A DNA stretch of 64,000 nt from Telmatospirillum siberiense (GTDB lineage: Bacteria; Pseudomonadota; Alphaproteobacteria; Rhodospirillales; Magnetospirillaceae), in NCBI RefSeq assembly GCF_002845745.1, contig NZ_PIUM01000002.1, forward strand, positions 248,001-312,000. The letters are read 5' to 3'. Shown here piece after piece: positions 1 to 64,000 of this stretch. A model generated the notes under the pieces. That model did not search any database and was not told the origin of the DNA. It worked only from the letters and a program-made list of their open reading frames with translations. Both the position numbers and the translations under genes were made by a program. How positions within the stretch are numbered: position 1 is the first letter of the stretch; each line of letters starts with the position of its first letter.

Positions 1-195
1 AGGGGCGTCAAAGTCGCCGCCGTGGACGGCCTTTCTTCGGCCGGAAATCAAAGCGAGGTCCTCGCGATGGGGCCGCTCGTCGCCTATAATTTTGGAAAAG
101 CCTCGTTAAGACTTCGCTATCTGCAACCGATACGCTCTGAAAACCAAGGAGATATTTCCTTTATCCGCCTCGATTTGTCCGTGCCTCTATATTGA
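1..195 (+). CDS. C-terminal end of an outer-membrane beta-barrel protein (partial)
   Basis: The frame is open from base 1 and stops at TGA 193-195, giving the last 64 residues; the start lies outside the window. The visible part alternates polar and hydrophobic residues as in barrel strands (MGPLVAYNFGKASLRLRY) and ends in an aromatic residue (VPLY), the usual C-terminal signal for outer-membrane insertion. The pattern recalls the transporter-like 'phenol meta-degradation' outer-membrane family, but 64 residues are too few to be certain. The gene is followed by a strong hairpin terminator. Confidence 0.5.
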   Translation, partial: RGVKVAAVDGLSSAGNQSEVLAMGPLVAYNFGKASLRLRYLQPIRSENQGDISFIRLDLSVPLY

Positions 196-240
196 TTGAC
201 CCTCTCTTTTCCGGTCAGTTTTATTGGTGAGTTTCTCTTT

Positions 241-288
241 AGAATTGGCGATGGCGTAGATGCTGGCGCCATCGCCAATTCTTGTTTT
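241..288 (+). terminator. Rho-independent terminator-like hairpin
   Basis: A perfect 16-bp inverted repeat (241-256 pairing with 267-282) with a 10-nt loop is followed by TGTTTT. It lies 45 bases after the stop of the partial outer-membrane gene and immediately before the metallo-beta-lactamase-fold gene. Confidence 0.75.
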
Positions 289-312
289 GCTTAGATGCAT
301 GAGTGCTTTCAT

Positions 313-1317
313 ATGGAACAGATAGCTCGTTTTTCATTATCGCGGCGGCGGATGATGTTGGGGGGAGCCGCCGCGACGGCAGTCGGGCTTCTCGGCGGGG
401 GGGCGGCGTTCGCCAAGGCCCCCTTCCTGAATACCCAGGTCGCTCCATTTTACCGATTCAAGGTCGGGGCATTCGAAGCCACGGTCGTTTCCGACGGCCC
501 TCTGCCAATGGGCGATCCCGCGGCCAACTTTCTTGGCGCCAGCAAGGAAGAGCTTAATCAAATGCTGCGCGACGCCTATCTCGATCCCCGGACGGCACCG
601 TTGCAGCAGAATAATTTGATCATCAACACCGGCCGTAAACTGGTGTTATTCGACAGCGGTATGGGAAGTTCCCGGCTATTCGGCTCGGCCACTGGGCATC
701 TTTTGACGAATATGCGTCTGGCGGGCATCAATCCAAAAGATATCGATGCAATCTGCGCGACGCACGGTCATATCGACCATATCGGCGGTATCATGGCCGA
801 CAATGGCAAGAGCCATTTCCCCAATGCACAGATCTATATGCCGGAGGTCGAATTCAAGTTCTGGACCGATGAGTCGAAACTTGCCCTGGCCGATCCGGAC
901 TATATGAAGCCTTTCGTTGCGGCGGCGCGCAAAAATCTCCTGGGGCACGGAGAAAAGGTCGTCTTCATCAAGGACGGGCAGGAATTTCTACCAGGCATTC
1001 AAGCGATTTTTACGCCAGGTCATACCGTCGGTCATACCATCTATATGATTTCTTCAGAGGGAAAATCGCTCTGTAATATCGGAGACTTGACCCACCATCA
1101 GGTGCTGCTGATGGAAAAGCCGCTCATCGAATTCAGATTCGATACCGATCCCAAGCAGTCGGTACAATCTCGCGTACGGAACCTCGACATGCTGGCGACC
1201 ACGCGGACGGCGTTGCTTGCCTATCACTTTCCCTGGCCGGGCTATGGGCATGTCGTCAAGTTCGGTGAGGGTTTTCATTACCTTCCCGCATCCATGGATG
1301 TCTCGGAGGTCGGGTAA
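313..1317 (+). CDS. Tat-exported metallo-beta-lactamase-fold hydrolase
   Basis: A 334-residue MBL-fold enzyme, probably a zinc hydrolase acting in the periplasm. The N-terminus carries a twin-arginine signal (SLSRRRMMLGG) followed by a hydrophobic stretch and an Ala-x-Ala type site before KAPFLNT. The metal-binding signature THGHIDHIGG sits near residue 150, with later ligand regions TPGHTVGHT and IGDLTHH. ATG 313 was chosen because an upstream in-frame ATG at 295 abuts the preceding terminator; neither start has a convincing ribosome binding site. It stands alone, convergent with trkH. The substrate cannot be read from sequence; lactonase-like or quorum-quenching activity is possible but unproven. 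Confidence 0.8.
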   Translation: MEQIARFSLSRRRMMLGGAAATAVGLLGGGAAFAKAPFLNTQVAPFYRFKVGAFEATVVSDGPLPMGDPAANFLGASKEELNQMLRDAYLDPRTAPLQQNNLIINTGRKLVLFDSGMGSSRLFGSATGHLLTNMRLAGINPKDIDAICATHGHIDHIGGIMADNGKSHFPNAQIYMPEVEFKFWTDESKLALADPDYMKPFVAAARKNLLGHGEKVVFIKDGQEFLPGIQAIFTPGHTVGHTIYMISSEGKSLCNIGDLTHHQVLLMEKPLIEFRFDTDPKQSVQSRVRNLDMLATTRTALLAYHFPWPGYGHVVKFGEGFHYLPASMDVSEVG

Positions 1318-1324
1318 GATGGTT

Positions 1325-1362
1325 TAGAGCATCGCGCGTCAAATCTGACGCACGACGCTCTA
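1325..1362. repeat. TAGAGC...GCTCTA palindromic intergenic repeat
   Basis: An imperfect palindrome lies between the convergent MBL and trkH genes. Its arms begin TAGAGC and end GCTCTA, with an inner GCGTCA/TGACGC stem. The same terminal hexamers bound the repeat at 42629-42765, so this is probably a short member of that palindromic family; it may also act as a bidirectional terminator. Confidence 0.5.
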
Positions 1363-1416
1363 GAAGCGGCCATTGAGGCCGCGGCCAAGCACGCGGATGC
1401 GTGCGCTAAGGCCAAG

Positions 1417-1466
1417 GGCTTGAAAAACAAGCCTAGCGTGATGCAGATTTAAGGCATCACCCTAGG
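1417..1466 (-). terminator. Terminator hairpins at the 3' end of trkH
   Basis: CCTAGCGTGATGC (1432-1444) pairs with GCATCACCCTAGG (1454-1466) with one mismatch, and the stem overlaps the trkH stop. On the minus strand it runs into a second short hairpin (GGCTTG/CAAGCC around five A/T, 1417-1433) that supplies a U-run. Confidence 0.6.
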
Positions 1467-2913
1467 CCCGCCAAAAGCCTTTGGCAAACAGGGCCAGGAA
1501 GATGAACATTTCCAGCCGGCCGAACAGCATGGCGGCGGACAGGAGAAGTTTGGCTGCGTCGGGCAGGCCGGAAAAGCCGTTCATCGGACCGACCGCCGGG
1601 GTCAGGCCGGGGCCCAGGTTGGCCAGGGCGGAAGCGGATGCCGACATCGATGTCCAGAAATCCATGCCGACCATGCCGAGCCCCATGGCGACGACGACGA
1701 AGGACAGCGCATAGATGAACAGAAAGCCCAGCACCGATTCCGCCACAGCGTCGGGAATGGGCCTTTTATCGTATTGCGGCAGCGTCACCCCATGGGGATG
1801 CAGCAGGCGGCTCATCTGGATCCGGGCATTGGCGTAGAGAATCTGGAAACGGAAGATCTTGATGCCGCCCGAGGTCGAACCGGCGCAACCGCCGACGAAC
1901 GTCAGGAAGAACAACACCGCCATCGGTACGCCCGACCATTGAGCCCAGTCCAGGGTGGCGAAGCCCGAACCGGTCATCACCGAGGCCGCGGTGAAGGCCG
2001 CATGGCGGATGGCGACCAGCGGCTTGGCGTTCTGTTCGATGATCAGCCACAGGGCGAGGATCAGACTAGCCGTCAGGAAGAGGCGCAGATAAAGGCGAAG
2101 CTGGCGGTTCTTGCGGGCGGTCTGCCAGCGCTGTTCGGCGATCTGCAGATAGACGATGAAGGGGGCGCCGCCCAGCAACATGCCGAACAGGATGACCCAA
2201 TCGATCGCCGGGTTGCGCCAACTGCCGATCGATCCGTCGGAGGTCGAGAAGCCGCCCGAGGAAATGGTCGACATGGCGTGCAGCAGCGCCGGAAAGCGGC
2301 TCATGCCGGCGGTCCACAGCAAAAGCGTGAGAAGCCCGGTCAGCCCGGCATAAAGCCCCATGATGCTCATGCTGACCGTGGCCGCGCGCGGCACCGGACG
2401 ATCGGCGGGGTCGCCGCTGTCCAGGCGGAAGATCTGCATGCCGCCGATGTTCAGCGTCGGCAGCACGGCCAGCGCGATCACCAGGAAGCCCATGCCGCCC
2501 AGCCATTGCAGCAGGCCGCGCCAAAGGAGAATGCCGGGAGGAGCCCGATCGATATTGCGCAATACCGTCGCGCCTGTCGTCGTTACGCCGCTGACCGCTT
2601 CGAACAGGGCGTCGACGGCCGAGAAATGCAGGCCGGAAAAGGCGAAGGGCAGGGCCGCCGCCACGCAGACAGCCATCCAACTCAGGGCGGTGAGCAGAAA
2701 GATCTGGCGGACGGAATAGCCCTGGCTGCGGGTGCCGTGATTGCTGGCCATGAGGGCGAGGCCGGTGAACAGCGTTACGCAGGCCGACGCGGCGAAAATC
2801 CGCCAGTCGGGATCGCCATGGGCGAAATCGACGACGGCCGGCAGACCCATGGCGAGAGCCAGCAGGGCGAGGACGGCTCCGGTACCGAAGAACGCGGGAC
2901 GCAGGACGAACAT
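1462..2913 (-). CDS. trkH: Trk-type potassium uptake channel TrkH (paralogue 1)
   Basis: A 483-residue polytopic inner-membrane protein of the TrkH/KtrB potassium uptake family. The four pore loops with their filter glycines are visible: GVTTTGATV, SSGGFSTSD, MTGSGFATLD and ANLGPGL. The GCAGSTSGGIKIFR segment typical of the family lies between loops 3 and 4. Start ATG 2913 has GGGAG about 8 bases upstream. It follows a second trkH by five bases, so the two are co-transcribed and each may assemble separately or as a heterodimer. TrkA, the cytosolic gating partner, is not in the window. Confidence 0.93.
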   Translation of the reverse strand: MFVLRPAFFGTGAVLALLALAMGLPAVVDFAHGDPDWRIFAASACVTLFTGLALMASNHGTRSQGYSVRQIFLLTALSWMAVCVAAALPFAFSGLHFSAVDALFEAVSGVTTTGATVLRNIDRAPPGILLWRGLLQWLGGMGFLVIALAVLPTLNIGGMQIFRLDSGDPADRPVPRAATVSMSIMGLYAGLTGLLTLLLWTAGMSRFPALLHAMSTISSGGFSTSDGSIGSWRNPAIDWVILFGMLLGGAPFIVYLQIAEQRWQTARKNRQLRLYLRLFLTASLILALWLIIEQNAKPLVAIRHAAFTAASVMTGSGFATLDWAQWSGVPMAVLFFLTFVGGCAGSTSGGIKIFRFQILYANARIQMSRLLHPHGVTLPQYDKRPIPDAVAESVLGFLFIYALSFVVVAMGLGMVGMDFWTSMSASASALANLGPGLTPAVGPMNGFSGLPDAAKLLLSAAMLFGRLEMFIFLALFAKGFWRA

Positions 2914-2918
2914 CTTTC

Positions 2919-4367
2919 CTACTCCCGCCAGAAGGTCTTGGAAAACAGGATGAGCACGGTGGCCAGTTCAAGCCGTCCGACCAGCATTCCGAAGGCCAGC
3001 AAGAATTTCGCCTCGTCCGGCACATCGGCGTAGCTGGCGGCCGGGCCGATCACGCTGCCCAGTCCCGGTCCGATGTTGGCAAGGGCCGAAGCCGCCCCGG
3101 AAACGGCGCTGGTGACGTCGAGCCCCACGACGGCGAGGGCGAGGGCGAGCAGCATGAAGCAAAAGAAATAAAGCATCATGAAACCGAGGACCGAACGGAC
3201 CACGGCGTCGGTCAGCCGCAGTCCGTTGAAGTCGATGACGAAGATGCCGCTGGGATGCAGCAGGCGCCGGATATGCACCCCGGCCACGGCGAACAGCACC
3301 TCATAGCGGAAGATCTTGATGCCGCCGGCCGTCGATCCCGTGCAGCCGCCCAGGAAGGCCATGGCGAAGAAGGCCACCTGGGCGAATCCGCCCCAGGCGT
3401 CGTAATTGCTGGTGTGATATCCCGTGGTGCTGATGATGGAGACGACGTTGAAGGCCGACTGGCGGAAGGCGTCATAGAAGGTGACGTCGCGCATCGTCCA
3501 GTTCCAGAGGGTCAGCAGCAGCGCGAAACCGCAGATGATCAGCAGATACCAGCGGATCTGGCTGTCATCGAGAATGTTCCAGCGGCGGCGTTTCCAGGGG
3601 CTAAGGAACTGGGTGAAGGTGGCCCCGCCCACCAGCATGCCGATAACGCAGATCCATTGCGCGGCGTCGCCGAAATGCCCCAGCGACTGGTCCGACGTCG
3701 AAAAGCCGCCGGTGGACAGCGAAGACATGGCGTGGCAGACGCTTTCCAGCGGCGACATGCCGGACAGGGCGAGGGCGACGGCAAGCACCAGGGTGAACAG
3801 CGCATAGACCGTCAGGATGCCGTACGTCACTTGCGATATCCTGGCCTTGACCTTGTCGGTCTTGTCCGAGCTTTCCATGCGGAACAGTTGCATCCCGCCG
3901 ATTCTCAGCATGGGCAGCAGGGCGATCGATGCCACGATGATGCCGACGCCGCCCAGCCATTGCAGCAGCGCCCGCCACAGGAGGATCGCCCTGGGCGCCG
4001 TGTCGAGGCCGCTGATCACCGTGGCCCCGGTGGTGGTGATGCCCGACATGGCTTCGAAGAGCGAGTCCATCGGCGACAGATGCAGGCTGCCGAAATAGAA
4101 GGGCAGGGCTCCGAAGATGGCGGCCAGCAGCCAGCTGCCGGTCGTCACCATGAAAGCCTGGCGGGTCCGCAGTTCGGGATTGTCGACCGTGCGGTTGGCC
4201 GAGATCAGCACCAGTCCGAAGAAGCCGGACGCCATCGCGGCAAAGGCGAAGGCCTGCCATTCGCTGACGTCGGTCGCCAGATCCACCGCCAGCGGAACGC
4301 CCATGGCGGCAGCCAGGATCAGTAAAACGAACCCGCTGAGGTACAGGACCGGACGAATGTCGAGCAA
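2919..4367 (-). CDS. trkH: Trk-type potassium uptake channel TrkH (paralogue 2)
   Basis: A 482-residue TrkH homologue, first gene of the tandem pair. Filter loops are GITTTGATV, LSTGGFSTSD, ISTTGYHTSNY and ANIGPGLGS, with the GCTGSTAGGIKIFRY family segment. Loop 3 differs from that of the neighbour (STTGYHTSN versus MTGSGFATLD), so the copies have diverged in the pore entrance. The reading frame starts at TTG 4367, supported by AGGGG about 8 bases upstream; the nearby ATG is out of frame. It is probably transcribed from the spacer upstream of 4367 together with paralogue 1. Confidence 0.93.
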   Translation of the reverse strand: MLDIRPVLYLSGFVLLILAAAMGVPLAVDLATDVSEWQAFAFAAMASGFFGLVLISANRTVDNPELRTRQAFMVTTGSWLLAAIFGALPFYFGSLHLSPMDSLFEAMSGITTTGATVISGLDTAPRAILLWRALLQWLGGVGIIVASIALLPMLRIGGMQLFRMESSDKTDKVKARISQVTYGILTVYALFTLVLAVALALSGMSPLESVCHAMSSLSTGGFSTSDQSLGHFGDAAQWICVIGMLVGGATFTQFLSPWKRRRWNILDDSQIRWYLLIICGFALLLTLWNWTMRDVTFYDAFRQSAFNVVSIISTTGYHTSNYDAWGGFAQVAFFAMAFLGGCTGSTAGGIKIFRYEVLFAVAGVHIRRLLHPSGIFVIDFNGLRLTDAVVRSVLGFMMLYFFCFMLLALALAVVGLDVTSAVSGAASALANIGPGLGSVIGPAASYADVPDEAKFLLAFGMLVGRLELATVLILFSKTFWRE

Positions 4368-4467
4368 AGAGCCATCCCCTGAAATTGCAGAGGACTATTG
4401 GCGCGAAGGCGGCAAGCTGTCCAGCATCTTCATGTTAAGGGGGCGCGCAGAAACAGGCGAACCACCC

Positions 4468-4535
4468 CGTCATCTTCGCGCAAGCGGGAATCCTGCCGAC
4501 GATATGGATACCCGGTGAAGCGGGGATCATCAACG
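4468..4535. repeat. Degenerate REP-like palindromic repeat
   Basis: CATCTTCGCGCAAGCGGGAA and a second arm GGATACCCGGTGAAGCGGGG resemble the widespread alphaproteobacterial 'cgtcatccccgcgaaagcgggg' palindrome, with several mismatches. Confidence 0.4.
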
Positions 4536-4622
4536 AATAGCGGCTGTTATTGCAAGTTCGGCACCCGCCGATCCTGGGCGAAATAAAGTGGTGCCGGTGT
4601 CCCTGTCCATGGGCGCGAGTAT

Positions 4623-4690
4623 TAAGAAAAATATCCCCTCGCCCGCTCGCTTACGCTCGCCGCCCTCTCCCACAAGGGACGAGGGCTTAT
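4623..4690 (-). terminator. Candidate terminator downstream of folE
   Basis: An outer CCCTCG/CGAGGG stem with inner hairpins (for example TCCC-acaa-GGGA) is followed on the minus strand by a U-rich run (ATATTTTTCTT). It lies about 70 bases after the folE stop. Confidence 0.45.
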
Positions 4691-4757
4691 CCGAGCGCCC
4701 AGGGCCGCCGGTGCCATTAATAATTGATTTCTCATTAGCCCTTAGACGCAGCAACCC

Positions 4758-5417
4758 TCAGACGTTGGACAGTCCGCTTGCCGGACTGCTGATCAGCGCC
4801 ATGAACTCGCGCCTCGTCGCCGGGTTGTCGCGGAACGCGCCCAGCATGCGGCTGGTCACCATGGTGACGCCGGGTTTGCGGACACCCCGCGTGGTCATGC
4901 ATTGGTGGGCGGCCTCGATGACCACGGCGACGCCGCGCGGATGCAGAACCTCTTGAATCGCGTTGGCGATCTGGGCGGTCAGCTTTTCCTGAATTTGCAG
5001 GCGGCGGGAATAGATCTCGACGACGCGGGCCAATTTCGAGATGCCGACGACCCGGTTTCCCGGCAGATAGGCGACATGCGCCTTGCCGATGATCGGCACC
5101 ATGTGATGTTCGCAGTGGCTTTCGAGCCGGATGTCGCGCAGCACCACCATTTCGTCGTAACCATCGGTTTCCTCGAAGGTGCGGCGCAGAACCTCCTCGG
5201 GGTCGATGTCGTATCCCTCGTAGAATTCCTCGTAGGAGCGCACGACGCGCGACGGCGTGTCGATCAGGCCCTCACGGGTGGGATCGTCGCCTGTCCAGCG
5301 AATCAGGGTGCGCACCGCCTCTTCGGCTTCGGCGCGCGAAGGTTTGCCCGGCTGGCGGCGGGAAGCGACTTCTTCGTAAGTGACAGGCTTTTGTTCGGTC
5401 ACGACCGGATCCTTCAT
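4758..5417 (-). CDS. folE: GTP cyclohydrolase I FolE
   Basis: A 219-residue FolE1 that converts GTP to 7,8-dihydroneopterin triphosphate, the first step of tetrahydrofolate synthesis in the cytosol. Zinc-binding residues are seen in [11 protein letters not shown] (Cys, His) and [12 protein letters not shown] (Cys), with the GTP-binding core between. Length and motifs are those of the zinc-dependent homodecamer. ATG 5417 has GGAG just upstream. The gene is 80 bases downstream of apaG on the same strand, so the two may be co-transcribed, but no functional link is known. Confidence 0.97.
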
Positions 5418-5497
5418 ATTGCTCCACTCCGAAGCTCAGATGGCGATGGTCCGGTGCGGCTGCAAGGTCAAACCCGGCCTTGGCCGACGCCTGGCCT

Positions 5498-5890
5498 TCA
5501 GTTGAGGCGCATCTTCTGGTGCGGACTGTCCAGGGAGAAGGCTGGAACCACGATGTCGAAGCGCTCGCCTTCGAGGGTTTCCATCTGATAGGACCCCTCC
5601 ATGATGCCTGACGGCGTCGAAAGCGGTGTGCCGCTGGTATATTCGTAGGAATCGCCGGGATGAAGCACCGGCTGCTCGCCGACCACGCCGGATCCCTTGA
5701 CTTCCTGGATGCGGCCGATGGCGTCGGTGATCTTCCAATGCCGGCGCAGAAGCTGCACCGTTTCGTCGCCACCGTTCTCGATGCGCACGCGATAAGCCCA
5801 GACGAAATGATTGTCCGTCGGCGAAGACTGGTCTTCCAGATAGATCGGTTGAACCGTAACCGTCAGGGAACGGGTTGTTTCAGAATACAT
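5498..5890 (-). CDS. apaG: ApaG domain protein (Co2+/Mg2+ efflux-associated)
   Basis: A 130-residue ApaG, a small fibronectin-type-III-like fold protein associated with cobalt/magnesium resistance in enterobacteria; its molecular role is unclear. Hallmarks are [43 protein letters not shown] and [12 protein letters not shown]. The frame extends upstream to 6025, but start ATG 5890 (MYSETTRS) gives the canonical length and has AGGA seven bases upstream. It is followed by folE. Confidence 0.93.
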
Positions 5891-6038
5891 GGCCGTATCC
5901 TGCAATATCTGGGCGAAATCCGCCTCATTACCCTTCACGGTCATTCTAGCCTTGCGTGTCCATTTGTCCAGATTGCTCGTATGCGGACGGCGAACCCCTC
6001 CACATGCACCTGGGCAGATTAACATAGGCGGGGCGATG

Positions 6039-6065
6039 CCGGGATCAAGGCGTCCTTGATCCCGG
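6039..6065 (-). terminator. Perfect hairpin after the OmpA-type lipoprotein gene
   Basis: CCGGGATCAAGG (6039-6050) pairs perfectly with CCTTGATCCCGG (6054-6065) across a 3-nt loop, just downstream of the stop of the minus-strand lipoprotein gene. No U-run follows, so Rho-independent termination is not certain. Confidence 0.5.
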
Positions 6066-6073
6066 GACCATCT

Positions 6074-6979
6074 TTAGTCGGCGAAGCGGACCAGGACGCG
6101 GCGGTTCTGCGGCTCCCGGGTTCCGTCGGCGGTGGTCACCAGCGGATCGGCCTTGCCCCGGCCTTCGGTGACCAGCTTCTGGGCCGGCACGCCCGCCGCC
6201 AGCAGCGCCTTGCGGACGGTTTCGGCCCGTTTCAGGGACAGGCGGATATTGTAATCGTCGCTTCCCGCCAGATCGGTATAGCCGGTGATGACCAGCTTCG
6301 GATAACCGGCCGCTTTCGCCGCGGCGACCAGATCGGTCACGATGTGGGCGGCTTCGGGGGTCAGGATTGTCTGGTTGAAATCGAAGAACAGTTGATAACG
6401 GCCGGCTTTGGCCGGCTTCGCTGCTGCGGTCGGCGCGGCGGTATGACCGGCATGGGCGGTCGGCTCCGCCGCGGGGGCGACTTTGGCCTGGACCTCGATG
6501 GCGTCCATGGCGGCCTGGAAATCCTTGCGGCAGGCGGCGATTTCGTCCGTCTTCCAGCCCTTGTCCTGCTGTTCGACCCAGCAGTCGAACTTCACTTGCG
6601 CGGTGGCGGTCAAGGCGGGGACGCGGGTGGGGGCGGCGCTTCCCAAAGCGCCGACCAGACGGGCGCGGCCGGCGTTCAGATCATGGATGGCCTGGCCGTC
6701 GGCGATGTGCCAGTCGGCCAGTTCCTCAGGAGGGACCGCCGAGCCATGCGCCGCGCTCAAGCCCTTCCGGGCGAAATACTGGGAATTGAACCAGCTGTAC
6801 TGCGCCCGTTCGGACGCCGAGAAGGCCCGGTATTCCCGGGCCAGGGCCTGCGTGAAGGGCGAGCCCGTCGGCGTCGTCCTTTCCAGTTCCTCCAATTGGT
6901 AGGTGGTGCCGGGAAACGACGCGCACCCAACCATCACCATGGGCAAGGCCATGCTGGCGAGAAACCTGGAAAACTTCAT
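6074..6979 (-). CDS. OmpA-family peptidoglycan-associated lipoprotein
   Basis: A 301-residue secreted lipoprotein. The signal peptide ends in a lipobox (MVMVGC, Cys about 19), so the mature protein is lipid-anchored. Residues about 185-301 form an OmpA-like peptidoglycan-binding domain: FFDFNQTILT, ITGYTDLAGSDDYN, LSLKRAETV and PQNRRV. The middle region (about 40-170) is Ala-rich, has no recognised domain, and contains a Cys pair (FDCWVEQQ and AACRKDF). ATG 6979 has GGAGG six bases upstream. It likely links the outer membrane to the cell wall. It stands alone between apaG and metZ. Confidence 0.88.
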   Translation of the reverse strand: MKFSRFLASMALPMVMVGCASFPGTTYQLEELERTTPTGSPFTQALAREYRAFSASERAQYSWFNSQYFARKGLSAAHGSAVPPEELADWHIADGQAIHDLNAGRARLVGALGSAAPTRVPALTATAQVKFDCWVEQQDKGWKTDEIAACRKDFQAAMDAIEVQAKVAPAAEPTAHAGHTAAPTAAAKPAKAGRYQLFFDFNQTILTPEAAHIVTDLVAAAKAAGYPKLVITGYTDLAGSDDYNIRLSLKRAETVRKALLAAGVPAQKLVTEGRGKADPLVTTADGTREPQNRRVLVRFAD

Positions 6980-7075
6980 GCTTTTCCTCCCCTGAACGTC
7001 GCGGACGAACGGCGACCCCTTGTCAGGTTCGTGTTCCGCCGATCCGAAATAGCCCCTTTGGCAACGGCAATCAAG

Positions 7076-7099
7076 CCGATAGAATCATTCCGCTATCGG
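7076..7099 (-). terminator. Small inverted repeat after metZ
   Basis: CCGATAG (7076-7082) pairs with CTATCGG (7093-7099) in the metZ 3' flank. There is no U-run, so it is a weak terminator candidate. Confidence 0.3.
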
Positions 7100-7159
7100 C
7101 GGAATTACTCCTGGTTTTCCGAGTGCGCCCCAACTTCCGCAGGGCTTGTGGTTTCCGCC

Positions 7160-8344
7160 CTAGGACAGAGCCTGCCCGAGATCGGCGATCAGATCGCTGG
7201 CATCCTCCAGTCCAACCGACAGGCGAAGTGATCCTTCCGTGATCCCCATTCCGAGTTTTTCTTCCGCCGAGCGGCTTTGATGAGTGGTGGTCCAGGGGTG
7301 GGTGATCAGGCTTTTCGCATCGCCCAGATTGTTGGATATGTCGATCAGCGTCAGCGCGTTCAGCAGGCGGTAGGCCTCGGCTTTGCCGCCCTTCGGGGCG
7401 AAGGCGACGATGGAGCCGCCCCCCGCCATCTGGCGTTTGGCCAACTCATATTGCGGGTGGCTGGCGAGAGCCGGATAGAGCACCCGTTCGATATGCGGGT
7501 GTCCTTCGAGGAAGGTGGCGATCCGGGTGGCATTTTCGACATGCCGGGTGACGCGAAGCTCCAGCGTTTCCAGTCCCTTCAACAGAACCCAGGCGTTGAA
7601 GGGCGACAGGGTGGGGCCGGTGTGGCGCAGGTAGGGACCAAGCTCGTCGTCGATGAAACCCTGGCTGCCCAGCACGGCGCCGCCCAGACAGCGTCCCTGG
7701 CCGTCGATATGTTTGGTCGCGGAATAGACGACGATATCGGCCCCCAGTTGCAGCGGCTTCTGTAGCAGGGGGGTGGCGAAGACATTGTCGACGATCAACC
7801 GGCCGCCGGCGGCGTGGGTCAATGCGGCGACCTGGGTAATATCGATGATTTCCAGCGTCGGATTGGACGGCGTCTCGATGAAGACGCAGCGGGTCGGCCG
7901 GGACAGGGCCGCCTTCCACTGGTCGAGGTCGGTGCCGTCGACCTGGGTTACCGCGACGCCGTAGCGTTTCAGCAGGTCGCCGACGATCCACAGGCAGGAT
8001 CCGAACAACGCGCGGGAAGCCACGACATGATCGCCGGCCCGCACCTGACTCAGGATGGCTGCATGCACGGCCGCCATACCGCTTGCCGTGGCGCGGCAGG
8101 CTTCGGCGCCTTCGATCTGGGCCAGCCGGTCTTCGAACACCGCCACGGTGGGGTTGCGGAAGCGGGAATAGACGTAGCGGCTCCGGGTGCCGTCGAAGCT
8201 TTCCTCAGCCTCCTCGGCGCTGCCGTAGACGTAGCCGGAATTGAGAAACAGCGCTTCGCTGGTTTCGCTGAATTCCGTCCGCGCCAGGCCGCCGCGGACC
8301 AGTTGGGTGGCCAGGCGCCAGGCGCTCTTGGGGGTATCGGTCAT
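7160..8344 (-). CDS. metZ: O-succinylhomoserine sulfhydrylase MetZ
   Basis: A 394-residue PLP enzyme of the Cys/Met-metabolism (gamma) family. It probably makes homocysteine directly from O-succinylhomoserine and sulfide. Seen are the PLP-lysine segment YSATKHIDGQGR, the N-terminal SRYVYSRFRNPT region, and FIETPSNPTLEI. ATG 8344 is preceded by GGAGGA at ideal spacing; a longer frame starting at 8368 would begin inside the leader terminator and was rejected. A SAM-II riboswitch plus terminator in the leader supports a methionine role over cystathionine chemistry. MetB/MetY-type alternatives cannot be fully excluded from sequence alone. Confidence 0.92.
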   Translation of the reverse strand: MTDTPKSAWRLATQLVRGGLARTEFSETSEALFLNSGYVYGSAEEAEESFDGTRSRYVYSRFRNPTVAVFEDRLAQIEGAEACRATASGMAAVHAAILSQVRAGDHVVASRALFGSCLWIVGDLLKRYGVAVTQVDGTDLDQWKAALSRPTRCVFIETPSNPTLEIIDITQVAALTHAAGGRLIVDNVFATPLLQKPLQLGADIVVYSATKHIDGQGRCLGGAVLGSQGFIDDELGPYLRHTGPTLSPFNAWVLLKGLETLELRVTRHVENATRIATFLEGHPHIERVLYPALASHPQYELAKRQMAGGGSIVAFAPKGGKAEAYRLLNALTLIDISNNLGDAKSLITHPWTTTHQSRSAEEKLGMGITEGSLRLSVGLEDASDLIADLGQALS

Positions 8345-8365
8345 GATAAAATCCTCCGTACGCAA

Positions 8366-8396
8366 CAAAAAACCCCGACCGGGGAAAAGGTCAGGG
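8366..8396 (-). terminator. Attenuator terminator in the metZ leader
   Basis: Read on the minus strand, CCCTGACC pairs with GGTCGGGG (one G-U) and is followed by TTTTTTG. It lies between the SAM-II aptamer and the metZ ribosome binding site, as expected for transcriptional attenuation. Confidence 0.75.
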
Positions 8397-8414
8397 CTTG
8401 GTGAAGGCGCACTT

Positions 8415-8472
8415 GACCCTTTTAGCCGTTTTTTTTACGTGGCCGCAAGCCGGTCTGCCAAATCACCACGAA
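8415..8472 (-). promoter_or_regulatory. SAM-II (metA-type) riboswitch
   Basis: On the minus strand the leader reads CGTGGTGATTT ... CTTGCGGCCACG, then TAAA and finally GCTAAAAGG. These are the conserved blocks of the SAM-II pseudoknot in order: P1 halves CGTGG/CCACG, the GATTT loop element, and the 3' GCTAAA strand that forms the pseudoknot. The aptamer sits about 70-130 bases upstream of metZ, a classic target of this class in alphaproteobacteria. High SAM should reduce metZ expression, here plausibly through the adjacent terminator. Confidence 0.88.
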
Positions 8473-8627
8473 GAGGTGAAACTGATATCCCCCTTCCGCC
8501 GGCCCCGTCAATCCCCAACGGCGGATAAATTCTGGGCAATTATTTGTCATCTTCGGTTCGCTTGCCTCGGCTCTCCGGTTATGCATATGCTGCGATGCAG
8601 CATAACGGTGTGAAGGGAGAGACCGCC

Positions 8628-9401
8628 GTGAGCGACATCTATTCATTGAAAGGCAAGAAGGGGCTGGTGGTCGGCATCGCCAACGACCAGAGCATCGCCT
8701 ATGGCTGTGCCCGGCAGTTCCGCGCGTTGGGGGCCGATCTGGCGCTGACCTATCTGAATGAAAAGGCGGTGAAACATGTCCGGCCGCTGGCCGAGGAACT
8801 GGCGGCCGAGATTTTCCTGCCCTGCGACGTCCGTGTCGATGGCGAGTTGGAGAGCGTCTTCGAGGTGATCGGAGAAAAGTGGGGCAAGCTCGACTTCCTG
8901 CTGCATTCCATCGCCTTCGCGCCGAAGGAGGACCTGCACGGCCGGGTGGTCGATTCCTCCTCGGCCGGTTTCGCCATGGCGATCGATGTCTCCTGTCATT
9001 CCTTCATCCGCATGGGCAAGCTGGCCGAGCCCCTGATGACCGATGGCGGGACCTTGCTGACCGTTTCCTTCTACGGCGGCCGCAAGGTGGTCGAGCATTA
9101 CAATCTGATGGGGCCGGTGAAGGCCGCGCTGGAAATCAGCGTCAAATACATGGCCGCCGAACTGGGGGGCGAGGGTATCCGCGTGCATGCCCTTTCGCCG
9201 GGACCGTTGCGGACCCGCGCCGCCTCGGGCATCGATCGTTTCGACGAGATGCTGGAACAGGCCGCCCTGCGGGCTCCGCAGCATCAATTGGTCAGTATCG
9301 AGGATTGCGGCGCGGTGGCGGGCTTCCTGGTCAGCGACGCCGCGAAGGCGATGACCGGCAGCACTTTCTTCGTCGATGGCGGATATCACATCGTAGCGTG
9401 A
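8628..9401 (+). CDS. fabI: Enoyl-ACP reductase FabI-like short-chain dehydrogenase
   Basis: A 257-residue SDR of the FabI type, which reduces trans-2-enoyl-ACP with NADH in fatty acid synthesis. Seen are the dinucleotide site GLVVGIANDQSIAYG (no classic TGxxxGxG, as in FabI), LHSIAFAPKEDL and the catalytic HYNLMGPVKAAL (Tyr-x6-Lys). In the usual FabI segment S-Y-L-G-A the first Tyr is Phe here (SFYGG). Start GTG 8628 has GGGAGA about 8 bases upstream; upstream in-frame ATGs lack one. It is divergent from metZ. The deviations leave room for a FabI paralogue with another enoyl substrate. Confidence 0.75.
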   Translation: MSDIYSLKGKKGLVVGIANDQSIAYGCARQFRALGADLALTYLNEKAVKHVRPLAEELAAEIFLPCDVRVDGELESVFEVIGEKWGKLDFLLHSIAFAPKEDLHGRVVDSSSAGFAMAIDVSCHSFIRMGKLAEPLMTDGGTLLTVSFYGGRKVVEHYNLMGPVKAALEISVKYMAAELGGEGIRVHALSPGPLRTRAASGIDRFDEMLEQAALRAPQHQLVSIEDCGAVAGFLVSDAAKAMTGSTFFVDGGYHIVA

Positions 9402-9418
9402 TGCCTGCGTCCTCGTCG

Positions 9419-10102
9419 TCAGTTCTCCGCCTCGCCGTTCGTCATCGCCGTCAAGGCTTCGATGACGGCGAGGCCGGTGGCGTGGGTATGGGCGCGCAGC
9501 AGTTGGGGAACCCGGTCGGCCGCCCGCTTTTGCAAGGCCTCGTTCAGGAGTTCGTGTTCGGCCAGGGACTCGGCCCAGCGCGCGAGGTCGGAATTGGCCA
9601 TGTAGCGGGCACGCAGAATTTTGGTCTGCAAACCCTCGTAGAGCGATATCAGAACGGGGTTGCCGCAGGACTGCACCAGGGCCCGGTGAAGACGCTGGTT
9701 GCTTTCGAAATAACCGGCCCGGTCGTTGGCCGCGTGCTGCATCGCCAGCGCGCGGTGCAGGGCGTCGAGGGTTTTCAAATCCTTGTCGGTGGCGCGGGCG
9801 CAGACCAGGGCTCCCACCAGCGCATCCAGGGATTCGATCACCTCGAACATCGCCGCGACCATCTCGGGATCGATGGCGGCGACCACGGAACCCCGATTGG
9901 GCCGAAGTTCGATGAGCCCCTCCGAGGCCAGGACCTTCAGCGCCTCGCGCAGCGGAGTGCGGGAAATGCCCAGGGAATCGCAAAGCTGTCCTTCCGGGAT
10001 CCGCATGCCGGGCGAAAGCTCGCCTTCGAGGATCATCGCGCGCAGACGGCTGACGGTTTCGTCGTGCAGCGTGGCGCGGCGAATCGGCTGCGGCCGCGTC
10101 AT
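9419..10102 (-). CDS. GntR-family transcriptional regulator (FCD/FadR subfamily)
   Basis: A 227-residue repressor/activator. The N-terminal winged helix (RRATLHDETVSRLRAMILEG, then LCDSLGISRTPLREALKVLASEGLIELRPNRG) is followed by an all-helical FCD ligand domain with metal-type His and Asp residues (FESNQRLHRALVQSCGNPVLI, LAEHELLNEAL). ATG 10102 has AGGA eight bases upstream. It is divergent from the cyclic amidohydrolase gene across a 240-bp spacer. By position it probably controls that gene and perhaps the importer operon, with a pathway metabolite as ligand. Confidence 0.9.
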   Translation of the reverse strand: MTRPQPIRRATLHDETVSRLRAMILEGELSPGMRIPEGQLCDSLGISRTPLREALKVLASEGLIELRPNRGSVVAAIDPEMVAAMFEVIESLDALVGALVCARATDKDLKTLDALHRALAMQHAANDRAGYFESNQRLHRALVQSCGNPVLISLYEGLQTKILRARYMANSDLARWAESLAEHELLNEALQKRAADRVPQLLRAHTHATGLAVIEALTAMTNGEAEN

Positions 10103-10342
10103 TCTCATTTCCTGTAGCGACTTCAACGCCACCATCGTCTCCCGGCTATTGGCTGTTTGGTGACTTCTGCCTAACCGTTGGTCAGATCCTGCCCGCCTTT
10201 TAAGCGGATTGGCATCTCCATCGCACGAGAAACCCACCGAATTCAAGGCTATCGCACAATTGAATTCATAATGCAAATGGGCACGGCCGTTGCAAGGCGT
10301 CCCGGGTCCGAACATCAGCGCAACCAAATGGAGAGTTCCGCC

Positions 10343-11797
10343 GTGACCGAATTCGATCTGACCATCCGGGGCGCCACCGTCGTCGCCGGTGGGGATGTGG
10401 TGGCTTGCGACATCGGAATTCATGATGGCCGCATCCAGGCCCTGGCCGAGCATCTGCCGGCGGGACGGCGCGACATCGATGGCCGGGGGCGTCTTGTCCT
10501 GCCCGGCGGTGTCGACGGCCATTGCCATTTCGACCAGCCGACCATGGACGGTTCGCGCATGGCCGACGATTTTCTCACCGGGACCAGATCCGCCGCCTTC
10601 GGCGGGACGACGACGGTGATTCCCTTCGCCTGCCAGATGAAGGGGCGGGGGCTGCGCGCGGCGGTCGATGACTACCATCTCCGGGCGGCGGGCAAGGCGG
10701 TGATCGATTACGCCTTCCACCTGATCGTCAGCGATCCCACGCCGGAGGTGCTGGCCAACGAGTTGCCGGCCCTGATCGACGAGGGCTACACCTCCTTCAA
10801 GATCTACACGACCTATGACGACCTGAAACTCGACGACCGCCAGATTCTCGATGTGCTGTCGGTGGCCCGCGACCATGGCGCCATGGTGATGGTGCATGCG
10901 GAGAACGCGGATTGCATCGCCTGGTTGACCGAGCGGCTGGAAGGGCAGGGCAAGACCGCGCCCGGCTATCACGCCGCCTCGCGTCCGGCCGTGGTCGAGC
11001 GCGAGGCTACGCACCGCGTCATCGCCTTTTCCGAGCTGGTCGACGTGCCCATTCTGATCGTCCATGTTTCCGGCGCCGACGCCATGCGGCAGATCCGCTG
11101 GGGCCAGGACCGGGGCTTGCGCATCTATGCCGAGACCTGCCCGCAATATTTATTCCTGACCGCCGACAACCTGGCAGCGCCGGGATTCGAAGGGGCCAAA
11201 TGCATCTGCAGTCCGCCGCCGCGCGACGCCGGCAATCAGCAGGCCATCTGGGATGGCCTGGCCGGCGGGGTCTTCCAGATTTTCTCCTCCGATCACGCGC
11301 CATTCCGCTACGCGGATCCGCAAGGCAAGCAGGTACACGGCGAAAAGGCCGCCTTCCGCTATGTGCCGAACGGCATTCCGGGTGTCGAGACCCGGCTGCC
11401 GCTTCTGTTCTCCGGGGGTGTCCGCGAAGGCCGCATCTCCTTGCCGCAGTTTGTCGAATTGACCGCGACCAATCCGGCCAAGATGTACGGCCTCTATCCC
11501 CGCAAGGGAACCATCGCGGTGGGGGCCGACGCCGATCTGGCCTTGTGGGATCCACAGGTCGAGGTGGTGATTTCCAATGACAAGCTGCATCACGCCGTCG
11601 ATTACACCCCTTACGAGGGGATTACCGTCCATGGCTGGCCGATGACGGTGATTTCGCGCGGCGAAGTGGTCTGCGACGGCGGCGAACTGCTGGCCCAGCC
11701 GGGGCAGGGGCGCTTCCTGCGATGCGGCCTGCCGCGCCCGGCCATGCCGAAATCCGCCCGTCCCTTGTTCGACGGCGACCTCGGCAGGTTGTTTTAA
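10343..11797 (+). CDS. Dihydropyrimidinase / hydantoinase-type cyclic amidohydrolase
   Basis: A 484-residue amidohydrolase that should open a cyclic amide (dihydropyrimidine, hydantoin or related ring). Metal-site motifs are complete: GVDGHCHFDQP (HxH), the carboxylated lysine in SFKIYTTY, HAENAD, LIVHVSGAD and the catalytic Asp of SSDHAPFRY. The sequence HCHFDQP departs from the HTHMELP common in D-hydantoinases, so the substrate may differ. GTG 10343 is chosen over ATG 10328 because GGAGAG sits seven bases upstream. Neighbours are a GntR regulator, a racemase/isomerase-family enzyme and an ABC importer, which suggest a catabolic unit. Confidence 0.87.
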   Translation: MTEFDLTIRGATVVAGGDVVACDIGIHDGRIQALAEHLPAGRRDIDGRGRLVLPGGVDGHCHFDQPTMDGSRMADDFLTGTRSAAFGGTTTVIPFACQMKGRGLRAAVDDYHLRAAGKAVIDYAFHLIVSDPTPEVLANELPALIDEGYTSFKIYTTYDDLKLDDRQILDVLSVARDHGAMVMVHAENADCIAWLTERLEGQGKTAPGYHAASRPAVVEREATHRVIAFSELVDVPILIVHVSGADAMRQIRWGQDRGLRIYAETCPQYLFLTADNLAAPGFEGAKCICSPPPRDAGNQQAIWDGLAGGVFQIFSSDHAPFRYADPQGKQVHGEKAAFRYVPNGIPGVETRLPLLFSGGVREGRISLPQFVELTATNPAKMYGLYPRKGTIAVGADADLALWDPQVEVVISNDKLHHAVDYTPYEGITVHGWPMTVISRGEVVCDGGELLAQPGQGRFLRCGLPRPAMPKSARPLFDGDLGRLF

Positions 11798-11798
11798 A

Positions 11799-11830
11799 CG
11801 CCCGTTGATAAATTATCGCATCAACGGGCG
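11799..11830 (+). terminator. Hairpin terminator after the amidohydrolase gene
   Basis: CGCCCGTTGAT (11799-11809) pairs perfectly with ATCAACGGGCG (11820-11830). No U-run follows, but the stem lies directly behind the stop codon. Confidence 0.5.
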
Positions 11831-11840
11831 CTTGAGCCCG

Positions 11841-12007
11841 CCGCAGGCATTCGGCCGACAGCCGATGACGGGACGGGAAAATGCCAGTGGCGCACTCCGC
11901 CACCTTGGTGTCTTGGTGTCTTGGTGCCTTGGTGGTTCATCAAAAGCCGGAGCGCACCGGAAAGATCAAGAGGACGAACTCCATCCGGCCAATCGCCAAT
12001 TGTCCAC
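11841..12007 (+). repeat. Dispersed repeat family A, intact two-part copy
   Basis: This 167-bp stretch consists of part 1 (11841-11905, starting CCGCAGGCATTCGG) and part 2 (about 11903-12007, containing tandem CTTGGTG units and ending GTCCAC). Both parts recur at 27954-28050 and 28086-28166, where part 2 is inverted relative to part 1. It is non-coding. Confidence 0.8.
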
Positions 12008-12036
12008 AAGCCCCAAGGATCCGGGAGAAAGGGCAA

Positions 12037-12765
12037 TCACCCCGGCAGGTCGAACAGCCGCCCCCAGCCTTTGACCTTGGCTGGGGCGACGCCGGTCATG
12101 GCCAGGGCCTTCCAGACGACGACCGAGATGGTGTCGTAGATCGGAATGCCGGTTTCCTCCTCCAGCTCGGCGACCAGGGGGGCCGCCCGCAAATTGGTGC
12201 AGAAGGTGGTGATGGCTTGCGGGCCCTCGGCCGCGACCTCGCGGACCATGCTTTTCAGCGTTTCGGCGGGGACCTCCGAGAAGGAGAAGTTCCCCGGGTC
12301 GTTCAGATGGCGTTCCGCCCGGCAGCGGACGCCCACGCCGGCGTAGTTGGCGACGATCCTTTCCTGCACGTCGTGCAGATAGGGGGTGACCAGCCCCAGG
12401 TCGGTCACCCCGGTGCGTTCCAGGATTTCGTTCAGCGCCAGGACCGAGGTGGTGGCCGGAATGCCGGTGGCGGCGGTGATGGTGCGGCAGAGCGCGCGGT
12501 CCGCTTCGAAACCCAGCCAGCCCGAGGAGGTGCCGTTCCAGGCGATGACCTGCACCTTGGCGTCGGCCAGCAGCTGGGCGGCCTCGACGATCGGCTTTTC
12601 ATCGAACTGTCCCAGGGCCTGGTCGCGGAGCGAGATCTCGGTCACCCGGAACCGGCCGAAATGGGCGGAGACGTTCTCAAGCCCGGACAGTATGGCGCTG
12701 GTCACCGGTTCGAGAACGGTGTTGGAGGAGGGGGTCAGCATGCCGATCAATGTTCTTTGGCTCAT
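12037..12765 (-). CDS. Asp/Glu racemase - maleate isomerase family protein
   Basis: A 242-residue cytosolic enzyme of the aspartate/hydantoin racemase, maleate isomerase and arylmalonate decarboxylase superfamily. The N-terminus GMLTPSSNTVLEP and the C-terminal cysteine motif TTFCTNLRAAPLV are clear. The usual N-terminal catalytic Cys (ACTS in maleate isomerases) is absent: the site reads AWNGTSSGW. One cysteine instead of two argues against ordinary racemase chemistry; decarboxylase-like or other one-base chemistry is possible. It lies 57 bases downstream of the ABC importer genes and next to the cyclic amidohydrolase. Confidence 0.82.
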   Translation of the reverse strand: MSQRTLIGMLTPSSNTVLEPVTSAILSGLENVSAHFGRFRVTEISLRDQALGQFDEKPIVEAAQLLADAKVQVIAWNGTSSGWLGFEADRALCRTITAATGIPATTSVLALNEILERTGVTDLGLVTPYLHDVQERIVANYAGVGVRCRAERHLNDPGNFSFSEVPAETLKSMVREVAAEGPQAITTFCTNLRAAPLVAELEEETGIPIYDTISVVVWKALAMTGVAPAKVKGWGRLFDLPG

Positions 12766-12822
12766 GGTCTCGTCTCTTCTGGTCGAAAGTCTGCAAAGGG
12801 GTCCGCGAAACGGACCGGGGGG

Positions 12823-13605
12823 CTACGCCGCCGCGCTTTTTCTGGCCTTGTCCGCCTCGGCCTTGAAGCGCGCCAGGATATGCCGCTTGCGGTCGTTGAA
12901 GGCGGCCTCGGTGATATCGCGCGGATAGGGCAGGTCGAGCGGAATCAATTCGCCCAGCCGTCCCGGCCGGCAACTCATCACCGCGATTTTGGTGCCCAGC
13001 ACCAGGGCCTCCTCCACGCTGTGGGTGACGAAGACGACGGTGCCCTGATGCTTCTGCCAGATGGCGACCAGTTCCTCCTGCATATCCATCCGGGTCTGGG
13101 CGTCGAGGGCGGCGAAGGGTTCGTCCATCAGGATGACCGCCGGGTTGAGCAGCAGGGCGCGGGCGATGCCGACGCGGGACGCCATGCCGCCGGACAGCTC
13201 GTTCGGGTAATGGTTCTCGAACCCCGTGAGGCCGACCATGTCGATATAGAGCTGCGCCTCTTCCCGCCGCGCCGCCTTGTGCACGCCCCGCAGCTTCAGA
13301 TGGAAGGCGATGTTTTCCCAAACGGTCAACCAGGGCATCAGGGTGGGCTGCTGGAAGACCATGCCGCGATCGGCGCCCGGCCCGGTGACCGGCTTGCCGT
13401 CGACCAGAATTTCGCCGGAACTGACACTTTCGAAGCCGGCGATCATGTTGAGAAGGGTCGACTTGCCGCAGCCCGAAGGGCCTAGAAGACAAAGGAAATC
13501 GTTCTTCTCGACCGTCAGATTGACGGTATCGAGGGCCAGCAGGTCGCGCTTGCGTTGCTGGTCCTGGTAGATCTTGACGGCATTGCGGATTTCGATGGCG
13601 GCCAT
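12823..13605 (-). CDS. ABC importer ATPase (SsuB/TauB type)
   Basis: A 260-residue nucleotide-binding subunit energising import. Walker A GPSGCGKS (42-49), signature ELSGGMASRV (about 137), Walker B VILMDEPF (157-164) and the H-loop His (FVTHS, about 195) are intact. The sequence is of the nitrate/sulfonate/taurine/thiamine-precursor subfamily. It follows the permease gene by four bases in the order binding protein-permease-ATPase. The imported compound is inferred only from context (substrate of the adjacent amidohydrolase or isomerase). Confidence 0.93.
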   Translation of the reverse strand: MAAIEIRNAVKIYQDQQRKRDLLALDTVNLTVEKNDFLCLLGPSGCGKSTLLNMIAGFESVSSGEILVDGKPVTGPGADRGMVFQQPTLMPWLTVWENIAFHLKLRGVHKAARREEAQLYIDMVGLTGFENHYPNELSGGMASRVGIARALLLNPAVILMDEPFAALDAQTRMDMQEELVAIWQKHQGTVVFVTHSVEEALVLGTKIAVMSCRPGRLGELIPLDLPYPRDITEAAFNDRKRHILARFKAEADKARKSAAA

Positions 13606-13609
13606 GGCG

Positions 13610-14410
13610 TTACCTCCCCTGGACCGTTTGGCCGCGTTGCCAGCGCAGCGTCGATTGCATCAGAAGCTTGAGCAGCAGATCGGTGCCGTAACCCAGGAGG
13701 CCGATACTGACCATCGCCGCCAAGACCAGGTCGTAGCGGAGGAAATAGTAGGAATCCCACAGCACATAGCCGATGCCGCTTTTCACCGCGACCATCTCGG
13801 CGGTGACGGTCAGCATCCAGGCCGAACCGATCCCGATGCGCAATCCGGCCATGATGCTGGGGAGCGCCGCCGGAAAGATCACCTGGCGCAGCATCTGCTG
13901 CTCGGTGGCCCCCATCATGGCGGCGGCGCGGATCAGGTTGCGGTCCGAGGTTTTGACGCCGTGGATGGTGTTCAGCAGGATGGGAAAGAAGGCGCCCAGG
14001 AAAACCAGGAAGATGGCGGGCTTGTCGGCGATGCCGAACCAGATGATGGCCAGCGGAATCCAGGATACCGGCGGAATCGGCCGGATCATCTGAACGGTCG
14101 GTTCGATGGTCCGTTCGACCCAGCGCCACCAGCCGATGGCGATGCCCAGCAACACGCCGCTGGCCGTGGCGATCGCATAGCCGGTGAGGACCCGCAGGCA
14201 ACTGGCCAGGGCGTCGCTCAGCCAGTGGCCGCTGTAGGTTTGGGAACTGCCGTCGATGGCGAAGGCCCAGTCCGCCCAGGAATGCAGCACGATGGAGGGG
14301 GCCGGCAGCAAGGCTGCCGGCAGCAGGCCGCTCCGCGAGAAAATCTCCCAGCCGATGATCAGGAGAAAGGGAACGACGAGACGTTCGCCGCGTCGGATCA
14401 GATGCAACAC
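13610..14410 (-). CDS. ABC importer permease (SsuC/TauC type)
   Basis: A roughly 266-residue inner-membrane subunit with about six helices. The EAA-type coupling loop is visible as RNLIRAAAMMGATEQQMLRQVIFPAALP. Two starts are possible: GTG 14410, with GAGG nine bases upstream, or TTG 14425, which overlaps the stop of the preceding gene (TTGA); GTG is preferred. It is tightly coupled to the binding-protein and ATPase genes. Confidence 0.9.
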   Translation of the reverse strand: MLHLIRRGERLVVPFLLIIGWEIFSRSGLLPAALLPAPSIVLHSWADWAFAIDGSSQTYSGHWLSDALASCLRVLTGYAIATASGVLLGIAIGWWRWVERTIEPTVQMIRPIPPVSWIPLAIIWFGIADKPAIFLVFLGAFFPILLNTIHGVKTSDRNLIRAAAMMGATEQQMLRQVIFPAALPSIMAGLRIGIGSAWMLTVTAEMVAVKSGIGYVLWDSYYFLRYDLVLAAMVSIGLLGYGTDLLLKLLMQSTLRWQRGQTVQGR

Positions 14411-14421
14411 GGCGATCGCCC

Positions 14422-15423
14422 TCAATAGCCCAACTCGCTCTTCGGCTTGCCGGTCGCCTGCGACAGGAAGTCGTAGTCCATGTTCTTGTCGATATCGGCC
14501 GACACGTCATGCGAGATGTAGTTCAGGTCCCGCATCATCTTGGCGATGGCCTGGGTGGAGCCCCGGTACATGGCGTAATCGGGATAGGCGTTTTTCAGGG
14601 CGGCGGCGGCGATCTTCTGGTCGAGGCCGGTATATTTGCCGATGGCCTGGATCCACACCTGCTGGTCGGCCTTCAGCATGTCGACCAGCTTGACCACCGC
14701 GGTCACGCTGGCCTGCACGGCCGCCGGCCGGCTCTTGATGACGTCGGAGCGGGTGACGATCAGATTGGTCAGCTTGCCGGCCGCCTGGTCATAGGGATAG
14801 TCGAAATGTTTCCCGGCTCCGGCCTGCAGGATCTGCGAGGCGAAGGGTTCGACCGTGGCGATCATGTCGATCTCGCCGCGTTGCAGCGCCGACAGGTGAT
14901 CCGCCGGGTTGGGGATGTTGATGAACTGGATGTCCTTGTTGGGATCGATGCCGTTCTTCAGAAACATCCCGCGCATGTGAATGTCCTGGGCATTCCCGCG
15001 CGAGGCGCCGACGCGGAACGGCTTGCCGTCCGTCTTGGCCTTGAAGATGGCCGCCTTCAGTCCCGTCCAGTCGTCGGCCGCGATGGGGCTGGCATTGGGC
15101 AGCAGCAGTTCCGAGCCGCCGTTCACCTGGCCCGAGATGGCCACCACGTCGAACCCCTTGTCCAGTGCGGTGACGTAATGCAGGTAGGTGACCTGGGCGA
15201 CGTCGATGCTTTTCGAGACCAGGGCGGTCAGCACGTCATTGCCGGAATTGAAGTTGATGGCCTCGATCTTCACGCCGGTGGCGAGATCGGGCACCAGCCC
15301 CATGGAGACGCAGTGGGCGCATTTGGCGAATCCCAGTTTTACGGGCGCGTCGGTTTCGGCATGCGCGGAAAAGGTGGCGACCATGGTCGCTCCGGCGAGA
15401 AACAAGGCATGGAACAGCTTCAC
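14422..15423 (-). CDS. ABC importer periplasmic substrate-binding protein (SsuA/NMT1-like)
   Basis: A 333-residue exported binding protein of the sulfonate/nitrate/taurine family. Start GTG 15423 has GGAGG five bases upstream and gives a clean signal peptide (MKLFHALFLAGATMVATFSAHA). The mature N-terminus carries FAKCAHCVSMGLVPDL, a CxxC pair in the first ligand-binding loop that is unusual for this family and may bind metal or form a disulfide. Downstream signatures are INFNSGNDVLTALVSKSIDVAQV and GEIDMIATVEPFASQI. It is first in the importer operon. Confidence 0.9.
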   Translation of the reverse strand: MKLFHALFLAGATMVATFSAHAETDAPVKLGFAKCAHCVSMGLVPDLATGVKIEAINFNSGNDVLTALVSKSIDVAQVTYLHYVTALDKGFDVVAISGQVNGGSELLLPNASPIAADDWTGLKAAIFKAKTDGKPFRVGASRGNAQDIHMRGMFLKNGIDPNKDIQFINIPNPADHLSALQRGEIDMIATVEPFASQILQAGAGKHFDYPYDQAAGKLTNLIVTRSDVIKSRPAAVQASVTAVVKLVDMLKADQQVWIQAIGKYTGLDQKIAAAALKNAYPDYAMYRGSTQAIAKMMRDLNYISHDVSADIDKNMDYDFLSQATGKPKSELGY

Positions 15424-15658
15424 ATTTGCCTCCGGGTCTGGTGAATGACGGTTTGTCGCCCAAGGGGGCGTCATTTGTCTCTTGGCATCGCAACGGCCAT
15501 GCCAAATTGAATTTTGAATTAAAAATCACAAATATACGAATTATTCCATATACTTAATGGCATAAGAGGGGTAGCGGTCCTTTGACCGAGAGGGGGAGGG
15601 GGATGAAGAAATGGGCAGTTCGCCCATTATCTGACCCAAAGCGTCCGGATCAGGACGG

Positions 15659-16258
15659 TCAGTAGGAGCCGAGGACGGAGCGGATGGTTTCCTGCATGGC
15701 GACGATCAACCGCTCGCGGGTGCTGGGATGTTCCGGCGTGATGAAGCCCCAGGTGGGGAAATGGCCGGAGCCCAGTTGCCCGATGGGCGGCCACCAGACC
15801 CGGACCATCGTCCAGTCGTTGTCCGGCGAGATATCGATCACCGGCATGTCCTCGGTCACCCGGTGCGGGACCCAGTTCGCCTGGGTCACCCGGATCTCGC
15901 GGTCGGAGACTAGGCGGGAAACCACGGCGGCATGGCCGCTGGGCAGGCGGGAGGTCCGCCGGAAGGCCAGCACGGCCCCCACCACCGGGGTCGAGGTGCG
16001 GACATAGCGGCCAGCGGCGGCTTGCCACCAGTCGGCCGCGTCGCCCCTCAGATTGACGCCGGAGACGGACCGCGCGAAGGGTGCGCATTCGATAGGCACC
16101 ATGCCGCCCACATATCCGCCGATGGACGGGGCTTCCGCGGCCGGTGGGGCGGTGGTGGCCACGGGTGGCGCGACCACCGGCCGTTCCGACGCGCAGCCGG
16201 CGAGACCTAAAAACAAAACTGTAATCAATAGCCGTGGCGAAATATTGAAAAAGGACAT
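15659..16258 (-). CDS. CHAP-domain lipoprotein (putative amidase/peptidase)
   Basis: A 199-residue exported protein. The signal peptide ends in a lipobox (FLGLAGC, Cys about 22), followed by a Pro/Ala linker and a CHAP-type domain. Candidate catalytic residues are Cys in PIECAPFARSVSG, His in PSGHAAVVSRL and Asn in VTQANWVPH, in the expected order. CHAP enzymes cut peptidoglycan cross-links or related amides, so a cell-wall role at the membrane is likely. It stands alone, divergent from tRNA-Gly. Confidence 0.78.
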   Translation of the reverse strand: MSFFNISPRLLITVLFLGLAGCASERPVVAPPVATTAPPAAEAPSIGGYVGGMVPIECAPFARSVSGVNLRGDAADWWQAAAGRYVRTSTPVVGAVLAFRRTSRLPSGHAAVVSRLVSDREIRVTQANWVPHRVTEDMPVIDISPDNDWTMVRVWWPPIGQLGSGHFPTWGFITPEHPSTRERLIVAMQETIRSVLGSY

Positions 16259-16480
16259 CTCACCCGAGTTTTGTCGCCGATCCCTATCGGGCCGACATTA
16301 TGCTTGCCACCCCGCCCAGGGCAAGCGTTGTCATCGGATTTCGTCTGACGAATACCGAAAAAACCCGTTTTTTCGCCTGACTCAGGGTTCCCAGCTGGCC
16401 AATTTCGTCAATTTCGGCGGGGTGGCCCGCAAGGGACTTGCGTCCCGCCCCATCAAATCTTATAAACTCTTCGCTCCGGT

Positions 16481-16554
16481 GCGGGTGTAGCTCAATGGTA
16501 GAGCAGAAGCTTCCCAAGCTTACGACGAGAGTTCGATTCTCTTCACCCGCTCCA
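16481..16554 (+). tRNA. tRNA-Gly (anticodon CCC)
   Basis: The acceptor arms GCGGGTG (16481-16487) and CACCCGC (16544-16550) pair fully. The D-arm TAGCTCAATGGTAGAGC, anticodon loop TTCCCAA (anticodon CCC) and T-arm GTTCGATTC are in place. The 3' CCA is encoded. It decodes GGG glycine codons. Confidence 0.95.
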
Positions 16555-16751
16555 TTCAATTCCGGATCTACCCCAAAATTCCTCTAATCGAGTGCCTTCG
16601 GCCTCCACCGGGTGCCGTCTACGGCTGAACGGGATTCGGTCTGCCAGCGCAGTCCGGGCCATCACCACGTGCGAATTGAGCGATCGTGCCTGCCCTCACC
16701 GGCCGGAACGGCCTGCCCTGGCCACCTTGCACGATAATGGTCAGGAAAGAG

Positions 16752-16768
16752 TTGCGAATAAGTCGCAA
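16752..16768 (+). promoter_or_regulatory. Candidate Fur-type operator upstream of fecI
   Basis: TTGCGA-ATAAG-TCGCAA is a perfect inverted repeat 66 bases before the ECF sigma factor start. Its shape and AT-rich centre resemble iron-responsive boxes, and it fronts an iron-uptake operon. This is inference; the protein that binds is unknown. Confidence 0.45.
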
Positions 16769-16833
16769 TTGCTGAATTCTGATCTTCCCGGGGAGGACGG
16801 GGCCTTCGTCGGAAAGAGGAGCGGGAACGAACG

Positions 16834-17346
16834 GTGGGGGGCGATACCAAAATCCTGGGTCTGTTCATGGCCCATCGGCGCAAGCTGCTGAATTACGCAA
16901 ATGGCATCATGGGCGATCGTGCCCGGGCCGAGGATGTGGTGCAGGAAGCCTGGCTGCGCTTCGATGCCGCGGTGGTCGCCCAATCTCCTGACGAACCGGT
17001 CGGCTATCTCTATCGCATCGTGCGCAATCTGGCGCTCGACGGCTGCCGCAGGCAGGCGCGGGAAGAGCGTCATCTCGTTTCGGGGACCGAGGCCGGGATC
17101 GAAGACATGGCCGAAGACCGGCCGTCCCCCGAGGCGGAAACGCTGGCCAGGGATGATATGCGCGTCATGCTGGCGGCGATGGCCGAATTGCCGGAGCGCA
17201 CACGCCGCGCCCTGGAAATGCATCGCTTTACCGGCTGCAAGCTGAAGGACATCGCGGACAATCTTGGCATTTCGGTGGGAGCCGCCCATGCGCTGGTGAT
17301 CGACGGATTGGAACATTGCCGGGCCCGGTTGCACCGCCCATCATGA
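16834..17346 (+). CDS. FecI-type ECF RNA polymerase sigma factor
   Basis: A 170-residue extracytoplasmic-function sigma factor. The sigma-2 region (YANGIMGDRARAEDVVQEAWLRF) and sigma-4 helix-turn-helix (LKDIADNLGISVGAAHALVIDG) are clear. Start is GTG 16834; an internal ATG at 16867 is less likely because the family begins at GGDTKILGLF-like residues. It is followed by its FecR anti-sigma regulator and a TonB receptor with a signalling domain, so it probably activates the receptor gene when the ferric-siderophore is sensed. Confidence 0.92.
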   Translation: MGGDTKILGLFMAHRRKLLNYANGIMGDRARAEDVVQEAWLRFDAAVVAQSPDEPVGYLYRIVRNLALDGCRRQAREERHLVSGTEAGIEDMAEDRPSPEAETLARDDMRVMLAAMAELPERTRRALEMHRFTGCKLKDIADNLGISVGAAHALVIDGLEHCRARLHRPS

Positions 17347-17459
17347 GTTTTTTTGAAAATCACCGTCGCCGATTCGTCTGTGGAATGGGGAGTCCGCCTT
17401 TGGTCGCGCTGGAGGCGGCGGCGCGACCGCAACGCGATCGGCGCGAATCAGGGAAAAAC

Positions 17460-18464
17460 ATGGAACGGACCGCGAATCCGGTGGAGTCACCGAAGAAAGC
17501 CAGCGAATGGATGGTCGCCTTGGCCGAAGAGCCGGACAATTCCGATCTGCGGGCGGCCTTTGCCGTCTGGCTGGCGGCGGATCCGGCGCATGCCGTCGAC
17601 TGGGCGGAGATGCGCAGGACGGTTGCCGCGATCGGACAGCTTCGCGCCATGGACGTCGTTCCGTTCCGCGATGGTTTGGCGCCCCCCGGACGTCCTCCGC
17701 TTTTTTGGTCTCCGTTTCCTGCTCGGCAAAGGTCCGTTTCCAGCCGCCGTCTGGGTTGGGGGGGGGCGATGACGGCCGCCGCCGCCTGTCTGGTTTTTCT
17801 TTTCGGTTCCGATCTCGCCTTGCGTCTGGAGGCCGACCATCTGACCGGTGTGGCGGAATCGCGAACCGTGCGACTGGCCGACGGCAGTTCGATCCTGCTT
17901 GGCCCGCAAAGCGCTGTCGATGTTGTCTTTGGCGAACGGGAACGCCGGGTCCGCCTGCTGAAAGGCGAGGCATTTTTCGACGTGGCGCATGAGGCGCGCC
18001 GTCCCTTCACGGTCCTGGCGCGCGATGTGGCGGCAACGGACCTGGGGACCGCTTTCGATGTTCGGATAACTCCCGATGGAACCGACATCGCCGTCCGGCA
18101 GGGGCTGGTTCAGGTTGATGCCGTCGCGGTCCGGCCGATGGTGTCCGAGCAACTGGCTGCCGGCGATCGGATCCGGATCTCCGCGGCCAGGCCGCCGGCA
18201 CGCGACCGCATCCCGCCCGACGAGGTGGCCTCTTGGACCCAGGGCCAACTCATTGCCAAGAATCGGCCGGTGGCCGAGGTCGTCGATGAATTGCGGCCTT
18301 ATTTCAAAGGCATAATCCTTCTGCGGGGCGAGTCGCTGGCGCGCCAGCCTTTGACCGGCGTCTACAATCTTGCCGACCCGGTGGGCGCGTTGCGTGCCGT
18401 TGCGCGGGCGCAAGGGGCTAGTCTGCACCGCATCTCACCCTGGCTGCTGGTCATCTCCGGCTGA
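17460..18464 (+). CDS. FecR-family transmembrane anti-sigma regulator
   Basis: A 334-residue inner-membrane signal transducer. The cytoplasmic N-terminal FecR_N/DUF4880 segment (ASEWMVALAEEPDN, AFAVWLAADPAHAVDWAEM) binds the sigma factor. One membrane span follows (AAAACLVFLFGSDLAL). The periplasmic FecR domain has RTVRLADGSSILLGPQSAV, LLKGEAFFDVAH and DLGTAFDVR, then a DUF4974-like end (AEVVDELRPYFKGII). ATG 17460 has AGGG six bases upstream. It relays receptor occupancy to the upstream sigma factor. Confidence 0.92.
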   Translation: MERTANPVESPKKASEWMVALAEEPDNSDLRAAFAVWLAADPAHAVDWAEMRRTVAAIGQLRAMDVVPFRDGLAPPGRPPLFWSPFPARQRSVSSRRLGWGGAMTAAAACLVFLFGSDLALRLEADHLTGVAESRTVRLADGSSILLGPQSAVDVVFGERERRVRLLKGEAFFDVAHEARRPFTVLARDVAATDLGTAFDVRITPDGTDIAVRQGLVQVDAVAVRPMVSEQLAAGDRIRISAARPPARDRIPPDEVASWTQGQLIAKNRPVAEVVDELRPYFKGIILLRGESLARQPLTGVYNLADPVGALRAVARAQGASLHRISPWLLVISG

Positions 18465-18623
18465 TGATTTCCGGATGTGGAAAAATTTATCGCGTGCGCC
18501 GGTTTTTTTTGAAAATGCCCGATCGCTCCGTCGTCACGTCAATGGGGAGTGATTATGCGTCTTAATCGCATCTGATCAGCGATCAGCCCCACGCATTAAC
18601 AAGGGGTCTGGAGAGGATTGGAT

Positions 18624-21047
18624 ATGACGATGCTATTTGAGACGGCCTCCGGTGATCGGCGGCGGACCTTTTCGCGGCTTGCCGCCTTGATGATATCCAC
18701 CGCGCTGGCGGCCGGCGCGTTCGGAGTCTCTGCCCTGGCGCAGCAGTCCGAGTCGCCGCAAGCCGGGCAGGGCCGGCCGTCTCGCGGCTTCGATATTCCT
18801 CCGCAGTCGTTGACCGAAGGCCTGACTGCGTTTGGCCGGCAAAGCGGTTGGCAGGTCTCCGTGCATGGGGACCTGATTCAGGGGGTTTCCACGCCGGGCG
18901 TCAGCGGCACCATGTCCCCCGAACAGGCTCTCGGCCGCCTCCTTGCCGGCACCGGTTTTTCCTACAGCTTGTCGGATGGCAATACCGTGACCTTACAGAA
19001 GCTGCCGTCGACCAGCGGCGCCATACCGCTCGATCCGGTGTCGGTGGAAGGTAGGGACGGGGCTGGGGAAACTGCATGGGGGCCGGTACCGGGCTATGTG
19101 GCCAAGCGTAGCGCAGGCGCCACCAAAACCGATACGCCGATCATCGAGACACCGCAAAGCATCAGCGTGATCACCGCCGAGCAGATTGCCGACCGCAAGG
19201 CCGAAACCGTCGAGGATGCCGTGGCCTATACCGCCGGCGTCCGCGTCGGCAGTTCCGGTTTCGACCCCCGCTTCGATCAGATCTCCATCCGCGGTTTCGA
19301 AGTGACGTCGACGGCCGATTACCTGGACGGCCTGCGCCAGCCCAACACCACCTGGCTGTCCTACTACGGGACCGAACCCTATGATCTTGAGCGCGTCGAG
19401 GTGGTCAAGGGGCCGGCCTCGGTCCTCTACGGACAGATCAGTCCCGGCGGCTTGGTCAACCGCGTGAGCAAGCGTCCCGGCGAGGAGGCGCTGCGCGAAG
19501 TGGAATTGCAGGCCGGCAACAACGACCGCTATCAGGGGCAATTCGATCTCGGTGGCAAGGCGAGCCAGGATGGAGAGATTCTTTACCGTCTGGTCGGCGT
19601 GGCCCGTGATGCCGGCACGGATATCGAATGGATCGACGACGATACCCGCTTCCTGGCGCCATCGGTGACCTGGCGGCCAAGCGCGGAGACGCATCTCACG
19701 GTTCTGACTCAATATCAATACAAGCGGACTGCCGGTTCGCCGCGCCCCTACCAGAGCGGTTCGCAACTGACCAAATTCTGGTCGGGGGACGAGCATTTTG
19801 ACAAACTGGAGCAGACCCAATACACCGCCGGCTACGAATTCGAGCATGCGTTCGATGATCGGCTGACGTTTCGCCAGAACGCGCGTTACGGCAATGTCGA
19901 TACGGTCAATCAGTATACCGCCAGCAGCGACAGCGGCGACGGCCACACGCTCAATCGTACCGCCTATGGCGTGTATGAGGCCATGCAATCGGTCGCATTG
20001 GACAATCAGCTTCAGATGCGGTTCGCCACCGGTCCCGTCCGCCATACCCTGCTCGCCGGGCAGGACTATATGTGGCAGGATTCCCATGTCCTCTATGCGT
20101 GGGGTGCCGCGCCCTCGATCGACATTCTGGCGCCCGACCACGACCAGTTCATCGCACGGCCGGCCAATGTGGCGGCAAATCAGAATATCGGCGCCAATCT
20201 CGTCGGCCTTTATGCCCAGGATCAATTGGAGGTCGGCCATTGGCGGCTGACCGGCGGGGTCAGACACGACTGGGCGGATGCCACGACCAGGGACAACCTG
20301 GAGCATCTGGAGGTCAGCCAGAACGACGGTGCGACGACCGGCCGCGCCGGTTTGCTCTATTTGACCGATTCGGGGTTTGCCCCCTTTGCCAGCTACGCCA
20401 CCTCTTTCATGCCGGAATTCGGCCTTGACGCCAATGGGCGGGCCTTTAAGCCGACCGAGGGAAAGCAGTATGAGGCCGGCGTCAAATACCAGCCGCCCGG
20501 CAGCAACAGTCTGGTGACGGCAGCCCTCTACCACCTGACCAAAAGCAATGTGAAGACCACCGATCCCGTTGATCCCCTGAATAGCGTTCAAACCGGCGAG
20601 CAGCGTTCGCGGGGATTGGAACTGGAAGGGGTGGCGGATCTGCGGACGGGGCTGAAACTACTGGGCAGCTATACTTTTACCGATGCCAAGGTGACCAAGA
20701 GCAATGATGTCGATCTCGGCAAGCGTCCGGTGACCGTGCCCCGGCACATGGCGTCCCTGTGGGCGGACTATACCCCGTCATCTGGGACGCTGGCCGGCCT
20801 GGGCGGCGGCGCCGGTGTGCGCTGGGTGGGATCTTCCTACGATGACTTGGCCAATACCCGGAAAAACGATCCCTACACGCAACTGGACGCGGTCATCCAC
20901 TACGATCTGGCGGGCACCGCCACTGGCACCCGACTGGCGCTCAACGTCGGCAACCTGACCGATGAGCGTTATGTGACCTGCGAAAGCGGCTATTGCTATC
21001 GAGGTCAGGGCCGCACGGTGATCGGCAGCATCCGGTACCGCTGGTAG
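18624..21047 (+). CDS. TonB-dependent siderophore receptor with STN signalling domain
   Basis: An 807-residue outer-membrane ferric-siderophore transporter. After a signal peptide (to about residue 38) comes an STN/secretin-like signalling domain (FDIPPQSLTEGLTAFGRQSG, then MSPEQALGRLLAGTGFSYSL, residues about 53-120). A plug follows (IIETPQSISVITAEQI, VRVGSSGF, ISIRGFE, VEVVKGPASVLYGQISPGGLVN) and a 22-strand-type barrel ending in IRYRW. The STN domain matches the FecI/FecR pair upstream, giving a FecA/FpvA-like signalling system. ATG 18624 has GGAGAGG seven bases upstream. Ligand specificity cannot be told; hydroxamate siderophores are common for this branch. Confidence 0.93.
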   Translation: MTMLFETASGDRRRTFSRLAALMISTALAAGAFGVSALAQQSESPQAGQGRPSRGFDIPPQSLTEGLTAFGRQSGWQVSVHGDLIQGVSTPGVSGTMSPEQALGRLLAGTGFSYSLSDGNTVTLQKLPSTSGAIPLDPVSVEGRDGAGETAWGPVPGYVAKRSAGATKTDTPIIETPQSISVITAEQIADRKAETVEDAVAYTAGVRVGSSGFDPRFDQISIRGFEVTSTADYLDGLRQPNTTWLSYYGTEPYDLERVEVVKGPASVLYGQISPGGLVNRVSKRPGEEALREVELQAGNNDRYQGQFDLGGKASQDGEILYRLVGVARDAGTDIEWIDDDTRFLAPSVTWRPSAETHLTVLTQYQYKRTAGSPRPYQSGSQLTKFWSGDEHFDKLEQTQYTAGYEFEHAFDDRLTFRQNARYGNVDTVNQYTASSDSGDGHTLNRTAYGVYEAMQSVALDNQLQMRFATGPVRHTLLAGQDYMWQDSHVLYAWGAAPSIDILAPDHDQFIARPANVAANQNIGANLVGLYAQDQLEVGHWRLTGGVRHDWADATTRDNLEHLEVSQNDGATTGRAGLLYLTDSGFAPFASYATSFMPEFGLDANGRAFKPTEGKQYEAGVKYQPPGSNSLVTAALYHLTKSNVKTTDPVDPLNSVQTGEQRSRGLELEGVADLRTGLKLLGSYTFTDAKVTKSNDVDLGKRPVTVPRHMASLWADYTPSSGTLAGLGGGAGVRWVGSSYDDLANTRKNDPYTQLDAVIHYDLAGTATGTRLALNVGNLTDERYVTCESGYCYRGQGRTVIGSIRYRW

Positions 21048-21164
21048 GAGTTTCTCCTTGGCTTGCTTCGTTGATGTCAATTCGCATTGATGCCTCTTCA
21101 CGGGGCCGGGGATACTGAAATCGTCGAATCCCACCGGGGCCGGGGTGACCGGTCCCGCCGCCGG

Positions 21165-22697
21165 TCATCTGCCGAACGCTTCCTTGTCATGCAATGCAAT
21201 ATGCTGGGCGCACATCTCGAAAACGACGAACTGAACAACCGCATGGAGGGGGATGTCATCACGCCGGAATTTTTCCATGAGGAACCTCATGCGATTTTCG
21301 AGAAGGCGGTGCTTTTCGCGATGGGAGGCGACGCCGTCTGGAACGAGTTCTTCCAGCAGCATTTCCTCTCTTCTGAAGTGCCGCAGAATTTTTCGTTCGA
21401 TTTGTTGCAGCCGCGCATATGCCTGGCGCTTGTCATAGTCCGTGGCTGAAAATGTCAGAAAATCATTGGCCGTCGCTATCAGGTTGCGGTGGTCTTCATC
21501 GACGGCGGGAATTCCCAGAATATCCGACGGATTCCAAGATATTTGAGAAATCCCGTTCTCCTGTTGCAGTGAAATATCGAAAAACGAGCAGTTCTTCCCG
21601 GACGACTTGGCTCGATAGAGCGCGGCGTCCGCGCGTTCGAACCACTGATGCCAATCATCCGAACTCAGGCCCAGGGAAAGACCGATACTGACGCTCAATG
21701 TGCGGTCGAGACCGGTTTCGATAGTGTTGATGGCCATCCTGAGCCGCTCGGCAACCTGTAGCGACTCGTCGACGCCGGCGCCGGGAAGAATGACGATAAA
21801 CTCTTCTCCGCCCCATCGGCCGAGGATGTCGGTCTCTCGGATCGACTGCCCGCAAACGGTTGCCACCAGGCATAAAATGGAATCTCCCGTCGCGTGACCG
21901 AATGTGTCGTTGATAACTTTGAAATTGTCGATGTCGATGATCATCAGTGAGGACGGCGTTCCATAGCGGACAAGGCGCAGCAGTTCGGCATGTCCGACCT
22001 CGTCCAGTTTTCGGCGGTTCCATACCCCCGTCAGCTTGTCCGTCAGAATCATTTCCCGGTTCAGATGGTCGGTTCGCTCTTTGGTCATCAGCACGAAGCC
22101 AATGGCCAGGAAAATGAGTCCTGTCAGGGCGGACAGATAGAGCAGCGATTGCGACAGCGTCGAATCCGAGATGTTTTGAATATGGCTTTTTCCGGTGAGC
22201 GAAAAATATTCGCGGCAAAACATCACCGCCAGATTGAGGAGCACCGCAAAATCGACCATATATTGGCCCTTGCCAGGCGTGTTTTTCCGCTCCGCCGCCA
22301 TCATCCGCAGGACATACAAGTCGACGCCGATCAGGACCATGCTGTTGCAGACAATCCGGCCTTCCGCATTGTCGATGAAAATGGCGGTGAAGAGGGCGGT
22401 CAATACAGCTGGAAGAAAATGGAGTATTTTTGGCATGTTTCGTCTATGAAACAAGGAAATGGCGTGCATGCTGAATGAAAAAAATAAAGAAATCATGATC
22501 TGGGCTGGCAGCAGGGAGGTTTTTCCCAGCCACGGTGATAATAAAATTATTAAATAGGCGGAGCCGTGCAGGATCATGGCATGTGAAAGTTGTTTCAGGC
22601 CACTATTGGGCTCCGTGGGTGAGGCCAGGCGTATTGATCCTCCCAAAGAAAAACTGATGATAAGAATGATAATAAAAACTGTCTGAATGTGTATCAT
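21165..22697 (-). CDS. Membrane diguanylate cyclase with C-terminal hemerythrin domain
   Basis: A 510-residue sensor enzyme expected to make cyclic di-GMP. About seven membrane helices (residues 1-205) lead to a GGDEF domain with active site GGEEF (296-300) and an inhibitory RxxD site (287-290). Residues about 390-510 are a bacteriohemerythrin domain with all di-iron ligands in place: His403, His440, Glu444, His459, His463, His499 and Asp504. The protein probably couples O2 or redox state at the di-iron site to c-di-GMP output. It is convergent with the siderophore receptor; its AT-rich upstream region presumably holds the promoter. Confidence 0.9.
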   Translation of the reverse strand: MIHIQTVFIIILIISFSLGGSIRLASPTEPNSGLKQLSHAMILHGSAYLIILLSPWLGKTSLLPAQIMISLFFSFSMHAISLFHRRNMPKILHFLPAVLTALFTAIFIDNAEGRIVCNSMVLIGVDLYVLRMMAAERKNTPGKGQYMVDFAVLLNLAVMFCREYFSLTGKSHIQNISDSTLSQSLLYLSALTGLIFLAIGFVLMTKERTDHLNREMILTDKLTGVWNRRKLDEVGHAELLRLVRYGTPSSLMIIDIDNFKVINDTFGHATGDSILCLVATVCGQSIRETDILGRWGGEEFIVILPGAGVDESLQVAERLRMAINTIETGLDRTLSVSIGLSLGLSSDDWHQWFERADAALYRAKSSGKNCSFFDISLQQENGISQISWNPSDILGIPAVDEDHRNLIATANDFLTFSATDYDKRQAYARLQQIERKILRHFRREEMLLEELVPDGVASHREKHRLLENRMRFLMEKFRRDDIPLHAVVQFVVFEMCAQHIALHDKEAFGR

Positions 22698-22943
22698 TGC
22701 CGCGTCCGTTGAAATATTTTTACGGTTAAATTTTAAATTTGTAATTTTATGTGTTGGTTACGCAAGGTAAGCGAGCCTTGCACCGCTTATCATCTATTTT
22801 TTATTATTGTTCAAGATATTGCATTTGTAATAATTTTGCGACATTCAGTATAATTGCAGAGTATTTTTGTTTATTTCTTCCTGAGTTGCGTGACGCCCAT
22901 TTCATGGCGCGAAACGGTTTTCCTTCATGAAAATGGCGCCAAG
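22698..22943. other. AT-rich spacer upstream of the diguanylate cyclase
   Basis: About 246 bp of strikingly AT-rich, gene-free DNA in a GC-rich window. It probably contains the promoter region for the minus-strand cyclase gene, but no confident -35/-10 pair could be picked. It ends at a repeat element. Confidence 0.5.
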
Positions 22944-23096
22944 TAATACCAACTCTCGGTGATCGGAACCGATCACCGAGCCCTCAATCGCCGGGCGGGA
23001 TACATCCGTATCCCTTGGCTTCGCGCCAACGATGGCGCGGGCCCTCAATGGGCCAAACCAAGTCTCGATGAGTCGTCCTCATCGAGACTTGGTATA
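22944..23096. repeat. 150-bp element with terminal inverted repeats (copy 1)
   Basis: Bounded by TAATACCAA on the left and TTGGTATAA on the right. Inside are end hairpins (22955-22966 with 22969-22980; 23057-23072 with 23078-23093, perfect 16 bp) and a central GGGATAC-atcc-GTATCCC hairpin (22997-23014). A second copy lies at 28708-28858. It is non-coding and MITE-like. Confidence 0.85.
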
Positions 23097-23164
23097 ATTC
23101 GATTTATCTTTTGGGATATGCTCGTGCCTGTGGCCGCCCAATCAACGGGGCTGTGGGGTGGGTT

Positions 23165-23656
23165 TCAGGTCCCCTTCAAATGCCCGGTGGGCAGGGCCGT
23201 CGTGTATTTGACCTGGGCCAGGGCGAAGCTGGTTCGGATGTTGGCCACCCCGGGGATGCGGGTCAGCACCTCGACCATCAGTTCCTGATATTTGATCAGG
23301 TCTTCCACCACCACCCGCAGCATATAGTCGGATTCGCCGCTCATCAGATAGCACTCCATCACCTCGGGACGTTCCCGGATGGCGGCGTCGAAGATCTCCA
23401 GGGATTGCTTGTCCTGCTGCTTCAAGGACACATGAACGAACACGTTGACCGCCAACCCCAAGGCCAGCGGATCGACCAGGGACACCGATCCCCGGATCAC
23501 CCCTTGCGATTTCATCTCGGCCACCCGCCGCCAGCAGGGCGAGGGCGAGAGGCCGACCTTCTCGGCCAGGTCGGCGTTGCTGATCTCGCTGTCGGCCTGC
23601 AGGGCGTCCAGGATGCGGATGCTGGCCGGATCGAAACGGTCATGTGGGGCCGGCAT
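23165..23656 (-). CDS. Lrp/AsnC-family transcriptional regulator
   Basis: A 163-residue feast/famine regulator. The N-terminal HTH is FDPASIRILDALQADSEISN, then LAEKVGLSPSPCWRRVAEMK; the C-terminal RAM/ACT-like sensing domain includes MECYLMSGESDYMLRVVV and IPGVANIRTSFAL. ATG 23656 has AGGGA six bases upstream. It is divergent from an EamA exporter across a 134-bp spacer. That arrangement usually means the regulator senses an amino acid and controls its exporter. Confidence 0.93.
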   Translation of the reverse strand: MPAPHDRFDPASIRILDALQADSEISNADLAEKVGLSPSPCWRRVAEMKSQGVIRGSVSLVDPLALGLAVNVFVHVSLKQQDKQSLEIFDAAIRERPEVMECYLMSGESDYMLRVVVEDLIKYQELMVEVLTRIPGVANIRTSFALAQVKYTTALPTGHLKGT

Positions 23657-23790
23657 GAAATTCCCTAATTTCTTAAGATATAGGTGAAATATACCTATTT
23701 TCGTTCTGTAATGACAGAGATAGACCGAAATTTCCGTCATTGTCCGGATACGATCACCGGCCATTAACCATTTTCGCCGGAGTCCTGGCC

Positions 23791-24783
23791 ATGTCCGTCA
23801 CCACCCCGACCGGGGCTTATGCCGCCGTTCCCAGGGTCACCATCACGCAATCGGCCCCCTGGCTGACGGTCATGGTGCTGTTCTGGGGCCTGAGCTGGCC
23901 GGCGATGAAACTGGCCGTCGGCGTGGTCCCGCCGCTGTGGCTGTCGGCCATCCGTTTCGGCAGCGCCTCGGCCTGCCTGTTCGCCCTGCTGGCCTTGCGC
24001 GGCGGCATCCGGCTGCCGCCGCGGGCGGACTGGCCCATTCTGGCCAGTATCGGCGGGTTGCAGATGATGGCCTTCACCGCCCTGGGCCTGACCGCCATGC
24101 AATATACCGATGCCGGGCGGGCCGCCGTGCTGGGCTACACCACGCCGCTCTGGGGCGTGCTGGCCGCCTGGGCCTTCGCCGGGCAGCGCCCCACCGCCTG
24201 GCAAGGCTCGGCGCTGGCGGTCGGCATGTCGGGGGTGGCGCTGATCTGTTCGCCGCTGGAAATGGACTGGGGCAACCCCAATGTGGTCAAGGGCAACCTG
24301 TTCCTGTTGCTGGCGGCCATCTGCTGGTCGCTGGTGATCCTGCATGTCCGCCGCCACCGTTTCATGTCGCGGCCCATCGACCTGGCGCCGTGGCAGATGC
24401 TGTTCGCCGCCATTCCGCTGGCGGCGGCGGCCCTGGTCTGGGAGGGCGTGCCCAGCCGGGTGGAATGGACGCCCGACCTGCTGGCGCTGCTGGCCTATAT
24501 CGGTCCGGTGGCCACCTCGGCCTGTTTCGTCATTTCCACCGACCATGGCCGGCGCATCAGCACCTTCGCCATGTCCAACGTCACCATGGGCGTTCCCATC
24601 GTCGGGGTGTTGTCGTCTTCCGCCCTGCTGGGCGAGCACATCACCCGCCCGCTGGGATGCGGCATGGTCCTGATCGTCGCCGGGACCGTTCTGGCCGCCC
24701 TGGCCGTGCGACGCAAGGCCGTCAGCGATTCGATGGCGGCCGAGCGCAACGGCCGGCAAAGACGGGCCTGCGCCATGGGATGA
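23791..24783 (+). CDS. EamA/DMT-family transporter
   Basis: A 330-residue, ten-helix drug/metabolite exporter of the inner membrane. Two EamA repeats are visible: LFWGLSWPAMKLAVGVVPPL with AGRAAVLGYTTPLWGVLAAW, and LAAICWSLVILHVRRH with SNVTMGVPIVGVLSSSALLGE. Start ATG 23791 (GGAG nine bases upstream) is preferred over TTG 23740. It is divergently paired with an Lrp-type regulator, so export of an amino acid or analogue is the best guess. Confidence 0.87.
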   Translation: MSVTTPTGAYAAVPRVTITQSAPWLTVMVLFWGLSWPAMKLAVGVVPPLWLSAIRFGSASACLFALLALRGGIRLPPRADWPILASIGGLQMMAFTALGLTAMQYTDAGRAAVLGYTTPLWGVLAAWAFAGQRPTAWQGSALAVGMSGVALICSPLEMDWGNPNVVKGNLFLLLAAICWSLVILHVRRHRFMSRPIDLAPWQMLFAAIPLAAAALVWEGVPSRVEWTPDLLALLAYIGPVATSACFVISTDHGRRISTFAMSNVTMGVPIVGVLSSSALLGEHITRPLGCGMVLIVAGTVLAALAVRRKAVSDSMAAERNGRQRRACAMG

Positions 24784-24811
24784 CGAAATCGCGGGCTGGC
24801 ATTCTAAAATA

Positions 24812-24845
24812 AAAACGAATAAATATTGTCTTATCAATTCGTTTT
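24812..24845 (+). promoter_or_regulatory. Candidate LysR operator upstream of the lysR gene
   Basis: AAAACGAAT (24812-24820) and ATTCGTTTT (24837-24845) form a perfect inverted repeat 24 bases before the LysR start. The left half plus AAATATT recurs upstream of the quinone oxidoreductase gene at 27843-27858, pointing to one shared regulator. Confidence 0.5.
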
Positions 24846-24868
24846 TTAGCTATGTGCGCGAGGATCCC

Positions 24869-25750
24869 ATGCGCTACCCCGATCTGGAGATCGATCTGCT
24901 TCGCGCCTTTGTCGCGGTGGTGGAAACCGGCAGCTTCACGGGCGCGGCCGAGGCGGTGGGGCGGTCGCAATCGGCGATCAGCCAGAAGGTGCTGCGGCTG
25001 GAGGAAATCCTCGACCGGCGGGTATTCAATCGGACCAGCCGGTCGATGAGCCTGACCCGCGAAGGCGAGCGCCTGCTGGCCGCCGCCCGGCAGCTTCTGG
25101 AATTCAACGATTCGCTGCTGCGCGACTTGCGTGAACCGGATACGGCGGGCACGCTGCGCCTCGGCATTTCCGAGGATTTCATTCCGGCCCAACTTCCCGC
25201 CCTGCTCGCCCGGTTCGGCCGCATCTATCCCGGCGTCCACCTTGAATTGATGACCGGCCTGAGCTGCCGGTTGCTGGAAGCTTATGACGGCGGGCTGCTG
25301 GACGCGGTCATCGCCAAAAAGGATGGGGCGGCGCAACGCGGCCGGGTGATCTGGCGCGAACCCCTGGTGTGGATGGCGGCGGCGGATTACCAGTCCGATC
25401 CCGCCCGGCCGGTGCGGCTGGTGATGCTGCCCCCGCCCTGTACCTACCGCGAGCTGATGATCTCCTCGCTGGACGGCCTCCGCCGCGACTGGGTGGCGGC
25501 CTGCACGGCGAGCAGCCTGATGGGCATTCAGGCGGCGGTGGCAGGCGGGCTGGGCGTCACCGTCCTCGGCCGTTCCTTCGTTCAGCCCCACATGCAGATC
25601 CTGCGCAGTCCCGAGCTTTGGCCGGTGCTGCCGATGACCGAGATCGTCGTCGTCGGCGAGGAGGGCCAGGGCGCCGCCCTGGTGCGGTCCCTGGTCGATT
25701 TCCTGACCGAGAGCCTGTCGGGGAACGAGGCCCTGCTGCGGGTCTCGTGA
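24869..25750 (+). CDS. LysR-family transcriptional regulator
   Basis: A 293-residue LTTR. The N-terminal winged HTH is LEIDLLRAFVAVVETGSFTG, then AAEAVGRSQSAISQKVLRLE and LTREGERLL; the C-terminal periplasmic-binding-like effector domain starts near GTLRLGISEDFIP. Start ATG 24869 has GAGG six bases upstream. It is convergent with two quinone-oxidoreductase-like genes, and a shared upstream motif suggests it controls both itself and them. The effector is unknown; electrophiles or quinones would fit the neighbours. Confidence 0.92.
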   Translation: MRYPDLEIDLLRAFVAVVETGSFTGAAEAVGRSQSAISQKVLRLEEILDRRVFNRTSRSMSLTREGERLLAAARQLLEFNDSLLRDLREPDTAGTLRLGISEDFIPAQLPALLARFGRIYPGVHLELMTGLSCRLLEAYDGGLLDAVIAKKDGAAQRGRVIWREPLVWMAAADYQSDPARPVRLVMLPPPCTYRELMISSLDGLRRDWVAACTASSLMGIQAAVAGGLGVTVLGRSFVQPHMQILRSPELWPVLPMTEIVVVGEEGQGAALVRSLVDFLTESLSGNEALLRVS

Positions 25751-25760
25751 GGGCAGCCGA

Positions 25761-26783
25761 TCAGCGGTCCCAGGCGCCGGTCAGGACTGTCTTTCCCCTG
25801 GCGCGGCCGCTTTCCACCAGGGCGTGGACCCGGCGCAGATTGGCGGCGGTGAGGGGGCCGGCCTCGTCGGTCAGGGTGGTGCGCAAGGTGCCGGCGTCCA
25901 CCAGTTCGGCGACCTGGCCCAGCAGCTGATGCTGGGCGATCATGTCCGGCGTCTCGTAAAGTGAACGGGTGAACATCAGTTCCCAATGCACCGAGACGCT
26001 TTTGCGCTTCAGCGGGGCGATGTCCAGAACCTCCGGATCGTCGATCAGGGCGAGCCGCCCCTGGGGGGCGATGATCTCGCCGATGACCGGCAGGTTCCTG
26101 TCGCTGGCGGTCAGGCTGGCCACATAGTCCACCTGGGCGATGTCCAGGGCCTTCAACTGGCCGGGCAGGGAGGCATGGTGATCGATGACATGGTGCGCCC
26201 CCATCTCCCGGCACCAGGCGATGGTCTCGGAGCGCGAGGCGGTGGCGATGACGGTCAGGCCGGTCAGCCGGCGGGCCAGTTGGATCAGGATCGAGCCGAC
26301 GCCTCCGGCGCCGTTGATGATCAGCAGCGATTTGCCCGGGCCGGACTCCGTCCGGGTGACGGCCAGCCGTTCGAACAGCAGTTCCCAGGCGGTGATGGAG
26401 GTCAGGGGCAGCGCCGCCGCCTCGGTAAAGGACAGCGAACGGGGCTTCCCGCCCACCAGACGCTCATCGACCAGTTGGAATTCCGCGTTGCTGCCCGGAC
26501 GGGTGATGGCGCCGGCGTAATAGACCTCGTCGCCGGGGCGGAACAGGGTGACCCGGGCGCCCACCGCCTCGACCACGCCGGCGGCGTCGAAGCCGAGCAC
26601 GCGGGCCTCCCCCGCCGGCGGCAGGGCGCCGGCCCGCAGCTTCACATCCACGGGATTGACCGAAACGGCCCGCACCGAGACCAGCAGGTCGCGGGGGCCC
26701 GGCTGGGGCTTGGGCAGGTCGAGGTCCACCAATGCGTCATCGTCGGTGATGGGCAGGCAGGCGCGATATCCAATGGCCTTCAT
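25761..26783 (-). CDS. Zinc-binding alcohol dehydrogenase family / quinone oxidoreductase-like protein
   Basis: A 340-residue medium-chain reductase of the MKAIGYR subgroup. Rossmann motif INGAGGVGSILIQLARR, GFDAAGVVEAVG and SVRAVSVNPVDVKLR are visible, and the catalytic zinc Cys/His set of classical ADH is absent. Such enzymes use NADPH to reduce quinones or enals in the cytosol. ATG 26783 has AAGGA nine bases upstream; TTG 26801 is a weaker start. It is 14 bases downstream of a paralogous reductase gene. Confidence 0.87.
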   Translation of the reverse strand: MKAIGYRACLPITDDDALVDLDLPKPQPGPRDLLVSVRAVSVNPVDVKLRAGALPPAGEARVLGFDAAGVVEAVGARVTLFRPGDEVYYAGAITRPGSNAEFQLVDERLVGGKPRSLSFTEAAALPLTSITAWELLFERLAVTRTESGPGKSLLIINGAGGVGSILIQLARRLTGLTVIATASRSETIAWCREMGAHHVIDHHASLPGQLKALDIAQVDYVASLTASDRNLPVIGEIIAPQGRLALIDDPEVLDIAPLKRKSVSVHWELMFTRSLYETPDMIAQHQLLGQVAELVDAGTLRTTLTDEAGPLTAANLRRVHALVESGRARGKTVLTGAWDR

Positions 26784-26797
26784 GATCGCGGTGTCCT

Positions 26798-27790
26798 TCA
26801 AGTCTCGGGTTGAATGTCGATGACCACCTTGCCCCGGGCCTTGCCCGAGCCGAGATGGCGATGGGCGTCGGCGGCGGTTTCCAGCGTGAAGCGGGCGGGA
26901 TCGATCAGCGGGCGCAGCCGGCCTTCGTCGGCAAGGGCGGCCACCCGGCGCAGGATGTCGCCATGGGCTTCGCGGCCCGTTCCCTCCAGCATGGGCAGCA
27001 GCATGAACACCACATGCAGCGACAGGGCCTTGGCATGCAGCGGCGCCAGATCGGCGGTGGTGCGGGCGTTGGTGGTGGCGATCCGGCCATGGCTGGCCGC
27101 CGCCGCGAAGGAATTGGCCAGGTTGGCGCCACCGACCGTGTCGAATACCAGGTCGAATCCCCGCCCGCCGGTCAGGCGCCGAACATAGGACGCCACCTCC
27201 TCCTCGCGGAAATTGATGGTGTCGTCCGCGCCCAGATCCCGGGCGATGGCGGCCGCCTCGGCCGAGGACACGCTGGCCGCCACCCGGGCTCCCCTGGCTT
27301 TGGCCAATTGGACGGCCACATGGCCGACGCCGCCGGTGCCGCCGTGGATCAGCACATGGTCCGCCGCCGCGAGCGCCGTCCGTTCCAACCCTTCCCAGGC
27401 GGTGATGGACACCAGGGGCAGGGCGGCGGCTTCACGCATGGACAAGGTCCGGGGTTTATGGGCGACCAATCTGGCGTCGGCCACGATATAGTCCGCCAGG
27501 GTTCCGCCATGGCCGCGCACGCCGCCAGCGCAGCCGAACACCTGGTCGCCGGGGCGGAAGCCCTGGACATCGGGCGCCACCGCCTCCACGGTCCCGGCGA
27601 GATCGGCGCCCAGGATGGCCGGCAGATCCGGTCCGATGGGCAGCCCCTCGCGGATCTTGATGTCGATGGGATTGACCGACGCGGCATGGATGCGAAGCAG
27701 GACGGTTCCCGGTTTCAATGCGGGTTTCGCCACGTCCGTCAGCTTGAAATTCTCCGGGCCGCCGTGCCCGGTCAGGATTTGTGCGCGCAT
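26798..27790 (-). CDS. NADPH:quinone oxidoreductase-like medium-chain reductase
   Basis: A 330-residue MDR-family protein. It shows HAASVNPIDIKIREGLPIG, ILGADLAGTVEAV, the nucleotide-binding LIHGGTGGVGHVAVQLAKA and FDLVFDTVGGANL. No structural-zinc cysteines are seen. ATG 27790 has GGAGGG five bases upstream. It is first of a two-gene unit with the related reductase downstream. An operator-like motif shared with the nearby LysR gene lies about 55 bases upstream of its start. A detoxification role for quinones or enones is likely. Confidence 0.88.
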   Translation of the reverse strand: MRAQILTGHGGPENFKLTDVAKPALKPGTVLLRIHAASVNPIDIKIREGLPIGPDLPAILGADLAGTVEAVAPDVQGFRPGDQVFGCAGGVRGHGGTLADYIVADARLVAHKPRTLSMREAAALPLVSITAWEGLERTALAAADHVLIHGGTGGVGHVAVQLAKARGARVAASVSSAEAAAIARDLGADDTINFREEEVASYVRRLTGGRGFDLVFDTVGGANLANSFAAAASHGRIATTNARTTADLAPLHAKALSLHVVFMLLPMLEGTGREAHGDILRRVAALADEGRLRPLIDPARFTLETAADAHRHLGSGKARGKVVIDIQPET

Positions 27791-27842
27791 GGAAGCCCTC
27801 CGCTGATTTCACGGCAAGCCTCTCTCAGCGGGATTAAAAAAC

Positions 27843-27858
27843 AAAACGAATAAATATT
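27843..27858 (-). promoter_or_regulatory. Shared LysR-type motif upstream of the quinone oxidoreductase genes
   Basis: AAAACGAATAAATATT matches, base for base, the left arm and spacer of the palindrome in front of the lysR gene (24812-24827). CGAATT recurs at about 27878, suggesting a second half-site. Confidence 0.45.
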
Positions 27859-27887
27859 ATTTTTGTTATCAGGAAAGCGAATTGATC

Positions 27888-27946
27888 GGGGCGTAGGCGT
27901 CACATGGAATCTTAGGGTTTGGAGCGATAACTTCGCGACACGCCCT
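27888..27946 (-). repeat. Dispersed repeat family B, partial copy
   Basis: Contains GGCGTCACATGGAATCTTAG and TTTGGAGCGATAACTTCGCG, close to the units at 29264-29445 and 54311-54410. It is non-coding and includes a GCGA/TCGC mini-hairpin. Confidence 0.7.
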
Positions 27947-27953
27947 CGGGCGG

Positions 27954-28050
27954 GTGGACATTTGGCAATCGGCCAGATTCTCTTCGTCCTCTTGATCGTT
28001 CCGGTGCGCTCCAGCTTTTGATGAACCACCAAGGCACCAAGACACCAAGG
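27954..28050 (-). repeat. Dispersed repeat family A, part 2 (inverted)
   Basis: The reverse complement of this segment matches 11903-12007 nearly throughout, for example CTTGGTGGTTCATCAAAAGC and GGAGCGCACCGGAA. Its orientation is opposite to the neighbouring part 1 copy. Confidence 0.8.
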
Positions 28051-28085
28051 CGTCTTTCGGATCATCCGGCTGCGGTCAATCTGCG

Positions 28086-28166
28086 CCGCAGGCATTCGGT
28101 CGACAGTCGATGACGGGACGGGAAAATGCCGGTGCTATACCGCCACCTTGGTGCCTTGGTGGTTCA
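28086..28166 (+). repeat. Dispersed repeat family A, part 1
   Basis: Matches 11841-11940: CCGCAGGCATTCGG, CGATGACGGGACGGGAAAAT and the closing CCTTGGTGGTTCA. With the inverted part 2 just upstream it fills most of the spacer between the reductase and the membrane-protein gene. Confidence 0.8.
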
Positions 28167-28271
28167 AAATATTCGGGGTTTCCTTTCATGCCATTGGGGA
28201 GCCAGAGGCAACGGGAGAAGTCTTAAGGTGCCCCATCAAGAGGGCATGGCCGTCATGAATGTCCACGCGCC

Positions 28272-28685
28272 CTAAGACAGCCCCGCCCCGTCGGCGTGGC
28301 CCGCCTTCCTTCGCCGCCGGCCGTCCGGCGATCGGCTGTGATAGACATAAAGAAAGATCAGGCCCGCCGGCGCGATGAAAACGGCCACGAACCAGCACAT
28401 CCACATGGTGAGGAATTTGAAGAGCAGGAGAACGAGGGCGTTCATATAGAACTTGTTCCTGCCCAGGATGAAACTCACCAGGCCTTCATAGGCGAAGCGG
28501 GAATAGGGATAGAGCAGGGTATTGGCGACGACGACCAGCCAGGCGTGAGGCGTCACGGTGGGCGGATGCGGACAGTTCACCAGGATCAGGATGAAGATCC
28601 CCGGAAAGATCAGGGCGAAGACGAACTGCCGGAAATAATAATAGGCCGACAGTCCCCCGAAGGTCTTGGCGATCACCGAACGCAT
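28272..28685 (-). CDS. Hypothetical small integral membrane protein
   Basis: A 137-residue protein I do not recognise. Three or four hydrophobic segments are visible: FRQFVFALIFPGIFILILV, HAWLVVVANTLLYPY, NALVLLLFKFLTMWMCWFVA and APAGLIFLYVYH. A basic tail (RRRRK) follows. Start ATG 28685 has a purine-rich AAGGGGGG upstream; the longer frame to 28811 runs back into a repeat element. Its promoter must lie within or beyond that repeat. No neighbour hints at function. Confidence 0.65.
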   Translation of the reverse strand: MRSVIAKTFGGLSAYYYFRQFVFALIFPGIFILILVNCPHPPTVTPHAWLVVVANTLLYPYSRFAYEGLVSFILGRNKFYMNALVLLLFKFLTMWMCWFVAVFIAPAGLIFLYVYHSRSPDGRRRRKAGHADGAGLS

Positions 28686-28707
28686 CTCGGCCCCCCTTAT
28701 GGCCCCT

Positions 28708-28858
28708 AATACCAACTCCCGGTGATCGGAACCGATCACCTCTGCCCTCAATCGCCGGGCGGGTTTCTCCGAAACCCTGGGCTTCGCGCCAATGATGGCG
28801 CGGGCCCTCAATGGGCCAGACCAAGTTTCGATGAGTTATCCTCATCGAAACTTGGTAT
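28708..28858. repeat. 150-bp element with terminal inverted repeats (copy 2)
   Basis: Same layout as 22944-23096: TAATACCAA left end, TTGGTATTA right end, end hairpins at 28721-28740 and 28820-28856 (perfect 16-bp stem) and a central GGGTTTC-tcc-GAAACCC. The right end supplies the TAA stop of the monooxygenase gene. Base changes against copy 1 are compensated in the stems. Confidence 0.85.
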
Positions 28859-29172
28859 TACGACGTGATTTCCTGCACCACGTCGAATCCTTCGAACTGC
28901 GGCGGCCCCAGATACAGGCCGGAGGAGCGGCTGGTGCCGCCATGGGCGCGGCGGAAGGCTTCCGAGCGGGTCCAGTCCTCGAAATGTTGGCGCGACTCCC
29001 AGACGGTGTGGGAGGCGAACAGGACGTAATCGTCGGCGGCCGGTCCGCGCAGCAGGTGAAAGGCGATGAAGCCGGGAAGGCCGGGCAGATGGCTGTCCCG
29101 CTCCTTCCAGATCCGCTCGAATTCGTCTTCCTTGCCGATGGTGATGCGGAAGCGGTTCATCGCGATAAACAT
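28858..29172 (-). CDS. Antibiotic-biosynthesis-monooxygenase (ABM) family protein, IsdG/HmoB-like
   Basis: A 104-residue ferredoxin-like-fold protein of the ABM superfamily. The residues that mark heme-degrading members are all present in order: Asn6 (MNRFRI), Trp near residue 67 (FEDWTRSEAF) and His near 77 (RRAHGG). It could cleave heme or act as a small cofactor-free monooxygenase. It is monocistronic; its stop codon lies in the border of a repeat element, showing that the insertion fixed the 3' end. Confidence 0.78.
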   Translation of the reverse strand: MFIAMNRFRITIGKEDEFERIWKERDSHLPGLPGFIAFHLLRGPAADDYVLFASHTVWESRQHFEDWTRSEAFRRAHGGTSRSSGLYLGPPQFEGFDVVQEITS

Positions 29173-29263
29173 GCCGGGCGCTCCTTAACCTGAAAGGGAG
29201 GAACGGCCACTGTAGCCGAGCGGACCGGCGGAGGGGAGGGGGGATCGCCCCTCCCCCAACAGG

Positions 29264-29445
29264 CCCTTAAGCCCGAGCGGCGCTTGAGCCCGCTGGAGCG
29301 GAGCGGCAGCGTCATATGAAACTAAGGGATTGGAGCGATTATTTCGCGACAAGCCCTTAAGCCCGAGCGGCGCTTGAGCCCGCCGGAGCGGAAGCGTCAT
29401 ATGAAACTAAGGGATTGGAGCGATTATTTCGCGACAAGCCCTTAG
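29264..29445 (-). repeat. Dispersed repeat family B, two tandem units
   Basis: Unit 1 (29264-29353) and unit 2 (29354-29438) differ mainly by a 5-bp indel. Each holds GCCCGAGCGGCGCTTGAGCC, CATATGAAACTAAGGGATTG and GGAGCGATTATTTCGCGACA. The array abuts and partly includes the nuoN stop codon, so it forms the 3' end of the nuo operon transcript. Confidence 0.85.
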
Positions 29446-30869
29446 CGGATCACCCCTTGGCCGGCGGCGATGGCCAGGTCGAAGACCGGGCTGGGCAGCA
29501 GGCCGAGGATCAGCACGACGGCGCTCAAAATTCCGGCGCCGACAAGGCTGAAGGCGCTGGTGTCGGGTTCGGCCGAGCCGGCGGCCACGGTTTCCTCGGT
29601 ATAGGCGTGGCGGACCAGCGACAGATAGTAGTAGATGGCGAAGGCGCTGTTCACCGCCAGCGTGATCACCAGCCAGTTGTAGCCGTGGTTCCAGGCCGAG
29701 GTGATGAGGAACAGCTTGCCGATGAAGCCGACCGACGGCGGCAGACCGACCAGGGCGAAGGCGCCGACGGCCAGCGCGAAGGCTAGCACCGGGGCCCGCT
29801 TGTAAAGCCCGTTCAGATCGTCGAGCTTGAGATTGCGTCCGTCGGACGCGACGCGGCTGACCACCCAGAAGGCCAGCAGATTCATCGCCACATAGGCCAG
29901 CGCGTAGAAGGCCGCCGCCGCCATCCCCTCGGCGGTGCCGGACACCAGGCCGACCATCACATAGCCAGCATGGGCCACCGAGGAAAAGCCCAGGATCCGC
30001 TTCACATCCTTCTGGGCCAGCGCGCTCAGATTGCCCAGCGTCATCGAGATGGCGCCCAGCCAGGCCAGCAGGGTGGTGATCTCCAGGCCCGGCGTCAGGA
30101 AGGCCGACAGCCGCACCAGCACCACCACGGCGCCCAGTTTGGGCAGGGTGGCGGCGAAGGTCGCCGTCTCGTTGCTGGTGCCCTGATAGACGTCCGGGCA
30201 CCAGAAATGGAAGGGAAACAGCGCCAGTTTGTAGAACATCCCGCCCAGGAACAGCGCCAGGCCGATGACCGCCTGCGGCGAGTTGGCCCAGGTCCAGGAT
30301 TTGCCCGTCAGTTCGGCGATGTAGGTGGTGTGCTGGCCGGCCAGCACGTAGGACAGGCCGTAAAGGGCCAGCGCCGTGGCCACCGCGCCGAACAGGATGT
30401 ATTTGATGCCCGCTTCCGCCGCGCCCTTGTCGCGGGCGCGCAGCGAAATCACCGTATAGAGGCTGTAGGACGACAGTTCCAGGGCCAGATAGAGGGTGAA
30501 CAGCTCGGTGGAGGAGGAAAGCAGCATCAAGCCTTCCGCCGACAGGGCCAGGAACAGGAAATAATCGCTGCGCTTGTTCTCGGGCAGGGTCGGCTGGCGC
30601 GAGGCGTTGGAGACGGTGACGAAAAAGCCGATGGCGATGGCCAGTTTGAAGAACTGCGACAGCGCGTCGACCTGGTAGACGTCATGGAACAGCAGTCCGC
30701 GCGCCGGGAAGCCGGCGACGGCGGCGACGATGCCCAGGGCGGCGAACAGCGGAACCCAGCGGCCGGGGCGGGGTCCCTTGGCGCCGTCGCCCATGCTTTG
30801 CAGGAACAGCGCCAGAATCAGCAGAAACTGGAAGAGTTCCGGAATGATCAAGGCCGGATGCAAATTCAC
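29442..30869 (-). CDS. nuoN: Complex I antiporter-like membrane subunit NuoN
   Basis: A 475-residue polytopic subunit of NADH-quinone oxidoreductase-type complex I, in the proton-pumping arm next to NuoK. Characteristic segments are SVAHAGYVMVGLVSGTAEG, the broken-helix lysine FYKLALFPFHFWCPDVYQG and PSVGFIGKLFLI. It is last gene of a 13-gene operon. The 3' end runs into a tandem repeat. Confidence 0.95.
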   Translation of the reverse strand: MNLHPALIIPELFQFLLILALFLQSMGDGAKGPRPGRWVPLFAALGIVAAVAGFPARGLLFHDVYQVDALSQFFKLAIAIGFFVTVSNASRQPTLPENKRSDYFLFLALSAEGLMLLSSSTELFTLYLALELSSYSLYTVISLRARDKGAAEAGIKYILFGAVATALALYGLSYVLAGQHTTYIAELTGKSWTWANSPQAVIGLALFLGGMFYKLALFPFHFWCPDVYQGTSNETATFAATLPKLGAVVVLVRLSAFLTPGLEITTLLAWLGAISMTLGNLSALAQKDVKRILGFSSVAHAGYVMVGLVSGTAEGMAAAAFYALAYVAMNLLAFWVVSRVASDGRNLKLDDLNGLYKRAPVLAFALAVGAFALVGLPPSVGFIGKLFLITSAWNHGYNWLVITLAVNSAFAIYYYLSLVRHAYTEETVAAGSAEPDTSAFSLVGAGILSAVVLILGLLPSPVFDLAIAAGQGVIR

Positions 30870-30881
30870 GACGCTCTCTCC

Positions 30882-32420
30882 CTAGTTTTTCGTGGCCGGC
30901 GCAACGGCGCCGGCAAGGCCGGCGAGGGCGTTCGCCGGAACATGGTCCAGCACCGCCACCCGGCGCTGGTCGTAATCGGCCAACAGCTTGTCGACCGAGG
31001 GGGTGATCATCTGGAAGAACAGGCTGGGCGCCAGGCCGATGTAGAAGACCATCACCGCCGGCACCACCAGGAACAGCCATTCGCGGGGGCTGAGATCGCT
31101 CCACTCCTTGGCCGCCGACGGCTGGCCCCAGGCCAGCTTGAGGCCGACGCGGAACATGTAGGCGGTGGACAGCAGGGCGCCGGGCACCAGCAGCAGGCCG
31201 ACCAGCAGGCTATGCTGGAAGGCGCCGACGAAGACCAGGATCTCGCCGACGAAGCCGTTGGTCGCCGGGAAACCGAAGGAGGCCAGCGAGAACAGGCCCC
31301 AGAAGAACATGAAGGCCGGCATATATTTGCCCAAGCCCAGGATCTTCTTGATCTCGCGGCTGTGGCTGCGCTCGTAGACGGCGCCGATCATCATGAACAG
31401 GCCGCCGGTCACCACGCCGTGGTTCAGCATCTGGAACAGCGCGCCTTCGACGCCCCGCTGGTTGAACAGGAAGATGCCCAGCGTGACGAAGCCCATATGG
31501 CCGACCGAGGAATAGGCGACCAGCTTCTTGATGTCGCTCTGGCCCAGGGCCACCGCGCCGCCGTAGAGGATCGAGGCCACCGAAACGACGATCATCATCG
31601 GCGCGAAATATTCACTGGCCGCCGGTGTCAGCGGCAGGCAGAAGCGCAGGAAGCCGTAGGTTCCCATCTTCAGCAGGATGGCCGCGAGGATGACCGATCC
31701 GGCAGCCGGGGCCTGCACATGGGCGGCCGGCAGCCAGGTGTGGAAGGGGAACATCGGCACCTTGATGGCGAAGGCCAGGGCCATAGCCAGGAAGCACAGG
31801 ATCTGGAAGCGGAAGCCGAAGGTCCGTTGCATCAGTTCGGGGATCGAGAAGGTGCCGCCCTCGATGCGGAAGGCGACGATGGCGACCAGAAGCAGGGTCG
31901 AGCCGGCCAGCGTGTAGAGGAAGAACTTGATCGAGGCGTACCGGCGCTGATCGCCGCCCCAGACGGCGATCAACAGATACATCGGGATCAGCATGGCTTC
32001 CCAGAAGACGTAGAACAGCACCAGATCCATGGCGGTGAAGACGCCGATACAGGCCGAGGTCATCACCAGCAGGCAGAAATGGAACTCCTTCGTCCGCTTG
32101 GCGATGCCGGTCCAGGAACACAGCACGCAGAGCGGCAGGGTGGCCAGGGTCAGCCAGACCATCAGGATGCTGATGCCGTCGACCGCCAAGTAATATTGCA
32201 GACCCCACTGCGGCACCCAGGACAGGCGCTCGACGAACTGGAAGTCGGCGCCCATGCGGAAAGCCGTCAGCGGCAACGCCAGGACGATTTCGAGAAGGGA
32301 GGCGGCCAGGGTGAATTTGCGCACCAGCCCGTCGCCCTTGATGAAGAACAGAGCCGCCGCCGCCAGAAGCGGCAGGACGATCAGGCTGCTGAGAACCGGA
32401 AAGGGGAAAACCAACGCCAT
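30882..32420 (-). CDS. nuoM: Complex I antiporter-like membrane subunit NuoM
   Basis: A 512-residue pump subunit. Conserved pieces: FYVFWEAMLIPMYLLIAVWG (Glu of TM5), AIKVPMFPFHTWLPAAHVQA (Lys of TM7), YSSVGHMGFVTLGIF and FPATNGFVGEILV. These are hallmark NuoM residues, so this is the conventional NuoM of the operon rather than the extra pump. ATG 32420 has AAGGAG very close (two bases) upstream; GTG 32423 is the alternative. Confidence 0.96.
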   Translation of the reverse strand: MALVFPFPVLSSLIVLPLLAAAALFFIKGDGLVRKFTLAASLLEIVLALPLTAFRMGADFQFVERLSWVPQWGLQYYLAVDGISILMVWLTLATLPLCVLCSWTGIAKRTKEFHFCLLVMTSACIGVFTAMDLVLFYVFWEAMLIPMYLLIAVWGGDQRRYASIKFFLYTLAGSTLLLVAIVAFRIEGGTFSIPELMQRTFGFRFQILCFLAMALAFAIKVPMFPFHTWLPAAHVQAPAAGSVILAAILLKMGTYGFLRFCLPLTPAASEYFAPMMIVVSVASILYGGAVALGQSDIKKLVAYSSVGHMGFVTLGIFLFNQRGVEGALFQMLNHGVVTGGLFMMIGAVYERSHSREIKKILGLGKYMPAFMFFWGLFSLASFGFPATNGFVGEILVFVGAFQHSLLVGLLLVPGALLSTAYMFRVGLKLAWGQPSAAKEWSDLSPREWLFLVVPAVMVFYIGLAPSLFFQMITPSVDKLLADYDQRRVAVLDHVPANALAGLAGAVAPATKN

Positions 32421-32426
32421 CACTCC

Positions 32427-34214
32427 TTAACCCAGGTACCAGACCAAGCCGAAAATCAGAAGGAAGAGCACGCCGGTCATGGCGAGATAGTTCTGCAGAT
32501 TGCCGCTTTGCAGCTTCGCGCCCAGCCGTCCGACGTCCGACACCGTGATGGCGGACCCGTCGACCATGCAATCGATCACCGAGCGGTCGAACCAGGCGCT
32601 GACCCACCCCAGGACTTTCAGGGCGTTCAGGCCGATCACGCGGTAGACCTCGCTCCACAGGCCGTCGATCCAGGCGATCGGCCGGCAGATGACGAACAGC
32701 AGGGCCTTGCCGATCAGACGATAGAAATAATCGAAGTCGAGATTGACGCCCGGATGGGTGACGAGGAGGCCGCGCAGCAGATAGGTGGCCAGACCGGCGA
32801 AGCCCAGCAGGAGCAGCGCCTGCAAGACGTTCCACGCCGCCCAGGGCTCGTAGGGCACGTCCACCGCATAGGGCAGGAAGTGGTAGAGCATGTCGGGATG
32901 GACGCCTTGGGCGATGCACAGGACGGCGGCCAGGGCCATGCCGGCATACATGTTCCAGGGCAGGGGCTTCCAGACCGGTTCCGGCCCGGCGTCGGCCGGA
33001 CGGCGGCGCCAGAAGACGAAATAGGGAAGCCGGATGCCCACGGCGATGAAGGTGCCGACCGTCGCCACTTCGAGGGCCAGGGCGATCGCCGTATGGTGCG
33101 CGGCGGCGGTGCCGGCGATGGTCATCGTCTTGGTGACGAAGCCGTTGAACAGCGGCATGCCGGAAATCGACAGCGAGCCCACGGTGAAGAAGAGGGTGAT
33201 CCACGGCAGGCGGGAGGCCAGGCCGCCCAGCTTTTCCAGCCGGTCGGTGCCCAAACCCTGGATCAGGCAGCCGATGCTCATGAACAACAGGCTTTTGTAA
33301 AGGATGTGGGCGTAGGCGTGGGCGGCGGCGCCGTCCAGGGTCATCGCCGTGCCGACGCCGATGCCGACCGCCATGTAGCCGACCTGCGAGATGATGTCAT
33401 AGGCCAGGATCCGCCGGGCGCTGTTGGCGATGATGGCATGACCGACACCATAAACCGCCATCACCGCGCCGGCCACGGCCAGGATCTCCCAGCCGGCGAA
33501 GCCGCGGGCCAGCACATAGACCGCCGTCTTGGTGGTGAAGGCGCACATGAAGACCGCGCCGGCCACGGTGGCGCGCGGATAGGCGTCCGGTAGCCAAGCA
33601 TGCAGCGGCACCACGGCGGCGTTCACGCAGAAGCCGATGAGGATCAGCCAGTCGTAGAGGGCGGCGCCGTCGGCCGGGATATGGTCGAAGGCGAAACTGC
33701 CGGTGGCCTGGTGGCGCAGCAGCAGTCCACCCAGCAGGAACAGTCCGCCGACGGTATGGAAAAGGAAATAACGGAAGCCGGCCAGCGTCGATTCCCGCGA
33801 CCGGTTCAGGAAAATCAGGAAGGTCGAGCCGATGCTCATCAGCTCCCAGAAGACGAACAGGCTTAGGTAGTCGCCGGCGAAGACCGAGCCGAAGCTGCCC
33901 GCCACATAGAGCGAGGCGGCGATGTGGCTGCCCTTGTCGGGGACGTTCAGCGCATAGGTCATGCCGATCAGCGACATCACGGCGAAGACCTGGGCGAAGA
34001 TCAGCGACAGCCGGTCGACGCGGCCCAGGATCACTTGCTCGCCCAGATAGGGCAGCACCGCGTGAACCCCGGGCGTCATGGTGAAGACGCTCCAGAGGGC
34101 GATCACCGGCGGGATCAGCAGCAGCCATTTCCATTGCCGTCCGGGCAGGAACGGCAGGATCACGGCGAGGACCAGAAAGCCCAGGCTGGGATGGAGGAAG
34201 CTAGATGTCGCCAT
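32427..34214 (-). CDS. nuoL: NuoL/MrpD-like antiporter subunit with C-terminal lateral-helix region
   Basis: A 595-residue pump subunit. The core has VFWELMSIGSTFLIFLNRS, VNAAVVPLHAWLPDAYPRA and ISQVGYMAVGIGVG. Unlike NuoM and NuoN it continues beyond the core for about 115 residues (FDYFYRLIGKALLF, WFDRSVIDCMVDGSA, LQSGNLQNYLAMTGVLF), the arrangement of the NuoL lateral helix plus anchor. It is as close to Mrp antiporter subunit D as to textbook NuoL. Its start overlaps the stop of the preceding 85-residue gene by 14 bases. Confidence 0.9.
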   Translation of the reverse strand: MATSSFLHPSLGFLVLAVILPFLPGRQWKWLLLIPPVIALWSVFTMTPGVHAVLPYLGEQVILGRVDRLSLIFAQVFAVMSLIGMTYALNVPDKGSHIAASLYVAGSFGSVFAGDYLSLFVFWELMSIGSTFLIFLNRSRESTLAGFRYFLFHTVGGLFLLGGLLLRHQATGSFAFDHIPADGAALYDWLILIGFCVNAAVVPLHAWLPDAYPRATVAGAVFMCAFTTKTAVYVLARGFAGWEILAVAGAVMAVYGVGHAIIANSARRILAYDIISQVGYMAVGIGVGTAMTLDGAAAHAYAHILYKSLLFMSIGCLIQGLGTDRLEKLGGLASRLPWITLFFTVGSLSISGMPLFNGFVTKTMTIAGTAAAHHTAIALALEVATVGTFIAVGIRLPYFVFWRRRPADAGPEPVWKPLPWNMYAGMALAAVLCIAQGVHPDMLYHFLPYAVDVPYEPWAAWNVLQALLLLGFAGLATYLLRGLLVTHPGVNLDFDYFYRLIGKALLFVICRPIAWIDGLWSEVYRVIGLNALKVLGWVSAWFDRSVIDCMVDGSAITVSDVGRLGAKLQSGNLQNYLAMTGVLFLLIFGLVWYLG

Positions 34215-34458
34215 AGAAGTCTTCTTTGCGGGCGATGAGAGGACGGACGATCTTTTCGAGGATCAGCAGCAGGACGAAGCCCACGACCAATCCGAAGGCG
34301 GCGAAGGCGCCGGGATAGGCATCCCAGCCGAAATGCGCCTCTTCCGGGCGGATCATCAGGTTGAGGCCGAGAAGCAGGACGAGGGCGGCGAAAAACAGGT
34401 TCCGCCACAGCCTGTGCTGTTTTCCCAGCCGATCGAACAAGGCGCCGAGACTGCTCAT
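34201..34458 (-). CDS. Small two-helix membrane protein within the nuo operon
   Basis: An 85-residue protein without a family I can name. Two hydrophobic segments (LFFAALVLLLGLNLMI and AFGLVVGFVLLLILEKIV) flank a short loop with Glu, Asp and Trp, and a charged tail (RPLIARKEDFYGDI) follows. Start ATG 34458 has AGGAA six bases upstream; ATG 34464 would leave no spacing. It sits between two antiporter-like genes and overlaps nuoL, so it is translated with the complex and may be an accessory subunit. Confidence 0.75.
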   Translation of the reverse strand: MSSLGALFDRLGKQHRLWRNLFFAALVLLLGLNLMIRPEEAHFGWDAYPGAFAAFGLVVGFVLLLILEKIVRPLIARKEDFYGDI

Positions 34459-34467
34459 GGCCATTTC

Positions 34468-35955
34468 CTAATAGTTCCCGAAGACGCGGATGAAGTCCTG
34501 AAACATCTGCGGATAGAAGCCGAGGATCAGGGAGACCAGGGCCGTGAAGCAAAGCGGCACGACCATGGTGAGCGGCGCTTCCCGGACATGGTCGATGTCG
34601 CTCACCGGCGCCTTGAAGAAGGCGCGGTAGAAGATCGGCACGAAATAGCCGGCGTTGAGTGCCGTCGAGGCGAGAAGGGCGATCATCAGGGCGACCTGGC
34701 CGGCCTGCAGGGCGCCGTTGACCAGATACCATTTGGAGACGAAGCCGGCGACCGGGGGCATGCCGATCATCGACAGCGAGGCCAGGCCGAAGGCGCCGAA
34801 GGTCCAGGGCATCTTGCGCCCCATGCCGTTCATCTGGCTGATCTTCTTCTGGTGCGTCACCACATAGATGGCGCCGGCGGCGAAGAACAGGGTGATCTTC
34901 GAAAAGGCGTGGTTGGCGATATGCAGCAGCCCGCCCTGCACGGCCATCGGGGTCAGGAGCGAGACGCCGATGATGACGTAGGAGAGCTGGCTGACCGTCG
35001 AATAGGCGAGCCTGGCCTTGATGTCGTCCTTGGTCAGAGCGATCAGCGAGGCGACGACGATAGTGAAGGCGGCCAGATAGGCGGTGGGCAGGTCGAGCCC
35101 CAGACTGTGCATCGTCTCGACGCCGAATCCCGACAGGATGACCCGGCTCAGCGAGAAGACGCCGGCCTTGACCACGGCCACGGCATGCAGAAGGGCGGAG
35201 ACCGGAGTCGGCGCCACCATGGCCGAGGGCAGCCAGTTGTGGAAGGGCATCAGGGCGGCCTTGGCCAAGCCGCAGAGGAACAGCACGTAGGTCAGCCGCA
35301 CCAGATTGGGATGATCCGCCACCACCTGGGCCGGGAACATGCCGTCGGTCACCGAGACGAGATTCATCTCCAGCGTGCCGCACAGCACATAGGTCAGCAC
35401 CATGGCCGGCAGCAGGAACAGCTTCGAGGTGCCCATCAGATAGACCAGATATTTCCGCGCGCCGGCAAAGCCTTCCGCGTCCTGGTGATGGGCGACCAGG
35501 GGATAGGTGAAGACGGTGATCACCTCGTAGAAGAGGTAGAGCGTGAAGATGTTGGCGGCGAAGGCGACGCCGAGGGCGCCGAAGATGGCGATGGCGAAGC
35601 AGAAATAGTAGCGCGTCTGGGCGTGTTCCTTGAGGCCGCGCATGTAGCCGATGTTGTAGCTGGTGGCCAGGCCCCACAGGAAGGGGGCGATCAGGGCGAA
35701 GACCATGCCCAGTCCGTCCAGCGCGAAGGTCACCGTAATCCCCGGAAGGATGGTGAACATCTGGTAGGAATAGACGTGGCCGGCGAGGATGCCCGGCACG
35801 AAGGACAGCACCGAAAGGAAGGTCAGCGCGGCGGCGACGAAGGAGACGGCCTCGCGCCGGTTCTCGTTGCCCCGGTTGAACCAGATGGCGAAGGGCGCCA
35901 GCGCGGTGAGGCCAAGCGGCAGGAGCAGGCGGGCGCTTTCGATGGAAGCGGGCAT
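34468..35955 (-). CDS. Extra antiporter-like subunit (MrpD/NuoM-type) inserted between nuoK and nuoL
   Basis: A 495-residue proton/cation antiporter-like protein. Key residues are kept: LYLFYEVITVFTYPLVAHH (Glu), GLAKAALMPFHNWLPSAMVA (Lys), LLHAVAVVKAGVFSLSR, STVSQLSYVIIGV and HAFSKITLFFAAGAIYV. It is the fourth pump-type subunit of this operon, where a normal complex I has three. It follows nuoK by four bases. Related annotations would read 'monovalent cation/H+ antiporter subunit D'. It probably lengthens the membrane arm and raises ions pumped per electron pair. Confidence 0.9.
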   Translation of the reverse strand: MPASIESARLLLPLGLTALAPFAIWFNRGNENRREAVSFVAAALTFLSVLSFVPGILAGHVYSYQMFTILPGITVTFALDGLGMVFALIAPFLWGLATSYNIGYMRGLKEHAQTRYYFCFAIAIFGALGVAFAANIFTLYLFYEVITVFTYPLVAHHQDAEGFAGARKYLVYLMGTSKLFLLPAMVLTYVLCGTLEMNLVSVTDGMFPAQVVADHPNLVRLTYVLFLCGLAKAALMPFHNWLPSAMVAPTPVSALLHAVAVVKAGVFSLSRVILSGFGVETMHSLGLDLPTAYLAAFTIVVASLIALTKDDIKARLAYSTVSQLSYVIIGVSLLTPMAVQGGLLHIANHAFSKITLFFAAGAIYVVTHQKKISQMNGMGRKMPWTFGAFGLASLSMIGMPPVAGFVSKWYLVNGALQAGQVALMIALLASTALNAGYFVPIFYRAFFKAPVSDIDHVREAPLTMVVPLCFTALVSLILGFYPQMFQDFIRVFGNY

Positions 35956-35959
35956 GGAG

Positions 35960-36268
35960 CTATTCTTTCAACGTCGAGATGGCGTCGGTTTCGACGGTGC
36001 CGAAACGGCGCGAGACCACGATGATGATGGCGAGAACCAGGGTGGCCTCGGCGGCGGCCAGGCCCATCACCAGAAGCGTTCCCAACTGGCCGAGGACGGC
36101 ATTGGCCTCGGTGAGCTGGGCGGCGGCGACGATGGACAGTCCGGCGCCGTTCAGCATCAGCTCGACACTGATCAGCATGCCGACCAGGGTGCGGCGCACC
36201 ACGATGCCGTAAAGGCCGATCACCAGCAGCAGAAGGGCGACCAACTGATAGAGGGTGAGGGCGCTCAT
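35960..36268 (-). CDS. nuoK: Complex I membrane subunit NuoK
   Basis: A 102-residue three-helix subunit. The two channel glutamates lie in LISVELMLNG (Glu36) and GLAAAEATLVLAII (Glu74). It overlaps nuoJ by four bases (ATGA), so translation is coupled. Confidence 0.96.
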   Translation of the reverse strand: MSALTLYQLVALLLLVIGLYGIVVRRTLVGMLISVELMLNGAGLSIVAAAQLTEANAVLGQLGTLLVMGLAAAEATLVLAIIIVVSRRFGTVETDAISTLKE

Positions 36269-36774
36269 TGCTTTTCCTTCCGTTCCCAGGTCAGGACGAC
36301 GGCGCCTGACATGGCGACCAGGAGAATCAGGGAAATAAGCTCGAAGCTTAATGAGTACTGTTCGAGAAGGCCGGTTCCCAGGGCCGGCAATCCGACTTCC
36401 ACCGGCAGATCCCTGGCGGCGCCGGGATGGCGGATCAGCACCAGGGCGAGGCCGACGGCCGGTACCAATCCGGCGAGCAGGGCATTGAAGCGGTGCCTGA
36501 TGGTGACGGGCCGGGCCTCCTCGCCCTCGCCATCGGCGCGGGTCAGCATGACCGAGAAGAAGACCAGCACGCAGACGGCGCCGACATAGATCAGGATCTG
36601 CATGAAGGCCAGGAACGGCGTGGCCAGCAGCAGATACATCCCGGCGACGCCGAAGAAGGTGACGACCAGCCCGACCAGGGCGCGGACCAGACTCTTGCTG
36701 CTCACCGCGACCAGGGCGCCGCCCAGGATGATCAGGGCGTGAAGGGCGAAAGCGATTTTTGCCAGAATTTCCAT
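36265..36774 (-). CDS. nuoJ: Complex I membrane subunit NuoJ
   Basis: A 169-residue subunit with five helices. The conserved TM3 region ATPFLAFMQILIYVGAVCVL, which holds the pi-bulge of complex I, is intact. It lies between nuoI (2-base gap) and nuoK (4-base overlap). Confidence 0.95.
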   Translation of the reverse strand: MEILAKIAFALHALIILGGALVAVSSKSLVRALVGLVVTFFGVAGMYLLLATPFLAFMQILIYVGAVCVLVFFSVMLTRADGEGEEARPVTIRHRFNALLAGLVPAVGLALVLIRHPGAARDLPVEVGLPALGTGLLEQYSLSFELISLILLVAMSGAVVLTWERKEKQ

Positions 36775-36776
36775 GA

Positions 36777-37337
36777 TCAGCGCTCTTGGAGCTTTTGAAC
36801 CTGTTCCGGCGTCGGCTTCAGCGACCCCGGATAGGGAATGAGCAGGTTGTGCAGGAAGGCATCACGGCTGGTGCCAACGGCATTGAGTTCGTGCGAGAAG
36901 GTGAGGCAGCGCGGCGGACAGGCTTCGACGCACATGCCGCACAGGCTGCACAGCGAGAAATCGTTGATCCAGATCACCGGCTCGCGCGGGGCCACCGGGC
37001 GCTCGACTTCCTCGCCGCGCGCTTCGGCCTCCTGGAAGGTCTTTTCCTGCTCGGGCGTGATGACCGGCGCCGGGGCCTTGACCACGGTGATGCATTGGGA
37101 CGGACAGGCGCCGACGCAGATCATGCAGGCCGTGCACTTGGATTTGGTCGCATCCCGGGGATGGGGCACCAGGGCGATGGGGCCGCGATAGCTGTCGGTG
37201 AGATCGGTGGGGACCTGCTCGCGCGGGTAATGCACCGTCACCTGGGGCCGGGTGAAGTTGCGGCCGGTGATGCGCAGCCCGACCACCAGGCTCCACAGAT
37301 CGCCGATCGGCTCGAGGACTTTTCTGATCATGCTCAT
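36777..37337 (-). CDS. nuoI: Complex I 8Fe-8S ferredoxin-like subunit NuoI
   Basis: A 186-residue subunit carrying two [4Fe-4S] clusters, N6a and N6b type. Cysteine sets are CTACMICVGAC (68, 71, 74, 78) and CSLCGMCVEAC (130, 133, 136, 140), with the partner cysteines shortly after. With no NuoEFG in the operon this subunit is the outermost visible electron entry point, so it may accept electrons from a ferredoxin or another docking partner. GGAA lies five bases before ATG 37337. Confidence 0.95.
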   Translation of the reverse strand: MSMIRKVLEPIGDLWSLVVGLRITGRNFTRPQVTVHYPREQVPTDLTDSYRGPIALVPHPRDATKSKCTACMICVGACPSQCITVVKAPAPVITPEQEKTFQEAEARGEEVERPVAPREPVIWINDFSLCSLCGMCVEACPPRCLTFSHELNAVGTSRDAFLHNLLIPYPGSLKPTPEQVQKLQER

Positions 37338-37357
37338 GATGTTCCGCGAAGCCTTTC

Positions 37358-38338
37358 CTAGAAGACCTTCATGAGGAAGACCGTCCCCAGAAGATTGAGG
37401 GTCGCCAGGGGGATGAGCCATTTCCAATTGATGTTGAGCAACTGGTCGAAGCGTACGCGGGGATAGGTCCAGCGAACCCAGATGAACAAGGCGAGCAAGG
37501 CATAGACCTTGATCATGAACCACCACACCCCGTCGATCCCCGGACCTTTCCAGCCGCCGAGGAACAACGCCGTGCAGACGCCGGAAACGACGACCATGTT
37601 GGCGTATTCGGCCATGAAGAACATGCCGAAACCCATGCCCGAATATTCGGTGTGGAAGCCGGCGGTCAGTTCGGACTCGGCTTCCGGCAGATCGAAGGGC
37701 GCGCGGTTGGTCTCGGCGAAGGCGCAGACCAGGAAGATCAGGAAGGCCAGCGGCTGGGTGACGATGTTCCACTGCCAGGGCCAGGAGCCCTGTCCCTCGA
37801 CGATGGTCGAGAGATTGAGGCTGCCCTTCTGGAAGGCGATGCAGAGCACGGCCAGCAACAGCGGGATCTCGTAGGCGACCGATTGCGAGACGGTGCGCGC
37901 CGCGCCCAGCAAGCCGAACTTGTTGTTCGACGCCCAGCCGGCCAACATGGTCGACAGCACGCCGATGCCGGCGAAGGCCAGGATCAGTAGCAGGCCGAGA
38001 TTGACCTCCTGGACCGTCACCACCGGCCCGAAGGGCATCGGCACGAACAGCAGCAGGACCGGAAACACGGCGAGCACCGGGGCCATCCAGAACAGGATGG
38101 GATCGGCGTTGGTCGGCGTGAAGAGCTGCTTGCCGATCAGTTTTCCGGCGTCGGCCAGAGGTTGGAGAATTCCATGCGGACCGACCTCGAAGGGGCCGGG
38201 ACGGCGCTGGATATGCCCGGCGCCCTTGCGCTCGGCATAGACCAGGACCAGCACATGGATGCCGACGAAGGCCATGATCGCCACCATGCCGATGACGATA
38301 TGGATGAGTTCGGAGGGAATTGCCGCGAGGAAAGTCAT
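37358..38338 (-). CDS. nuoH: Complex I membrane subunit NuoH
   Basis: A 326-residue subunit forming the quinone-chamber entrance with NuoB and NuoD. Conserved pieces are YAERKGAGHIQRRPGPFEVG, AETNRAPFDLPEAESELTAG and WVRWTYPRVRFDQLL. ATG 38338 has AGGTGA seven bases upstream; GTG 38347, overlapping the nuoD stop, is an alternative. It follows nuoD directly where nuoE-F-G would lie in the usual gene order. Confidence 0.96.
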   Translation of the reverse strand: MTFLAAIPSELIHIVIGMVAIMAFVGIHVLVLVYAERKGAGHIQRRPGPFEVGPHGILQPLADAGKLIGKQLFTPTNADPILFWMAPVLAVFPVLLLFVPMPFGPVVTVQEVNLGLLLILAFAGIGVLSTMLAGWASNNKFGLLGAARTVSQSVAYEIPLLLAVLCIAFQKGSLNLSTIVEGQGSWPWQWNIVTQPLAFLIFLVCAFAETNRAPFDLPEAESELTAGFHTEYSGMGFGMFFMAEYANMVVVSGVCTALFLGGWKGPGIDGVWWFMIKVYALLALFIWVRWTYPRVRFDQLLNINWKWLIPLATLNLLGTVFLMKVF

Positions 38339-38343
38339 GGGAT

Positions 38344-39507
38344 TCACCTGTCGATCTCGGGAATGACCAGATCCAGGCTTCCCAGGATGGCCACGGCGTC
38401 TGCCAGGATGGTGCCCCGCGCGGCTTCGGCGTAGGCGCTTAGGTTGGAGAAGCAGGGCGAGCGCAGCTTGACCTTGTAGGCGAACTCCCCGCCATTGCTG
38501 ACCAGATGGACGCCGATCTTGCCGCGCGCCCCTTCAACGGCGAAATAGGATTCGCCCTTGGGCGCCTTCCACAGGACCTTCGGCGCGTTTTTCATCAGCA
38601 CCGGTCCGGCGGGAAGGGCGGCCAGGGCCTGCTCGATGATGTTCAGGCTCTGCTCCATCTCGTCCATGCGCACCAGGTAGCGGGCCATGGAATCTCCCTC
38701 GGTGCGGACGGCGACCTGCCAGTCCAGACCCTCGTAGATGGGGAAATGCTCCGCCTGGCGAACGTCGTAGGCCAGCCCCGAACCGCGCGCCACGGGACCG
38801 GTGACGCCATAGCGCCGGCACATGTCGGCGTCCATGACGCCGACGCCTTCCAGGCGCTTCCTCAGGATGACGTTATCGGTAACCAGATCCCGGTACATCG
38901 GCAGACGCTCGCGCATCTTCGGGATGAAGTCGCGGACGGTCTCGATGAACTTCTCGCTCAGGTCCGTGCAGACACCGCCGATGCGGAAGGAGGAATGGGT
39001 CAGCCGCGATCCCGTGGGCATCTGGAGGATGTCCAGCAGATGTTCGCGATCGTCGAAGGCGTACATGATGGGGGTGATCGCCCCCAGATCCAGCGTGAAG
39101 GCGCCCCACCACAGCAGATGCGAGGTGATCCGGTTGATCTCGGTGGTGATGACGCGAATATATTGCGCGCGCTCGGGCACCTCGAAGCCGGCCAGCCGTT
39201 CGACGGCGCCGACGAAAGCCCAGTTCCAGCCCAGCGCGTGGCCATAGTCGATGCGCCCGGTGTTGGGGATGAACTGGGAGAGGGTTTTCACCTCGCCCAT
39301 CTTCTCGTGCATGCGATGCAGGTAGCCCAGCACCGGTTCGGCGCGGATCACATATTCGCCGTCCAGCTCGACGATGACCCGCAAGACGCCGTGGGTCGCC
39401 GGATGTTGCGGGCCGAGGTTGAGGATCATCGTGTCCTCGCGGGCGCCCTTCTCGAAGTTCCGATTGTAGAAGTCACCCTCGGTCACGCCCAATTGTTCGT
39501 AATGCAT
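38344..39507 (-). CDS. nuoD: Complex I 49-kDa subunit NuoD
   Basis: A 387-residue peripheral-arm subunit at the quinone site. Seen are LNLGPQHPATHGVLRV, LGYLHRMHEKMGEVKT, WWGAFTLDLGAITP and the invariant C-terminal Asp of SLDLVIPEIDR. It is a separate polypeptide rather than a NuoCD fusion. ATG 39507 has AGGAA six bases upstream. It lies 34 bases after nuoC. Confidence 0.97.
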   Translation of the reverse strand: MHYEQLGVTEGDFYNRNFEKGAREDTMILNLGPQHPATHGVLRVIVELDGEYVIRAEPVLGYLHRMHEKMGEVKTLSQFIPNTGRIDYGHALGWNWAFVGAVERLAGFEVPERAQYIRVITTEINRITSHLLWWGAFTLDLGAITPIMYAFDDREHLLDILQMPTGSRLTHSSFRIGGVCTDLSEKFIETVRDFIPKMRERLPMYRDLVTDNVILRKRLEGVGVMDADMCRRYGVTGPVARGSGLAYDVRQAEHFPIYEGLDWQVAVRTEGDSMARYLVRMDEMEQSLNIIEQALAALPAGPVLMKNAPKVLWKAPKGESYFAVEGARGKIGVHLVSNGGEFAYKVKLRSPCFSNLSAYAEAARGTILADAVAILGSLDLVIPEIDR

Positions 39508-39541
39508 GGTCGTTCCTGTCGATCCTTGAGGCCAGTGCCCG

Positions 39542-40069
39542 TCAAGCCTCGCCCGTCTCGGCCAATTTGGCCGCCGGGGTGAGCAGGGTGAAATCCGCCG
39601 CCGCCCGCAGGGGCTCGGCCGGCGGGAACAGATCCCACAGGAAGGCGCGTTGCGCCTCGGTCTTCTGCAGGGGATGCTCGGTCATGTCGGGCGCCAGCAG
39701 CAGCGGCACCGGGTTGGGATTGCCGGTGAAGGTGATGCCGTAGAAGTCGGTGGTTTCGCGTTCATGCCATTCGGCGCCCTGGTAGACCGAGGCGATGGAT
39801 GGCAGTTCCGGCGCCTCGTGCGAGGTGAGCACGCGCAAGGCGACGCGGCCGGGACTGTCTATATGATCGAAGTGATAGACCGCCAGATAGCCTTCCTTGG
39901 CGTCGATGGCGGTGAGATCCTCTAGGAAGTAGTTGGCGCGATAGAGCAGTTTGACGGCGGGCAGCAGATCGGATTGCGCCAGGAAAACCGACCAGGCGAG
40001 CCCGGTCTTGGCCGGATCGCATTTGACGAGGTACTGAACCTTGATGGTGCCGAACAGGGAGTCGATCAT
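39542..40069 (-). CDS. nuoC: Complex I 30-kDa subunit NuoC (divergent)
   Basis: A 175-residue peripheral-arm subunit. The signature region reads [19 protein letters not shown], recognisable but shortened and altered against the usual ERE-W-D-GI-F-HPDLRRIL pattern; the HPL-K tail is partly kept ([12 protein letters not shown]). ATG 40069 has GGGAGAG five bases upstream and overlaps the nuoB stop (ATGA). The divergence fits a specialised second-type complex I rather than the respiratory housekeeping one. Confidence 0.9.
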
Positions 40070-40623
40070 TTCGTCTCTCCCGACGCTTCCGACGCTTCCG
40101 GCCACCAGCGGCGCCCCGTGAGCTTCTTCTGGATTTCGAAAAGTCCTTCCAGCAGCGCCTCGGGCCGGGGAGGGCAGCCGGGAACGTAGACGTCGACGGG
40201 GATCAGCTTATCGACGCCCTCGACGATGCCGTACTGGTTCTCGAACTTGAAGGGTCCGCCCGAAATGGCGCAGTTGCCGAGCGCCAGGACGAAGCGCGGC
40301 GCCGGCATCTGCTCGTAAAGGCGAACCACCGAAGGGGCCATCTTCTTGTTGACCGTGCCGGCGACGATCAGGAGATCGGACTGGCGGGGCGACGGCCGGA
40401 ACACTTCGGCACCGAAGCGCGAGATGTCGAAGCGGGCCATGCTGGTCGCCATCATCTCGATGGCGCAGCAGGCCAGGCCGAAGGTCATCGGCCACAGCGA
40501 CATGGCGCGACAGATGTCGAGGACGTCATTGACCGCCTTGATCCGGACGACCGGGGGGACGATATGGGCGCCGCCCTCGGTCTGATAATCGGGGGCGATC
40601 AGAGTCGGATCTTGCGTGGCCAC
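40066..40623 (-). CDS. nuoB: Complex I subunit NuoB ([4Fe-4S] N2)
   Basis: A 185-residue subunit carrying cluster N2, the electron donor to quinone. The four ligands are Cys52 and Cys53 ([10 protein letters not shown]), Cys118 ([10 protein letters not shown]) and Cys150 ([11 protein letters not shown]). Start GTG 40623 has AAAGGGG eight bases upstream and lies within the nuoA 3' end (25-base overlap). It is coupled to nuoC by ATGA. Confidence 0.97.
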
Positions 40624-40979
40624 GTGAACACCCCTTTCGCCCAGAAATAGACAACCGCCAGACCAAGGAAGAACAGGAAGATCAGAATTTCGAAGAAGGC
40701 GTCCCAACCGACGGTCCACCGATATTGGGTAGCGACCGGGAAGAGGTAGAGGACGTCGACGTCGAAGGCGAGGAAGATCAGTGCGTAGACGTAGTAGTTG
40801 ACGCCGAACCGGCCCCGGGCATTGCCCAGGGGAACGATGCCGCACTCGTAGGGCATGCCCATGTCTCCACCTTTCGCCTTCGGGGCGAGAAGGGATGCCA
40901 GGGCTAGTGGGCCACCGGCAAAAAGGGCGCCCAGTACGAGAAAAAGTATGATGGCGAGATGCAGCCAACTGAAGACCAT
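40599..40979 (-). CDS. nuoA: Complex I membrane subunit NuoA
   Basis: A 126-residue three-helix subunit. The loop [17 protein letters not shown] and the acidic TM2 [13 protein letters not shown] are typical. It is the first gene of the operon; an AT-rich 468-bp spacer upstream should contain the promoter. Confidence 0.96.
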
Positions 40980-41040
40980 GAGTCGACCCTTTTAGGAAGC
41001 TGATCAGTTCATAAGCATATAAAATTATGTTTTATTAACC

Positions 41041-41056
41041 TTATACTTTCGTATAA
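41041..41056 (-). promoter_or_regulatory. Inverted repeat in the nuo promoter region
   Basis: TTATAC-tttc-GTATAA is perfect, 62 bases before the nuoA start on an AT-rich background. It is a candidate operator or hairpin; the protein is unknown. Confidence 0.35.
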
Positions 41057-41263
41057 TTTCTTTAACATATTGGTATTTTTACTAATAATTTTAAGTTAGC
41101 CATAAATAATTTTGGCTAATTTGGAGCACTCTGTCTATGCCAGAGATACCTGATGGCTTCCCCTCAATACCTTAACTGCAAATTTTTCATGGCTATTAAG
41201 TGATTGTGATCGCGAAGTCAAATCCAGACTGCACGGGCTTCGTTCGCCGATCTCATCGCGTGC

Positions 41264-41277
41264 GGTATTCGAATACC
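41264..41277 (+). promoter_or_regulatory. Perfect 14-bp palindrome upstream of ald
   Basis: GGTATTCGAATACC lies 171 bases before the ald start. It could be a regulator site, for example of an Lrp/AldR-type protein, but this is inference. Confidence 0.35.
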
Positions 41278-41447
41278 ATCTATGGACTAACCGGTCCAAC
41301 CGTTTCCATCCGATTGTGCCGCGCTTGGCCAGTAAAATCAGGGACAAGCCGTCCAAGTGCTTCGGTCGGAGATTCTCAAGTTTCGGGGGGACAAAATTTT
41401 CTTCCGATCATAAGCTGTTTAAAATTCCAAGACCGGGAGGGAGCGCG

Positions 41448-42566
41448 ATGAAAATAGGTGTTCCGAAAGAGATCAAGATCGGCGAATACCGGGTCGGATT
41501 GACCCCGGAAAGCGTCGCCGAAATCGTCAGTCACGATCACGAGGTGCTGGTCGAGACGGGAGCCGGCGCGGGTATCGGCTGCGGTGACGACAGTTACCGC
41601 GACGCCGGCGCGGTGGTCGTCGCCAATGTCGCGGCGATCTACGAGGGTGCCGAACTGATCGTCAAGGTCAAGGAGCCGGAAGAGGCCGAGCGGCGCCTGC
41701 TGACCGAGAAGCATGTGCTGTTCACCTATCTGCATCTGGCCCCCGATCCGGTTCTGACCAAGGATCTTTTGAACAGTGGGGCCGTCTGTATCGCCTATGA
41801 GACGATCACCGACGATCACGGACATTTGCCGTTGCTGGCGCCGATGTCGCAGGTGGCTGGCCGCATGGCCATCCAGGCGGGTGCCAACGCCCTGGAGAAG
41901 GCGTGCGGCGGCCGCGGCGTCCTTCTGGGCCGGGTGCCCGGCGTTCGCCCCGCCAAGGTCACCGTGGTGGGCGGTGGCGTGGTCGGCGAAAGCGCCATCG
42001 AGACCGCCATCGGCCTGGGGGCCGAGGTGACGGTGCTCGACCCCAACCTGGAATTGCTGGAGCGTTTGGCCAAGCGTTTCGGCTGGGGCCTGCGGACGGT
42101 CAAGACCAACCGCTCGGCCATTGCCAGCAGTGTCGCCGAATCCGATCTGGTGGTCGGCGCGGTGTTGATCATGGGAGCGACGACGCCGAAGGTGGTGACC
42201 CGCCAGATGGTCGCCGCCATGCGGCCCGGATCGGTGGTGGTCGACGTCTCCATCGACCAGGGCGGTTGCTTCGAAACCAGCCGCCCGACCTCGCATGCCA
42301 GCCCGACCTATGTCGAGGAGGGCGTCGTTCATTACTGCGTGGTCAATATGGCCGGCGCCGTGCCTTGGACGGCGACCTACGCCTTGAACAACGCCACTCT
42401 GCCCTATGTCCTGCAAATCGCCGACGAGGGATACCGCGCGGCGCTCCTTTCCTCGCCGCATTTCCTGTCGGGTCTCAACGTCCATCACGGATGTCTGACG
42501 GAACCCTCGGTTGCGCGCGAACAGAAACTGGCCTTCATGCAGCCCGAGGTCGCCCTGGCCCGGTAA
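41448..42566 (+). CDS. ald: Alanine dehydrogenase
   Basis: A 372-residue NAD-dependent enzyme interconverting L-alanine and pyruvate plus ammonia in the cytosol. The N-terminus [20 protein letters not shown], the Rossmann site [22 protein letters not shown] and the C-terminal [20 protein letters not shown] are diagnostic. Start ATG 41448 has GGGAGG upstream. It is monocistronic, divergent from nuo, and closed by a GC-rich hairpin. It supports growth on alanine or nitrogen balancing. Confidence 0.97.
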
Positions 42567-42587
42567 GGCAAAGAACCGTTAGAGGAA

Positions 42588-42618
42588 GAGGCGGCGGAAC
42601 AGAAGTGTCCGCCGCCTC
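42588..42618 (+). terminator. GC-rich hairpin after ald
   Basis: GAGGCGGCGGA (42588-42598) pairs perfectly with TCCGCCGCCTC (42608-42618), 22 bases past the stop. The following bases are A-rich rather than a T-run on the ald strand. Confidence 0.55.
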
Positions 42619-42628
42619 GAAAAATCTT

Positions 42629-42765
42629 AGAGCGGTTTGCGATCGTATTGAATCATCGTTTTTTCCGTCACCCCCGGACTTGATCCGGGGGTCCATGGAT
42701 TGCCGGGTCAAGCCCGGCAATGACGAAAGGGTAAGTGACCCAACCTGGTCGCAAATCGCTCTAGC
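42629..42765. repeat. Composite REP-type palindromic element
   Basis: Outer arms TAGAGCGGTTTGCGA and TCGCAAATCGCTCTA enclose two hairpins, CCCCCGGA-cttga-TCCGGGGG and ATTGCCGGG-tcaag-CCCGGCAAT. It lies between convergent ald and lipoprotein genes and could terminate both. A related copy is at 51390-51514. Confidence 0.8.
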
Positions 42766-42766
42766 T

Positions 42767-43357
42767 TCAGTGTCTTCCCAGCCAGGGGCCGAAGGTCGAG
42801 CGGATATTGGGGTCGATATCGCCGTTGAAGCCCTTCACCAGATCCTCGACCATGTCGTAGAGCAGCTTGTCGCGGTCGTTCAGCTTCATGCCTTCCTGCT
42901 CGGTCTGGCTGCGGGTCTGCTTGCCGGTGACCTCGGCGGTGACGAACTGCTTGTCGTCGAGCATTTGCAGGGCGACGTCGACCGACATGTCGACCCGGGC
43001 GGCCTGTTCCCTCTTGAACATGCCGGTGAAGCCCTTGTCGGTCTGGAGGGGTGTTTCGGTGGCCGAGGCGTCGCGGATGACGACACGCAACGTCCCGGTG
43101 CGGCCGATCGGCTGCAGGCGGTCCTGGACCCAGCGCTTCAGGGCGCCTTCCGGCGAAACCGGCATGTCATATTCGATATGCGGCGCCTGTGCCGGCGGCT
43201 GATATTGCGATACCACTTCGATCCTGCCGATATCCAATTGCACGGGTGGCAGATTGCGGAAGGTGAGTTCCGGGAAGCGGTGCATCGGCGGGGCGGACGA
43301 ACAGGCGGCAAGAAGGGAACAAAAACCGATCATCAGGGCAAGGTGACGCAAGGACAT
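42767..43357 (-). CDS. Putative outer-membrane lipoprotein (LPS/ABC-type auxiliary-like)
   Basis: A 196-residue exported lipoprotein; the lipobox is SLLAACS (Cys about 19). The mature part has IGRIEVVSQYQPPAQAPHIE, ALKRWVQDRLQPIGRTGTLR and LNDRDKLLYDMVEDLVKGFN. It looks like the conserved hypothetical periplasmic lipoproteins found beside hslO-argF in alphaproteobacteria; an exact function is not known. Start ATG 43357 has only a weak ribosome binding site. It is followed by a REP element at the 3' side. Confidence 0.7.
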   Translation of the reverse strand: MSLRHLALMIGFCSLLAACSSAPPMHRFPELTFRNLPPVQLDIGRIEVVSQYQPPAQAPHIEYDMPVSPEGALKRWVQDRLQPIGRTGTLRVVIRDASATETPLQTDKGFTGMFKREQAARVDMSVDVALQMLDDKQFVTAEVTGKQTRSQTEQEGMKLNDRDKLLYDMVEDLVKGFNGDIDPNIRSTFGPWLGRH

Positions 43358-43401
43358 GGCGGGATACTCGCTGGCTGACAAATGAACGGGCAAACGCCGG
43401 G

Positions 43402-44313
43402 TCAGGATTGGTAAAGGCGATCCAGATCCGTATTCGCAAAGACATAGCGCGATTTGCAGAACTCGCAAACCACAACCACGTCTCCACTGTCGTCGCGCAT
43501 CGATTCCACTTCCTTGCGTGGAAAGGATTTCAATGTTCCCGCGACGCGTTCGGCCGAGCAGCGGCAGTTTGCCGCCAGAGGCTTGGGGTCGTGCGGATGC
43601 AGCCCTTCGGCGTGATAAAGCCGATGCAGGAGCGCCCCGACCCCGACTTTCGGGCCGAGCAGTTCGTCGTCGCGAACGCTTGCCGTCAGGATGGCGGCGC
43701 GGTTCCAGGCCTCGTCGGCTTCTTCCGCCGTGAAGATCGGGCTGTTCTGTCCCAACGGCATGCGCTGGATCATCACCGCGCCGCCCCGCCAGCCGTCGCT
43801 TCCCATGGGCGCCCGGACGGCGGCCTGGAGATGGGTCTGAAGCTGTTCCGACTGTTCGAAATAGCGGTGCGCGCACTCCGCCAGGGTTTTGCCTTCCAGC
43901 TCGACAATGCCCTGATAGCGGTCGGTATCCGGTCCCTGGTCGACGGTGAAGGCTAGATAGCCCTTGCCGATCAGGCCGGGCACCACGGCGCCGCCGGCGG
44001 CCAGGGCGGTGGCCAGCTTCCCGGCATCGAAGCGGGCATAGCCGCGAAGGTCCCCGGCGCTGGTGACGTCGGCGACGATCAGCGGAATGGCGCCGTCGGC
44101 TTGAATTTGCAGGGTGAAGATGCCGTCGAATTTCAGGGCGCCGGCCAGGGCCGCCGCCAGGACCAGGGTCTCGGCGAGCAATGCCGCCACCGCCGGCGGA
44201 TAATCGTGCCCGGCCATGATCACGTCCAGGGCCGGGCCCAGGCGGACGGCCCGCCCGCGGATGGCGCCGGCGTCGATCAGAAAAGGCTGAATAAGATCGT
44301 TGTCGATGCTCAC
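43402..44313 (-). CDS. hslO: Redox-regulated chaperone Hsp33
   Basis: A 303-residue Hsp33 holdase, active when oxidised in the cytosol. The C-terminal zinc switch is present: [10 protein letters not shown] (CxC) and [10 protein letters not shown] (CxxC). The N-terminal substrate domain shows [13 protein letters not shown] and [12 protein letters not shown]. Start GTG 44313 overlaps the argF stop (GTGA), implying coupled translation; GTG 44322 is an alternative. Confidence 0.95.
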
Positions 44314-45215
44314 AACAGGCACCAGGACAGGACCCCCTTCTGCACATGCATGCGGTTCTCGGCTTCGTCCCAGACCAGGGACTGCGGTCCGTCCATCACC
44401 GGATCGGTCACTTCCTCGCCGCGATGGGCCGGCAGGCAGTGCATGAAGACGGCGTCGGCCTTGGCGCGCGCCATCAGGCCCTGGTTGACCTGGAAGGGGG
44501 TCAGAAGATTGCGGCGGTTGCTTTCGTCGAACCCCATCGAGACCCAGGTGTCGGTCAGCACGCAGTCGGCGCCCTGAACGGCCTCCACCGGATCGGTGGT
44601 CAGCAGAACCTTCGCCCCCTTGCCGCGCGCCCAGTCGACGGCTTTGGGGTTGGGCATCAGGTCGGGCGGGCAGGCCAGGCGCATCTCGAACTTGAAATGC
44701 GCGGCGGCTTGAATCCAGGTGGCGGCGACATTGTTGCCATCGCCGCTCCAGGCCACGACCTTGCCTTCCAGCGAACCGCGATGTTCCTCATAGGTCATCA
44801 CGTCGGCCATGACCTGGCAGGGGTGGGTGTCGTCGGTCAGCCCGTTGATCACCGGAACCGTGGCATAGGCGGCCAGTTCCGTGAGCTTTTGGGGATCGTT
44901 GGTGCGGATCATGATGGCGTCGACATAGCGCGACAGCACGCGGGCGGTGTCGGCGATGGTTTCGCCGCGTCCCAGTTGCGTGTCGTTGTGGGTGAGCACG
45001 ATGACGTCGCCGCCCAGCTGCCGCATGCCGGCCTCGAAGGATACGCGCGTGCGCGTCGACGGCTTTTCGAAGATCATCGCCAGAATGCGCCCCTGCAAGG
45101 GCCGGGCGCCATATTCGCAGGTCCCGTTCTTGTAAGCCTTGCCGAGCTCAAGAATGCGCCGCAGCGTCGCGGTGTCGAAACGGTCGAGGTCAAGGAAATG
45201 CCGTAAGCTATTCAT
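44310..45215 (-). CDS. argF: Ornithine carbamoyltransferase
   Basis: A 301-residue enzyme of arginine synthesis that makes citrulline from ornithine and carbamoyl phosphate. Motifs: [12 protein letters not shown] (carbamoyl phosphate), [11 protein letters not shown] and [14 protein letters not shown] (ornithine side). It begins directly after the argD stop with no spacer and overlaps hslO, so argD-argF-hslO form one transcript. Confidence 0.97.
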
Positions 45216-46388
45216 TCAGGCTGCCAGTTCTTTGCACGCGGCGTCGATGATTTCGGCCGCTTCCGCGATATGCGCGGGTTCGACGATCAGGGGCGGCACG
45301 AACCGCTCCACGTTGTCGCCGGCACCGACGGCCAGCAGGCCGCGGTCCAGCAGGGCCTTGTTGAGGGCGGTGTTTGGCACCTTGCATTTCAGGCCTTGCA
45401 GCAAGCCGGCGCCGCGCTGGTCCTCCAGCACCTTGGGATGGGCCTTGACCAAGCGTCCGAAGGTATCCCACAGGAGCGATCCCATCTTCTGGACATGCTC
45501 CATGAAGCCGTCGGCAAGCAGGATGTCCAGGGTGGCGCCGGCCGCCGCCATGGCGAGAGGATTGCCGCCGAAGGTGCTGCCGTGGGAACCCGGGGTCATT
45601 CCGGAGGCCGCCTTTTCGGTGGCCAGGACGGCGCCGAGCGGGAATCCGCCGCCCAGGCCCTTGGCGGTACCGAGGACGTCGGGCGTGATGCCGGCCCATT
45701 CATAGGCATAGAGCTTGCCGGTGCGTCCGTTGCCGGTCTGCACCTCGTCCAGCGCCAGCAGGATGCCGAACTCGTCGGCGACGGCGCGCAAGGCCCGCAG
45801 ATAGTCGAGGCTGGCCGGAACGATGCCGCCTTCGCCCTGGACCGGTTCGACCAGGATGCCTGCCGTATGGGGGCCGATGGCGGCGCGCAGTTCGTTCAGG
45901 TTGCCATAGGCGACCCGATCGAAACCGTCGACGATGGGGGCGAAGCCCTTCAGATGCTTCTCCTGGCCGCCGGCGGCGATGGTGGCCAGCGTCCTGCCAT
46001 GGAAGGCTCCGCGCGCGACGATGATGCGGTTGCGCTCGGGGTGACCGGCTTCATAATGGTACTTGCGCACCAGCTTGATGACGCCTTCCATCGCTTCGGC
46101 GCCTGAATTGCAGAAGAAGACGGTGTCGGCGAAGCTATGGGCGATCAGCCGGGCGGCCACGGCTTCCTGGCCCGGAACGCGGTAGAGGTTCGAGCAGTGC
46201 CAGAGCTTTTCGGCCTGGGCCTTCAGCGCGGCGACCAGATGGGGATGGGCGTGGCCCAGCGAATTGACCGCGACGCCCGAGCCAAAATCCAGATAACGTC
46301 GTCCCTCCGTCGACACCAAATACATTCCCTCGCCCTTTTCAAAGGCGATGTCGGCGCGCGAATAGACTGGCAAAACGGTAGAAATCAC
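45216..46388 (-). CDS. argD: Acetylornithine aminotransferase
   Basis: A 390-residue class-III PLP aminotransferase producing N-acetylornithine for arginine synthesis, often also active on succinyldiaminopimelate. Seen are FCNSGAEAMEGVIKL, the metal-free LALDEVQTGNGRTGKL and the Schiff-base lysine in VLGTAKGLGGGFPLGA. Start GTG 46388 has GGGAGA about six bases upstream. It is followed without gap by argF. Upstream lies a repeat-filled spacer that must carry the promoter. Confidence 0.95.
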   Translation of the reverse strand: MISTVLPVYSRADIAFEKGEGMYLVSTEGRRYLDFGSGVAVNSLGHAHPHLVAALKAQAEKLWHCSNLYRVPGQEAVAARLIAHSFADTVFFCNSGAEAMEGVIKLVRKYHYEAGHPERNRIIVARGAFHGRTLATIAAGGQEKHLKGFAPIVDGFDRVAYGNLNELRAAIGPHTAGILVEPVQGEGGIVPASLDYLRALRAVADEFGILLALDEVQTGNGRTGKLYAYEWAGITPDVLGTAKGLGGGFPLGAVLATEKAASGMTPGSHGSTFGGNPLAMAAAGATLDILLADGFMEHVQKMGSLLWDTFGRLVKAHPKVLEDQRGAGLLQGLKCKVPNTALNKALLDRGLLAVGAGDNVERFVPPLIVEPAHIAEAAEIIDAACKELAA

Positions 46389-46521
46389 GAGCACTCTCCC
46401 GAACGCAAAGTGGGCACCGCAAAGGGGCCGCGCTCACGGAAAGCGGCAGAATATCGGCGCGTTCGTCTTAAAAGTCAACGAGCTCCTCGCGGGACGCGAG
46501 GAGCTTGACTTTATATGGTGT

Positions 46522-46617
46522 TCCTCAGGCGCCGGGCGGGGCCATCCGGCCCCTTGGCTTACGCGCCAACGGTGGCGCGGGACCTCAACGGCCCAGTCGC
46601 GGGCGATGCCCGCTCCG
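46522..46617 (+). repeat. Modular hairpin repeat, copy with GGGGCC stem
   Basis: Order of parts: CCTCAGGCGCCGGGC, variable stem GGGGCC-atcc-GGCCCC, CTTGGCTT, CGCGCC-aacggt-GGCGCG, CCTCAACGGCCC and CGGGC-gat-GCCCG. The same order is seen at 46631-46727 and in the core of the elements at 22944 and 28708. Confidence 0.8.
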
Positions 46618-46630
46618 GTTTATAATTTTG

Positions 46631-46727
46631 TCCCTCAGACGCCGGGCGCCGGCATCCGCCGGCTTGGCTTACGCGCCAACGGTGGCGCGGGGCCTCAACG
46701 GCCCAGTCGTGGGCGATGCCCGCTCCG
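46631..46727 (+). repeat. Modular hairpin repeat, copy with GCCGGC stem
   Basis: Nearly identical to the copy 100 bp upstream except that the variable stem is GCCGGC-atcc-GCCGGC and GGCC pairing replaces GACC in the third hairpin. Together with the first copy it makes a tandem array in the argD upstream spacer. Confidence 0.8.
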
Positions 46728-46805
46728 TTCCTCGTCTCCACCGTCTTTATGTATAACCCGACCGGAGCCGGCGTAGCCGGTGACTAGCGCGTTGAGCGTG
46801 CCGCA

Positions 46806-46838
46806 GCTTATGCCGGGAGCGTCAGCGGAGGCATAAGC
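46806..46838. repeat. Perfect 9-bp stem hairpin in repeat cluster
   Basis: GCTTATGCC (46806-46814) pairs with GGCATAAGC (46830-46838) around a 15-nt loop. It lies between the direct and inverted modular repeats. Confidence 0.6.
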
Positions 46839-46842
46839 GAGG

Positions 46843-46882
46843 AAAGCCAAGGGGCCGGATGGCCCCGCCCGGCGCCTGAGGG
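46843..46882 (-). repeat. Modular hairpin repeat, inverted partial copy
   Basis: The reverse complement reads CCCTCAGGCGCCGGGCGGGG then CCATCCGGCCCCTTGGCTT, matching the first part of the 46522 copy, in opposite orientation. Confidence 0.8.
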
Positions 46883-46890
46883 CTATTTAA

Positions 46891-46928
46891 AAGCCAAGGG
46901 CGCGAATGCGCCCGCCAGGCGCGTAATC
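46891..46928 (-). repeat. Modular hairpin repeat, inverted partial copy with GGGCGC stem
   Basis: On the minus strand: CGCCTGGC, stem GGGCGC-attc-GCGCCC, then TTGGCTT. Its end overlaps the stop codon of the ABC-2 permease gene. Confidence 0.65.
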
Positions 46929-47766
46929 AAGCCTTCAGCTTATAACCCGTCTGGAACATGCGGAAGGCGACCAGACCCAGAAACAGATCGGCGAGGCCGA
47001 CGACCAGGGCGCCGATGCCCAGAGAGCCGTCGGCATGGCCGATGAACCCATAGCGGAAACCGTCGATCATATAGAAGAAGGGGTTGGCCAGGGCGAACAG
47101 GTGGAAACCTTCGGGCAGGCGGTCGATGGAATAAAAGGTGCCGGACAGGAAGGAAAGCGGGGTCACGATGAAATTGGTGACCGCCGCCATATGATCGAAT
47201 TTATCGGCCCAGATGCCCCCGATCATGCCGAGCAGCGAGAGCATCAGGCAGGCCATGACGCCATGATAGAGAATGACCAGCGGATGGATGATCGGCAGAT
47301 GGACGAAGCAGGCCATGGCCAGGGTGACGGCGATGCCGACCACCAGGCCGCGGATGACGCCGCCCAGGGCGAAGGCCACCGTCAGTTCCAGCGCGGAAAG
47401 CGGCGGCATCAGGACGTCGACGATGTTGCCCTGAACCTTGGCGATGATCAGCGACGAGGAGGTGTTGGCGAAGGCGTTCTGGGTCATCGCCATCATGACC
47501 AGACCGGGGGCGAGGAACTGGGAGAACGGTACGCCGCCGACGTCGAGCGAGGCCCGGCCGATGGCCAGGACGAAGATCGCCAGGAACATCAGGGTGGTCA
47601 CCACGGGGGCGACGATGGTCTGGAAATAGACCTTGACGAACCGACGCACCTCCTTGGCGGTGAGGGTCCAAAGACCCAGCCAGTTGACGGCATTCTGGCG
47701 GCGCGGCCCGATCTGTTGCGGGAAGGTGGCCTGCGATTGGGCGGGGGGCGTATCGATCATCGTCAT
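46927..47766 (-). CDS. ABC-2 type export permease
   Basis: A 279-residue six-helix inner-membrane permease of the ABC-2 (NodJ/YadH-like) type. Typical features are TAKEVRRFVKVYFQTIVAPV, VMMAMTQNAFANTSSSLIIAK, the TPLSFLSGTFYSIDRLPEG loop and ANPFFYMIDGFRYGF. No ATPase gene is adjacent, so its partner is elsewhere. It is divergent from recX with only 31 bases between starts. The exported substrate is unknown; lipid, polysaccharide or drug export are usual for this family. Confidence 0.9.
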   Translation of the reverse strand: MTMIDTPPAQSQATFPQQIGPRRQNAVNWLGLWTLTAKEVRRFVKVYFQTIVAPVVTTLMFLAIFVLAIGRASLDVGGVPFSQFLAPGLVMMAMTQNAFANTSSSLIIAKVQGNIVDVLMPPLSALELTVAFALGGVIRGLVVGIAVTLAMACFVHLPIIHPLVILYHGVMACLMLSLLGMIGGIWADKFDHMAAVTNFIVTPLSFLSGTFYSIDRLPEGFHLFALANPFFYMIDGFRYGFIGHADGSLGIGALVVGLADLFLGLVAFRMFQTGYKLKA

Positions 47767-47797
47767 GATGAGCCGAAATCTGCGCTATGCTGAGCCG

Positions 47798-48349
47798 ATG
47801 AGCAAGCCCCGTCCACCAAAGCGGATCTCGAAAACCTCTCTCGAAAACGCCGCTTTATTTTATCTCGAACGATTTTCCGCTTCGGCCGAAGGCCTGCGTC
47901 GCGTCCTGATGCGCCGCGTCGAGCGGGCCGCCCGCGTTTTCGGCGACGATCCGGCCGACGGCGCCGTCCTGGTCGATGACCTGGTGCGCCGCTACCAGGC
48001 CAGCGGTCTGCTCGACGACCAACGTTATGCCGAAGGCAAGAGCCGGAGTCTGTTGCGGCGCGGCTGTTCGCCAAGGGCGATCCGTCAGGACCTGGCCCGG
48101 CGCGGCCTTGAGGCTTCGGTGATCGACGAGGCGTTGCAAGGGTTGGCCGCGGATCTGGCCGAGGATGCGGTGACGCTCGACCGCGCCGCCGCCGAGGCTT
48201 TTGTGCGCCGCCGCCGGCTGGGTCCGCATCGTCCACCGGACCTGCGCGCCCAGAATCGCGATCGCGACATGGCGGCCCTGGGGCGTGCCGGCTTCTCCTG
48301 GGAAATCGCCCGCGCGGTGCTTGGTGGGACCGGCGACGGCGACGAATAG
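47798..48349 (+). CDS. recX: RecA regulator RecX
   Basis: A 183-residue RecX-type modulator of RecA filaments. Three-helix repeats are visible: LENAALFYLERFSASAEGLR, then RRGCSPRAIRQDLARRGLEA and RAGFSWEIARAVLGG. Start ATG 47798 gives the usual length; an in-frame ATG at 47765 would overlap the divergent permease start. recA itself is not in the window. Confidence 0.9.
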   Translation: MSKPRPPKRISKTSLENAALFYLERFSASAEGLRRVLMRRVERAARVFGDDPADGAVLVDDLVRRYQASGLLDDQRYAEGKSRSLLRRGCSPRAIRQDLARRGLEASVIDEALQGLAADLAEDAVTLDRAAAEAFVRRRRLGPHRPPDLRAQNRDRDMAALGRAGFSWEIARAVLGGTGDGDE

Positions 48350-48490
48350 CCCGGTTTCCGCTCCATGCCGGTGCCCCCCTGGGGGCGATCGGGGCAAGGG
48401 AGAGCGAAGGGGCGTTGGATTTTGGCGAGGGATTCGGCTACTACTACCCCTCTTTGCGATTTGTCTTTTGGAAGTACGTGGATTTTGACT

Positions 48491-49351
48491 ATGGCGAGCG
48501 AGAAGTCCCTCGATGATCTCCGGCAGGAACTCGACCGTATCGATGATGCCTTGCATGATCTCCTGATGCGGCGGACCGAGGTCGTCGTGCAGGTCGGAGC
48601 GGTGAAGGGCATCGACAATGCCGCCCTGCTGCGACCCGGACGCGAGGCGGAAATCCTGCGCAGGCTGGTGTCGCGCCATCATGGCCGTTTCCCCAAGGTG
48701 TCGTTGCTGCGCATCTGGCGGGAAATCATCGGCGGCATGATCGGTTTACAGGGCGATGTCTCGGTCGCGGTGTATATGCCCGATCGGGGCGCCGGCTATC
48801 TTGAACTGGCGCGCGATCATTTCGGCGTGGTTCTGCCGATTACGCCTTTCCGTTCGGCGGGACAGGTGACCCGGACCGTTGCCGAGGGCAGCGCCACCGT
48901 CGGCATCATGCCGATGCCCGATCGCGAGGATGTCGAAGCCTGGTGGATCAGCCTGATGGGCGACAGCCCCGATCTGCCGCGTATCATCGCCAGGCTGCCG
49001 TTTTCCGGTCCCGGACCGGGCCGTGGCGACGGGCTGGAGGCTTTGGCCATCGGCCGGCTGGCGCCCGAGCCCACCGGATACGACCGATCCTGGCTGGCTC
49101 TTGAGACGGCGCCCGATATCAGCCGTGCCCGGCTGCGGTCGGTCCTGTCGGCCGCCGGCATCGAGCCGACCATGCTGGCCGCTACTCAGCGGACCGAGGA
49201 AAACTGGCTGCATCTGGTGGAGGTGTCCGGCCATCTGGGGGCGGACGACCGCCGGATCCGCCGTCTGGTCGAACTCAAGCAGCCGGTGTTCCATGCCGTC
49301 GTGCTGGGCGGCTATCCCGTTCCCTTCAGTCAGGAAGATTTGACCGACTGA
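48491..49351 (+). CDS. Chorismate mutase with degenerate prephenate-dehydratase-like C-terminal part
   Basis: A 286-residue protein. Residues 1-90 are an AroQ-type chorismate mutase (LDDLRQELDRIDDALHDLLM, VGAVKGIDNAALLRPGREAE, LRIWREIIGGMIGLQ). The rest resembles the prephenate dehydratase fold of P-proteins (VAVYMPDRGAGYLELARDHFG, FRSAGQVTRTVAEGSATVGI) but lacks a recognisable Thr-Arg-Asp catalytic motif, so dehydratase activity is unlikely. It is first in the cluster with hisC-like and tyrA genes, placing it in tyrosine/phenylalanine synthesis. The C-terminal part may bind an aromatic effector. Confidence 0.85.
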   Translation: MASEKSLDDLRQELDRIDDALHDLLMRRTEVVVQVGAVKGIDNAALLRPGREAEILRRLVSRHHGRFPKVSLLRIWREIIGGMIGLQGDVSVAVYMPDRGAGYLELARDHFGVVLPITPFRSAGQVTRTVAEGSATVGIMPMPDREDVEAWWISLMGDSPDLPRIIARLPFSGPGPGRGDGLEALAIGRLAPEPTGYDRSWLALETAPDISRARLRSVLSAAGIEPTMLAATQRTEENWLHLVEVSGHLGADDRRIRRLVELKQPVFHAVVLGGYPVPFSQEDLTD

Positions 49352-49380
49352 GTTCTCTCGAACCCAATAAGAAGACCAAA

Positions 49381-50472
49381 ATGACGTCTCCCAAGCCTCG
49401 TCCCGGTATTCTGGACATCAATCCCTATGTCGCGGGGACGTCCAGGCTGACCGGCATCGACCGTGTGATCAAGCTCTCCTCCAACGAAGGCGCCCTGGGA
49501 CCGAGCCCGAGGGCTTTGGCCGCCTATCAGGCGATGGCGGGCGAGATGCACCGTTATCCGGACGGACATGCGGTGGCTTTGCGCGAGGCTCTGGCGGCGC
49601 GGGATGGATTGAAGGCCGAGCAGATCGTCTGCGGCGCCGGTTCCGATGAACTGCTGCAGCTTCTGGTGCGCGGCTATGCGGGTTTCGGCGACGAGGTGCT
49701 CTACAGCCGTCACGGCTTTCTGGTCTATCCGATCGCCGCCAAGGCCAGTGGGGCGACGCCGGTCTTCGCCGAGGAGATCGATCTGACCGCCTCGGTCGAT
49801 AATCTGCTGGCCGCGGTGACCGAGCGGACGCGCATTCTTTTCATCGCCAATCCCAACAATCCGACGGGGACCTATCTGTCCGTCTCCGAGATGAGGCGTC
49901 TGCGCGACGGATTGCCCGGCCATGTTCTGCTGGTCATCGATGCCGCCTATGCCGAGTTCGCCGACCGCAACGATTACAGTCCCGGGGCCGATCTGGTCGA
50001 GACCTCGGAGAATGTCGTGATGACGCGGACGTTCTCCAAAATTTACGGCATGGGCGGTCTTCGTCTCGGTTGGGCCTATTGCCCGCCGGCCGTCGCCGAC
50101 GTGCTCAATCGCGTCCGTGGTCCGTTCAATGTCTCCTCGGCTGCGCTGGAGGCCGGCCTTGCGGCGGTGGAGGACGGCGAATTTCTCGATCTCGCCCAAC
50201 GCCACAACAGCTATTGGCGGGCCTGGTTCGAGGAAAAGGTCAGAAGTCTGGGCCTCGAGACCATTCCCAGCGTGACCAATTTCATCCTGGTCCGCTTTCC
50301 CGGGGAAGCCGGACGCGATGCCGCCGCCGCCGACGTCTTCCTGCGCGGCAAGGGCATCATCGTGCGGGCCATGGGGACCTACGGCCTGTCCGACTGTCTC
50401 AGGATCACTATCGGTCGTGATGACGAGATGCAGGCGGCCGTGGCGGCGCTTGCTGAATTCCGGGGGGCGTGA
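49381..50472 (+). CDS. hisC: HisC-type aminotransferase (histidinol-phosphate/aromatic)
   Basis: A 363-residue class-I/II PLP aminotransferase. Seen are KLSSNEGALGPSPRAL, IVCGAGSDELLQLLVRGY, FIANPNNPTGTYLS, the Schiff-base lysine in RTFSKIYGMGGLRLGW and LRITIGRDDEM. By motif it is HisC-like; by position between chorismate mutase and tyrA it likely transaminates prephenate or an aromatic keto acid, as HisC2-type enzymes do. It overlaps tyrA by one base (TGATG). Confidence 0.92.
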   Translation: MTSPKPRPGILDINPYVAGTSRLTGIDRVIKLSSNEGALGPSPRALAAYQAMAGEMHRYPDGHAVALREALAARDGLKAEQIVCGAGSDELLQLLVRGYAGFGDEVLYSRHGFLVYPIAAKASGATPVFAEEIDLTASVDNLLAAVTERTRILFIANPNNPTGTYLSVSEMRRLRDGLPGHVLLVIDAAYAEFADRNDYSPGADLVETSENVVMTRTFSKIYGMGGLRLGWAYCPPAVADVLNRVRGPFNVSSAALEAGLAAVEDGEFLDLAQRHNSYWRAWFEEKVRSLGLETIPSVTNFILVRFPGEAGRDAAAADVFLRGKGIIVRAMGTYGLSDCLRITIGRDDEMQAAVAALAEFRGA

Positions 50473-51353
50473 TGGCAGTACTGTTCGACAAGGTGGCGAT
50501 CATCGGCATTGGCCACATCGGTTCTTCGCTGGCCCGCGTGATCAAGCGGGATGGATTGGCCGGACGGCTGGTGACCCTGGATTCCAACTCTCTGCACCGG
50601 GCCAAGGCTCTGGAACTCGGTATCGTCGACGCCGCCACCGATGACGTCGCCGAGGCCGTCGGCGACGCCGATCTGGTCGTTTTGGCGACGCCGGTCGGAA
50701 CCTATGCCGATCTGGCCGCGGCCATCGCCCCCCATCTCAAGCAGGGCGCCATCGTCAGCGATGTCGGATCGGTAAAGATGGCGGTTCTCCGCGATGTCGG
50801 TCCGCATCTGCCGGAGGGCGTGTCGTTCGTTCCCGGCCATCCCATCGCCGGCACTGAGCACTCTGGGCCGACGGCGGGCTTCGCCGAACTGTTCCAGGGG
50901 CGCTGGTGCATCCTGACGCCGCCCGGTGGCACCGCCCAGGCGGCGGTGGACAAGGTCAGGGCCATGTGGGAATCGGCGGGCAGCACCGTTGAGATCATGG
51001 AGGCCGCGCATCATGACCGGGTGCTGGCGATCACGTCCCATCTGCCGCATCTGATCGCCTATACCATCGTCGGCACCGCGACCGATCTTGAAACCACCCT
51101 GCAGCAGGAAGTCATCAAGTTCTCGGCCTCGGGCTTTCGCGATTTCACCCGGATCGCCGCTTCCGACCCGGTGATGTGGCGCGACATCTTCCTCAATAAC
51201 CGCGAGGCGGTGCTGGAAGTCCTGCAACGCTTCACCGAGGACTTGACCGCCCTGCAACGGGCGATCCGTTGGGGCGAGGGGGACAAACTGGAAGAGCTGT
51301 TCAGTCGCACCCGCGCCATCCGTCGCTCGATCATCGACGCCAAGCAGGCGTAA
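50472..51353 (+). CDS. tyrA: Prephenate/arogenate (cyclohexadienyl) dehydrogenase
   Basis: A 293-residue NAD(P)-dependent enzyme of tyrosine synthesis. N-terminal Rossmann site VAIIGIGHIGSSLARVI, DSNSLHRAKALELG (acidic NAD-type residue) and the substrate region GHPIAGTEHSGPTAG with HHDRVLAITSHLPHLIAY are intact. ATG 50472 shares a base with the hisC stop; GTG 50469 is an alternative. With chorismate mutase and HisC it completes the route from chorismate to tyrosine via prephenate or arogenate. Confidence 0.95.
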   Translation: MAVLFDKVAIIGIGHIGSSLARVIKRDGLAGRLVTLDSNSLHRAKALELGIVDAATDDVAEAVGDADLVVLATPVGTYADLAAAIAPHLKQGAIVSDVGSVKMAVLRDVGPHLPEGVSFVPGHPIAGTEHSGPTAGFAELFQGRWCILTPPGGTAQAAVDKVRAMWESAGSTVEIMEAAHHDRVLAITSHLPHLIAYTIVGTATDLETTLQQEVIKFSASGFRDFTRIAASDPVMWRDIFLNNREAVLEVLQRFTEDLTALQRAIRWGEGDKLEELFSRTRAIRRSIIDAKQA

Positions 51354-51389
51354 GTCCTGTCGTCATTTACCGCTCTTCCGGTGTTTTGG

Positions 51390-51514
51390 TTTCGCGATTC
51401 AATCAAAAGACGTCATGCCCGTGCTTGACACGGGCATCCACGTGCCCGCTTCAAATGACCTCGGCCGATCTATGCAATCATGGATTGCCGGATCAAGTCC
51501 GGCAATGACGGTTG
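51390..51514. repeat. REP-type palindromic element
   Basis: Two hairpins, GCCCGTG-cttga-CACGGGC and ATTGCCGGA-tcaag-TCCGGCAAT, are flanked by GCGATTCAATCA-like sequence. It is a relative of 42629-42765 with changed but still paired stem bases. It lies in the 301-bp gene-free spacer 51354-51654 between tyrA and the MarR gene; nothing else was seen there. Confidence 0.75.
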
Positions 51515-51654
51515 TTGGTTGTGGTCACCACAAGAATATGGGCGACGCACAAACTGTGCCGGACAGCCGTGGGTTATTTCCAGCCATGACGGGCATAAGT
51601 AATCGGCCCTGAAATGAAAAGACGAAAATGTATGCCCCTCTCCCAAGGGCCGCG

Positions 51655-52011
51655 TCAGAGCCCGTTGTGGGTTTCCGCCGCGGCCGAGACGATGATGTCT
51701 CCGAATTCCCTCAGGAAGACCGATCCTTTGACGGTGCGCTGGATCAGCACGCTGCGGCGGTCCGTCTCGTCGACCTTGCGACGGATCAGGCCATATTCGC
51801 TCAGACGGTCGAGGGCGCGGGTGATGGCGGGTTTGGAGATGTTAAGGGCCGTTGCCAGCCCGCGCACCGTGTGTGGCGGCGGGGTCAGGTAAACCGTCAA
51901 TAGCAAAGCCATCTGGCGGGCCGATAAGTCGGGCGCCTCGCGGCGCACGCTCTCAACGATTGCACCGCGCCAGAGGTCGAGAGCTTGAACTGCCTTGAGG
52001 TCGACGCCCAT
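51655..52011 (-). CDS. MarR-family winged-helix regulator
   Basis: A 118-residue DNA-binding protein. The winged HTH is PHTVRGLATALNISKPAITR then ALDRLSEYGLIRRKVDETDR with wing SVLIQRTVKG. It is shorter than usual MarR proteins, missing much of the C-terminal dimerisation helix. ATG 52011. It lies 58 bases downstream of an M17 aminopeptidase gene on the same strand, possibly co-transcribed; its target is unknown. Confidence 0.85.
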   Translation of the reverse strand: MGVDLKAVQALDLWRGAIVESVRREAPDLSARQMALLLTVYLTPPPHTVRGLATALNISKPAITRALDRLSEYGLIRRKVDETDRRSVLIQRTVKGSVFLREFGDIIVSAAAETHNGL

Positions 52012-52069
52012 GATCCATCCGTTTCATTCCGCGCACGAAATTAGCCGAGCCTTGCTTCGGCGGCAATCC

Positions 52070-53449
52070 TCATGACGGGTATCTTTGCGCTATCAATCGA
52101 TATAAAGCGCGAATTGCCATCGCCTCGCCGCCTTCCGGGCGTCCCGGCCGGGCCGATGGGTTCCAGGCGAAGATATCGAAGTGGACCCAGGAGGTCCCCG
52201 GCGAGACGAATTCCTGCAGGAACAGCGCCGCCGTGACGGCTCCGGCGTAGGGGCTGTCGGGGGCGTTGTTGATATCGGCGACCTTGCTGTCGAGCAGGCG
52301 GCGGTAGCTCTTCCACAAAGGCAGGCGCCAGACGGGATCATGTTCGGCTTCGGCGGCGGCCAGAATGGCGGCGGCCAGATCGTCGTCCGGGGTGAACATC
52401 GCCGGCAGATCGGGGCCCAGGGCGGTGCGCGCCGCGCCGGTCAGGGTTGCCAGGTCGATCAGCAGGTCGGGTTTCTCGCTATCGGCCTCGGCCAGGGCGT
52501 CGGCCAGGACCAGGCGGCCTTCGGCGTCGGTGTTGCCGATTTCGACCGACAGGCCCTTGCGCGACGTCAAGATGTCCGAGGGGCGGAAGGCGCTTCCCGA
52601 AACGGCGTTCTCGACCGCCGGAACGAGAACACGCAGGCGGACCGGGATTTTTGCCGCGATGATCATGGCGGCCAATCCAAGGACATGGGCGGCCCCCCCC
52701 ATGTCCTTCTTCATCAGCTTCATGCCGGAGGCGGTCTTCAGGTCGAGGCCGCCGCTGTCGAAACAGACGCCTTTCCCCACCAGGGTCACCTTGGGGGCGA
52801 GAGCCTCGCCCCATCGCAGATCGAGGAGGCGCGGCGGCCGGGACGACGCGCGGCCGACCGCGTGGATCAGCGGATAGTTCCGCTCAAGCAACTCGTCGCC
52901 GATGATGCTGGAGAGGCTGGCTCCCGTCCGTTCGGCCAGCAGGGCGGCGGCCTGGTTCAGTTCCTCGGGCCCCATGTCGGAAGAGGGCGTGTTGACCAGG
53001 TCGCGGACCAGGCGCACCGCCTCGACGGTGCTGGCGACCTCGGCCCGGTGGGCGTTTTGCGGCCAGACCAGGCGGGGACACTCCGGCGGCTTCCGGTCCA
53101 GATAGCGGGAAAATTGATAGCCGGCCAACGCCCAGGCCAGTGCCGCCCAGTCGGCGGACGCCGGGGTGAGCGGCGGTTCGATGCGATAGACGCCCTTGGG
53201 CAATTTGACCGGCAGGTGGGCCCAGCACCAAGGGTCCCCCTCATCCCAGCCGAACAGCACACGCTCGACGCCGCCCGACGCGCCGGGCAATAGGCAGATG
53301 GTTCCGGCCTCGGCGGTAAAGCCGGTGGTTTCGACCCAGCGGCGTTCGGCTTCGGTTCGGCCCTCCATCCACGATTTCCAGGTCTCGCGGGTTAGCGGCA
53401 CGATGGGCAGCGCCGCCGTCGTTTCTTCTTCGCACAGTTGGTCCGGCAC
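52070..53449 (-). CDS. Leucyl aminopeptidase (M17 family)
   Basis: A 459-residue cytosolic metallo-aminopeptidase. The active-site core is complete: VGKGVCFDSGGLDLKTASGM, KKDMGGAAHVLG, VPAVENAVSGSAFRPSDIL and the family signature NTDAEGRLVLADAL. The C-terminus has the SPGTSWVHFDIFAWNP region. The N-terminal domain is short, as in PepA-like alphaproteobacterial proteins. Start GTG 53449 with GGAG six bases upstream is preferred to GTG 53461. It trims N-terminal residues from peptides. Confidence 0.94.
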   Translation of the reverse strand: MPDQLCEEETTAALPIVPLTRETWKSWMEGRTEAERRWVETTGFTAEAGTICLLPGASGGVERVLFGWDEGDPWCWAHLPVKLPKGVYRIEPPLTPASADWAALAWALAGYQFSRYLDRKPPECPRLVWPQNAHRAEVASTVEAVRLVRDLVNTPSSDMGPEELNQAAALLAERTGASLSSIIGDELLERNYPLIHAVGRASSRPPRLLDLRWGEALAPKVTLVGKGVCFDSGGLDLKTASGMKLMKKDMGGAAHVLGLAAMIIAAKIPVRLRVLVPAVENAVSGSAFRPSDILTSRKGLSVEIGNTDAEGRLVLADALAEADSEKPDLLIDLATLTGAARTALGPDLPAMFTPDDDLAAAILAAAEAEHDPVWRLPLWKSYRRLLDSKVADINNAPDSPYAGAVTAALFLQEFVSPGTSWVHFDIFAWNPSARPGRPEGGEAMAIRALYRLIAQRYPS

Positions 53450-53663
53450 GGTTCGCTCCACCTATGATCGGGATAACCGACAGAATGGCCAAAACTGGGA
53501 GGCAAGGGAAGGGGGCGCGCCGAAAGATCGATCATCGAAACGCATGGGTGGGTTGCGGTGCGGGAACCGGGGCGTCCACTTTCGTCTCCCCCGCTCCCGG
53601 CACTCTTGCCGAGCGGGACGGCGTCGCTATGATGCTCGCTCCAATGCCTGGAAGGGGAACATC

Positions 53664-54293
53664 ATGGGCAATCTTGTTCTTGTCATCGGCACCAGAAGCT
53701 GGTCGTCCTGGTCGCTTCGTCCCTGGCTGGCCCTCAAGCAGGCCGGGTTGCCTTTCGAAGAGGTGAGGATCCGTCTGCGCCGCCCGGAAAGCCGGACGGA
53801 GATCCTTGCCCATTCGCCAAGCGGCAAGGTGCCGGTTTTGAAGGACGGCGGACTCGTCATATGGGATTCTCTGGCCATCTGCGAATATGTCGCCGAAATC
53901 GCCTGCGCCGTGCCCCTGTGGCCCGAGAACAAGGGGGCGCGGGCCGTGGCGCGGTCGGCTTGCGCCGAGATGCATTCGGGGTTTCCGGCCCTGCGCGAGC
54001 ATCTGTCGATGGATGTCACGCAGAGCTTGCCGTTGCCCGAACTGCCGCCCGAGGCCGTGGCCGACGTGGCGCGGGTGCAGGCGCTGTGGAACGATTGTCG
54101 CAGCCGTTTCGGGGCCGGGGGCCCCTTCCTGTTCGGCCGCTGGTCGATCGCCGATGCGATGTATGCTCCGGTGGTGACCAGGTTCCATACCTATGGCGTC
54201 CCGCTCGATGCGGTCAGCACCGCCTATGTCGAAGCCGTCCTCGCCCTGCCGGCCCTGCAGGAATGGGTCGACGCCGCCAAAAGGGAAGCTTAA
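53664..54293 (+). CDS. Glutathione S-transferase family protein
   Basis: A 209-residue cytosolic GST. The thioredoxin-like N-terminal domain has LVIGTRSWSSWSLRPWLALK (Ser in the catalytic position) and the GSH-binding SPSGKVPVLKDGGLVIWDSL. The alpha-helical C-terminal domain includes FLFGRWSIADAMYAPVVTRF with the N-capping Asp. Start ATG 53664 has AAGGGG seven bases upstream. It stands alone between the aminopeptidase and a TAXI gene; its substrate is unknown. Confidence 0.93.
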   Translation: MGNLVLVIGTRSWSSWSLRPWLALKQAGLPFEEVRIRLRRPESRTEILAHSPSGKVPVLKDGGLVIWDSLAICEYVAEIACAVPLWPENKGARAVARSACAEMHSGFPALREHLSMDVTQSLPLPELPPEAVADVARVQALWNDCRSRFGAGGPFLFGRWSIADAMYAPVVTRFHTYGVPLDAVSTAYVEAVLALPALQEWVDAAKREA

Positions 54294-54310
54294 GTGCCAG
54301 TGAATCAACA

Positions 54311-54410
54311 GGCACTGAGCCCGAGCGGCGTTTGAGTCCGCCTTAAGCGGAGCGCAGGCGTCATATGGAATCTTTAAGGTTTGGAGCGATAATTTCGCGA
54401 CAAGCCCTAA
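54311..54410. repeat. Dispersed repeat family B, single unit
   Basis: GCCCGAGCGGCGTTTGAGTC, GGCGTCATATGGAATCTTTA and TTTGGAGCGATAATTTCGCG align with the units at 29264-29445 and 27888-27946. It lies between the convergent GST and TAXI genes and nearly touches the TAXI stop. Confidence 0.8.
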
Positions 54411-54417
54411 GCGGGTT

Positions 54418-55467
54418 TCACGGAAAGAGGCCTTTCACCCGATAATATCGCTCGGCGCCGGCATGCAGGGGCGCCCCCAGGCCGAAAAGCGCGGTGGAGA
54501 GTTTGATCTTGCCCGCCTGCGACAGACTTTCGGCCAGAAGGGCCGTGGTGGCCGGGTGCCACAGGGCCCGGGTCATGTTTTCGACGAGGGCGTCGGGCAC
54601 ATCGGATGCGGTCACCAGGCTGATGTCCAGTTGCACCGTCGCCACGTCGTCCGGCACTCCTTCGTAAAGGCCGCCTGGGATATGCGATGAGGCGAGCAGG
54701 GGATTGGCTTTCATAAGACGTTCCGAGCCTGCTCCATCGATCGGAACCAACCGGATGGGCATGCGCCTCGACAATTCCGTCACCGTGGGAACGGGTGCCC
54801 GGTCGATGACGAAAAAAGCGTCGAGGGTCCCTGCCGTCATGGCGTCGGAGGCCAGTGCCGAACGCAGGAACTGCGCCCCGACATCGCTTTCCTTGATCTT
54901 CCAGGCGGCGAGAAACTGACGGGCATGGAGCAGGGTGCCCGACCCCGCCTCGCCCAGGGAGACGCGTTTTCCCTTGAGATCTTCCGGGCCCTTGATCCGG
55001 GCTTCGGCGCGAGCCACGAGATGCAACTGGCTGGGATAAAGATTGGCGATGGAGCGGAGGGTGACCACCGGTTGCCCCTGAAAGGGCGGCTGTCCCCGGA
55101 CCGCCCATGAGACCACGTCGCTTTGAACCAGCGCGGCGTCCAACCGGCCGTCGCGGATCGCCTCGATATTGGCGAGGCTGCCGCTGGTGACGCTGGCCAC
55201 GGCGATCAGGTTGGGCACGCCGCAACTGCCGCCTTTCTCGCAAGGCGGGGCGCCGGGAGGGTTGCTGAGGGCGCTGGCGATCAGCCCCCCCACCGGGAAA
55301 TAGCTTTCTCCCGGCGGACCGGTGCCGATCCGCAGATAGCGGAGATCCTCGGCCCAGGCGGCCGAACCCATCGCGGCGAGAAGAATGGCCGGCAGGGCGA
55401 GCAGAAGCGCGATACAGGCAATACCTATATCGCGGCAGATGTCCCGCCGGTGGCCATTGTCAATCAT
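54418..55467 (-). CDS. TAXI-family TRAP transporter solute-binding protein
   Basis: A 349-residue exported binding protein. A long signal peptide ends near GSAAWA before EDLRYLRIGTG. The TAXI signature IGTGPPGESYFPVGGLIASA is followed by VASVTSGSLANIEAIRDGRLDAALVQSD, PSQLHLVARAEA and GKRVSLGEAGSGTLLHARQF. A pair of cysteines (PPCEKGGSCG) may form a disulfide. No TRAP membrane (QM) genes are adjacent, so it is an orphan component or acts as a sensor ligand-binder. It is divergent from the hyf cluster. Confidence 0.9.
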   Translation of the reverse strand: MIDNGHRRDICRDIGIACIALLLALPAILLAAMGSAAWAEDLRYLRIGTGPPGESYFPVGGLIASALSNPPGAPPCEKGGSCGVPNLIAVASVTSGSLANIEAIRDGRLDAALVQSDVVSWAVRGQPPFQGQPVVTLRSIANLYPSQLHLVARAEARIKGPEDLKGKRVSLGEAGSGTLLHARQFLAAWKIKESDVGAQFLRSALASDAMTAGTLDAFFVIDRAPVPTVTELSRRMPIRLVPIDGAGSERLMKANPLLASSHIPGGLYEGVPDDVATVQLDISLVTASDVPDALVENMTRALWHPATTALLAESLSQAGKIKLSTALFGLGAPLHAGAERYYRVKGLFP

Positions 55468-55791
55468 AAATTGAATCCCGTCCCACCTTCTCAGTTAATG
55501 ACAAGCGCCGCCGGTTGGCAACCGTCAGCGTGCGAAGGGGCGCGAAAGTCCTGATCTTCCCGGATTTGGGGGATGTCCAAGCGCCTTGCACCCCATCCTT
55601 AGGGTGATATGATCTAATTTCTGGCTGATCCTTCCTTCGGTTGTCTCTCATGGAGCGAACCTCTCCCGGTCTGCTGCAGAGGGGGGTGGAGTCGGCTTTT
55701 CGTTCCGGTGACGGTTGCCGGAATGCCTCCGGAGGTGACCAATAGTGCATGTTTCGCCGGCTTCCGTTGAAACCGAGCCAAAGGTTCTTCC
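55468..55791. other. Divergent spacer between the TAXI gene and the hyf cluster
   Basis: A 324-bp gene-free region that should hold the hyf promoter and the TAXI promoter. Small inverted repeats are CACCC/GGGTG (55589-55606), TTCCGG/CCGGAA (55703-55723) and the palindrome CCTCCGGAGG (55726-55735). No convincing sigma-54 or sigma-70 promoter could be fixed. Confidence 0.5.
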
Positions 55792-57798
55792 ATGATCATC
55801 GGGTCCGCCCTGGCCGGCCTTCTGCTGCTCGGTCTTTGCGCCATTCTCCTTCACCGGCTGACGCGCGTGCACGAACTGATCTATGCCGGCTGTCTGGTGG
55901 CGACCGTGGTCCTGGTCGGCGACGGCCTCTGGCATATCGTCCAGTCCGGTCACGAGGAGGTCCCCTCGGTCGTGCTGCCTTTCGGTCTGCCCTGGCTGCA
56001 CGCCCATTTCCGTCTCGACAGCCTGTCCGCCTTTTTCCTGGTGGCGATCAATTTTCCGGCGGCGCTGGCCAGCCTGTTCGGCATCGGTTACGGCGGGCAT
56101 GTCCCGCACCCCGGTCGCGTGACCCCGCTGTTCCCGCTTTTCCTGTTCGGCATGAACGGCGTTCTGATCGCCGACGACGCCTTCGTCTTTCTGGTGTCCT
56201 GGGAATTCATGTCGCTGTCGTCCTGGCTGCTGGTGCTTTCCGATCATACCAACGAGGAAGCGCGCAAGGCCGCGATGGTCTATCTGGTGATGGCGGTGTT
56301 CGGCACCTTCTGCCTTTTGCCCGCCTTCGGCCTGCTGGCCGGTTCCGGCGGCGCCTACACCTTCGCCGCCATGCGCGCCGCCCATCTGCCGGCCCTGGCC
56401 GGCAGTCTGGTGGTGTTGCTGGCCCTGCTGGGGACCGGTTCGAAGGCCGGCCTCGTCCCTTTGCATGTTTGGCTGCCCCTGGCCCATCCCGCCGCCCCCA
56501 GTCACGTTTCCGCCCTGATGTCGGGTGTGATGACCAAGGTCGCCATCTACGGTCTGATCCGCATCCTTTATGACCTGCGGGGCGATGTCGGATGGCAGTG
56601 GGGGTTCGTCCTGATGGTGGTGGGGGCCGTTTCGGCGGCGATGGGCGTGCTTTACGCGCTGATGCAGCGGGATTTGAAGACGCTGCTCGCCTATTCGACG
56701 GTCGAGAACGTCGGCATCATCTTCATCGCGCTGGGATTGGCCCTCGCCTTCCGCGACCATGGGGAGCTCGCGCTGTCCGCCCTGTCGCTGGTGGCAGCAC
56801 TTTACCACGTGGTCAACCATGCCCTGTTCAAAACCCTGCTGTTCCTTGGGGCGGGGGCCATTCTCCAGGCGACCGGCGAGCGCAATCTCGACAGGTTGGG
56901 CGGTCTGCTGAACAGGATGCCGATAACCGGTTTCACCTTCCTGATCGGCGCCTGCGCCATTTCCGCCCTGCCGCCGCTGAACGGCTTCGTCTCGGAATGG
57001 CTGGTCTTCCAGAGCCTGTTCAAGGGACCGACGGTGGCCCATTGGGCCATGCGCTTCGGCGTTCCGGTGGTCGGCGTCGCCATGGCCCTGGCCGCGGCCT
57101 TCGCCGCGACCTGCTTCGTGCGCGCTTTCGGCATCGCGTTTCTTGGCCGTCCCCGCACGCCCGAGGCCCGGCATGCCCGCGAAGTTCCCTTGAGCATGCA
57201 AGTGGCCATGGCCGTCCCGGCCTTCTTCTGCCTTTGCCTCGGCGTCTTTCCGGTGACGGTGACCTCCGGCATCGCCACGGCGGTCGAGCCCCTGGTGAGG
57301 GTCAAGCTTCCGGCCGCCATGCTTGGGTGGCCCTGGCTGTCGCCGGTCAGTCTGACGGCGGGATCCTATTCGGCGACCATGGTGTTGCTGACCGGCGCCG
57401 CCCTGATGGTCACCACCTTGCTGGTCGTCCATCATTTCGGCACGCGCAAGATCAGGCGCTTCCCCCTCTGGGATTGCGGCCATCCCGAGGATATCGTCAA
57501 CGCTCAATATTCGGCCGACAGTTTCGCCCAGCCCCTGCGCCGCGTGTTCGGCAGCGTGGTGTTCCGGGCCCGGGAGGAGGTGGAGATGCCTCCGCCCGGC
57601 GAAATGGTCCCGGCGAGGTTCTCGGTCACAATGATCGATCCGGTGTGGACCGGCCTCTATCTCCGCATCGTCAGGATCGTCGATGCCATCGCCGACCGGG
57701 TCAATGTCCTGCAGTTCCTCACCGTCCGGCGCTATCTGCTGATGATGTTCCTGACGTTGGTGCTTCTCCTTCTCGTCGTCGCGGTGCGCCAGCAATGA
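55792..57798 (+). CDS. hyfB: Hydrogenase-4/Ehr-type antiporter-like membrane subunit HyfB
   Basis: A 668-residue subunit of a hydrogenase-4-like membrane complex. The pump core has FLVSWEFMSLSSWLLVLSDH (Glu), GSKAGLVPLHVWLPLAHPAA (Lys), YSTVENVGIIFIALG and HALFKTLLFLGAGAI. Beyond about residue 480 follow the HyfB/HycC-specific FPLWDCGHPEDIVNAQYSAD segment and a terminal membrane helix. ATG 55792 has AAAGG seven bases upstream. It overlaps hyfC by four bases (ATGA). Confidence 0.95.
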   Translation: MIIGSALAGLLLLGLCAILLHRLTRVHELIYAGCLVATVVLVGDGLWHIVQSGHEEVPSVVLPFGLPWLHAHFRLDSLSAFFLVAINFPAALASLFGIGYGGHVPHPGRVTPLFPLFLFGMNGVLIADDAFVFLVSWEFMSLSSWLLVLSDHTNEEARKAAMVYLVMAVFGTFCLLPAFGLLAGSGGAYTFAAMRAAHLPALAGSLVVLLALLGTGSKAGLVPLHVWLPLAHPAAPSHVSALMSGVMTKVAIYGLIRILYDLRGDVGWQWGFVLMVVGAVSAAMGVLYALMQRDLKTLLAYSTVENVGIIFIALGLALAFRDHGELALSALSLVAALYHVVNHALFKTLLFLGAGAILQATGERNLDRLGGLLNRMPITGFTFLIGACAISALPPLNGFVSEWLVFQSLFKGPTVAHWAMRFGVPVVGVAMALAAAFAATCFVRAFGIAFLGRPRTPEARHAREVPLSMQVAMAVPAFFCLCLGVFPVTVTSGIATAVEPLVRVKLPAAMLGWPWLSPVSLTAGSYSATMVLLTGAALMVTTLLVVHHFGTRKIRRFPLWDCGHPEDIVNAQYSADSFAQPLRRVFGSVVFRAREEVEMPPPGEMVPARFSVTMIDPVWTGLYLRIVRIVDAIADRVNVLQFLTVRRYLLMMFLTLVLLLLVVAVRQQ

Positions 57799-58742
57799 TC
57801 TCCTTCCTCTTCGGCGTCTTTCATACAGGGTTGGTGCTTGCGGCGGCGCCGCTCGTCATGGGAATCGTCCGCCTGACCAAGGCGCGCCTGCAGGGCCGGC
57901 GGGGGGCGTCGGTGCTGCAGCCCTACCGCGATCTGTGGCGACTGCTGCAAAAGGAATCGGTGGTGGCGGACTCGGCCTCCTGGCTGTTTCGCATCGCCCC
58001 TTATCTGGTGTTCGTTTCGGTCTGGCTGGCGGCGACCATCATGCCGACCTTCACCACCGACATGCTGCTGACGCCGGCGGCCGATTTGATCGCCCTGGTG
58101 GCGCTTCTCGGCACGGCGCGCTTTTTCACGGCGTTGGCCGGACTCGACGCCGGCACGGCCTTCGGCGGGTTGGGGTCGAGCCGCGAGATGTTCGTCGCCT
58201 CGATCGGCGAGCCGGCCATGCTGATGGTGATTTTCAGCCTGTCGCTGCTGACCCACACCACGTCGCCGGCCCAGATGGCCGCCTACGTGATGAGCGGGCA
58301 TGTCGGCATCGAGGTGTCGGCGGGATTGGCCCTGGCCGCCATGGTGATGGTCGCCATCGCCGAAAATGGCCGCATTCCGATCGACAATCCCACCACGCAT
58401 CTCGAACTGACGATGATCCACGAGGCCATGGTGCTGGAATATTCCGGCCGTCATCTGGCCTTGCTCGAAGCGGCGGCCATGGTCCGTCTGCTTCTCTTCA
58501 TGTCGATCATTTCCTGCCTGTTCTTCCCGTGGGGCATCGCCGGTCCCGACAGCGGCCTGCTGGAGGTGCTGTGGGGACTGGCCGCCTGGGCTCTCAAGGT
58601 CGGGCTGCTGGCCGTGGTGCTCGGTTATTTCGAGACCATGCTGGCCAAGATGCGGGTCTTCCTCATTGCCGATTTCCTGGGTGGCGCATTGTTGCTGGCC
58701 TTGCTGGCGACGATCTTTCTTTACGTGTCGGAGGCCGTGTGA
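57795..58742 (+). CDS. hyfC: Hydrogenase-4/Ehr-type NuoH-like subunit HyfC
   Basis: A 315-residue membrane subunit related to NuoH and HycD, linking the peripheral and membrane arms. Conserved pieces are RLTKARLQGRRGASVLQPYR, AENGRIPIDNPTTHLELTMI and HEAMVLEYSGRHLAL. It begins within the hyfB stop and ends within the hyfE start (GTGTGA), so translation is coupled across the cluster. Confidence 0.95.
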   Translation: MISFLFGVFHTGLVLAAAPLVMGIVRLTKARLQGRRGASVLQPYRDLWRLLQKESVVADSASWLFRIAPYLVFVSVWLAATIMPTFTTDMLLTPAADLIALVALLGTARFFTALAGLDAGTAFGGLGSSREMFVASIGEPAMLMVIFSLSLLTHTTSPAQMAAYVMSGHVGIEVSAGLALAAMVMVAIAENGRIPIDNPTTHLELTMIHEAMVLEYSGRHLALLEAAAMVRLLLFMSIISCLFFPWGIAGPDSGLLEVLWGLAAWALKVGLLAVVLGYFETMLAKMRVFLIADFLGGALLLALLATIFLYVSEAV

Positions 58743-59428
58743 TCAGCGTGCAACAACTCCCGTCCCTGGAGCGCTATGCCTATGACATGGCGCATCTGAT
58801 CGGCGCGGTCATCCTGATGATGAGTTTCGGCCTGCTTTATCAGCGGCGCATGACGGCGGTGATCCGCACCTATTCGTTCCAGGCCATGGTGCTCGCCCTG
58901 GCGGCGGCCTGGCAGGCTTTCGTCCAGGAGGCCCCGCATCTCTACGTGTCGGCGCTGATCGCTCTGCTCTTCAAAGGCGTCGCCGTGCCCTTCGCGCTCG
59001 ATTGGCTGGTCCGGCGCCTAGGGATCCACCGTACCGTCGAAACGGCACTCGGCATCGGGCCGACGATGATCGCGGGCGTCGCCCTGGTCGCGCTTTCGAT
59101 CGTCCTGGTCCTGCCGGTTACCGCCTCGGCGGCCGCGATGACCCGGGAAAATCTGGCGCTGGCCATGTCGGTGGTGCTGCTGGGCCTGTTGATGATGATC
59201 ACCCGGCGCAATGCCGTAACCCAGGTGGTGGGTTTCATGTCGCTGGAGAACGGCTTGATCCTGGCCGCCGTCGGCGCCAAAGGCATGCCCCTGGTGGTCG
59301 AAATCAGCGTCGCCTTTTCGGTACTGGTCGCCATGGCCCTGTTCGGCATCTTCTTTTTCCGGATCCGCGAACGCTTCGACAGCCTGGACGTCGCTTATCT
59401 CGAGACGTTCCGGGGAGAGCGCCGATGA
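58739..59428 (+). CDS. hyfE: Hydrogenase-4/Ehr-type membrane subunit HyfE
   Basis: A 229-residue subunit with about seven helices, partly NuoK-like. The segments SALIALLFKGVAVPFALDWL and VVGFMSLENGLILAAVGAKG (NuoK-type Glu) are typical of HyfE. Start GTG 58739 overlaps the hyfC stop by four bases, with GGAGG four bases upstream. The gene runs straight into hyfF (ATGATG). Confidence 0.93.
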   Translation: MISVQQLPSLERYAYDMAHLIGAVILMMSFGLLYQRRMTAVIRTYSFQAMVLALAAAWQAFVQEAPHLYVSALIALLFKGVAVPFALDWLVRRLGIHRTVETALGIGPTMIAGVALVALSIVLVLPVTASAAAMTRENLALAMSVVLLGLLMMITRRNAVTQVVGFMSLENGLILAAVGAKGMPLVVEISVAFSVLVAMALFGIFFFRIRERFDSLDVAYLETFRGERR

Positions 59429-60927
59429 TGGGATCCCTGGCATCCCTCTTGCCGCTTGAGGTCCACAATCCCCTGTTCTGGGTGCTCGGCACGCCATTGG
59501 TCGGCGCCGGTCTGCTGGCGTGCATTCCCGATTGGCGGCAGGCGGCGTGGCTCAATGTGGCGATTTCCGCGGCGGCGCTGGGGGGCGCCATCGGTCTGCT
59601 GTATGTCCGGCCGGCCGAGACGGTGCTGTTCTTCATCGACGACTTCAACATCTATCTGGTGGTGCTGACCGCCTTCGTCGGTTTTACCACCGCCTTGTTC
59701 TCGGCCTCCTATATCGGTCGGGAAAGCAAGACGCGCCGGCTCACGTCCCAGCATTTGCGCTTCTATCACTCGATGTATCAGGCCTTCATGTTCACCATGC
59801 TGCTGGCCCTCTCGGCCAACAATATCGGTGTCCTGTGGGTGGCGGTGGAGGCGGCGACCCTGACCACCGTGCTGATGGTCAGCCTTTACCGGACCCGCGA
59901 GGCGATCGAGGCGGCGTGGAAATATTTCATCCTGTGCAGCGTCGGCATCGGCCTGGCCCTGTTCGGCACCATCCTGGTCTATCTGGCCGCCCAGCCGGTG
60001 ATGGGCGACGGCGCGCTGGCCATGGCCTGGGCCCAGATGATCAAGCGTGCCGGCGCCTTCCAGCCCGAGCTGATGAACCTCGCCTTCGTCTTCCTGCTGG
60101 TCGGGTACGGCACCAAGGTCGGTCTGGCGCCGTTGCACGCCTGGTTGCCCGACGCCCACGCGGAAGGGCCGACGCCGATTTCGGCGGTGTTGTCCGGCTT
60201 GCTGCTCAATGTGGCCCTGTATGCCCTGCTGCGCTTCAAGATGCTGATCAATGCCAACGAGCATGCCCTGCAACCGGGGCCCTTGATGATCGGCATGGGG
60301 TGCAGTTCGATCTTCGTCGCCTCCTTCATGCTGTACCGGCGCGGCGACATCAAACGCCTGTTCGCCTACAGCTCGATCGAGCATATGGGCATCATCACCT
60401 TCGCCTTCGGCATGGGGGGCGGTCTGGCCAACTTCGCCGGCCTTCTGCACATGACCATGCACAGCCTGGTCAAATCGGCGATCTTTTTCGCCGTCGGCCT
60501 CATCACCCAGGCGACGGGCACCAAGCGGATCGCCGACATCCGGGGCCTGACGGTCAGCCATCCCTTCCTCGGCTGGGCCTTCGTGATCGGTGTGCTGGCC
60601 ATCGCCGGCCTGCCGCCGATGGGCATCTTCATGAGCGAGTTCCTGGTGATCAGCTCGACCTTCGCCCGCAACGCCTGGCTGGCCGTGCCGGTGATGATCG
60701 GCCTGCTGGTCACCTTCGGCGCCCTGATCCTCCGTCTTCAGGGAATGGCTTTCGGCGAGCCCGGCCATCTGGCTGCCGACAGCGAGCGGACGCATCAGGG
60801 TTGGTTCATGCATTCCCTCGGAGTCGTTCCCCTGGTTGCCCATCTGACGCTGGCGCTGGTTGCCGGCGTCTATCTACCCGATGAACTGGTGACCTGGTTC
60901 AAGGTCGTCGCGAAACTGCTGGGATAG
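59425..60927 (+). CDS. hyfF: Hydrogenase-4/Ehr-type antiporter-like subunit HyfF
   Basis: A 500-residue pump subunit. Key residues are in LWVAVEAATLTTVLMVSLYR (Glu), GTKVGLAPLHAWLPDAHAEG (Lys), YSSIEHMGIITFAFGMGG and MTMHSLVKSAIFFAVGLI. It is the second antiporter-like subunit of the cluster after HyfB; a HyfD-type third one is absent. Start ATG 59425 overlaps the hyfE stop; GGGGAGAG lies upstream. Confidence 0.95.
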   Translation: MMGSLASLLPLEVHNPLFWVLGTPLVGAGLLACIPDWRQAAWLNVAISAAALGGAIGLLYVRPAETVLFFIDDFNIYLVVLTAFVGFTTALFSASYIGRESKTRRLTSQHLRFYHSMYQAFMFTMLLALSANNIGVLWVAVEAATLTTVLMVSLYRTREAIEAAWKYFILCSVGIGLALFGTILVYLAAQPVMGDGALAMAWAQMIKRAGAFQPELMNLAFVFLLVGYGTKVGLAPLHAWLPDAHAEGPTPISAVLSGLLLNVALYALLRFKMLINANEHALQPGPLMIGMGCSSIFVASFMLYRRGDIKRLFAYSSIEHMGIITFAFGMGGGLANFAGLLHMTMHSLVKSAIFFAVGLITQATGTKRIADIRGLTVSHPFLGWAFVIGVLAIAGLPPMGIFMSEFLVISSTFARNAWLAVPVMIGLLVTFGALILRLQGMAFGEPGHLAADSERTHQGWFMHSLGVVPLVAHLTLALVAGVYLPDELVTWFKVVAKLLG

Positions 60928-60932
60928 CGGCC

Positions 60933-62453
60933 ATGCTCGGTAATGTGACCCTTATGGAATATCTGGGTGGCGGCCGTGCGGTGGCCGGGCACCGCCCCTG
61001 GCCGCGCTACTCGTTGGACGAGCGGGGCTGGCGCGAGATGGTTCACCAGCTTTCGGTATCCGATTGGACCCTGCTCGGGCTTTGGGCCGACGGCACCGAG
61101 GTGCATGCCGCTCTGCGCGACGAGGAGAACGCGGCGATCGCCGTGGCCTCCGTGGGATGCCCCGATCGCCGGTACCCTTCGTTGTCCGGTGTTCGGCCGG
61201 CGGCGATCCGGCTCGAGCGGGCCATCCATGACCTGTATGGATTGACCGCCGAGGGGCTGGAAGATCAGCGGCCCTGGCTCGACCACGGCCGCTGGGGACA
61301 GTCGGCCCCGCTCGCCATCGTTCGTGGCGCGCCGCCCTCGGGCCCGGTCGTCTATCCCTTCCTGCCGGTGGAAGGGGAAAGCCTGCACCAGATTCCGGTG
61401 GGGCCGGTGCATGCCGGCGTAATCGAGCCCGGGCATTTCCGCTTTACCTGCGCCGGCGAGACGGTGGTTCGCCTGGAGGAGCGTCTGGGCTACACCCACA
61501 AGGGTGTCGAGGGCCACATGGCCGGCAAGAGTCTGATCGATGCGGCCCGCCTGGCCGGCCGCATTTCGGGTGACAGCACTGTGGCCTACGCCATCGCCTT
61601 CGCCCGTGCCGCCGAGGCCGCCACCGGCACGGAAGCCCCGCCCCGGGCTCACTGGATGCGCGCCCTGATGGCGGAATTGGAAAGAGTGGCCAACCATATC
61701 CTCGATTTCGGGGCGATCTGCAACGATGCCGCCTTTTCCTTCATGCTGGCCCAGTGCACCGTCCTGCGTGAACGGATCTTGTCGGTCAACGAACTGTGTT
61801 TCGGCCACCGGCTGTTGATGGACACGGTGATTCCGGGCGGCGTCGCCGTCGACGTGACGCGGGAGGGGAGCAGCATTCTGCGGGGATTGGTCAAGGAGTT
61901 GCGCAAACGGGTTCGCCGATTGGCCGATGTCTACGACGACATGCCGAGCCTGCAGGATCGCACCGTCGGCACCGGCATCGTCCAGTCCTCGCTGGCTCAC
62001 CGGTTCGGGGCCGGCGGCTTTGTCGGACGTGCCGCTTCGCAAGGCGGCGACGCCCGCAAGGTCCCCGGCTACCCGCCCTACGACGATCTTGATTTCGAGG
62101 TGCCGGTACATCCCGAGGGCGACGTCAACGCGCGGATCTGGCAACGACTGGAGGAGGTGACGGCCAGTCTCGCTCTGATCGAGCAGATTCTCGAACGGAT
62201 GCCCGGAGGGCCGCTGCACAAGCCGATTCCGACGCGTGGCGGCGAAGGCATGGCCCTGGTCGAAGGCTTCCGCGGTGAAATCCTGCTGTGGCTGCGCTTG
62301 TCCGAGGTCGGCCGGGTGGTGCGGTGCCATCCGCGCGATCCCTCGTGGTTCCAATGGCCGCTGCTGGAAGCGGCCATCGAGGGGAACATCGTCGCCGATT
62401 TCCCGCTCTGCAACAAATCCTTCAATTGTTCCTATTCCGGGGTGGACCTCTGA
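60933..62453 (+). CDS. hyfG: Ehr-type large subunit, HyfG/HycE homologue lacking the NiFe-site cysteines
   Basis: A 506-residue fusion of a NuoC-like domain (residues about 1-140) and a NuoD/NiFe-large-subunit-like domain. The latter keeps IPVGPVHAGVIEPGHFRF, RLGYTHKGVEGHM and ELERVANHILDFGAICND. Where hydrogenases have RVCGICGFAHS this protein has RISGDSTVAYA (210-220), so the first CxxC is gone. At the C-terminus the DPCxxC motif is replaced by LCNKSFNCSYSGVDL. It therefore cannot bind a normal NiFe centre; a quinone- or ferredoxin-linked role as in Ehr complexes is more likely. Confidence 0.9.
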   Translation: MLGNVTLMEYLGGGRAVAGHRPWPRYSLDERGWREMVHQLSVSDWTLLGLWADGTEVHAALRDEENAAIAVASVGCPDRRYPSLSGVRPAAIRLERAIHDLYGLTAEGLEDQRPWLDHGRWGQSAPLAIVRGAPPSGPVVYPFLPVEGESLHQIPVGPVHAGVIEPGHFRFTCAGETVVRLEERLGYTHKGVEGHMAGKSLIDAARLAGRISGDSTVAYAIAFARAAEAATGTEAPPRAHWMRALMAELERVANHILDFGAICNDAAFSFMLAQCTVLRERILSVNELCFGHRLLMDTVIPGGVAVDVTREGSSILRGLVKELRKRVRRLADVYDDMPSLQDRTVGTGIVQSSLAHRFGAGGFVGRAASQGGDARKVPGYPPYDDLDFEVPVHPEGDVNARIWQRLEEVTASLALIEQILERMPGGPLHKPIPTRGGEGMALVEGFRGEILLWLRLSEVGRVVRCHPRDPSWFQWPLLEAAIEGNIVADFPLCNKSFNCSYSGVDL

Positions 62454-62454
62454 G

Positions 62455-63006
62455 ATGAGCCTGGCGCGCCTCCTGTTCCGTGAACTGCTGAGAGGGCCCC
62501 GGACCATCGAGGGGCCGCTGCCCGATCCCCTGGGCATCGAGCAATTGGGCCGGGCGCTTGGCGAGCGGGCCCGGGCGGGGTTGGGCCGCTCCTTGCGTAT
62601 CCGCGAGGTCGACGCCGGATCCTGCAACGGCTGCGAGCTGGAGATCCAGGCCGTCAACGGACCGGTCTACGATTTGGAGCGGTTCGGCATCCATTTCGTC
62701 GCCAGTCCCCGTCACGCCGACGTGTTGCTGGTGACCGGCCCGGTCAGCCGGAATATGGCCGAAGCCCTGCGGCGGACCTACGACGCCATGCCGTCACCGA
62801 AATGGGTGGTGGCGATGGGCGATTGCGCCGCCGACGGCGGTTGCTTCGCCGGCGGCTACGCCGTGCTGGGCGGCGTCCATCATCTGCTGCCGGTCGATTT
62901 GACGATTCCGGGATGCCCGCCCACGCCTCTCAATTTGCTGTCCGGCCTGTTGGCCTTGCTGGAGGTCGCCGCGGTCGGGTCTGACGGTCAGGCTTCCGGG
63001 GCCTGA
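62455..63006 (+). CDS. hyfI: Hydrogenase-4/Ehr-type small subunit HyfI (NuoB-like, [4Fe-4S])
   Basis: A 183-residue small subunit homologous to NuoB and HycG. Cluster ligands are complete: Cys57 and Cys60 (GSCNGCELEI), Cys124 and Cys130 (MGDCAADGGCF) and Cys154 (IPGCPPTPLN), one cysteine more than needed. The intact cluster beside a NiFe-less large subunit mirrors the NuoB-NuoD pair of complex I. Start ATG 62455 lies two bases after the hyfG stop. The 3' end overlaps the convergent MFS gene by 19 bases. Confidence 0.94.
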   Translation: MSLARLLFRELLRGPRTIEGPLPDPLGIEQLGRALGERARAGLGRSLRIREVDAGSCNGCELEIQAVNGPVYDLERFGIHFVASPRHADVLLVTGPVSRNMAEALRRTYDAMPSPKWVVAMGDCAADGGCFAGGYAVLGGVHHLLPVDLTIPGCPPTPLNLLSGLLALLEVAAVGSDGQASGA

Positions 63007-64000
63007 TCCTGACTGGACGCGGCGGTACTTTCGCTTTCACCGCGGAAATGCACGAAGGCCAAGGCCAGCGAGGCCGCCTGCAACAGGGCGCAGAAATAAA
63101 GCGGCGCTCCGATTCGCCAGTCGCCCGACGGTAAATGGGAGACGGCGGCCAGCAGCGGCGCGCCGCAGGCCGGGGCGAGCACGGCCATCAGGCTGTTCAG
63201 GGAACTCACCGCGCCCATGGTCTGGCCCTGGTTGTGCGCCTCGGCGGCCCCCGAGATGATGCTTTGCAAGGCGGCGGTCACCGTGTAGCCCAGGACATTC
63301 AGCATGATCACGGCATACATCATCCAGCCCTGACTGGCGGCGCCCCAGGCGGCGTAGGCCAGGGTCGAAGAGATCAGACCGGCGATGGCGAGGTGGCGCG
63401 GACTGTAACGCTTGAGCAGTCGTCCCAGCAGAAATCCCTGGACGATCACCGACATGATGCCGACGGCGGCCAGCGACCAGCCGTTTTCCTTAGGTCCCCA
63501 GCCGAACTTGAAGGTCGTATAGAGAACCCAGCAGGTATAAAGCGCGAATTGCGCCAATCCGTTGAAAGCGAGAACAGCGACCAACCGGCCGACGCCGTGC
63601 AGCCGCGTCAGTGCGCGAAGCGAGGTGAATGGATTGGCATATTTCAAACGGAAAGGCCGACGGCGGTCGGCGGGCAGCGATTCGGGCAGCAGGAAGAAGC
63701 CGTAGAGAAAATTGATCAGTGTGACGATGCCCGCCACCAGGAACGGAAGCTGCAGATTGACCGCACCCAGAAGCCCGCCCATCACCGGCCCGACGATGAA
63801 GCCGACGCCGAACATGGCGCCCAGCATCCCGAAGCGCTTGGCGCGTTCCTCGGGGAGCGAGATATCGGCGACATAGGCATTGGCGACGGCGGCGTTGGCC
63901 TGCATCGCGCCGCCGATCAGCCTGACGGCGATCAGCATCCACAAGGCGGTGGCGTAGGCGGTCGCGAAAAACGTCAGGCCGAGCCCGCAAAAGCCCAGCA
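62988..64000 (-). CDS. MFS transporter, TCR/TetA-like (5' part outside window)
   Basis: The frame is open to the window edge; about 337 C-terminal residues are seen. This is a major-facilitator antiporter of the tetracycline-resistance-like (TCR) group: RLIGGAMQANAAVANAYVAD, the A-loop-like SLPEERAKRFGMLGAMFGVG with FIVGPVMGGLLG, and about ten helices. The N-terminal first helices are missing. It is convergent with hyfI and shares 19 bases with it. Drug or metabolite efflux is likely; specificity cannot be told. Confidence 0.88.
   Translation of the reverse strand, partial: LGFCGLGLTFFATAYATALWMLIAVRLIGGAMQANAAVANAYVADISLPEERAKRFGMLGAMFGVGFIVGPVMGGLLGAVNLQLPFLVAGIVTLINFLYGFFLLPESLPADRRRPFRLKYANPFTSLRALTRLHGVGRLVAVLAFNGLAQFALYTCWVLYTTFKFGWGPKENGWSLAAVGIMSVIVQGFLLGRLLKRYSPRHLAIAGLISSTLAYAAWGAASQGWMMYAVIMLNVLGYTVTAALQSIISGAAEAHNQGQTMGAVSSLNSLMAVLAPACGAPLLAAVSHLPSGDWRIGAPLYFCALLQAASLALAFVHFRGESESTAASSQDQAPEA

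Follow-up and report, generated by a model that had tools for sequence, protein, structure and literature searches.

A 13-gene operon in the 64,000-nucleotide stretch of Telmatospirillum siberiense DNA analyzed here (the window) probably encodes a self-contained complex I of a deltaproteobacterial type that is free of the NADH module and was acquired horizontally. The complex would act as a ferredoxin- or flavodoxin:quinone ion pump via subunits P1, M, and N, with an altered subunit, P2, as its cap. For assembly, electron donor, direction, and stoichiometry, we infer the following. The redox arm would consist of NuoB, NuoC, NuoD, and NuoI. The 4Fe-4S clusters of NuoI would most likely receive electrons from ferredoxin or flavodoxin in reduced form, of which pyruvate:ferredoxin oxidoreductase is one possible source, and the electrons would then reach quinone at NuoB/NuoD. 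Ions would be exported by a membrane arm made of A-H-J-K-N-M plus P1-x-P2, with P2 presumably capping the arm by means of a lateral helix of normal length, its TM7 lysine having been lost.

The operon lies entirely on the minus strand, at 29442 to 40979, and reads nuoA-B-C-D-H-I-J-K-P1-x-P2-M-N, as established from coordinates and profile searches. An earlier sequence-only reading of this DNA had the order, strand, and coordinates right, but it gave the small membrane protein 85 residues, where there are 87, and took P2 for NuoL. It was also correct that no NADH module is encoded here, as the end of nuoD is the start of nuoH and nuoE, nuoF, and nuoG are absent in between. The operon thus holds neither NuoE, F, and G nor the NuoL of a canonical 14-subunit complex I. 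The genes are as follows.

nuoA, 40599..40979, minus strand: 126 amino acids (aa); NCBIfam NuoA-type matches under the cut-off
nuoB, 40066..40623, minus strand: TIGR01957 at 218 bits, above the cut-off; overlaps the end of nuoA, start codon uncertain
nuoC, 39542..40069, minus strand: about 175 aa; Complex1_30kDa (Pfam) at 93.6 bits, above the cut-off; NCBIfam matches under the cut-off
nuoD, 38344..39507, minus strand: 387 aa; NF004739 above the cut-off; without a segment of about 24 residues
nuoH, 37358..38347, minus strand: NF004741 at 339 bits, above the cut-off
nuoI, 36777..37352, minus strand: 191 aa; Fer4 domains; NCBIfam NuoI matches under the cut-off
nuoJ, 36265..36774, minus strand: 169 aa; NCBIfam NuoJ-type matches under the cut-off; same position in relatives
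nuoK, 35960..36268, minus strand: 102 aa; NF004320 above the cut-off
P1, MrpD-like antiporter subunit, 34468..35955, minus strand: 495 aa; NF006236 at 797 bits, above the cut-off
x, membrane protein, 34201..34464, minus strand: 87 aa; two longer predicted helices, 17-37 and 53-77
P2, second subunit of the Mrp type, located where NuoL would be, 32427..34214, minus strand: 595 aa; Asn198
nuoM, 30882..32423, minus strand: 513 aa; Pfam E 2.8e-79; clusters with canonical NuoM
nuoN, 29442..30869, minus strand: 475 aa; Pfam E 6e-62; clusters with canonical NuoN

The nuoA product is 83, 62, and 75% identical to its counterparts in the related loci L106, L107, and L115, and the cysteines of cluster N2 are present in NuoB when the sequence is read by eye. 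nuoC may start further out, at a GTG at 40105, and would then be longer.

Relatives were found by a search with P1, which gave 80 related loci among the matches listed; outside the genus, P1 identity in these is 54 to 76%. All 13 genes occur in 45 of the 80 loci among the matches listed, one of them from a genus sister, and many of the other 35 end at contig ends. All three genus sisters for which the context was fetched have the full set. Given this recurrence, the layout is beyond chance. Among the matches listed, nuoD and nuoH are adjacent in every one of the 70 loci that have both, and nuoC adjoins nuoD without EFG in 62 of 64. Within the clusters of some relatives (L130, L131, L138, L153, L156, and L158) there are also NADH-type genes, so a core of this kind may be able to accept electrons from NADH. 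Among 61 relatives, P1 identities of at least 87% were confined to genus members, the next best being 53%. Of the relatives found, the nearest come from Desulfovibrionaceae and other deltaproteobacteria, many of these sulfate reducers, and their operons lack EFG. The P1 of the window clusters with EFG-less loci, and so does a concatenation of D, H, P1, P2, M, and N; the four rows of the genus form one clade (SH-aLRT 100) within a Desulfovibrionaceae-rich part of the tree (99, 100); this is a quick LG+G4 tree with some rows of odd composition, its rows having been chosen via the P1 search. The nesting of the genus among deltaproteobacterial EFG-less operons indicates horizontal transfer, and the genus apparently acquired the complex from sulfate reducers. 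Base composition (63.9% in the operon versus 63.0% in the remaining window) gives no sign of a recent transfer.

The genome (6.2 Mb, completeness rating 100%) was searched for nuoEFG and for another nuo operon, as the sequence-only reading had proposed. A full canonical 14-gene nuo operon lies elsewhere, on contig C33, and the window operon therefore represents a second complex I. Three further 51K-type genes are located in Rnf, a formate dehydrogenase, and a microcompartment cluster; as these belong to other systems, the EFG-less complex is without an NADH module of its own. The low-potential donor that had been suggested, such as ferredoxin, would fit the gene content, with two NifJ-type pyruvate oxidoreductases in the genome and no match to an F420-type FrhB donor subunit. 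In the window, no donor gene was seen adjoining the operon. When the 11 flank genes of the window were compared with sister flanks (L088, L090, and L106; 0.2 to 5 kb per side), none recurred, the sole match being a 22-residue piece of alanine dehydrogenase in L106, and the flank families that recur among the 80 listed loci are mostly common to Desulfobulbaceae. Since no donor lies beside the operon and no flank gene recurs, ferredoxin is a donor that we infer.

Gene content also bears on direction. The complex might run mainly in reverse, with the ion-motive force driving electrons from quinol to ferredoxin, which would serve nitrogenase or other reductive pathways. Such a role has been proposed in published passages on other extended complexes, namely, the Nitrospira 2M complex I and that of Manganitrophaceae, and it would suit a genome with three NifH genes above the nitrogenase cut-off (C1, C35, and C81) and a BchX gene for bacteriochlorophyll synthesis (C9), which suggests phototrophy and hence a light-driven ion-motive force. 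A dedicated oxidizing partner is likewise absent beside the operon. However, Rnf is encoded too (RnfC and RnfD above the cut-off on C40) and offers an alternative route to reduced ferredoxin, the published passages on the EFG-less Nuo of Desulfovibrio propose the forward direction, and the altered P2, if non-conducting, would add no driving force. We regard mainly reverse operation as unlikely.

In the NuoD alignment, a segment of about 24 residues found in canonical and rhizobial green NuoD is missing in the window protein, and a gap run of at least 20 residues occurs in 70 of 75 rows among the matches listed, the remaining five being four green and one canonical. The segment is thus missing in all 70 rows of this operon type, among the matches listed, and kept by the green and canonical proteins. 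It is also missing in L130, L131, L138, and L153, which carry NADH-type genes, so its loss is no proof of lost EFG docking. The best four PDB matches to NuoD are NdhH of photosynthetic NDH-1, the cyanobacterial form of which is described as ferredoxin-using in a passage of PMC11238625. Two other candidate marks of the family were dropped. The quinone-site Tyr position is Leu in the window, and the aligned NdhH chains likewise have no Tyr there, but Tyr is found in 33 of 70 rows among the matches listed. An insert in NuoI, whose two 4Fe-4S motifs are 62 residues apart compared with 39 in the canonical NuoI of the genome, also fell away, with a motif spacing that ranges from 35 to 71.

These data bear on whether the complex borrows NuoEFG from the canonical operon and serves, with its alternative membrane arm, as an NADH:quinone oxidoreductase. 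One NuoEFG set does exist in the genome, E and F accompany this arm in the rhizobial green complexes (with G in both loci whose stretch extends that far), and NADH-type genes lie in the cluster of a few deltaproteobacterial relatives. Borrowing nevertheless seems quite improbable in view of the consistent loss of the NuoD segment, the direct junction of nuoC and nuoD, and the fact that the EFG genes in question belong to their own 14-gene operon.

All four large membrane proteins match Proton_antipo_M (Pfam), with E values from 4e-44 to 3e-79. The gene called nuoL encodes the P2 of an Mrp-type pair, not a canonical NuoL, and P1-x-P2 substitutes for NuoL in the membrane arm. In the pump tree, P1 and P2 fall outside the NuoM group, and M and N join canonical NuoM and NuoN; the tree was made by a quick method with a long-branch warning, and its joining of green P2 with Mrp P2 is not relied upon. 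In a more careful tree, the green, deltaproteobacterial, and stand-alone P2 proteins converge at an open fork, which is compatible with a single capture of P1-x-P2 from Mrp, with two captures, or with movement in the opposite direction. The top-ranked fold match of P2 is MrpA (7qru_A). Its lateral helix spans 495-568, about 74 residues (model confidence 61 to 78), followed by an end helix at 573-594, and its tail of 238 residues, versus 246 in the canonical NuoL of the same genome, is not lengthened. Protein x, which has no NCBIfam or Pfam family match at E 0.001 and a predicted model with pLDDT 83 and pTM 0.56, separates P1 from P2 in 70 of the 77 loci with both, among the matches listed.

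Pump residues were taken from alignments rather than from a structure of the complex. P1 is complete in its channel residues, with TM5 Glu144, TM7 Lys232, TM8 Lys263, and TM12 Lys408 (TM names by homology), and the TM7 lysine is kept by P1, M, and N throughout the rows examined. In P2 the TM7 lysine position is Asn in 80 of 80 aligned rows among the matches listed (Asn198 in the window). NuoM and NuoN resemble their canonical counterparts at the columns examined, including a NuoN TM8 column that is without Lys in both. With the P2 lysine lost, three complete channels are to be expected, through P1, M, and N, not four. The idea of four pumps and a longer arm is weakened by this loss and by the unlengthened helix, and the idea of a duplicated NuoM gave way to an Mrp-like P1-x-P2 module. 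Stand-alone Mrp-type homologues exist, as would be expected if the extra subunit came from an unrelated antiporter, but the module itself lies inside complex I operons. A chance tandem of two unrelated systems, an Mrp antiporter next to a complex I of 11 subunits, is highly improbable. P1-P2 pairs without nuo redox genes do occur in 11 of 18 alphaproteobacterial contexts fetched. However, P2 is the sole protein in the place of NuoL with no other NuoL present; in rhizobia, deltaproteobacteria, and the genus Telmatospirillum alike, P1-x-P2 is flanked by K and M; the module shares its operon with the redox subunits NuoB, C, D, and I, whereas an Mrp operon has none; and genes for Mrp B, C, E, F, or G were not seen separately in the operon.

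More speculatively, and we think this doubtful, an Mrp module grafted on an EFG-less complex I may have yielded a ferredoxin:quinone ion pump that is both widespread and transferable and in which the terminal antiporter-like subunit has been conserved as a channel of a non-standard kind. With this TM7 Lys changed to Asn, the module might differ in which ion it carries or in how transport is coupled (sodium or a gated path, for instance) instead of adding a fourth proton, and the pump might be reversible here, supplying ferredoxin in a host with three NifH and a bacteriochlorophyll gene. If antiporter-like subunits set the ion count, four-subunit complexes should pump more, and this family is a natural test, having three subunits with the TM7 lysine and one terminal subunit without it in all rows examined. 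An energy-conserving core that leaves its electron-input module behind when it passes from one phylum to another, and that lies with different input genes in a few relatives, fits the view of complex I as a docking platform. It also bears on how ferredoxin connects to respiration and nitrogen fixation.

Published work already describes EFG-less Nuo in sulfate reducers. That of Desulfovibrio and Desulfobulbus is likewise without the NADH module, and ferredoxin is proposed as the donor in Desulfovibrio, in the forward direction (passages of PMC4287179 and PMC3608642). The window operon shares nuoH directly after nuoD and is placed inside this group; its host, however, belongs to the alphaproteobacteria and has a canonical complex I besides, and the passages in question name neither an Mrp-type module nor the P2 Asn. 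In the literature searched, we found no description of an EFG-less operon combined with P1-x-P2, or of the P2 Asn. The operon in a passage of PMC11238625, nuoABCDHIJK...MN, also lacks EFG and has ferredoxin as the proposed donor, but it has a single NuoL where P1-x-P2 stands here. 2M complex I (Chadwick 2018, as given in passages of PMC6606698 and PMC9040806) resembles the window complex in having four antiporter-like subunits, and that of Nitrospira moscoviensis is reported there without NuoE and NuoF. There, however, the extra subunit comes from a doubling of NuoM, and NuoL is lengthened, in contrast to the Mrp-type pair without lengthening here; the pump tree and the P2 helix rule out the 2M type. 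The closest arm is that of the rhizobial green complex I (PMC9040806, PMC7415380, PMC4967309, and PMC5419562, each in part). Its J-K-P1-x-P2-M-N layout is identical, with two Mrp-type subunits replacing NuoL and a small protein between them, P1 is 53 to 55% identical, and the P2 Asn is present in five of five. Unlike the window operon, which has no NADH module genes, the rhizobial loci contain E and F (and G in L036 and L037) in a different operon order, and their NuoD keeps the segment that the window NuoD lacks.

The operon is real and conserved. Its host is an alphaproteobacterium with a genome of 6,200,830 bases in 81 contigs (100% complete, 0.19% contaminated), and in the window it lies as follows.

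29,442-40,979, minus strand: nuo operon of 13 genes without nuoEFG, within a 392-kb contig

The genes, all on the minus strand, run nuoA, B, C, D, H, I, J, K, P1, x, P2, nuoM and nuoN, where P1 is an MrpD-like antiporter subunit, x an 87-residue membrane protein with two predicted membrane helices, and P2 a second Mrp-type subunit at the place of NuoL. The end of nuoD is the start of nuoH, and neither gene reading nor profile scans of the operon found nuoE, F or G (EFG, the NADH module), bearing out the sequence-only reading on this point. The nuoC and nuoI genes were identified from Pfam, and nuoA and nuoJ from position and similarity in relatives; the NCBIfam matches of all four were under family cut-offs. 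Downstream of nuoN (28272-29172, minus strand) are genes for a 104-residue ABM-domain protein and a 179-residue protein, neither with a match in the sister flanks compared (0.2-5 kb a side).

GTDB species contigs were scanned with an alignment of P1, and the best 80 loci (L-numbers) were taken as relatives. The top match was a Rhodospirillales bin of the same genus (L106), and 75 of the 80 loci are labelled deltaproteobacterial, with Desulfovibrio kin among the top ones; four further non-genus loci are labelled Acidobacteria, Proteobacteria, Pseudomonadota and Verrucomicrobiia. P1 identity to the window was 54-76% in the non-genus loci. Both nuoC and nuoD are held in 64 of the 80, adjacent and without EFG in 62 and separated by EFG-like genes in two (L130 and L131), while nuoD adjoins nuoH in 70/70. 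The full 13-gene set is present in 45 of the 80, many loci being cut by contig ends, and in 70 of the 77 with both P1 and P2 the gene x separates the two.

NADH-type genes also occur ahead of nuoD in L138 and L153 and behind nuoN in L156 and L158, and L157 has a single NuoF-like piece; these loci occupy two separate places in the tree, L130/L131/L138 and L156/L158 with L157. The L130 insert encodes DmsB-like, NuoE-like, NuoF-like (with a 2Fe-2S-like front domain) and HoxU-like proteins, under family cut-offs where scanned. HydB/HoxU-like NADH-type genes sit at two differing positions in P1-x-P2 operons (L130:2628-6430, L131 and L156:9102-13451), and one L156 protein (1036 residues) joins a NuoF-like to a GltD-like domain. 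The match in L145, from Desulfobacterales, falls in a molybdopterin-type gene that precedes nuoA and was read as formate dehydrogenase. The molybdopterin-type genes there (L145:58-3049, formate-dehydrogenase-like by eye), with a 262-residue Fe-S protein, may possibly be an alternative input.

A quick LG+G4 tree was built from a concatenated alignment of 63 rows and 2742 columns, with four rows of the rhizobial "green" complex I as its root. In it the window and three genus sisters formed one clade with support of 100, and this clade falls within Desulfovibrionaceae and other deltaproteobacteria with support of 99 and 100. A search of 61 relatives placed P1 at 87-100% in four of the five genomes of the genus, that of the window among them, with none in the fifth (0.9 Mb) and a next-best match of 53% beyond the genus. 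Class-wide, 98 of 385 sampled genomes had a P1-like match at 1e-100, the best outside the genus being 55%. Gene contexts taken for 18 matches from both searches comprised three sisters with the EFG-less operon, four green-type loci (L091-L094, with E and F visible only in L091) and 11 Mrp-type operons without nuo redox genes. The operon is a deltaproteobacterial EFG-less complex I with a green-type arm that apparently moved into an alphaproteobacterial genus. The 11 stand-alone alphaproteobacterial operons (L095-L105) encode P1 and P2, to which most add a third antiporter-like subunit, and x was detected in five.

Pump residues were read from one alignment spanning P1, P2, M and N. The TM7 column holds Lys in every P1 (88/88), M (72/72) and N (67/67), and Asn in every P2 (80/80), five green rows among them. 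The TMH7 lysine and its partner, the TMH5 glutamate, are a key channel element according to a passage in PMC7419157; P1 is therefore complete as an antiporter-like subunit, and P2 is altered. All four large membrane proteins match Pfam Proton_antipo_M, and the fourth pump of the sequence-only reading has to be corrected in that the terminal subunit is the altered P2. In P2, TM5 Glu, TM8 Lys and TM12 Lys are conserved, each save in one row; the TM12 residue of M is Glu and N is without Lys in the TM8 column, as in the host's canonical M and N. The P2 Asn is not confined to complex I, because the best P2 match carries it in 9 of the 11 stand-alone Mrp-type operons (Lys in 2). In the literature searched we found neither the P2 Asn nor a complex I that combines P1-x-P2 with the lack of EFG; key papers lie outside it, and absence from print is not claimed.

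A segment of about 24 residues is missing from window-type NuoD (70/70 rows) and present in four green rows and canonical NuoD. In the PDB, NuoD matched best to NdhH of photosynthetic NDH-1 (four chains, 334 to 307 bits), with Thermus Nqo4 behind them (290 bits), and such an NdhH-like NuoD would be consistent with a ferredoxin-type redox arm. The Tyr position of NuoD that is discussed for quinone binding is Leu in the window and variable across the family. Two oxidoreductases of the NifJ type score over cut-off in the host genome, and no FrhB-type subunit was found in it. Because it has three nitrogenase iron-protein genes (NifH over cut-off on contigs C1, C35 and C81) and a BchX gene (on C9, with a fifth strong NifH-family match), the host appears to be a phototroph that fixes nitrogen. 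Ferredoxin is proposed as donor in passages on the EFG-less Nuo of Desulfovibrio (PMC4287179, PMC3608642) and on an 11-subunit enzyme (PMC11238625). A passage in PMC4046663 gives D. magneticus the full 14 nuo genes; on the two Solidesulfovibrio magneticus contigs (L143, L146) the part examined has an operon of 13 genes that lacks EFG.

NuoD-like large subunits occur at five loci in the host genome. A second, canonical nuo operon, which the sequence-only reading had left to be checked, is complete (A to N) on C33. The 51K family occurs at four places.

C33: canonical NuoF
C40: Rnf locus, RnfC and RnfD over cut-off
C44: NuoF-like protein adjoining formate dehydrogenase alpha (over cut-off)
C5: RnfC-like protein just below cut-off, adjoining microcompartment shell genes

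Since these are canonical, Rnf, formate dehydrogenase-linked and microcompartment-linked, inspection of all four found no second NuoEFG in the genome. A nickel site should have two CxxC pairs, and both are present in the large subunits on C75 and C26; the C26 locus also encodes a formate dehydrogenase alpha (over cut-off). A hydrogenase-4-like cluster at 55792-63000 of the window (plus strand) encodes a HyfB-like protein (668 residues, over NCBIfam cut-off), more antiporter-like frames, a NuoB-like frame and a NuoD-like large subunit of 506 residues, one of the five; because this subunit has no CxxC pair, the cluster is probably not a hydrogenase.

An AlphaFold2 model of P2 (49 P2 sequences, pLDDT 89) has a single helix at 495-568 (74 residues; block confidence 61-78) and an end helix at 573-594. 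The tail beyond TM12 is 238 residues, against 246 in the host's canonical NuoL, and a fold search ranked MrpA (7qru_A) first, with NuoL chains listed too. Passages in PMC9040806 describe a 26-residue lateral-helix insert in Manganitrophaceae, similar in NuoL of the Nitrospira 2M complex I (the type with a second NuoM), and its absence from rhizobial green complex I. The P2 helix is of normal length, unlike that of 2M NuoL; speculatively, x could be a bridge that lets it serve four subunits.

Plasmids of Sinorhizobium meliloti, Phyllobacterium and Ensifer carry a J-K-P1-x-P2-M-N block followed by A-B-C-D-E-F (the start of G falls within L036 and L037; B is unannotated in L035), with P1 53-54% identical to that of the window. 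A Bradyrhizobium sp. CB82 plasmid (L038:13992-15528) has a lone nuoD, then an overlapping ABM-domain gene; the incomplete annotation listed for this stretch of 29 kb shows no further nuo gene. In green complex I, NuoL is replaced by two MrpD-like subunits, as stated in a passage of PMC9040806. Because the window shares this replacement and the J-K-P1-x-P2-M-N block, its membrane arm is, as judged from its genes, of the green type, whereas its redox arm is not.
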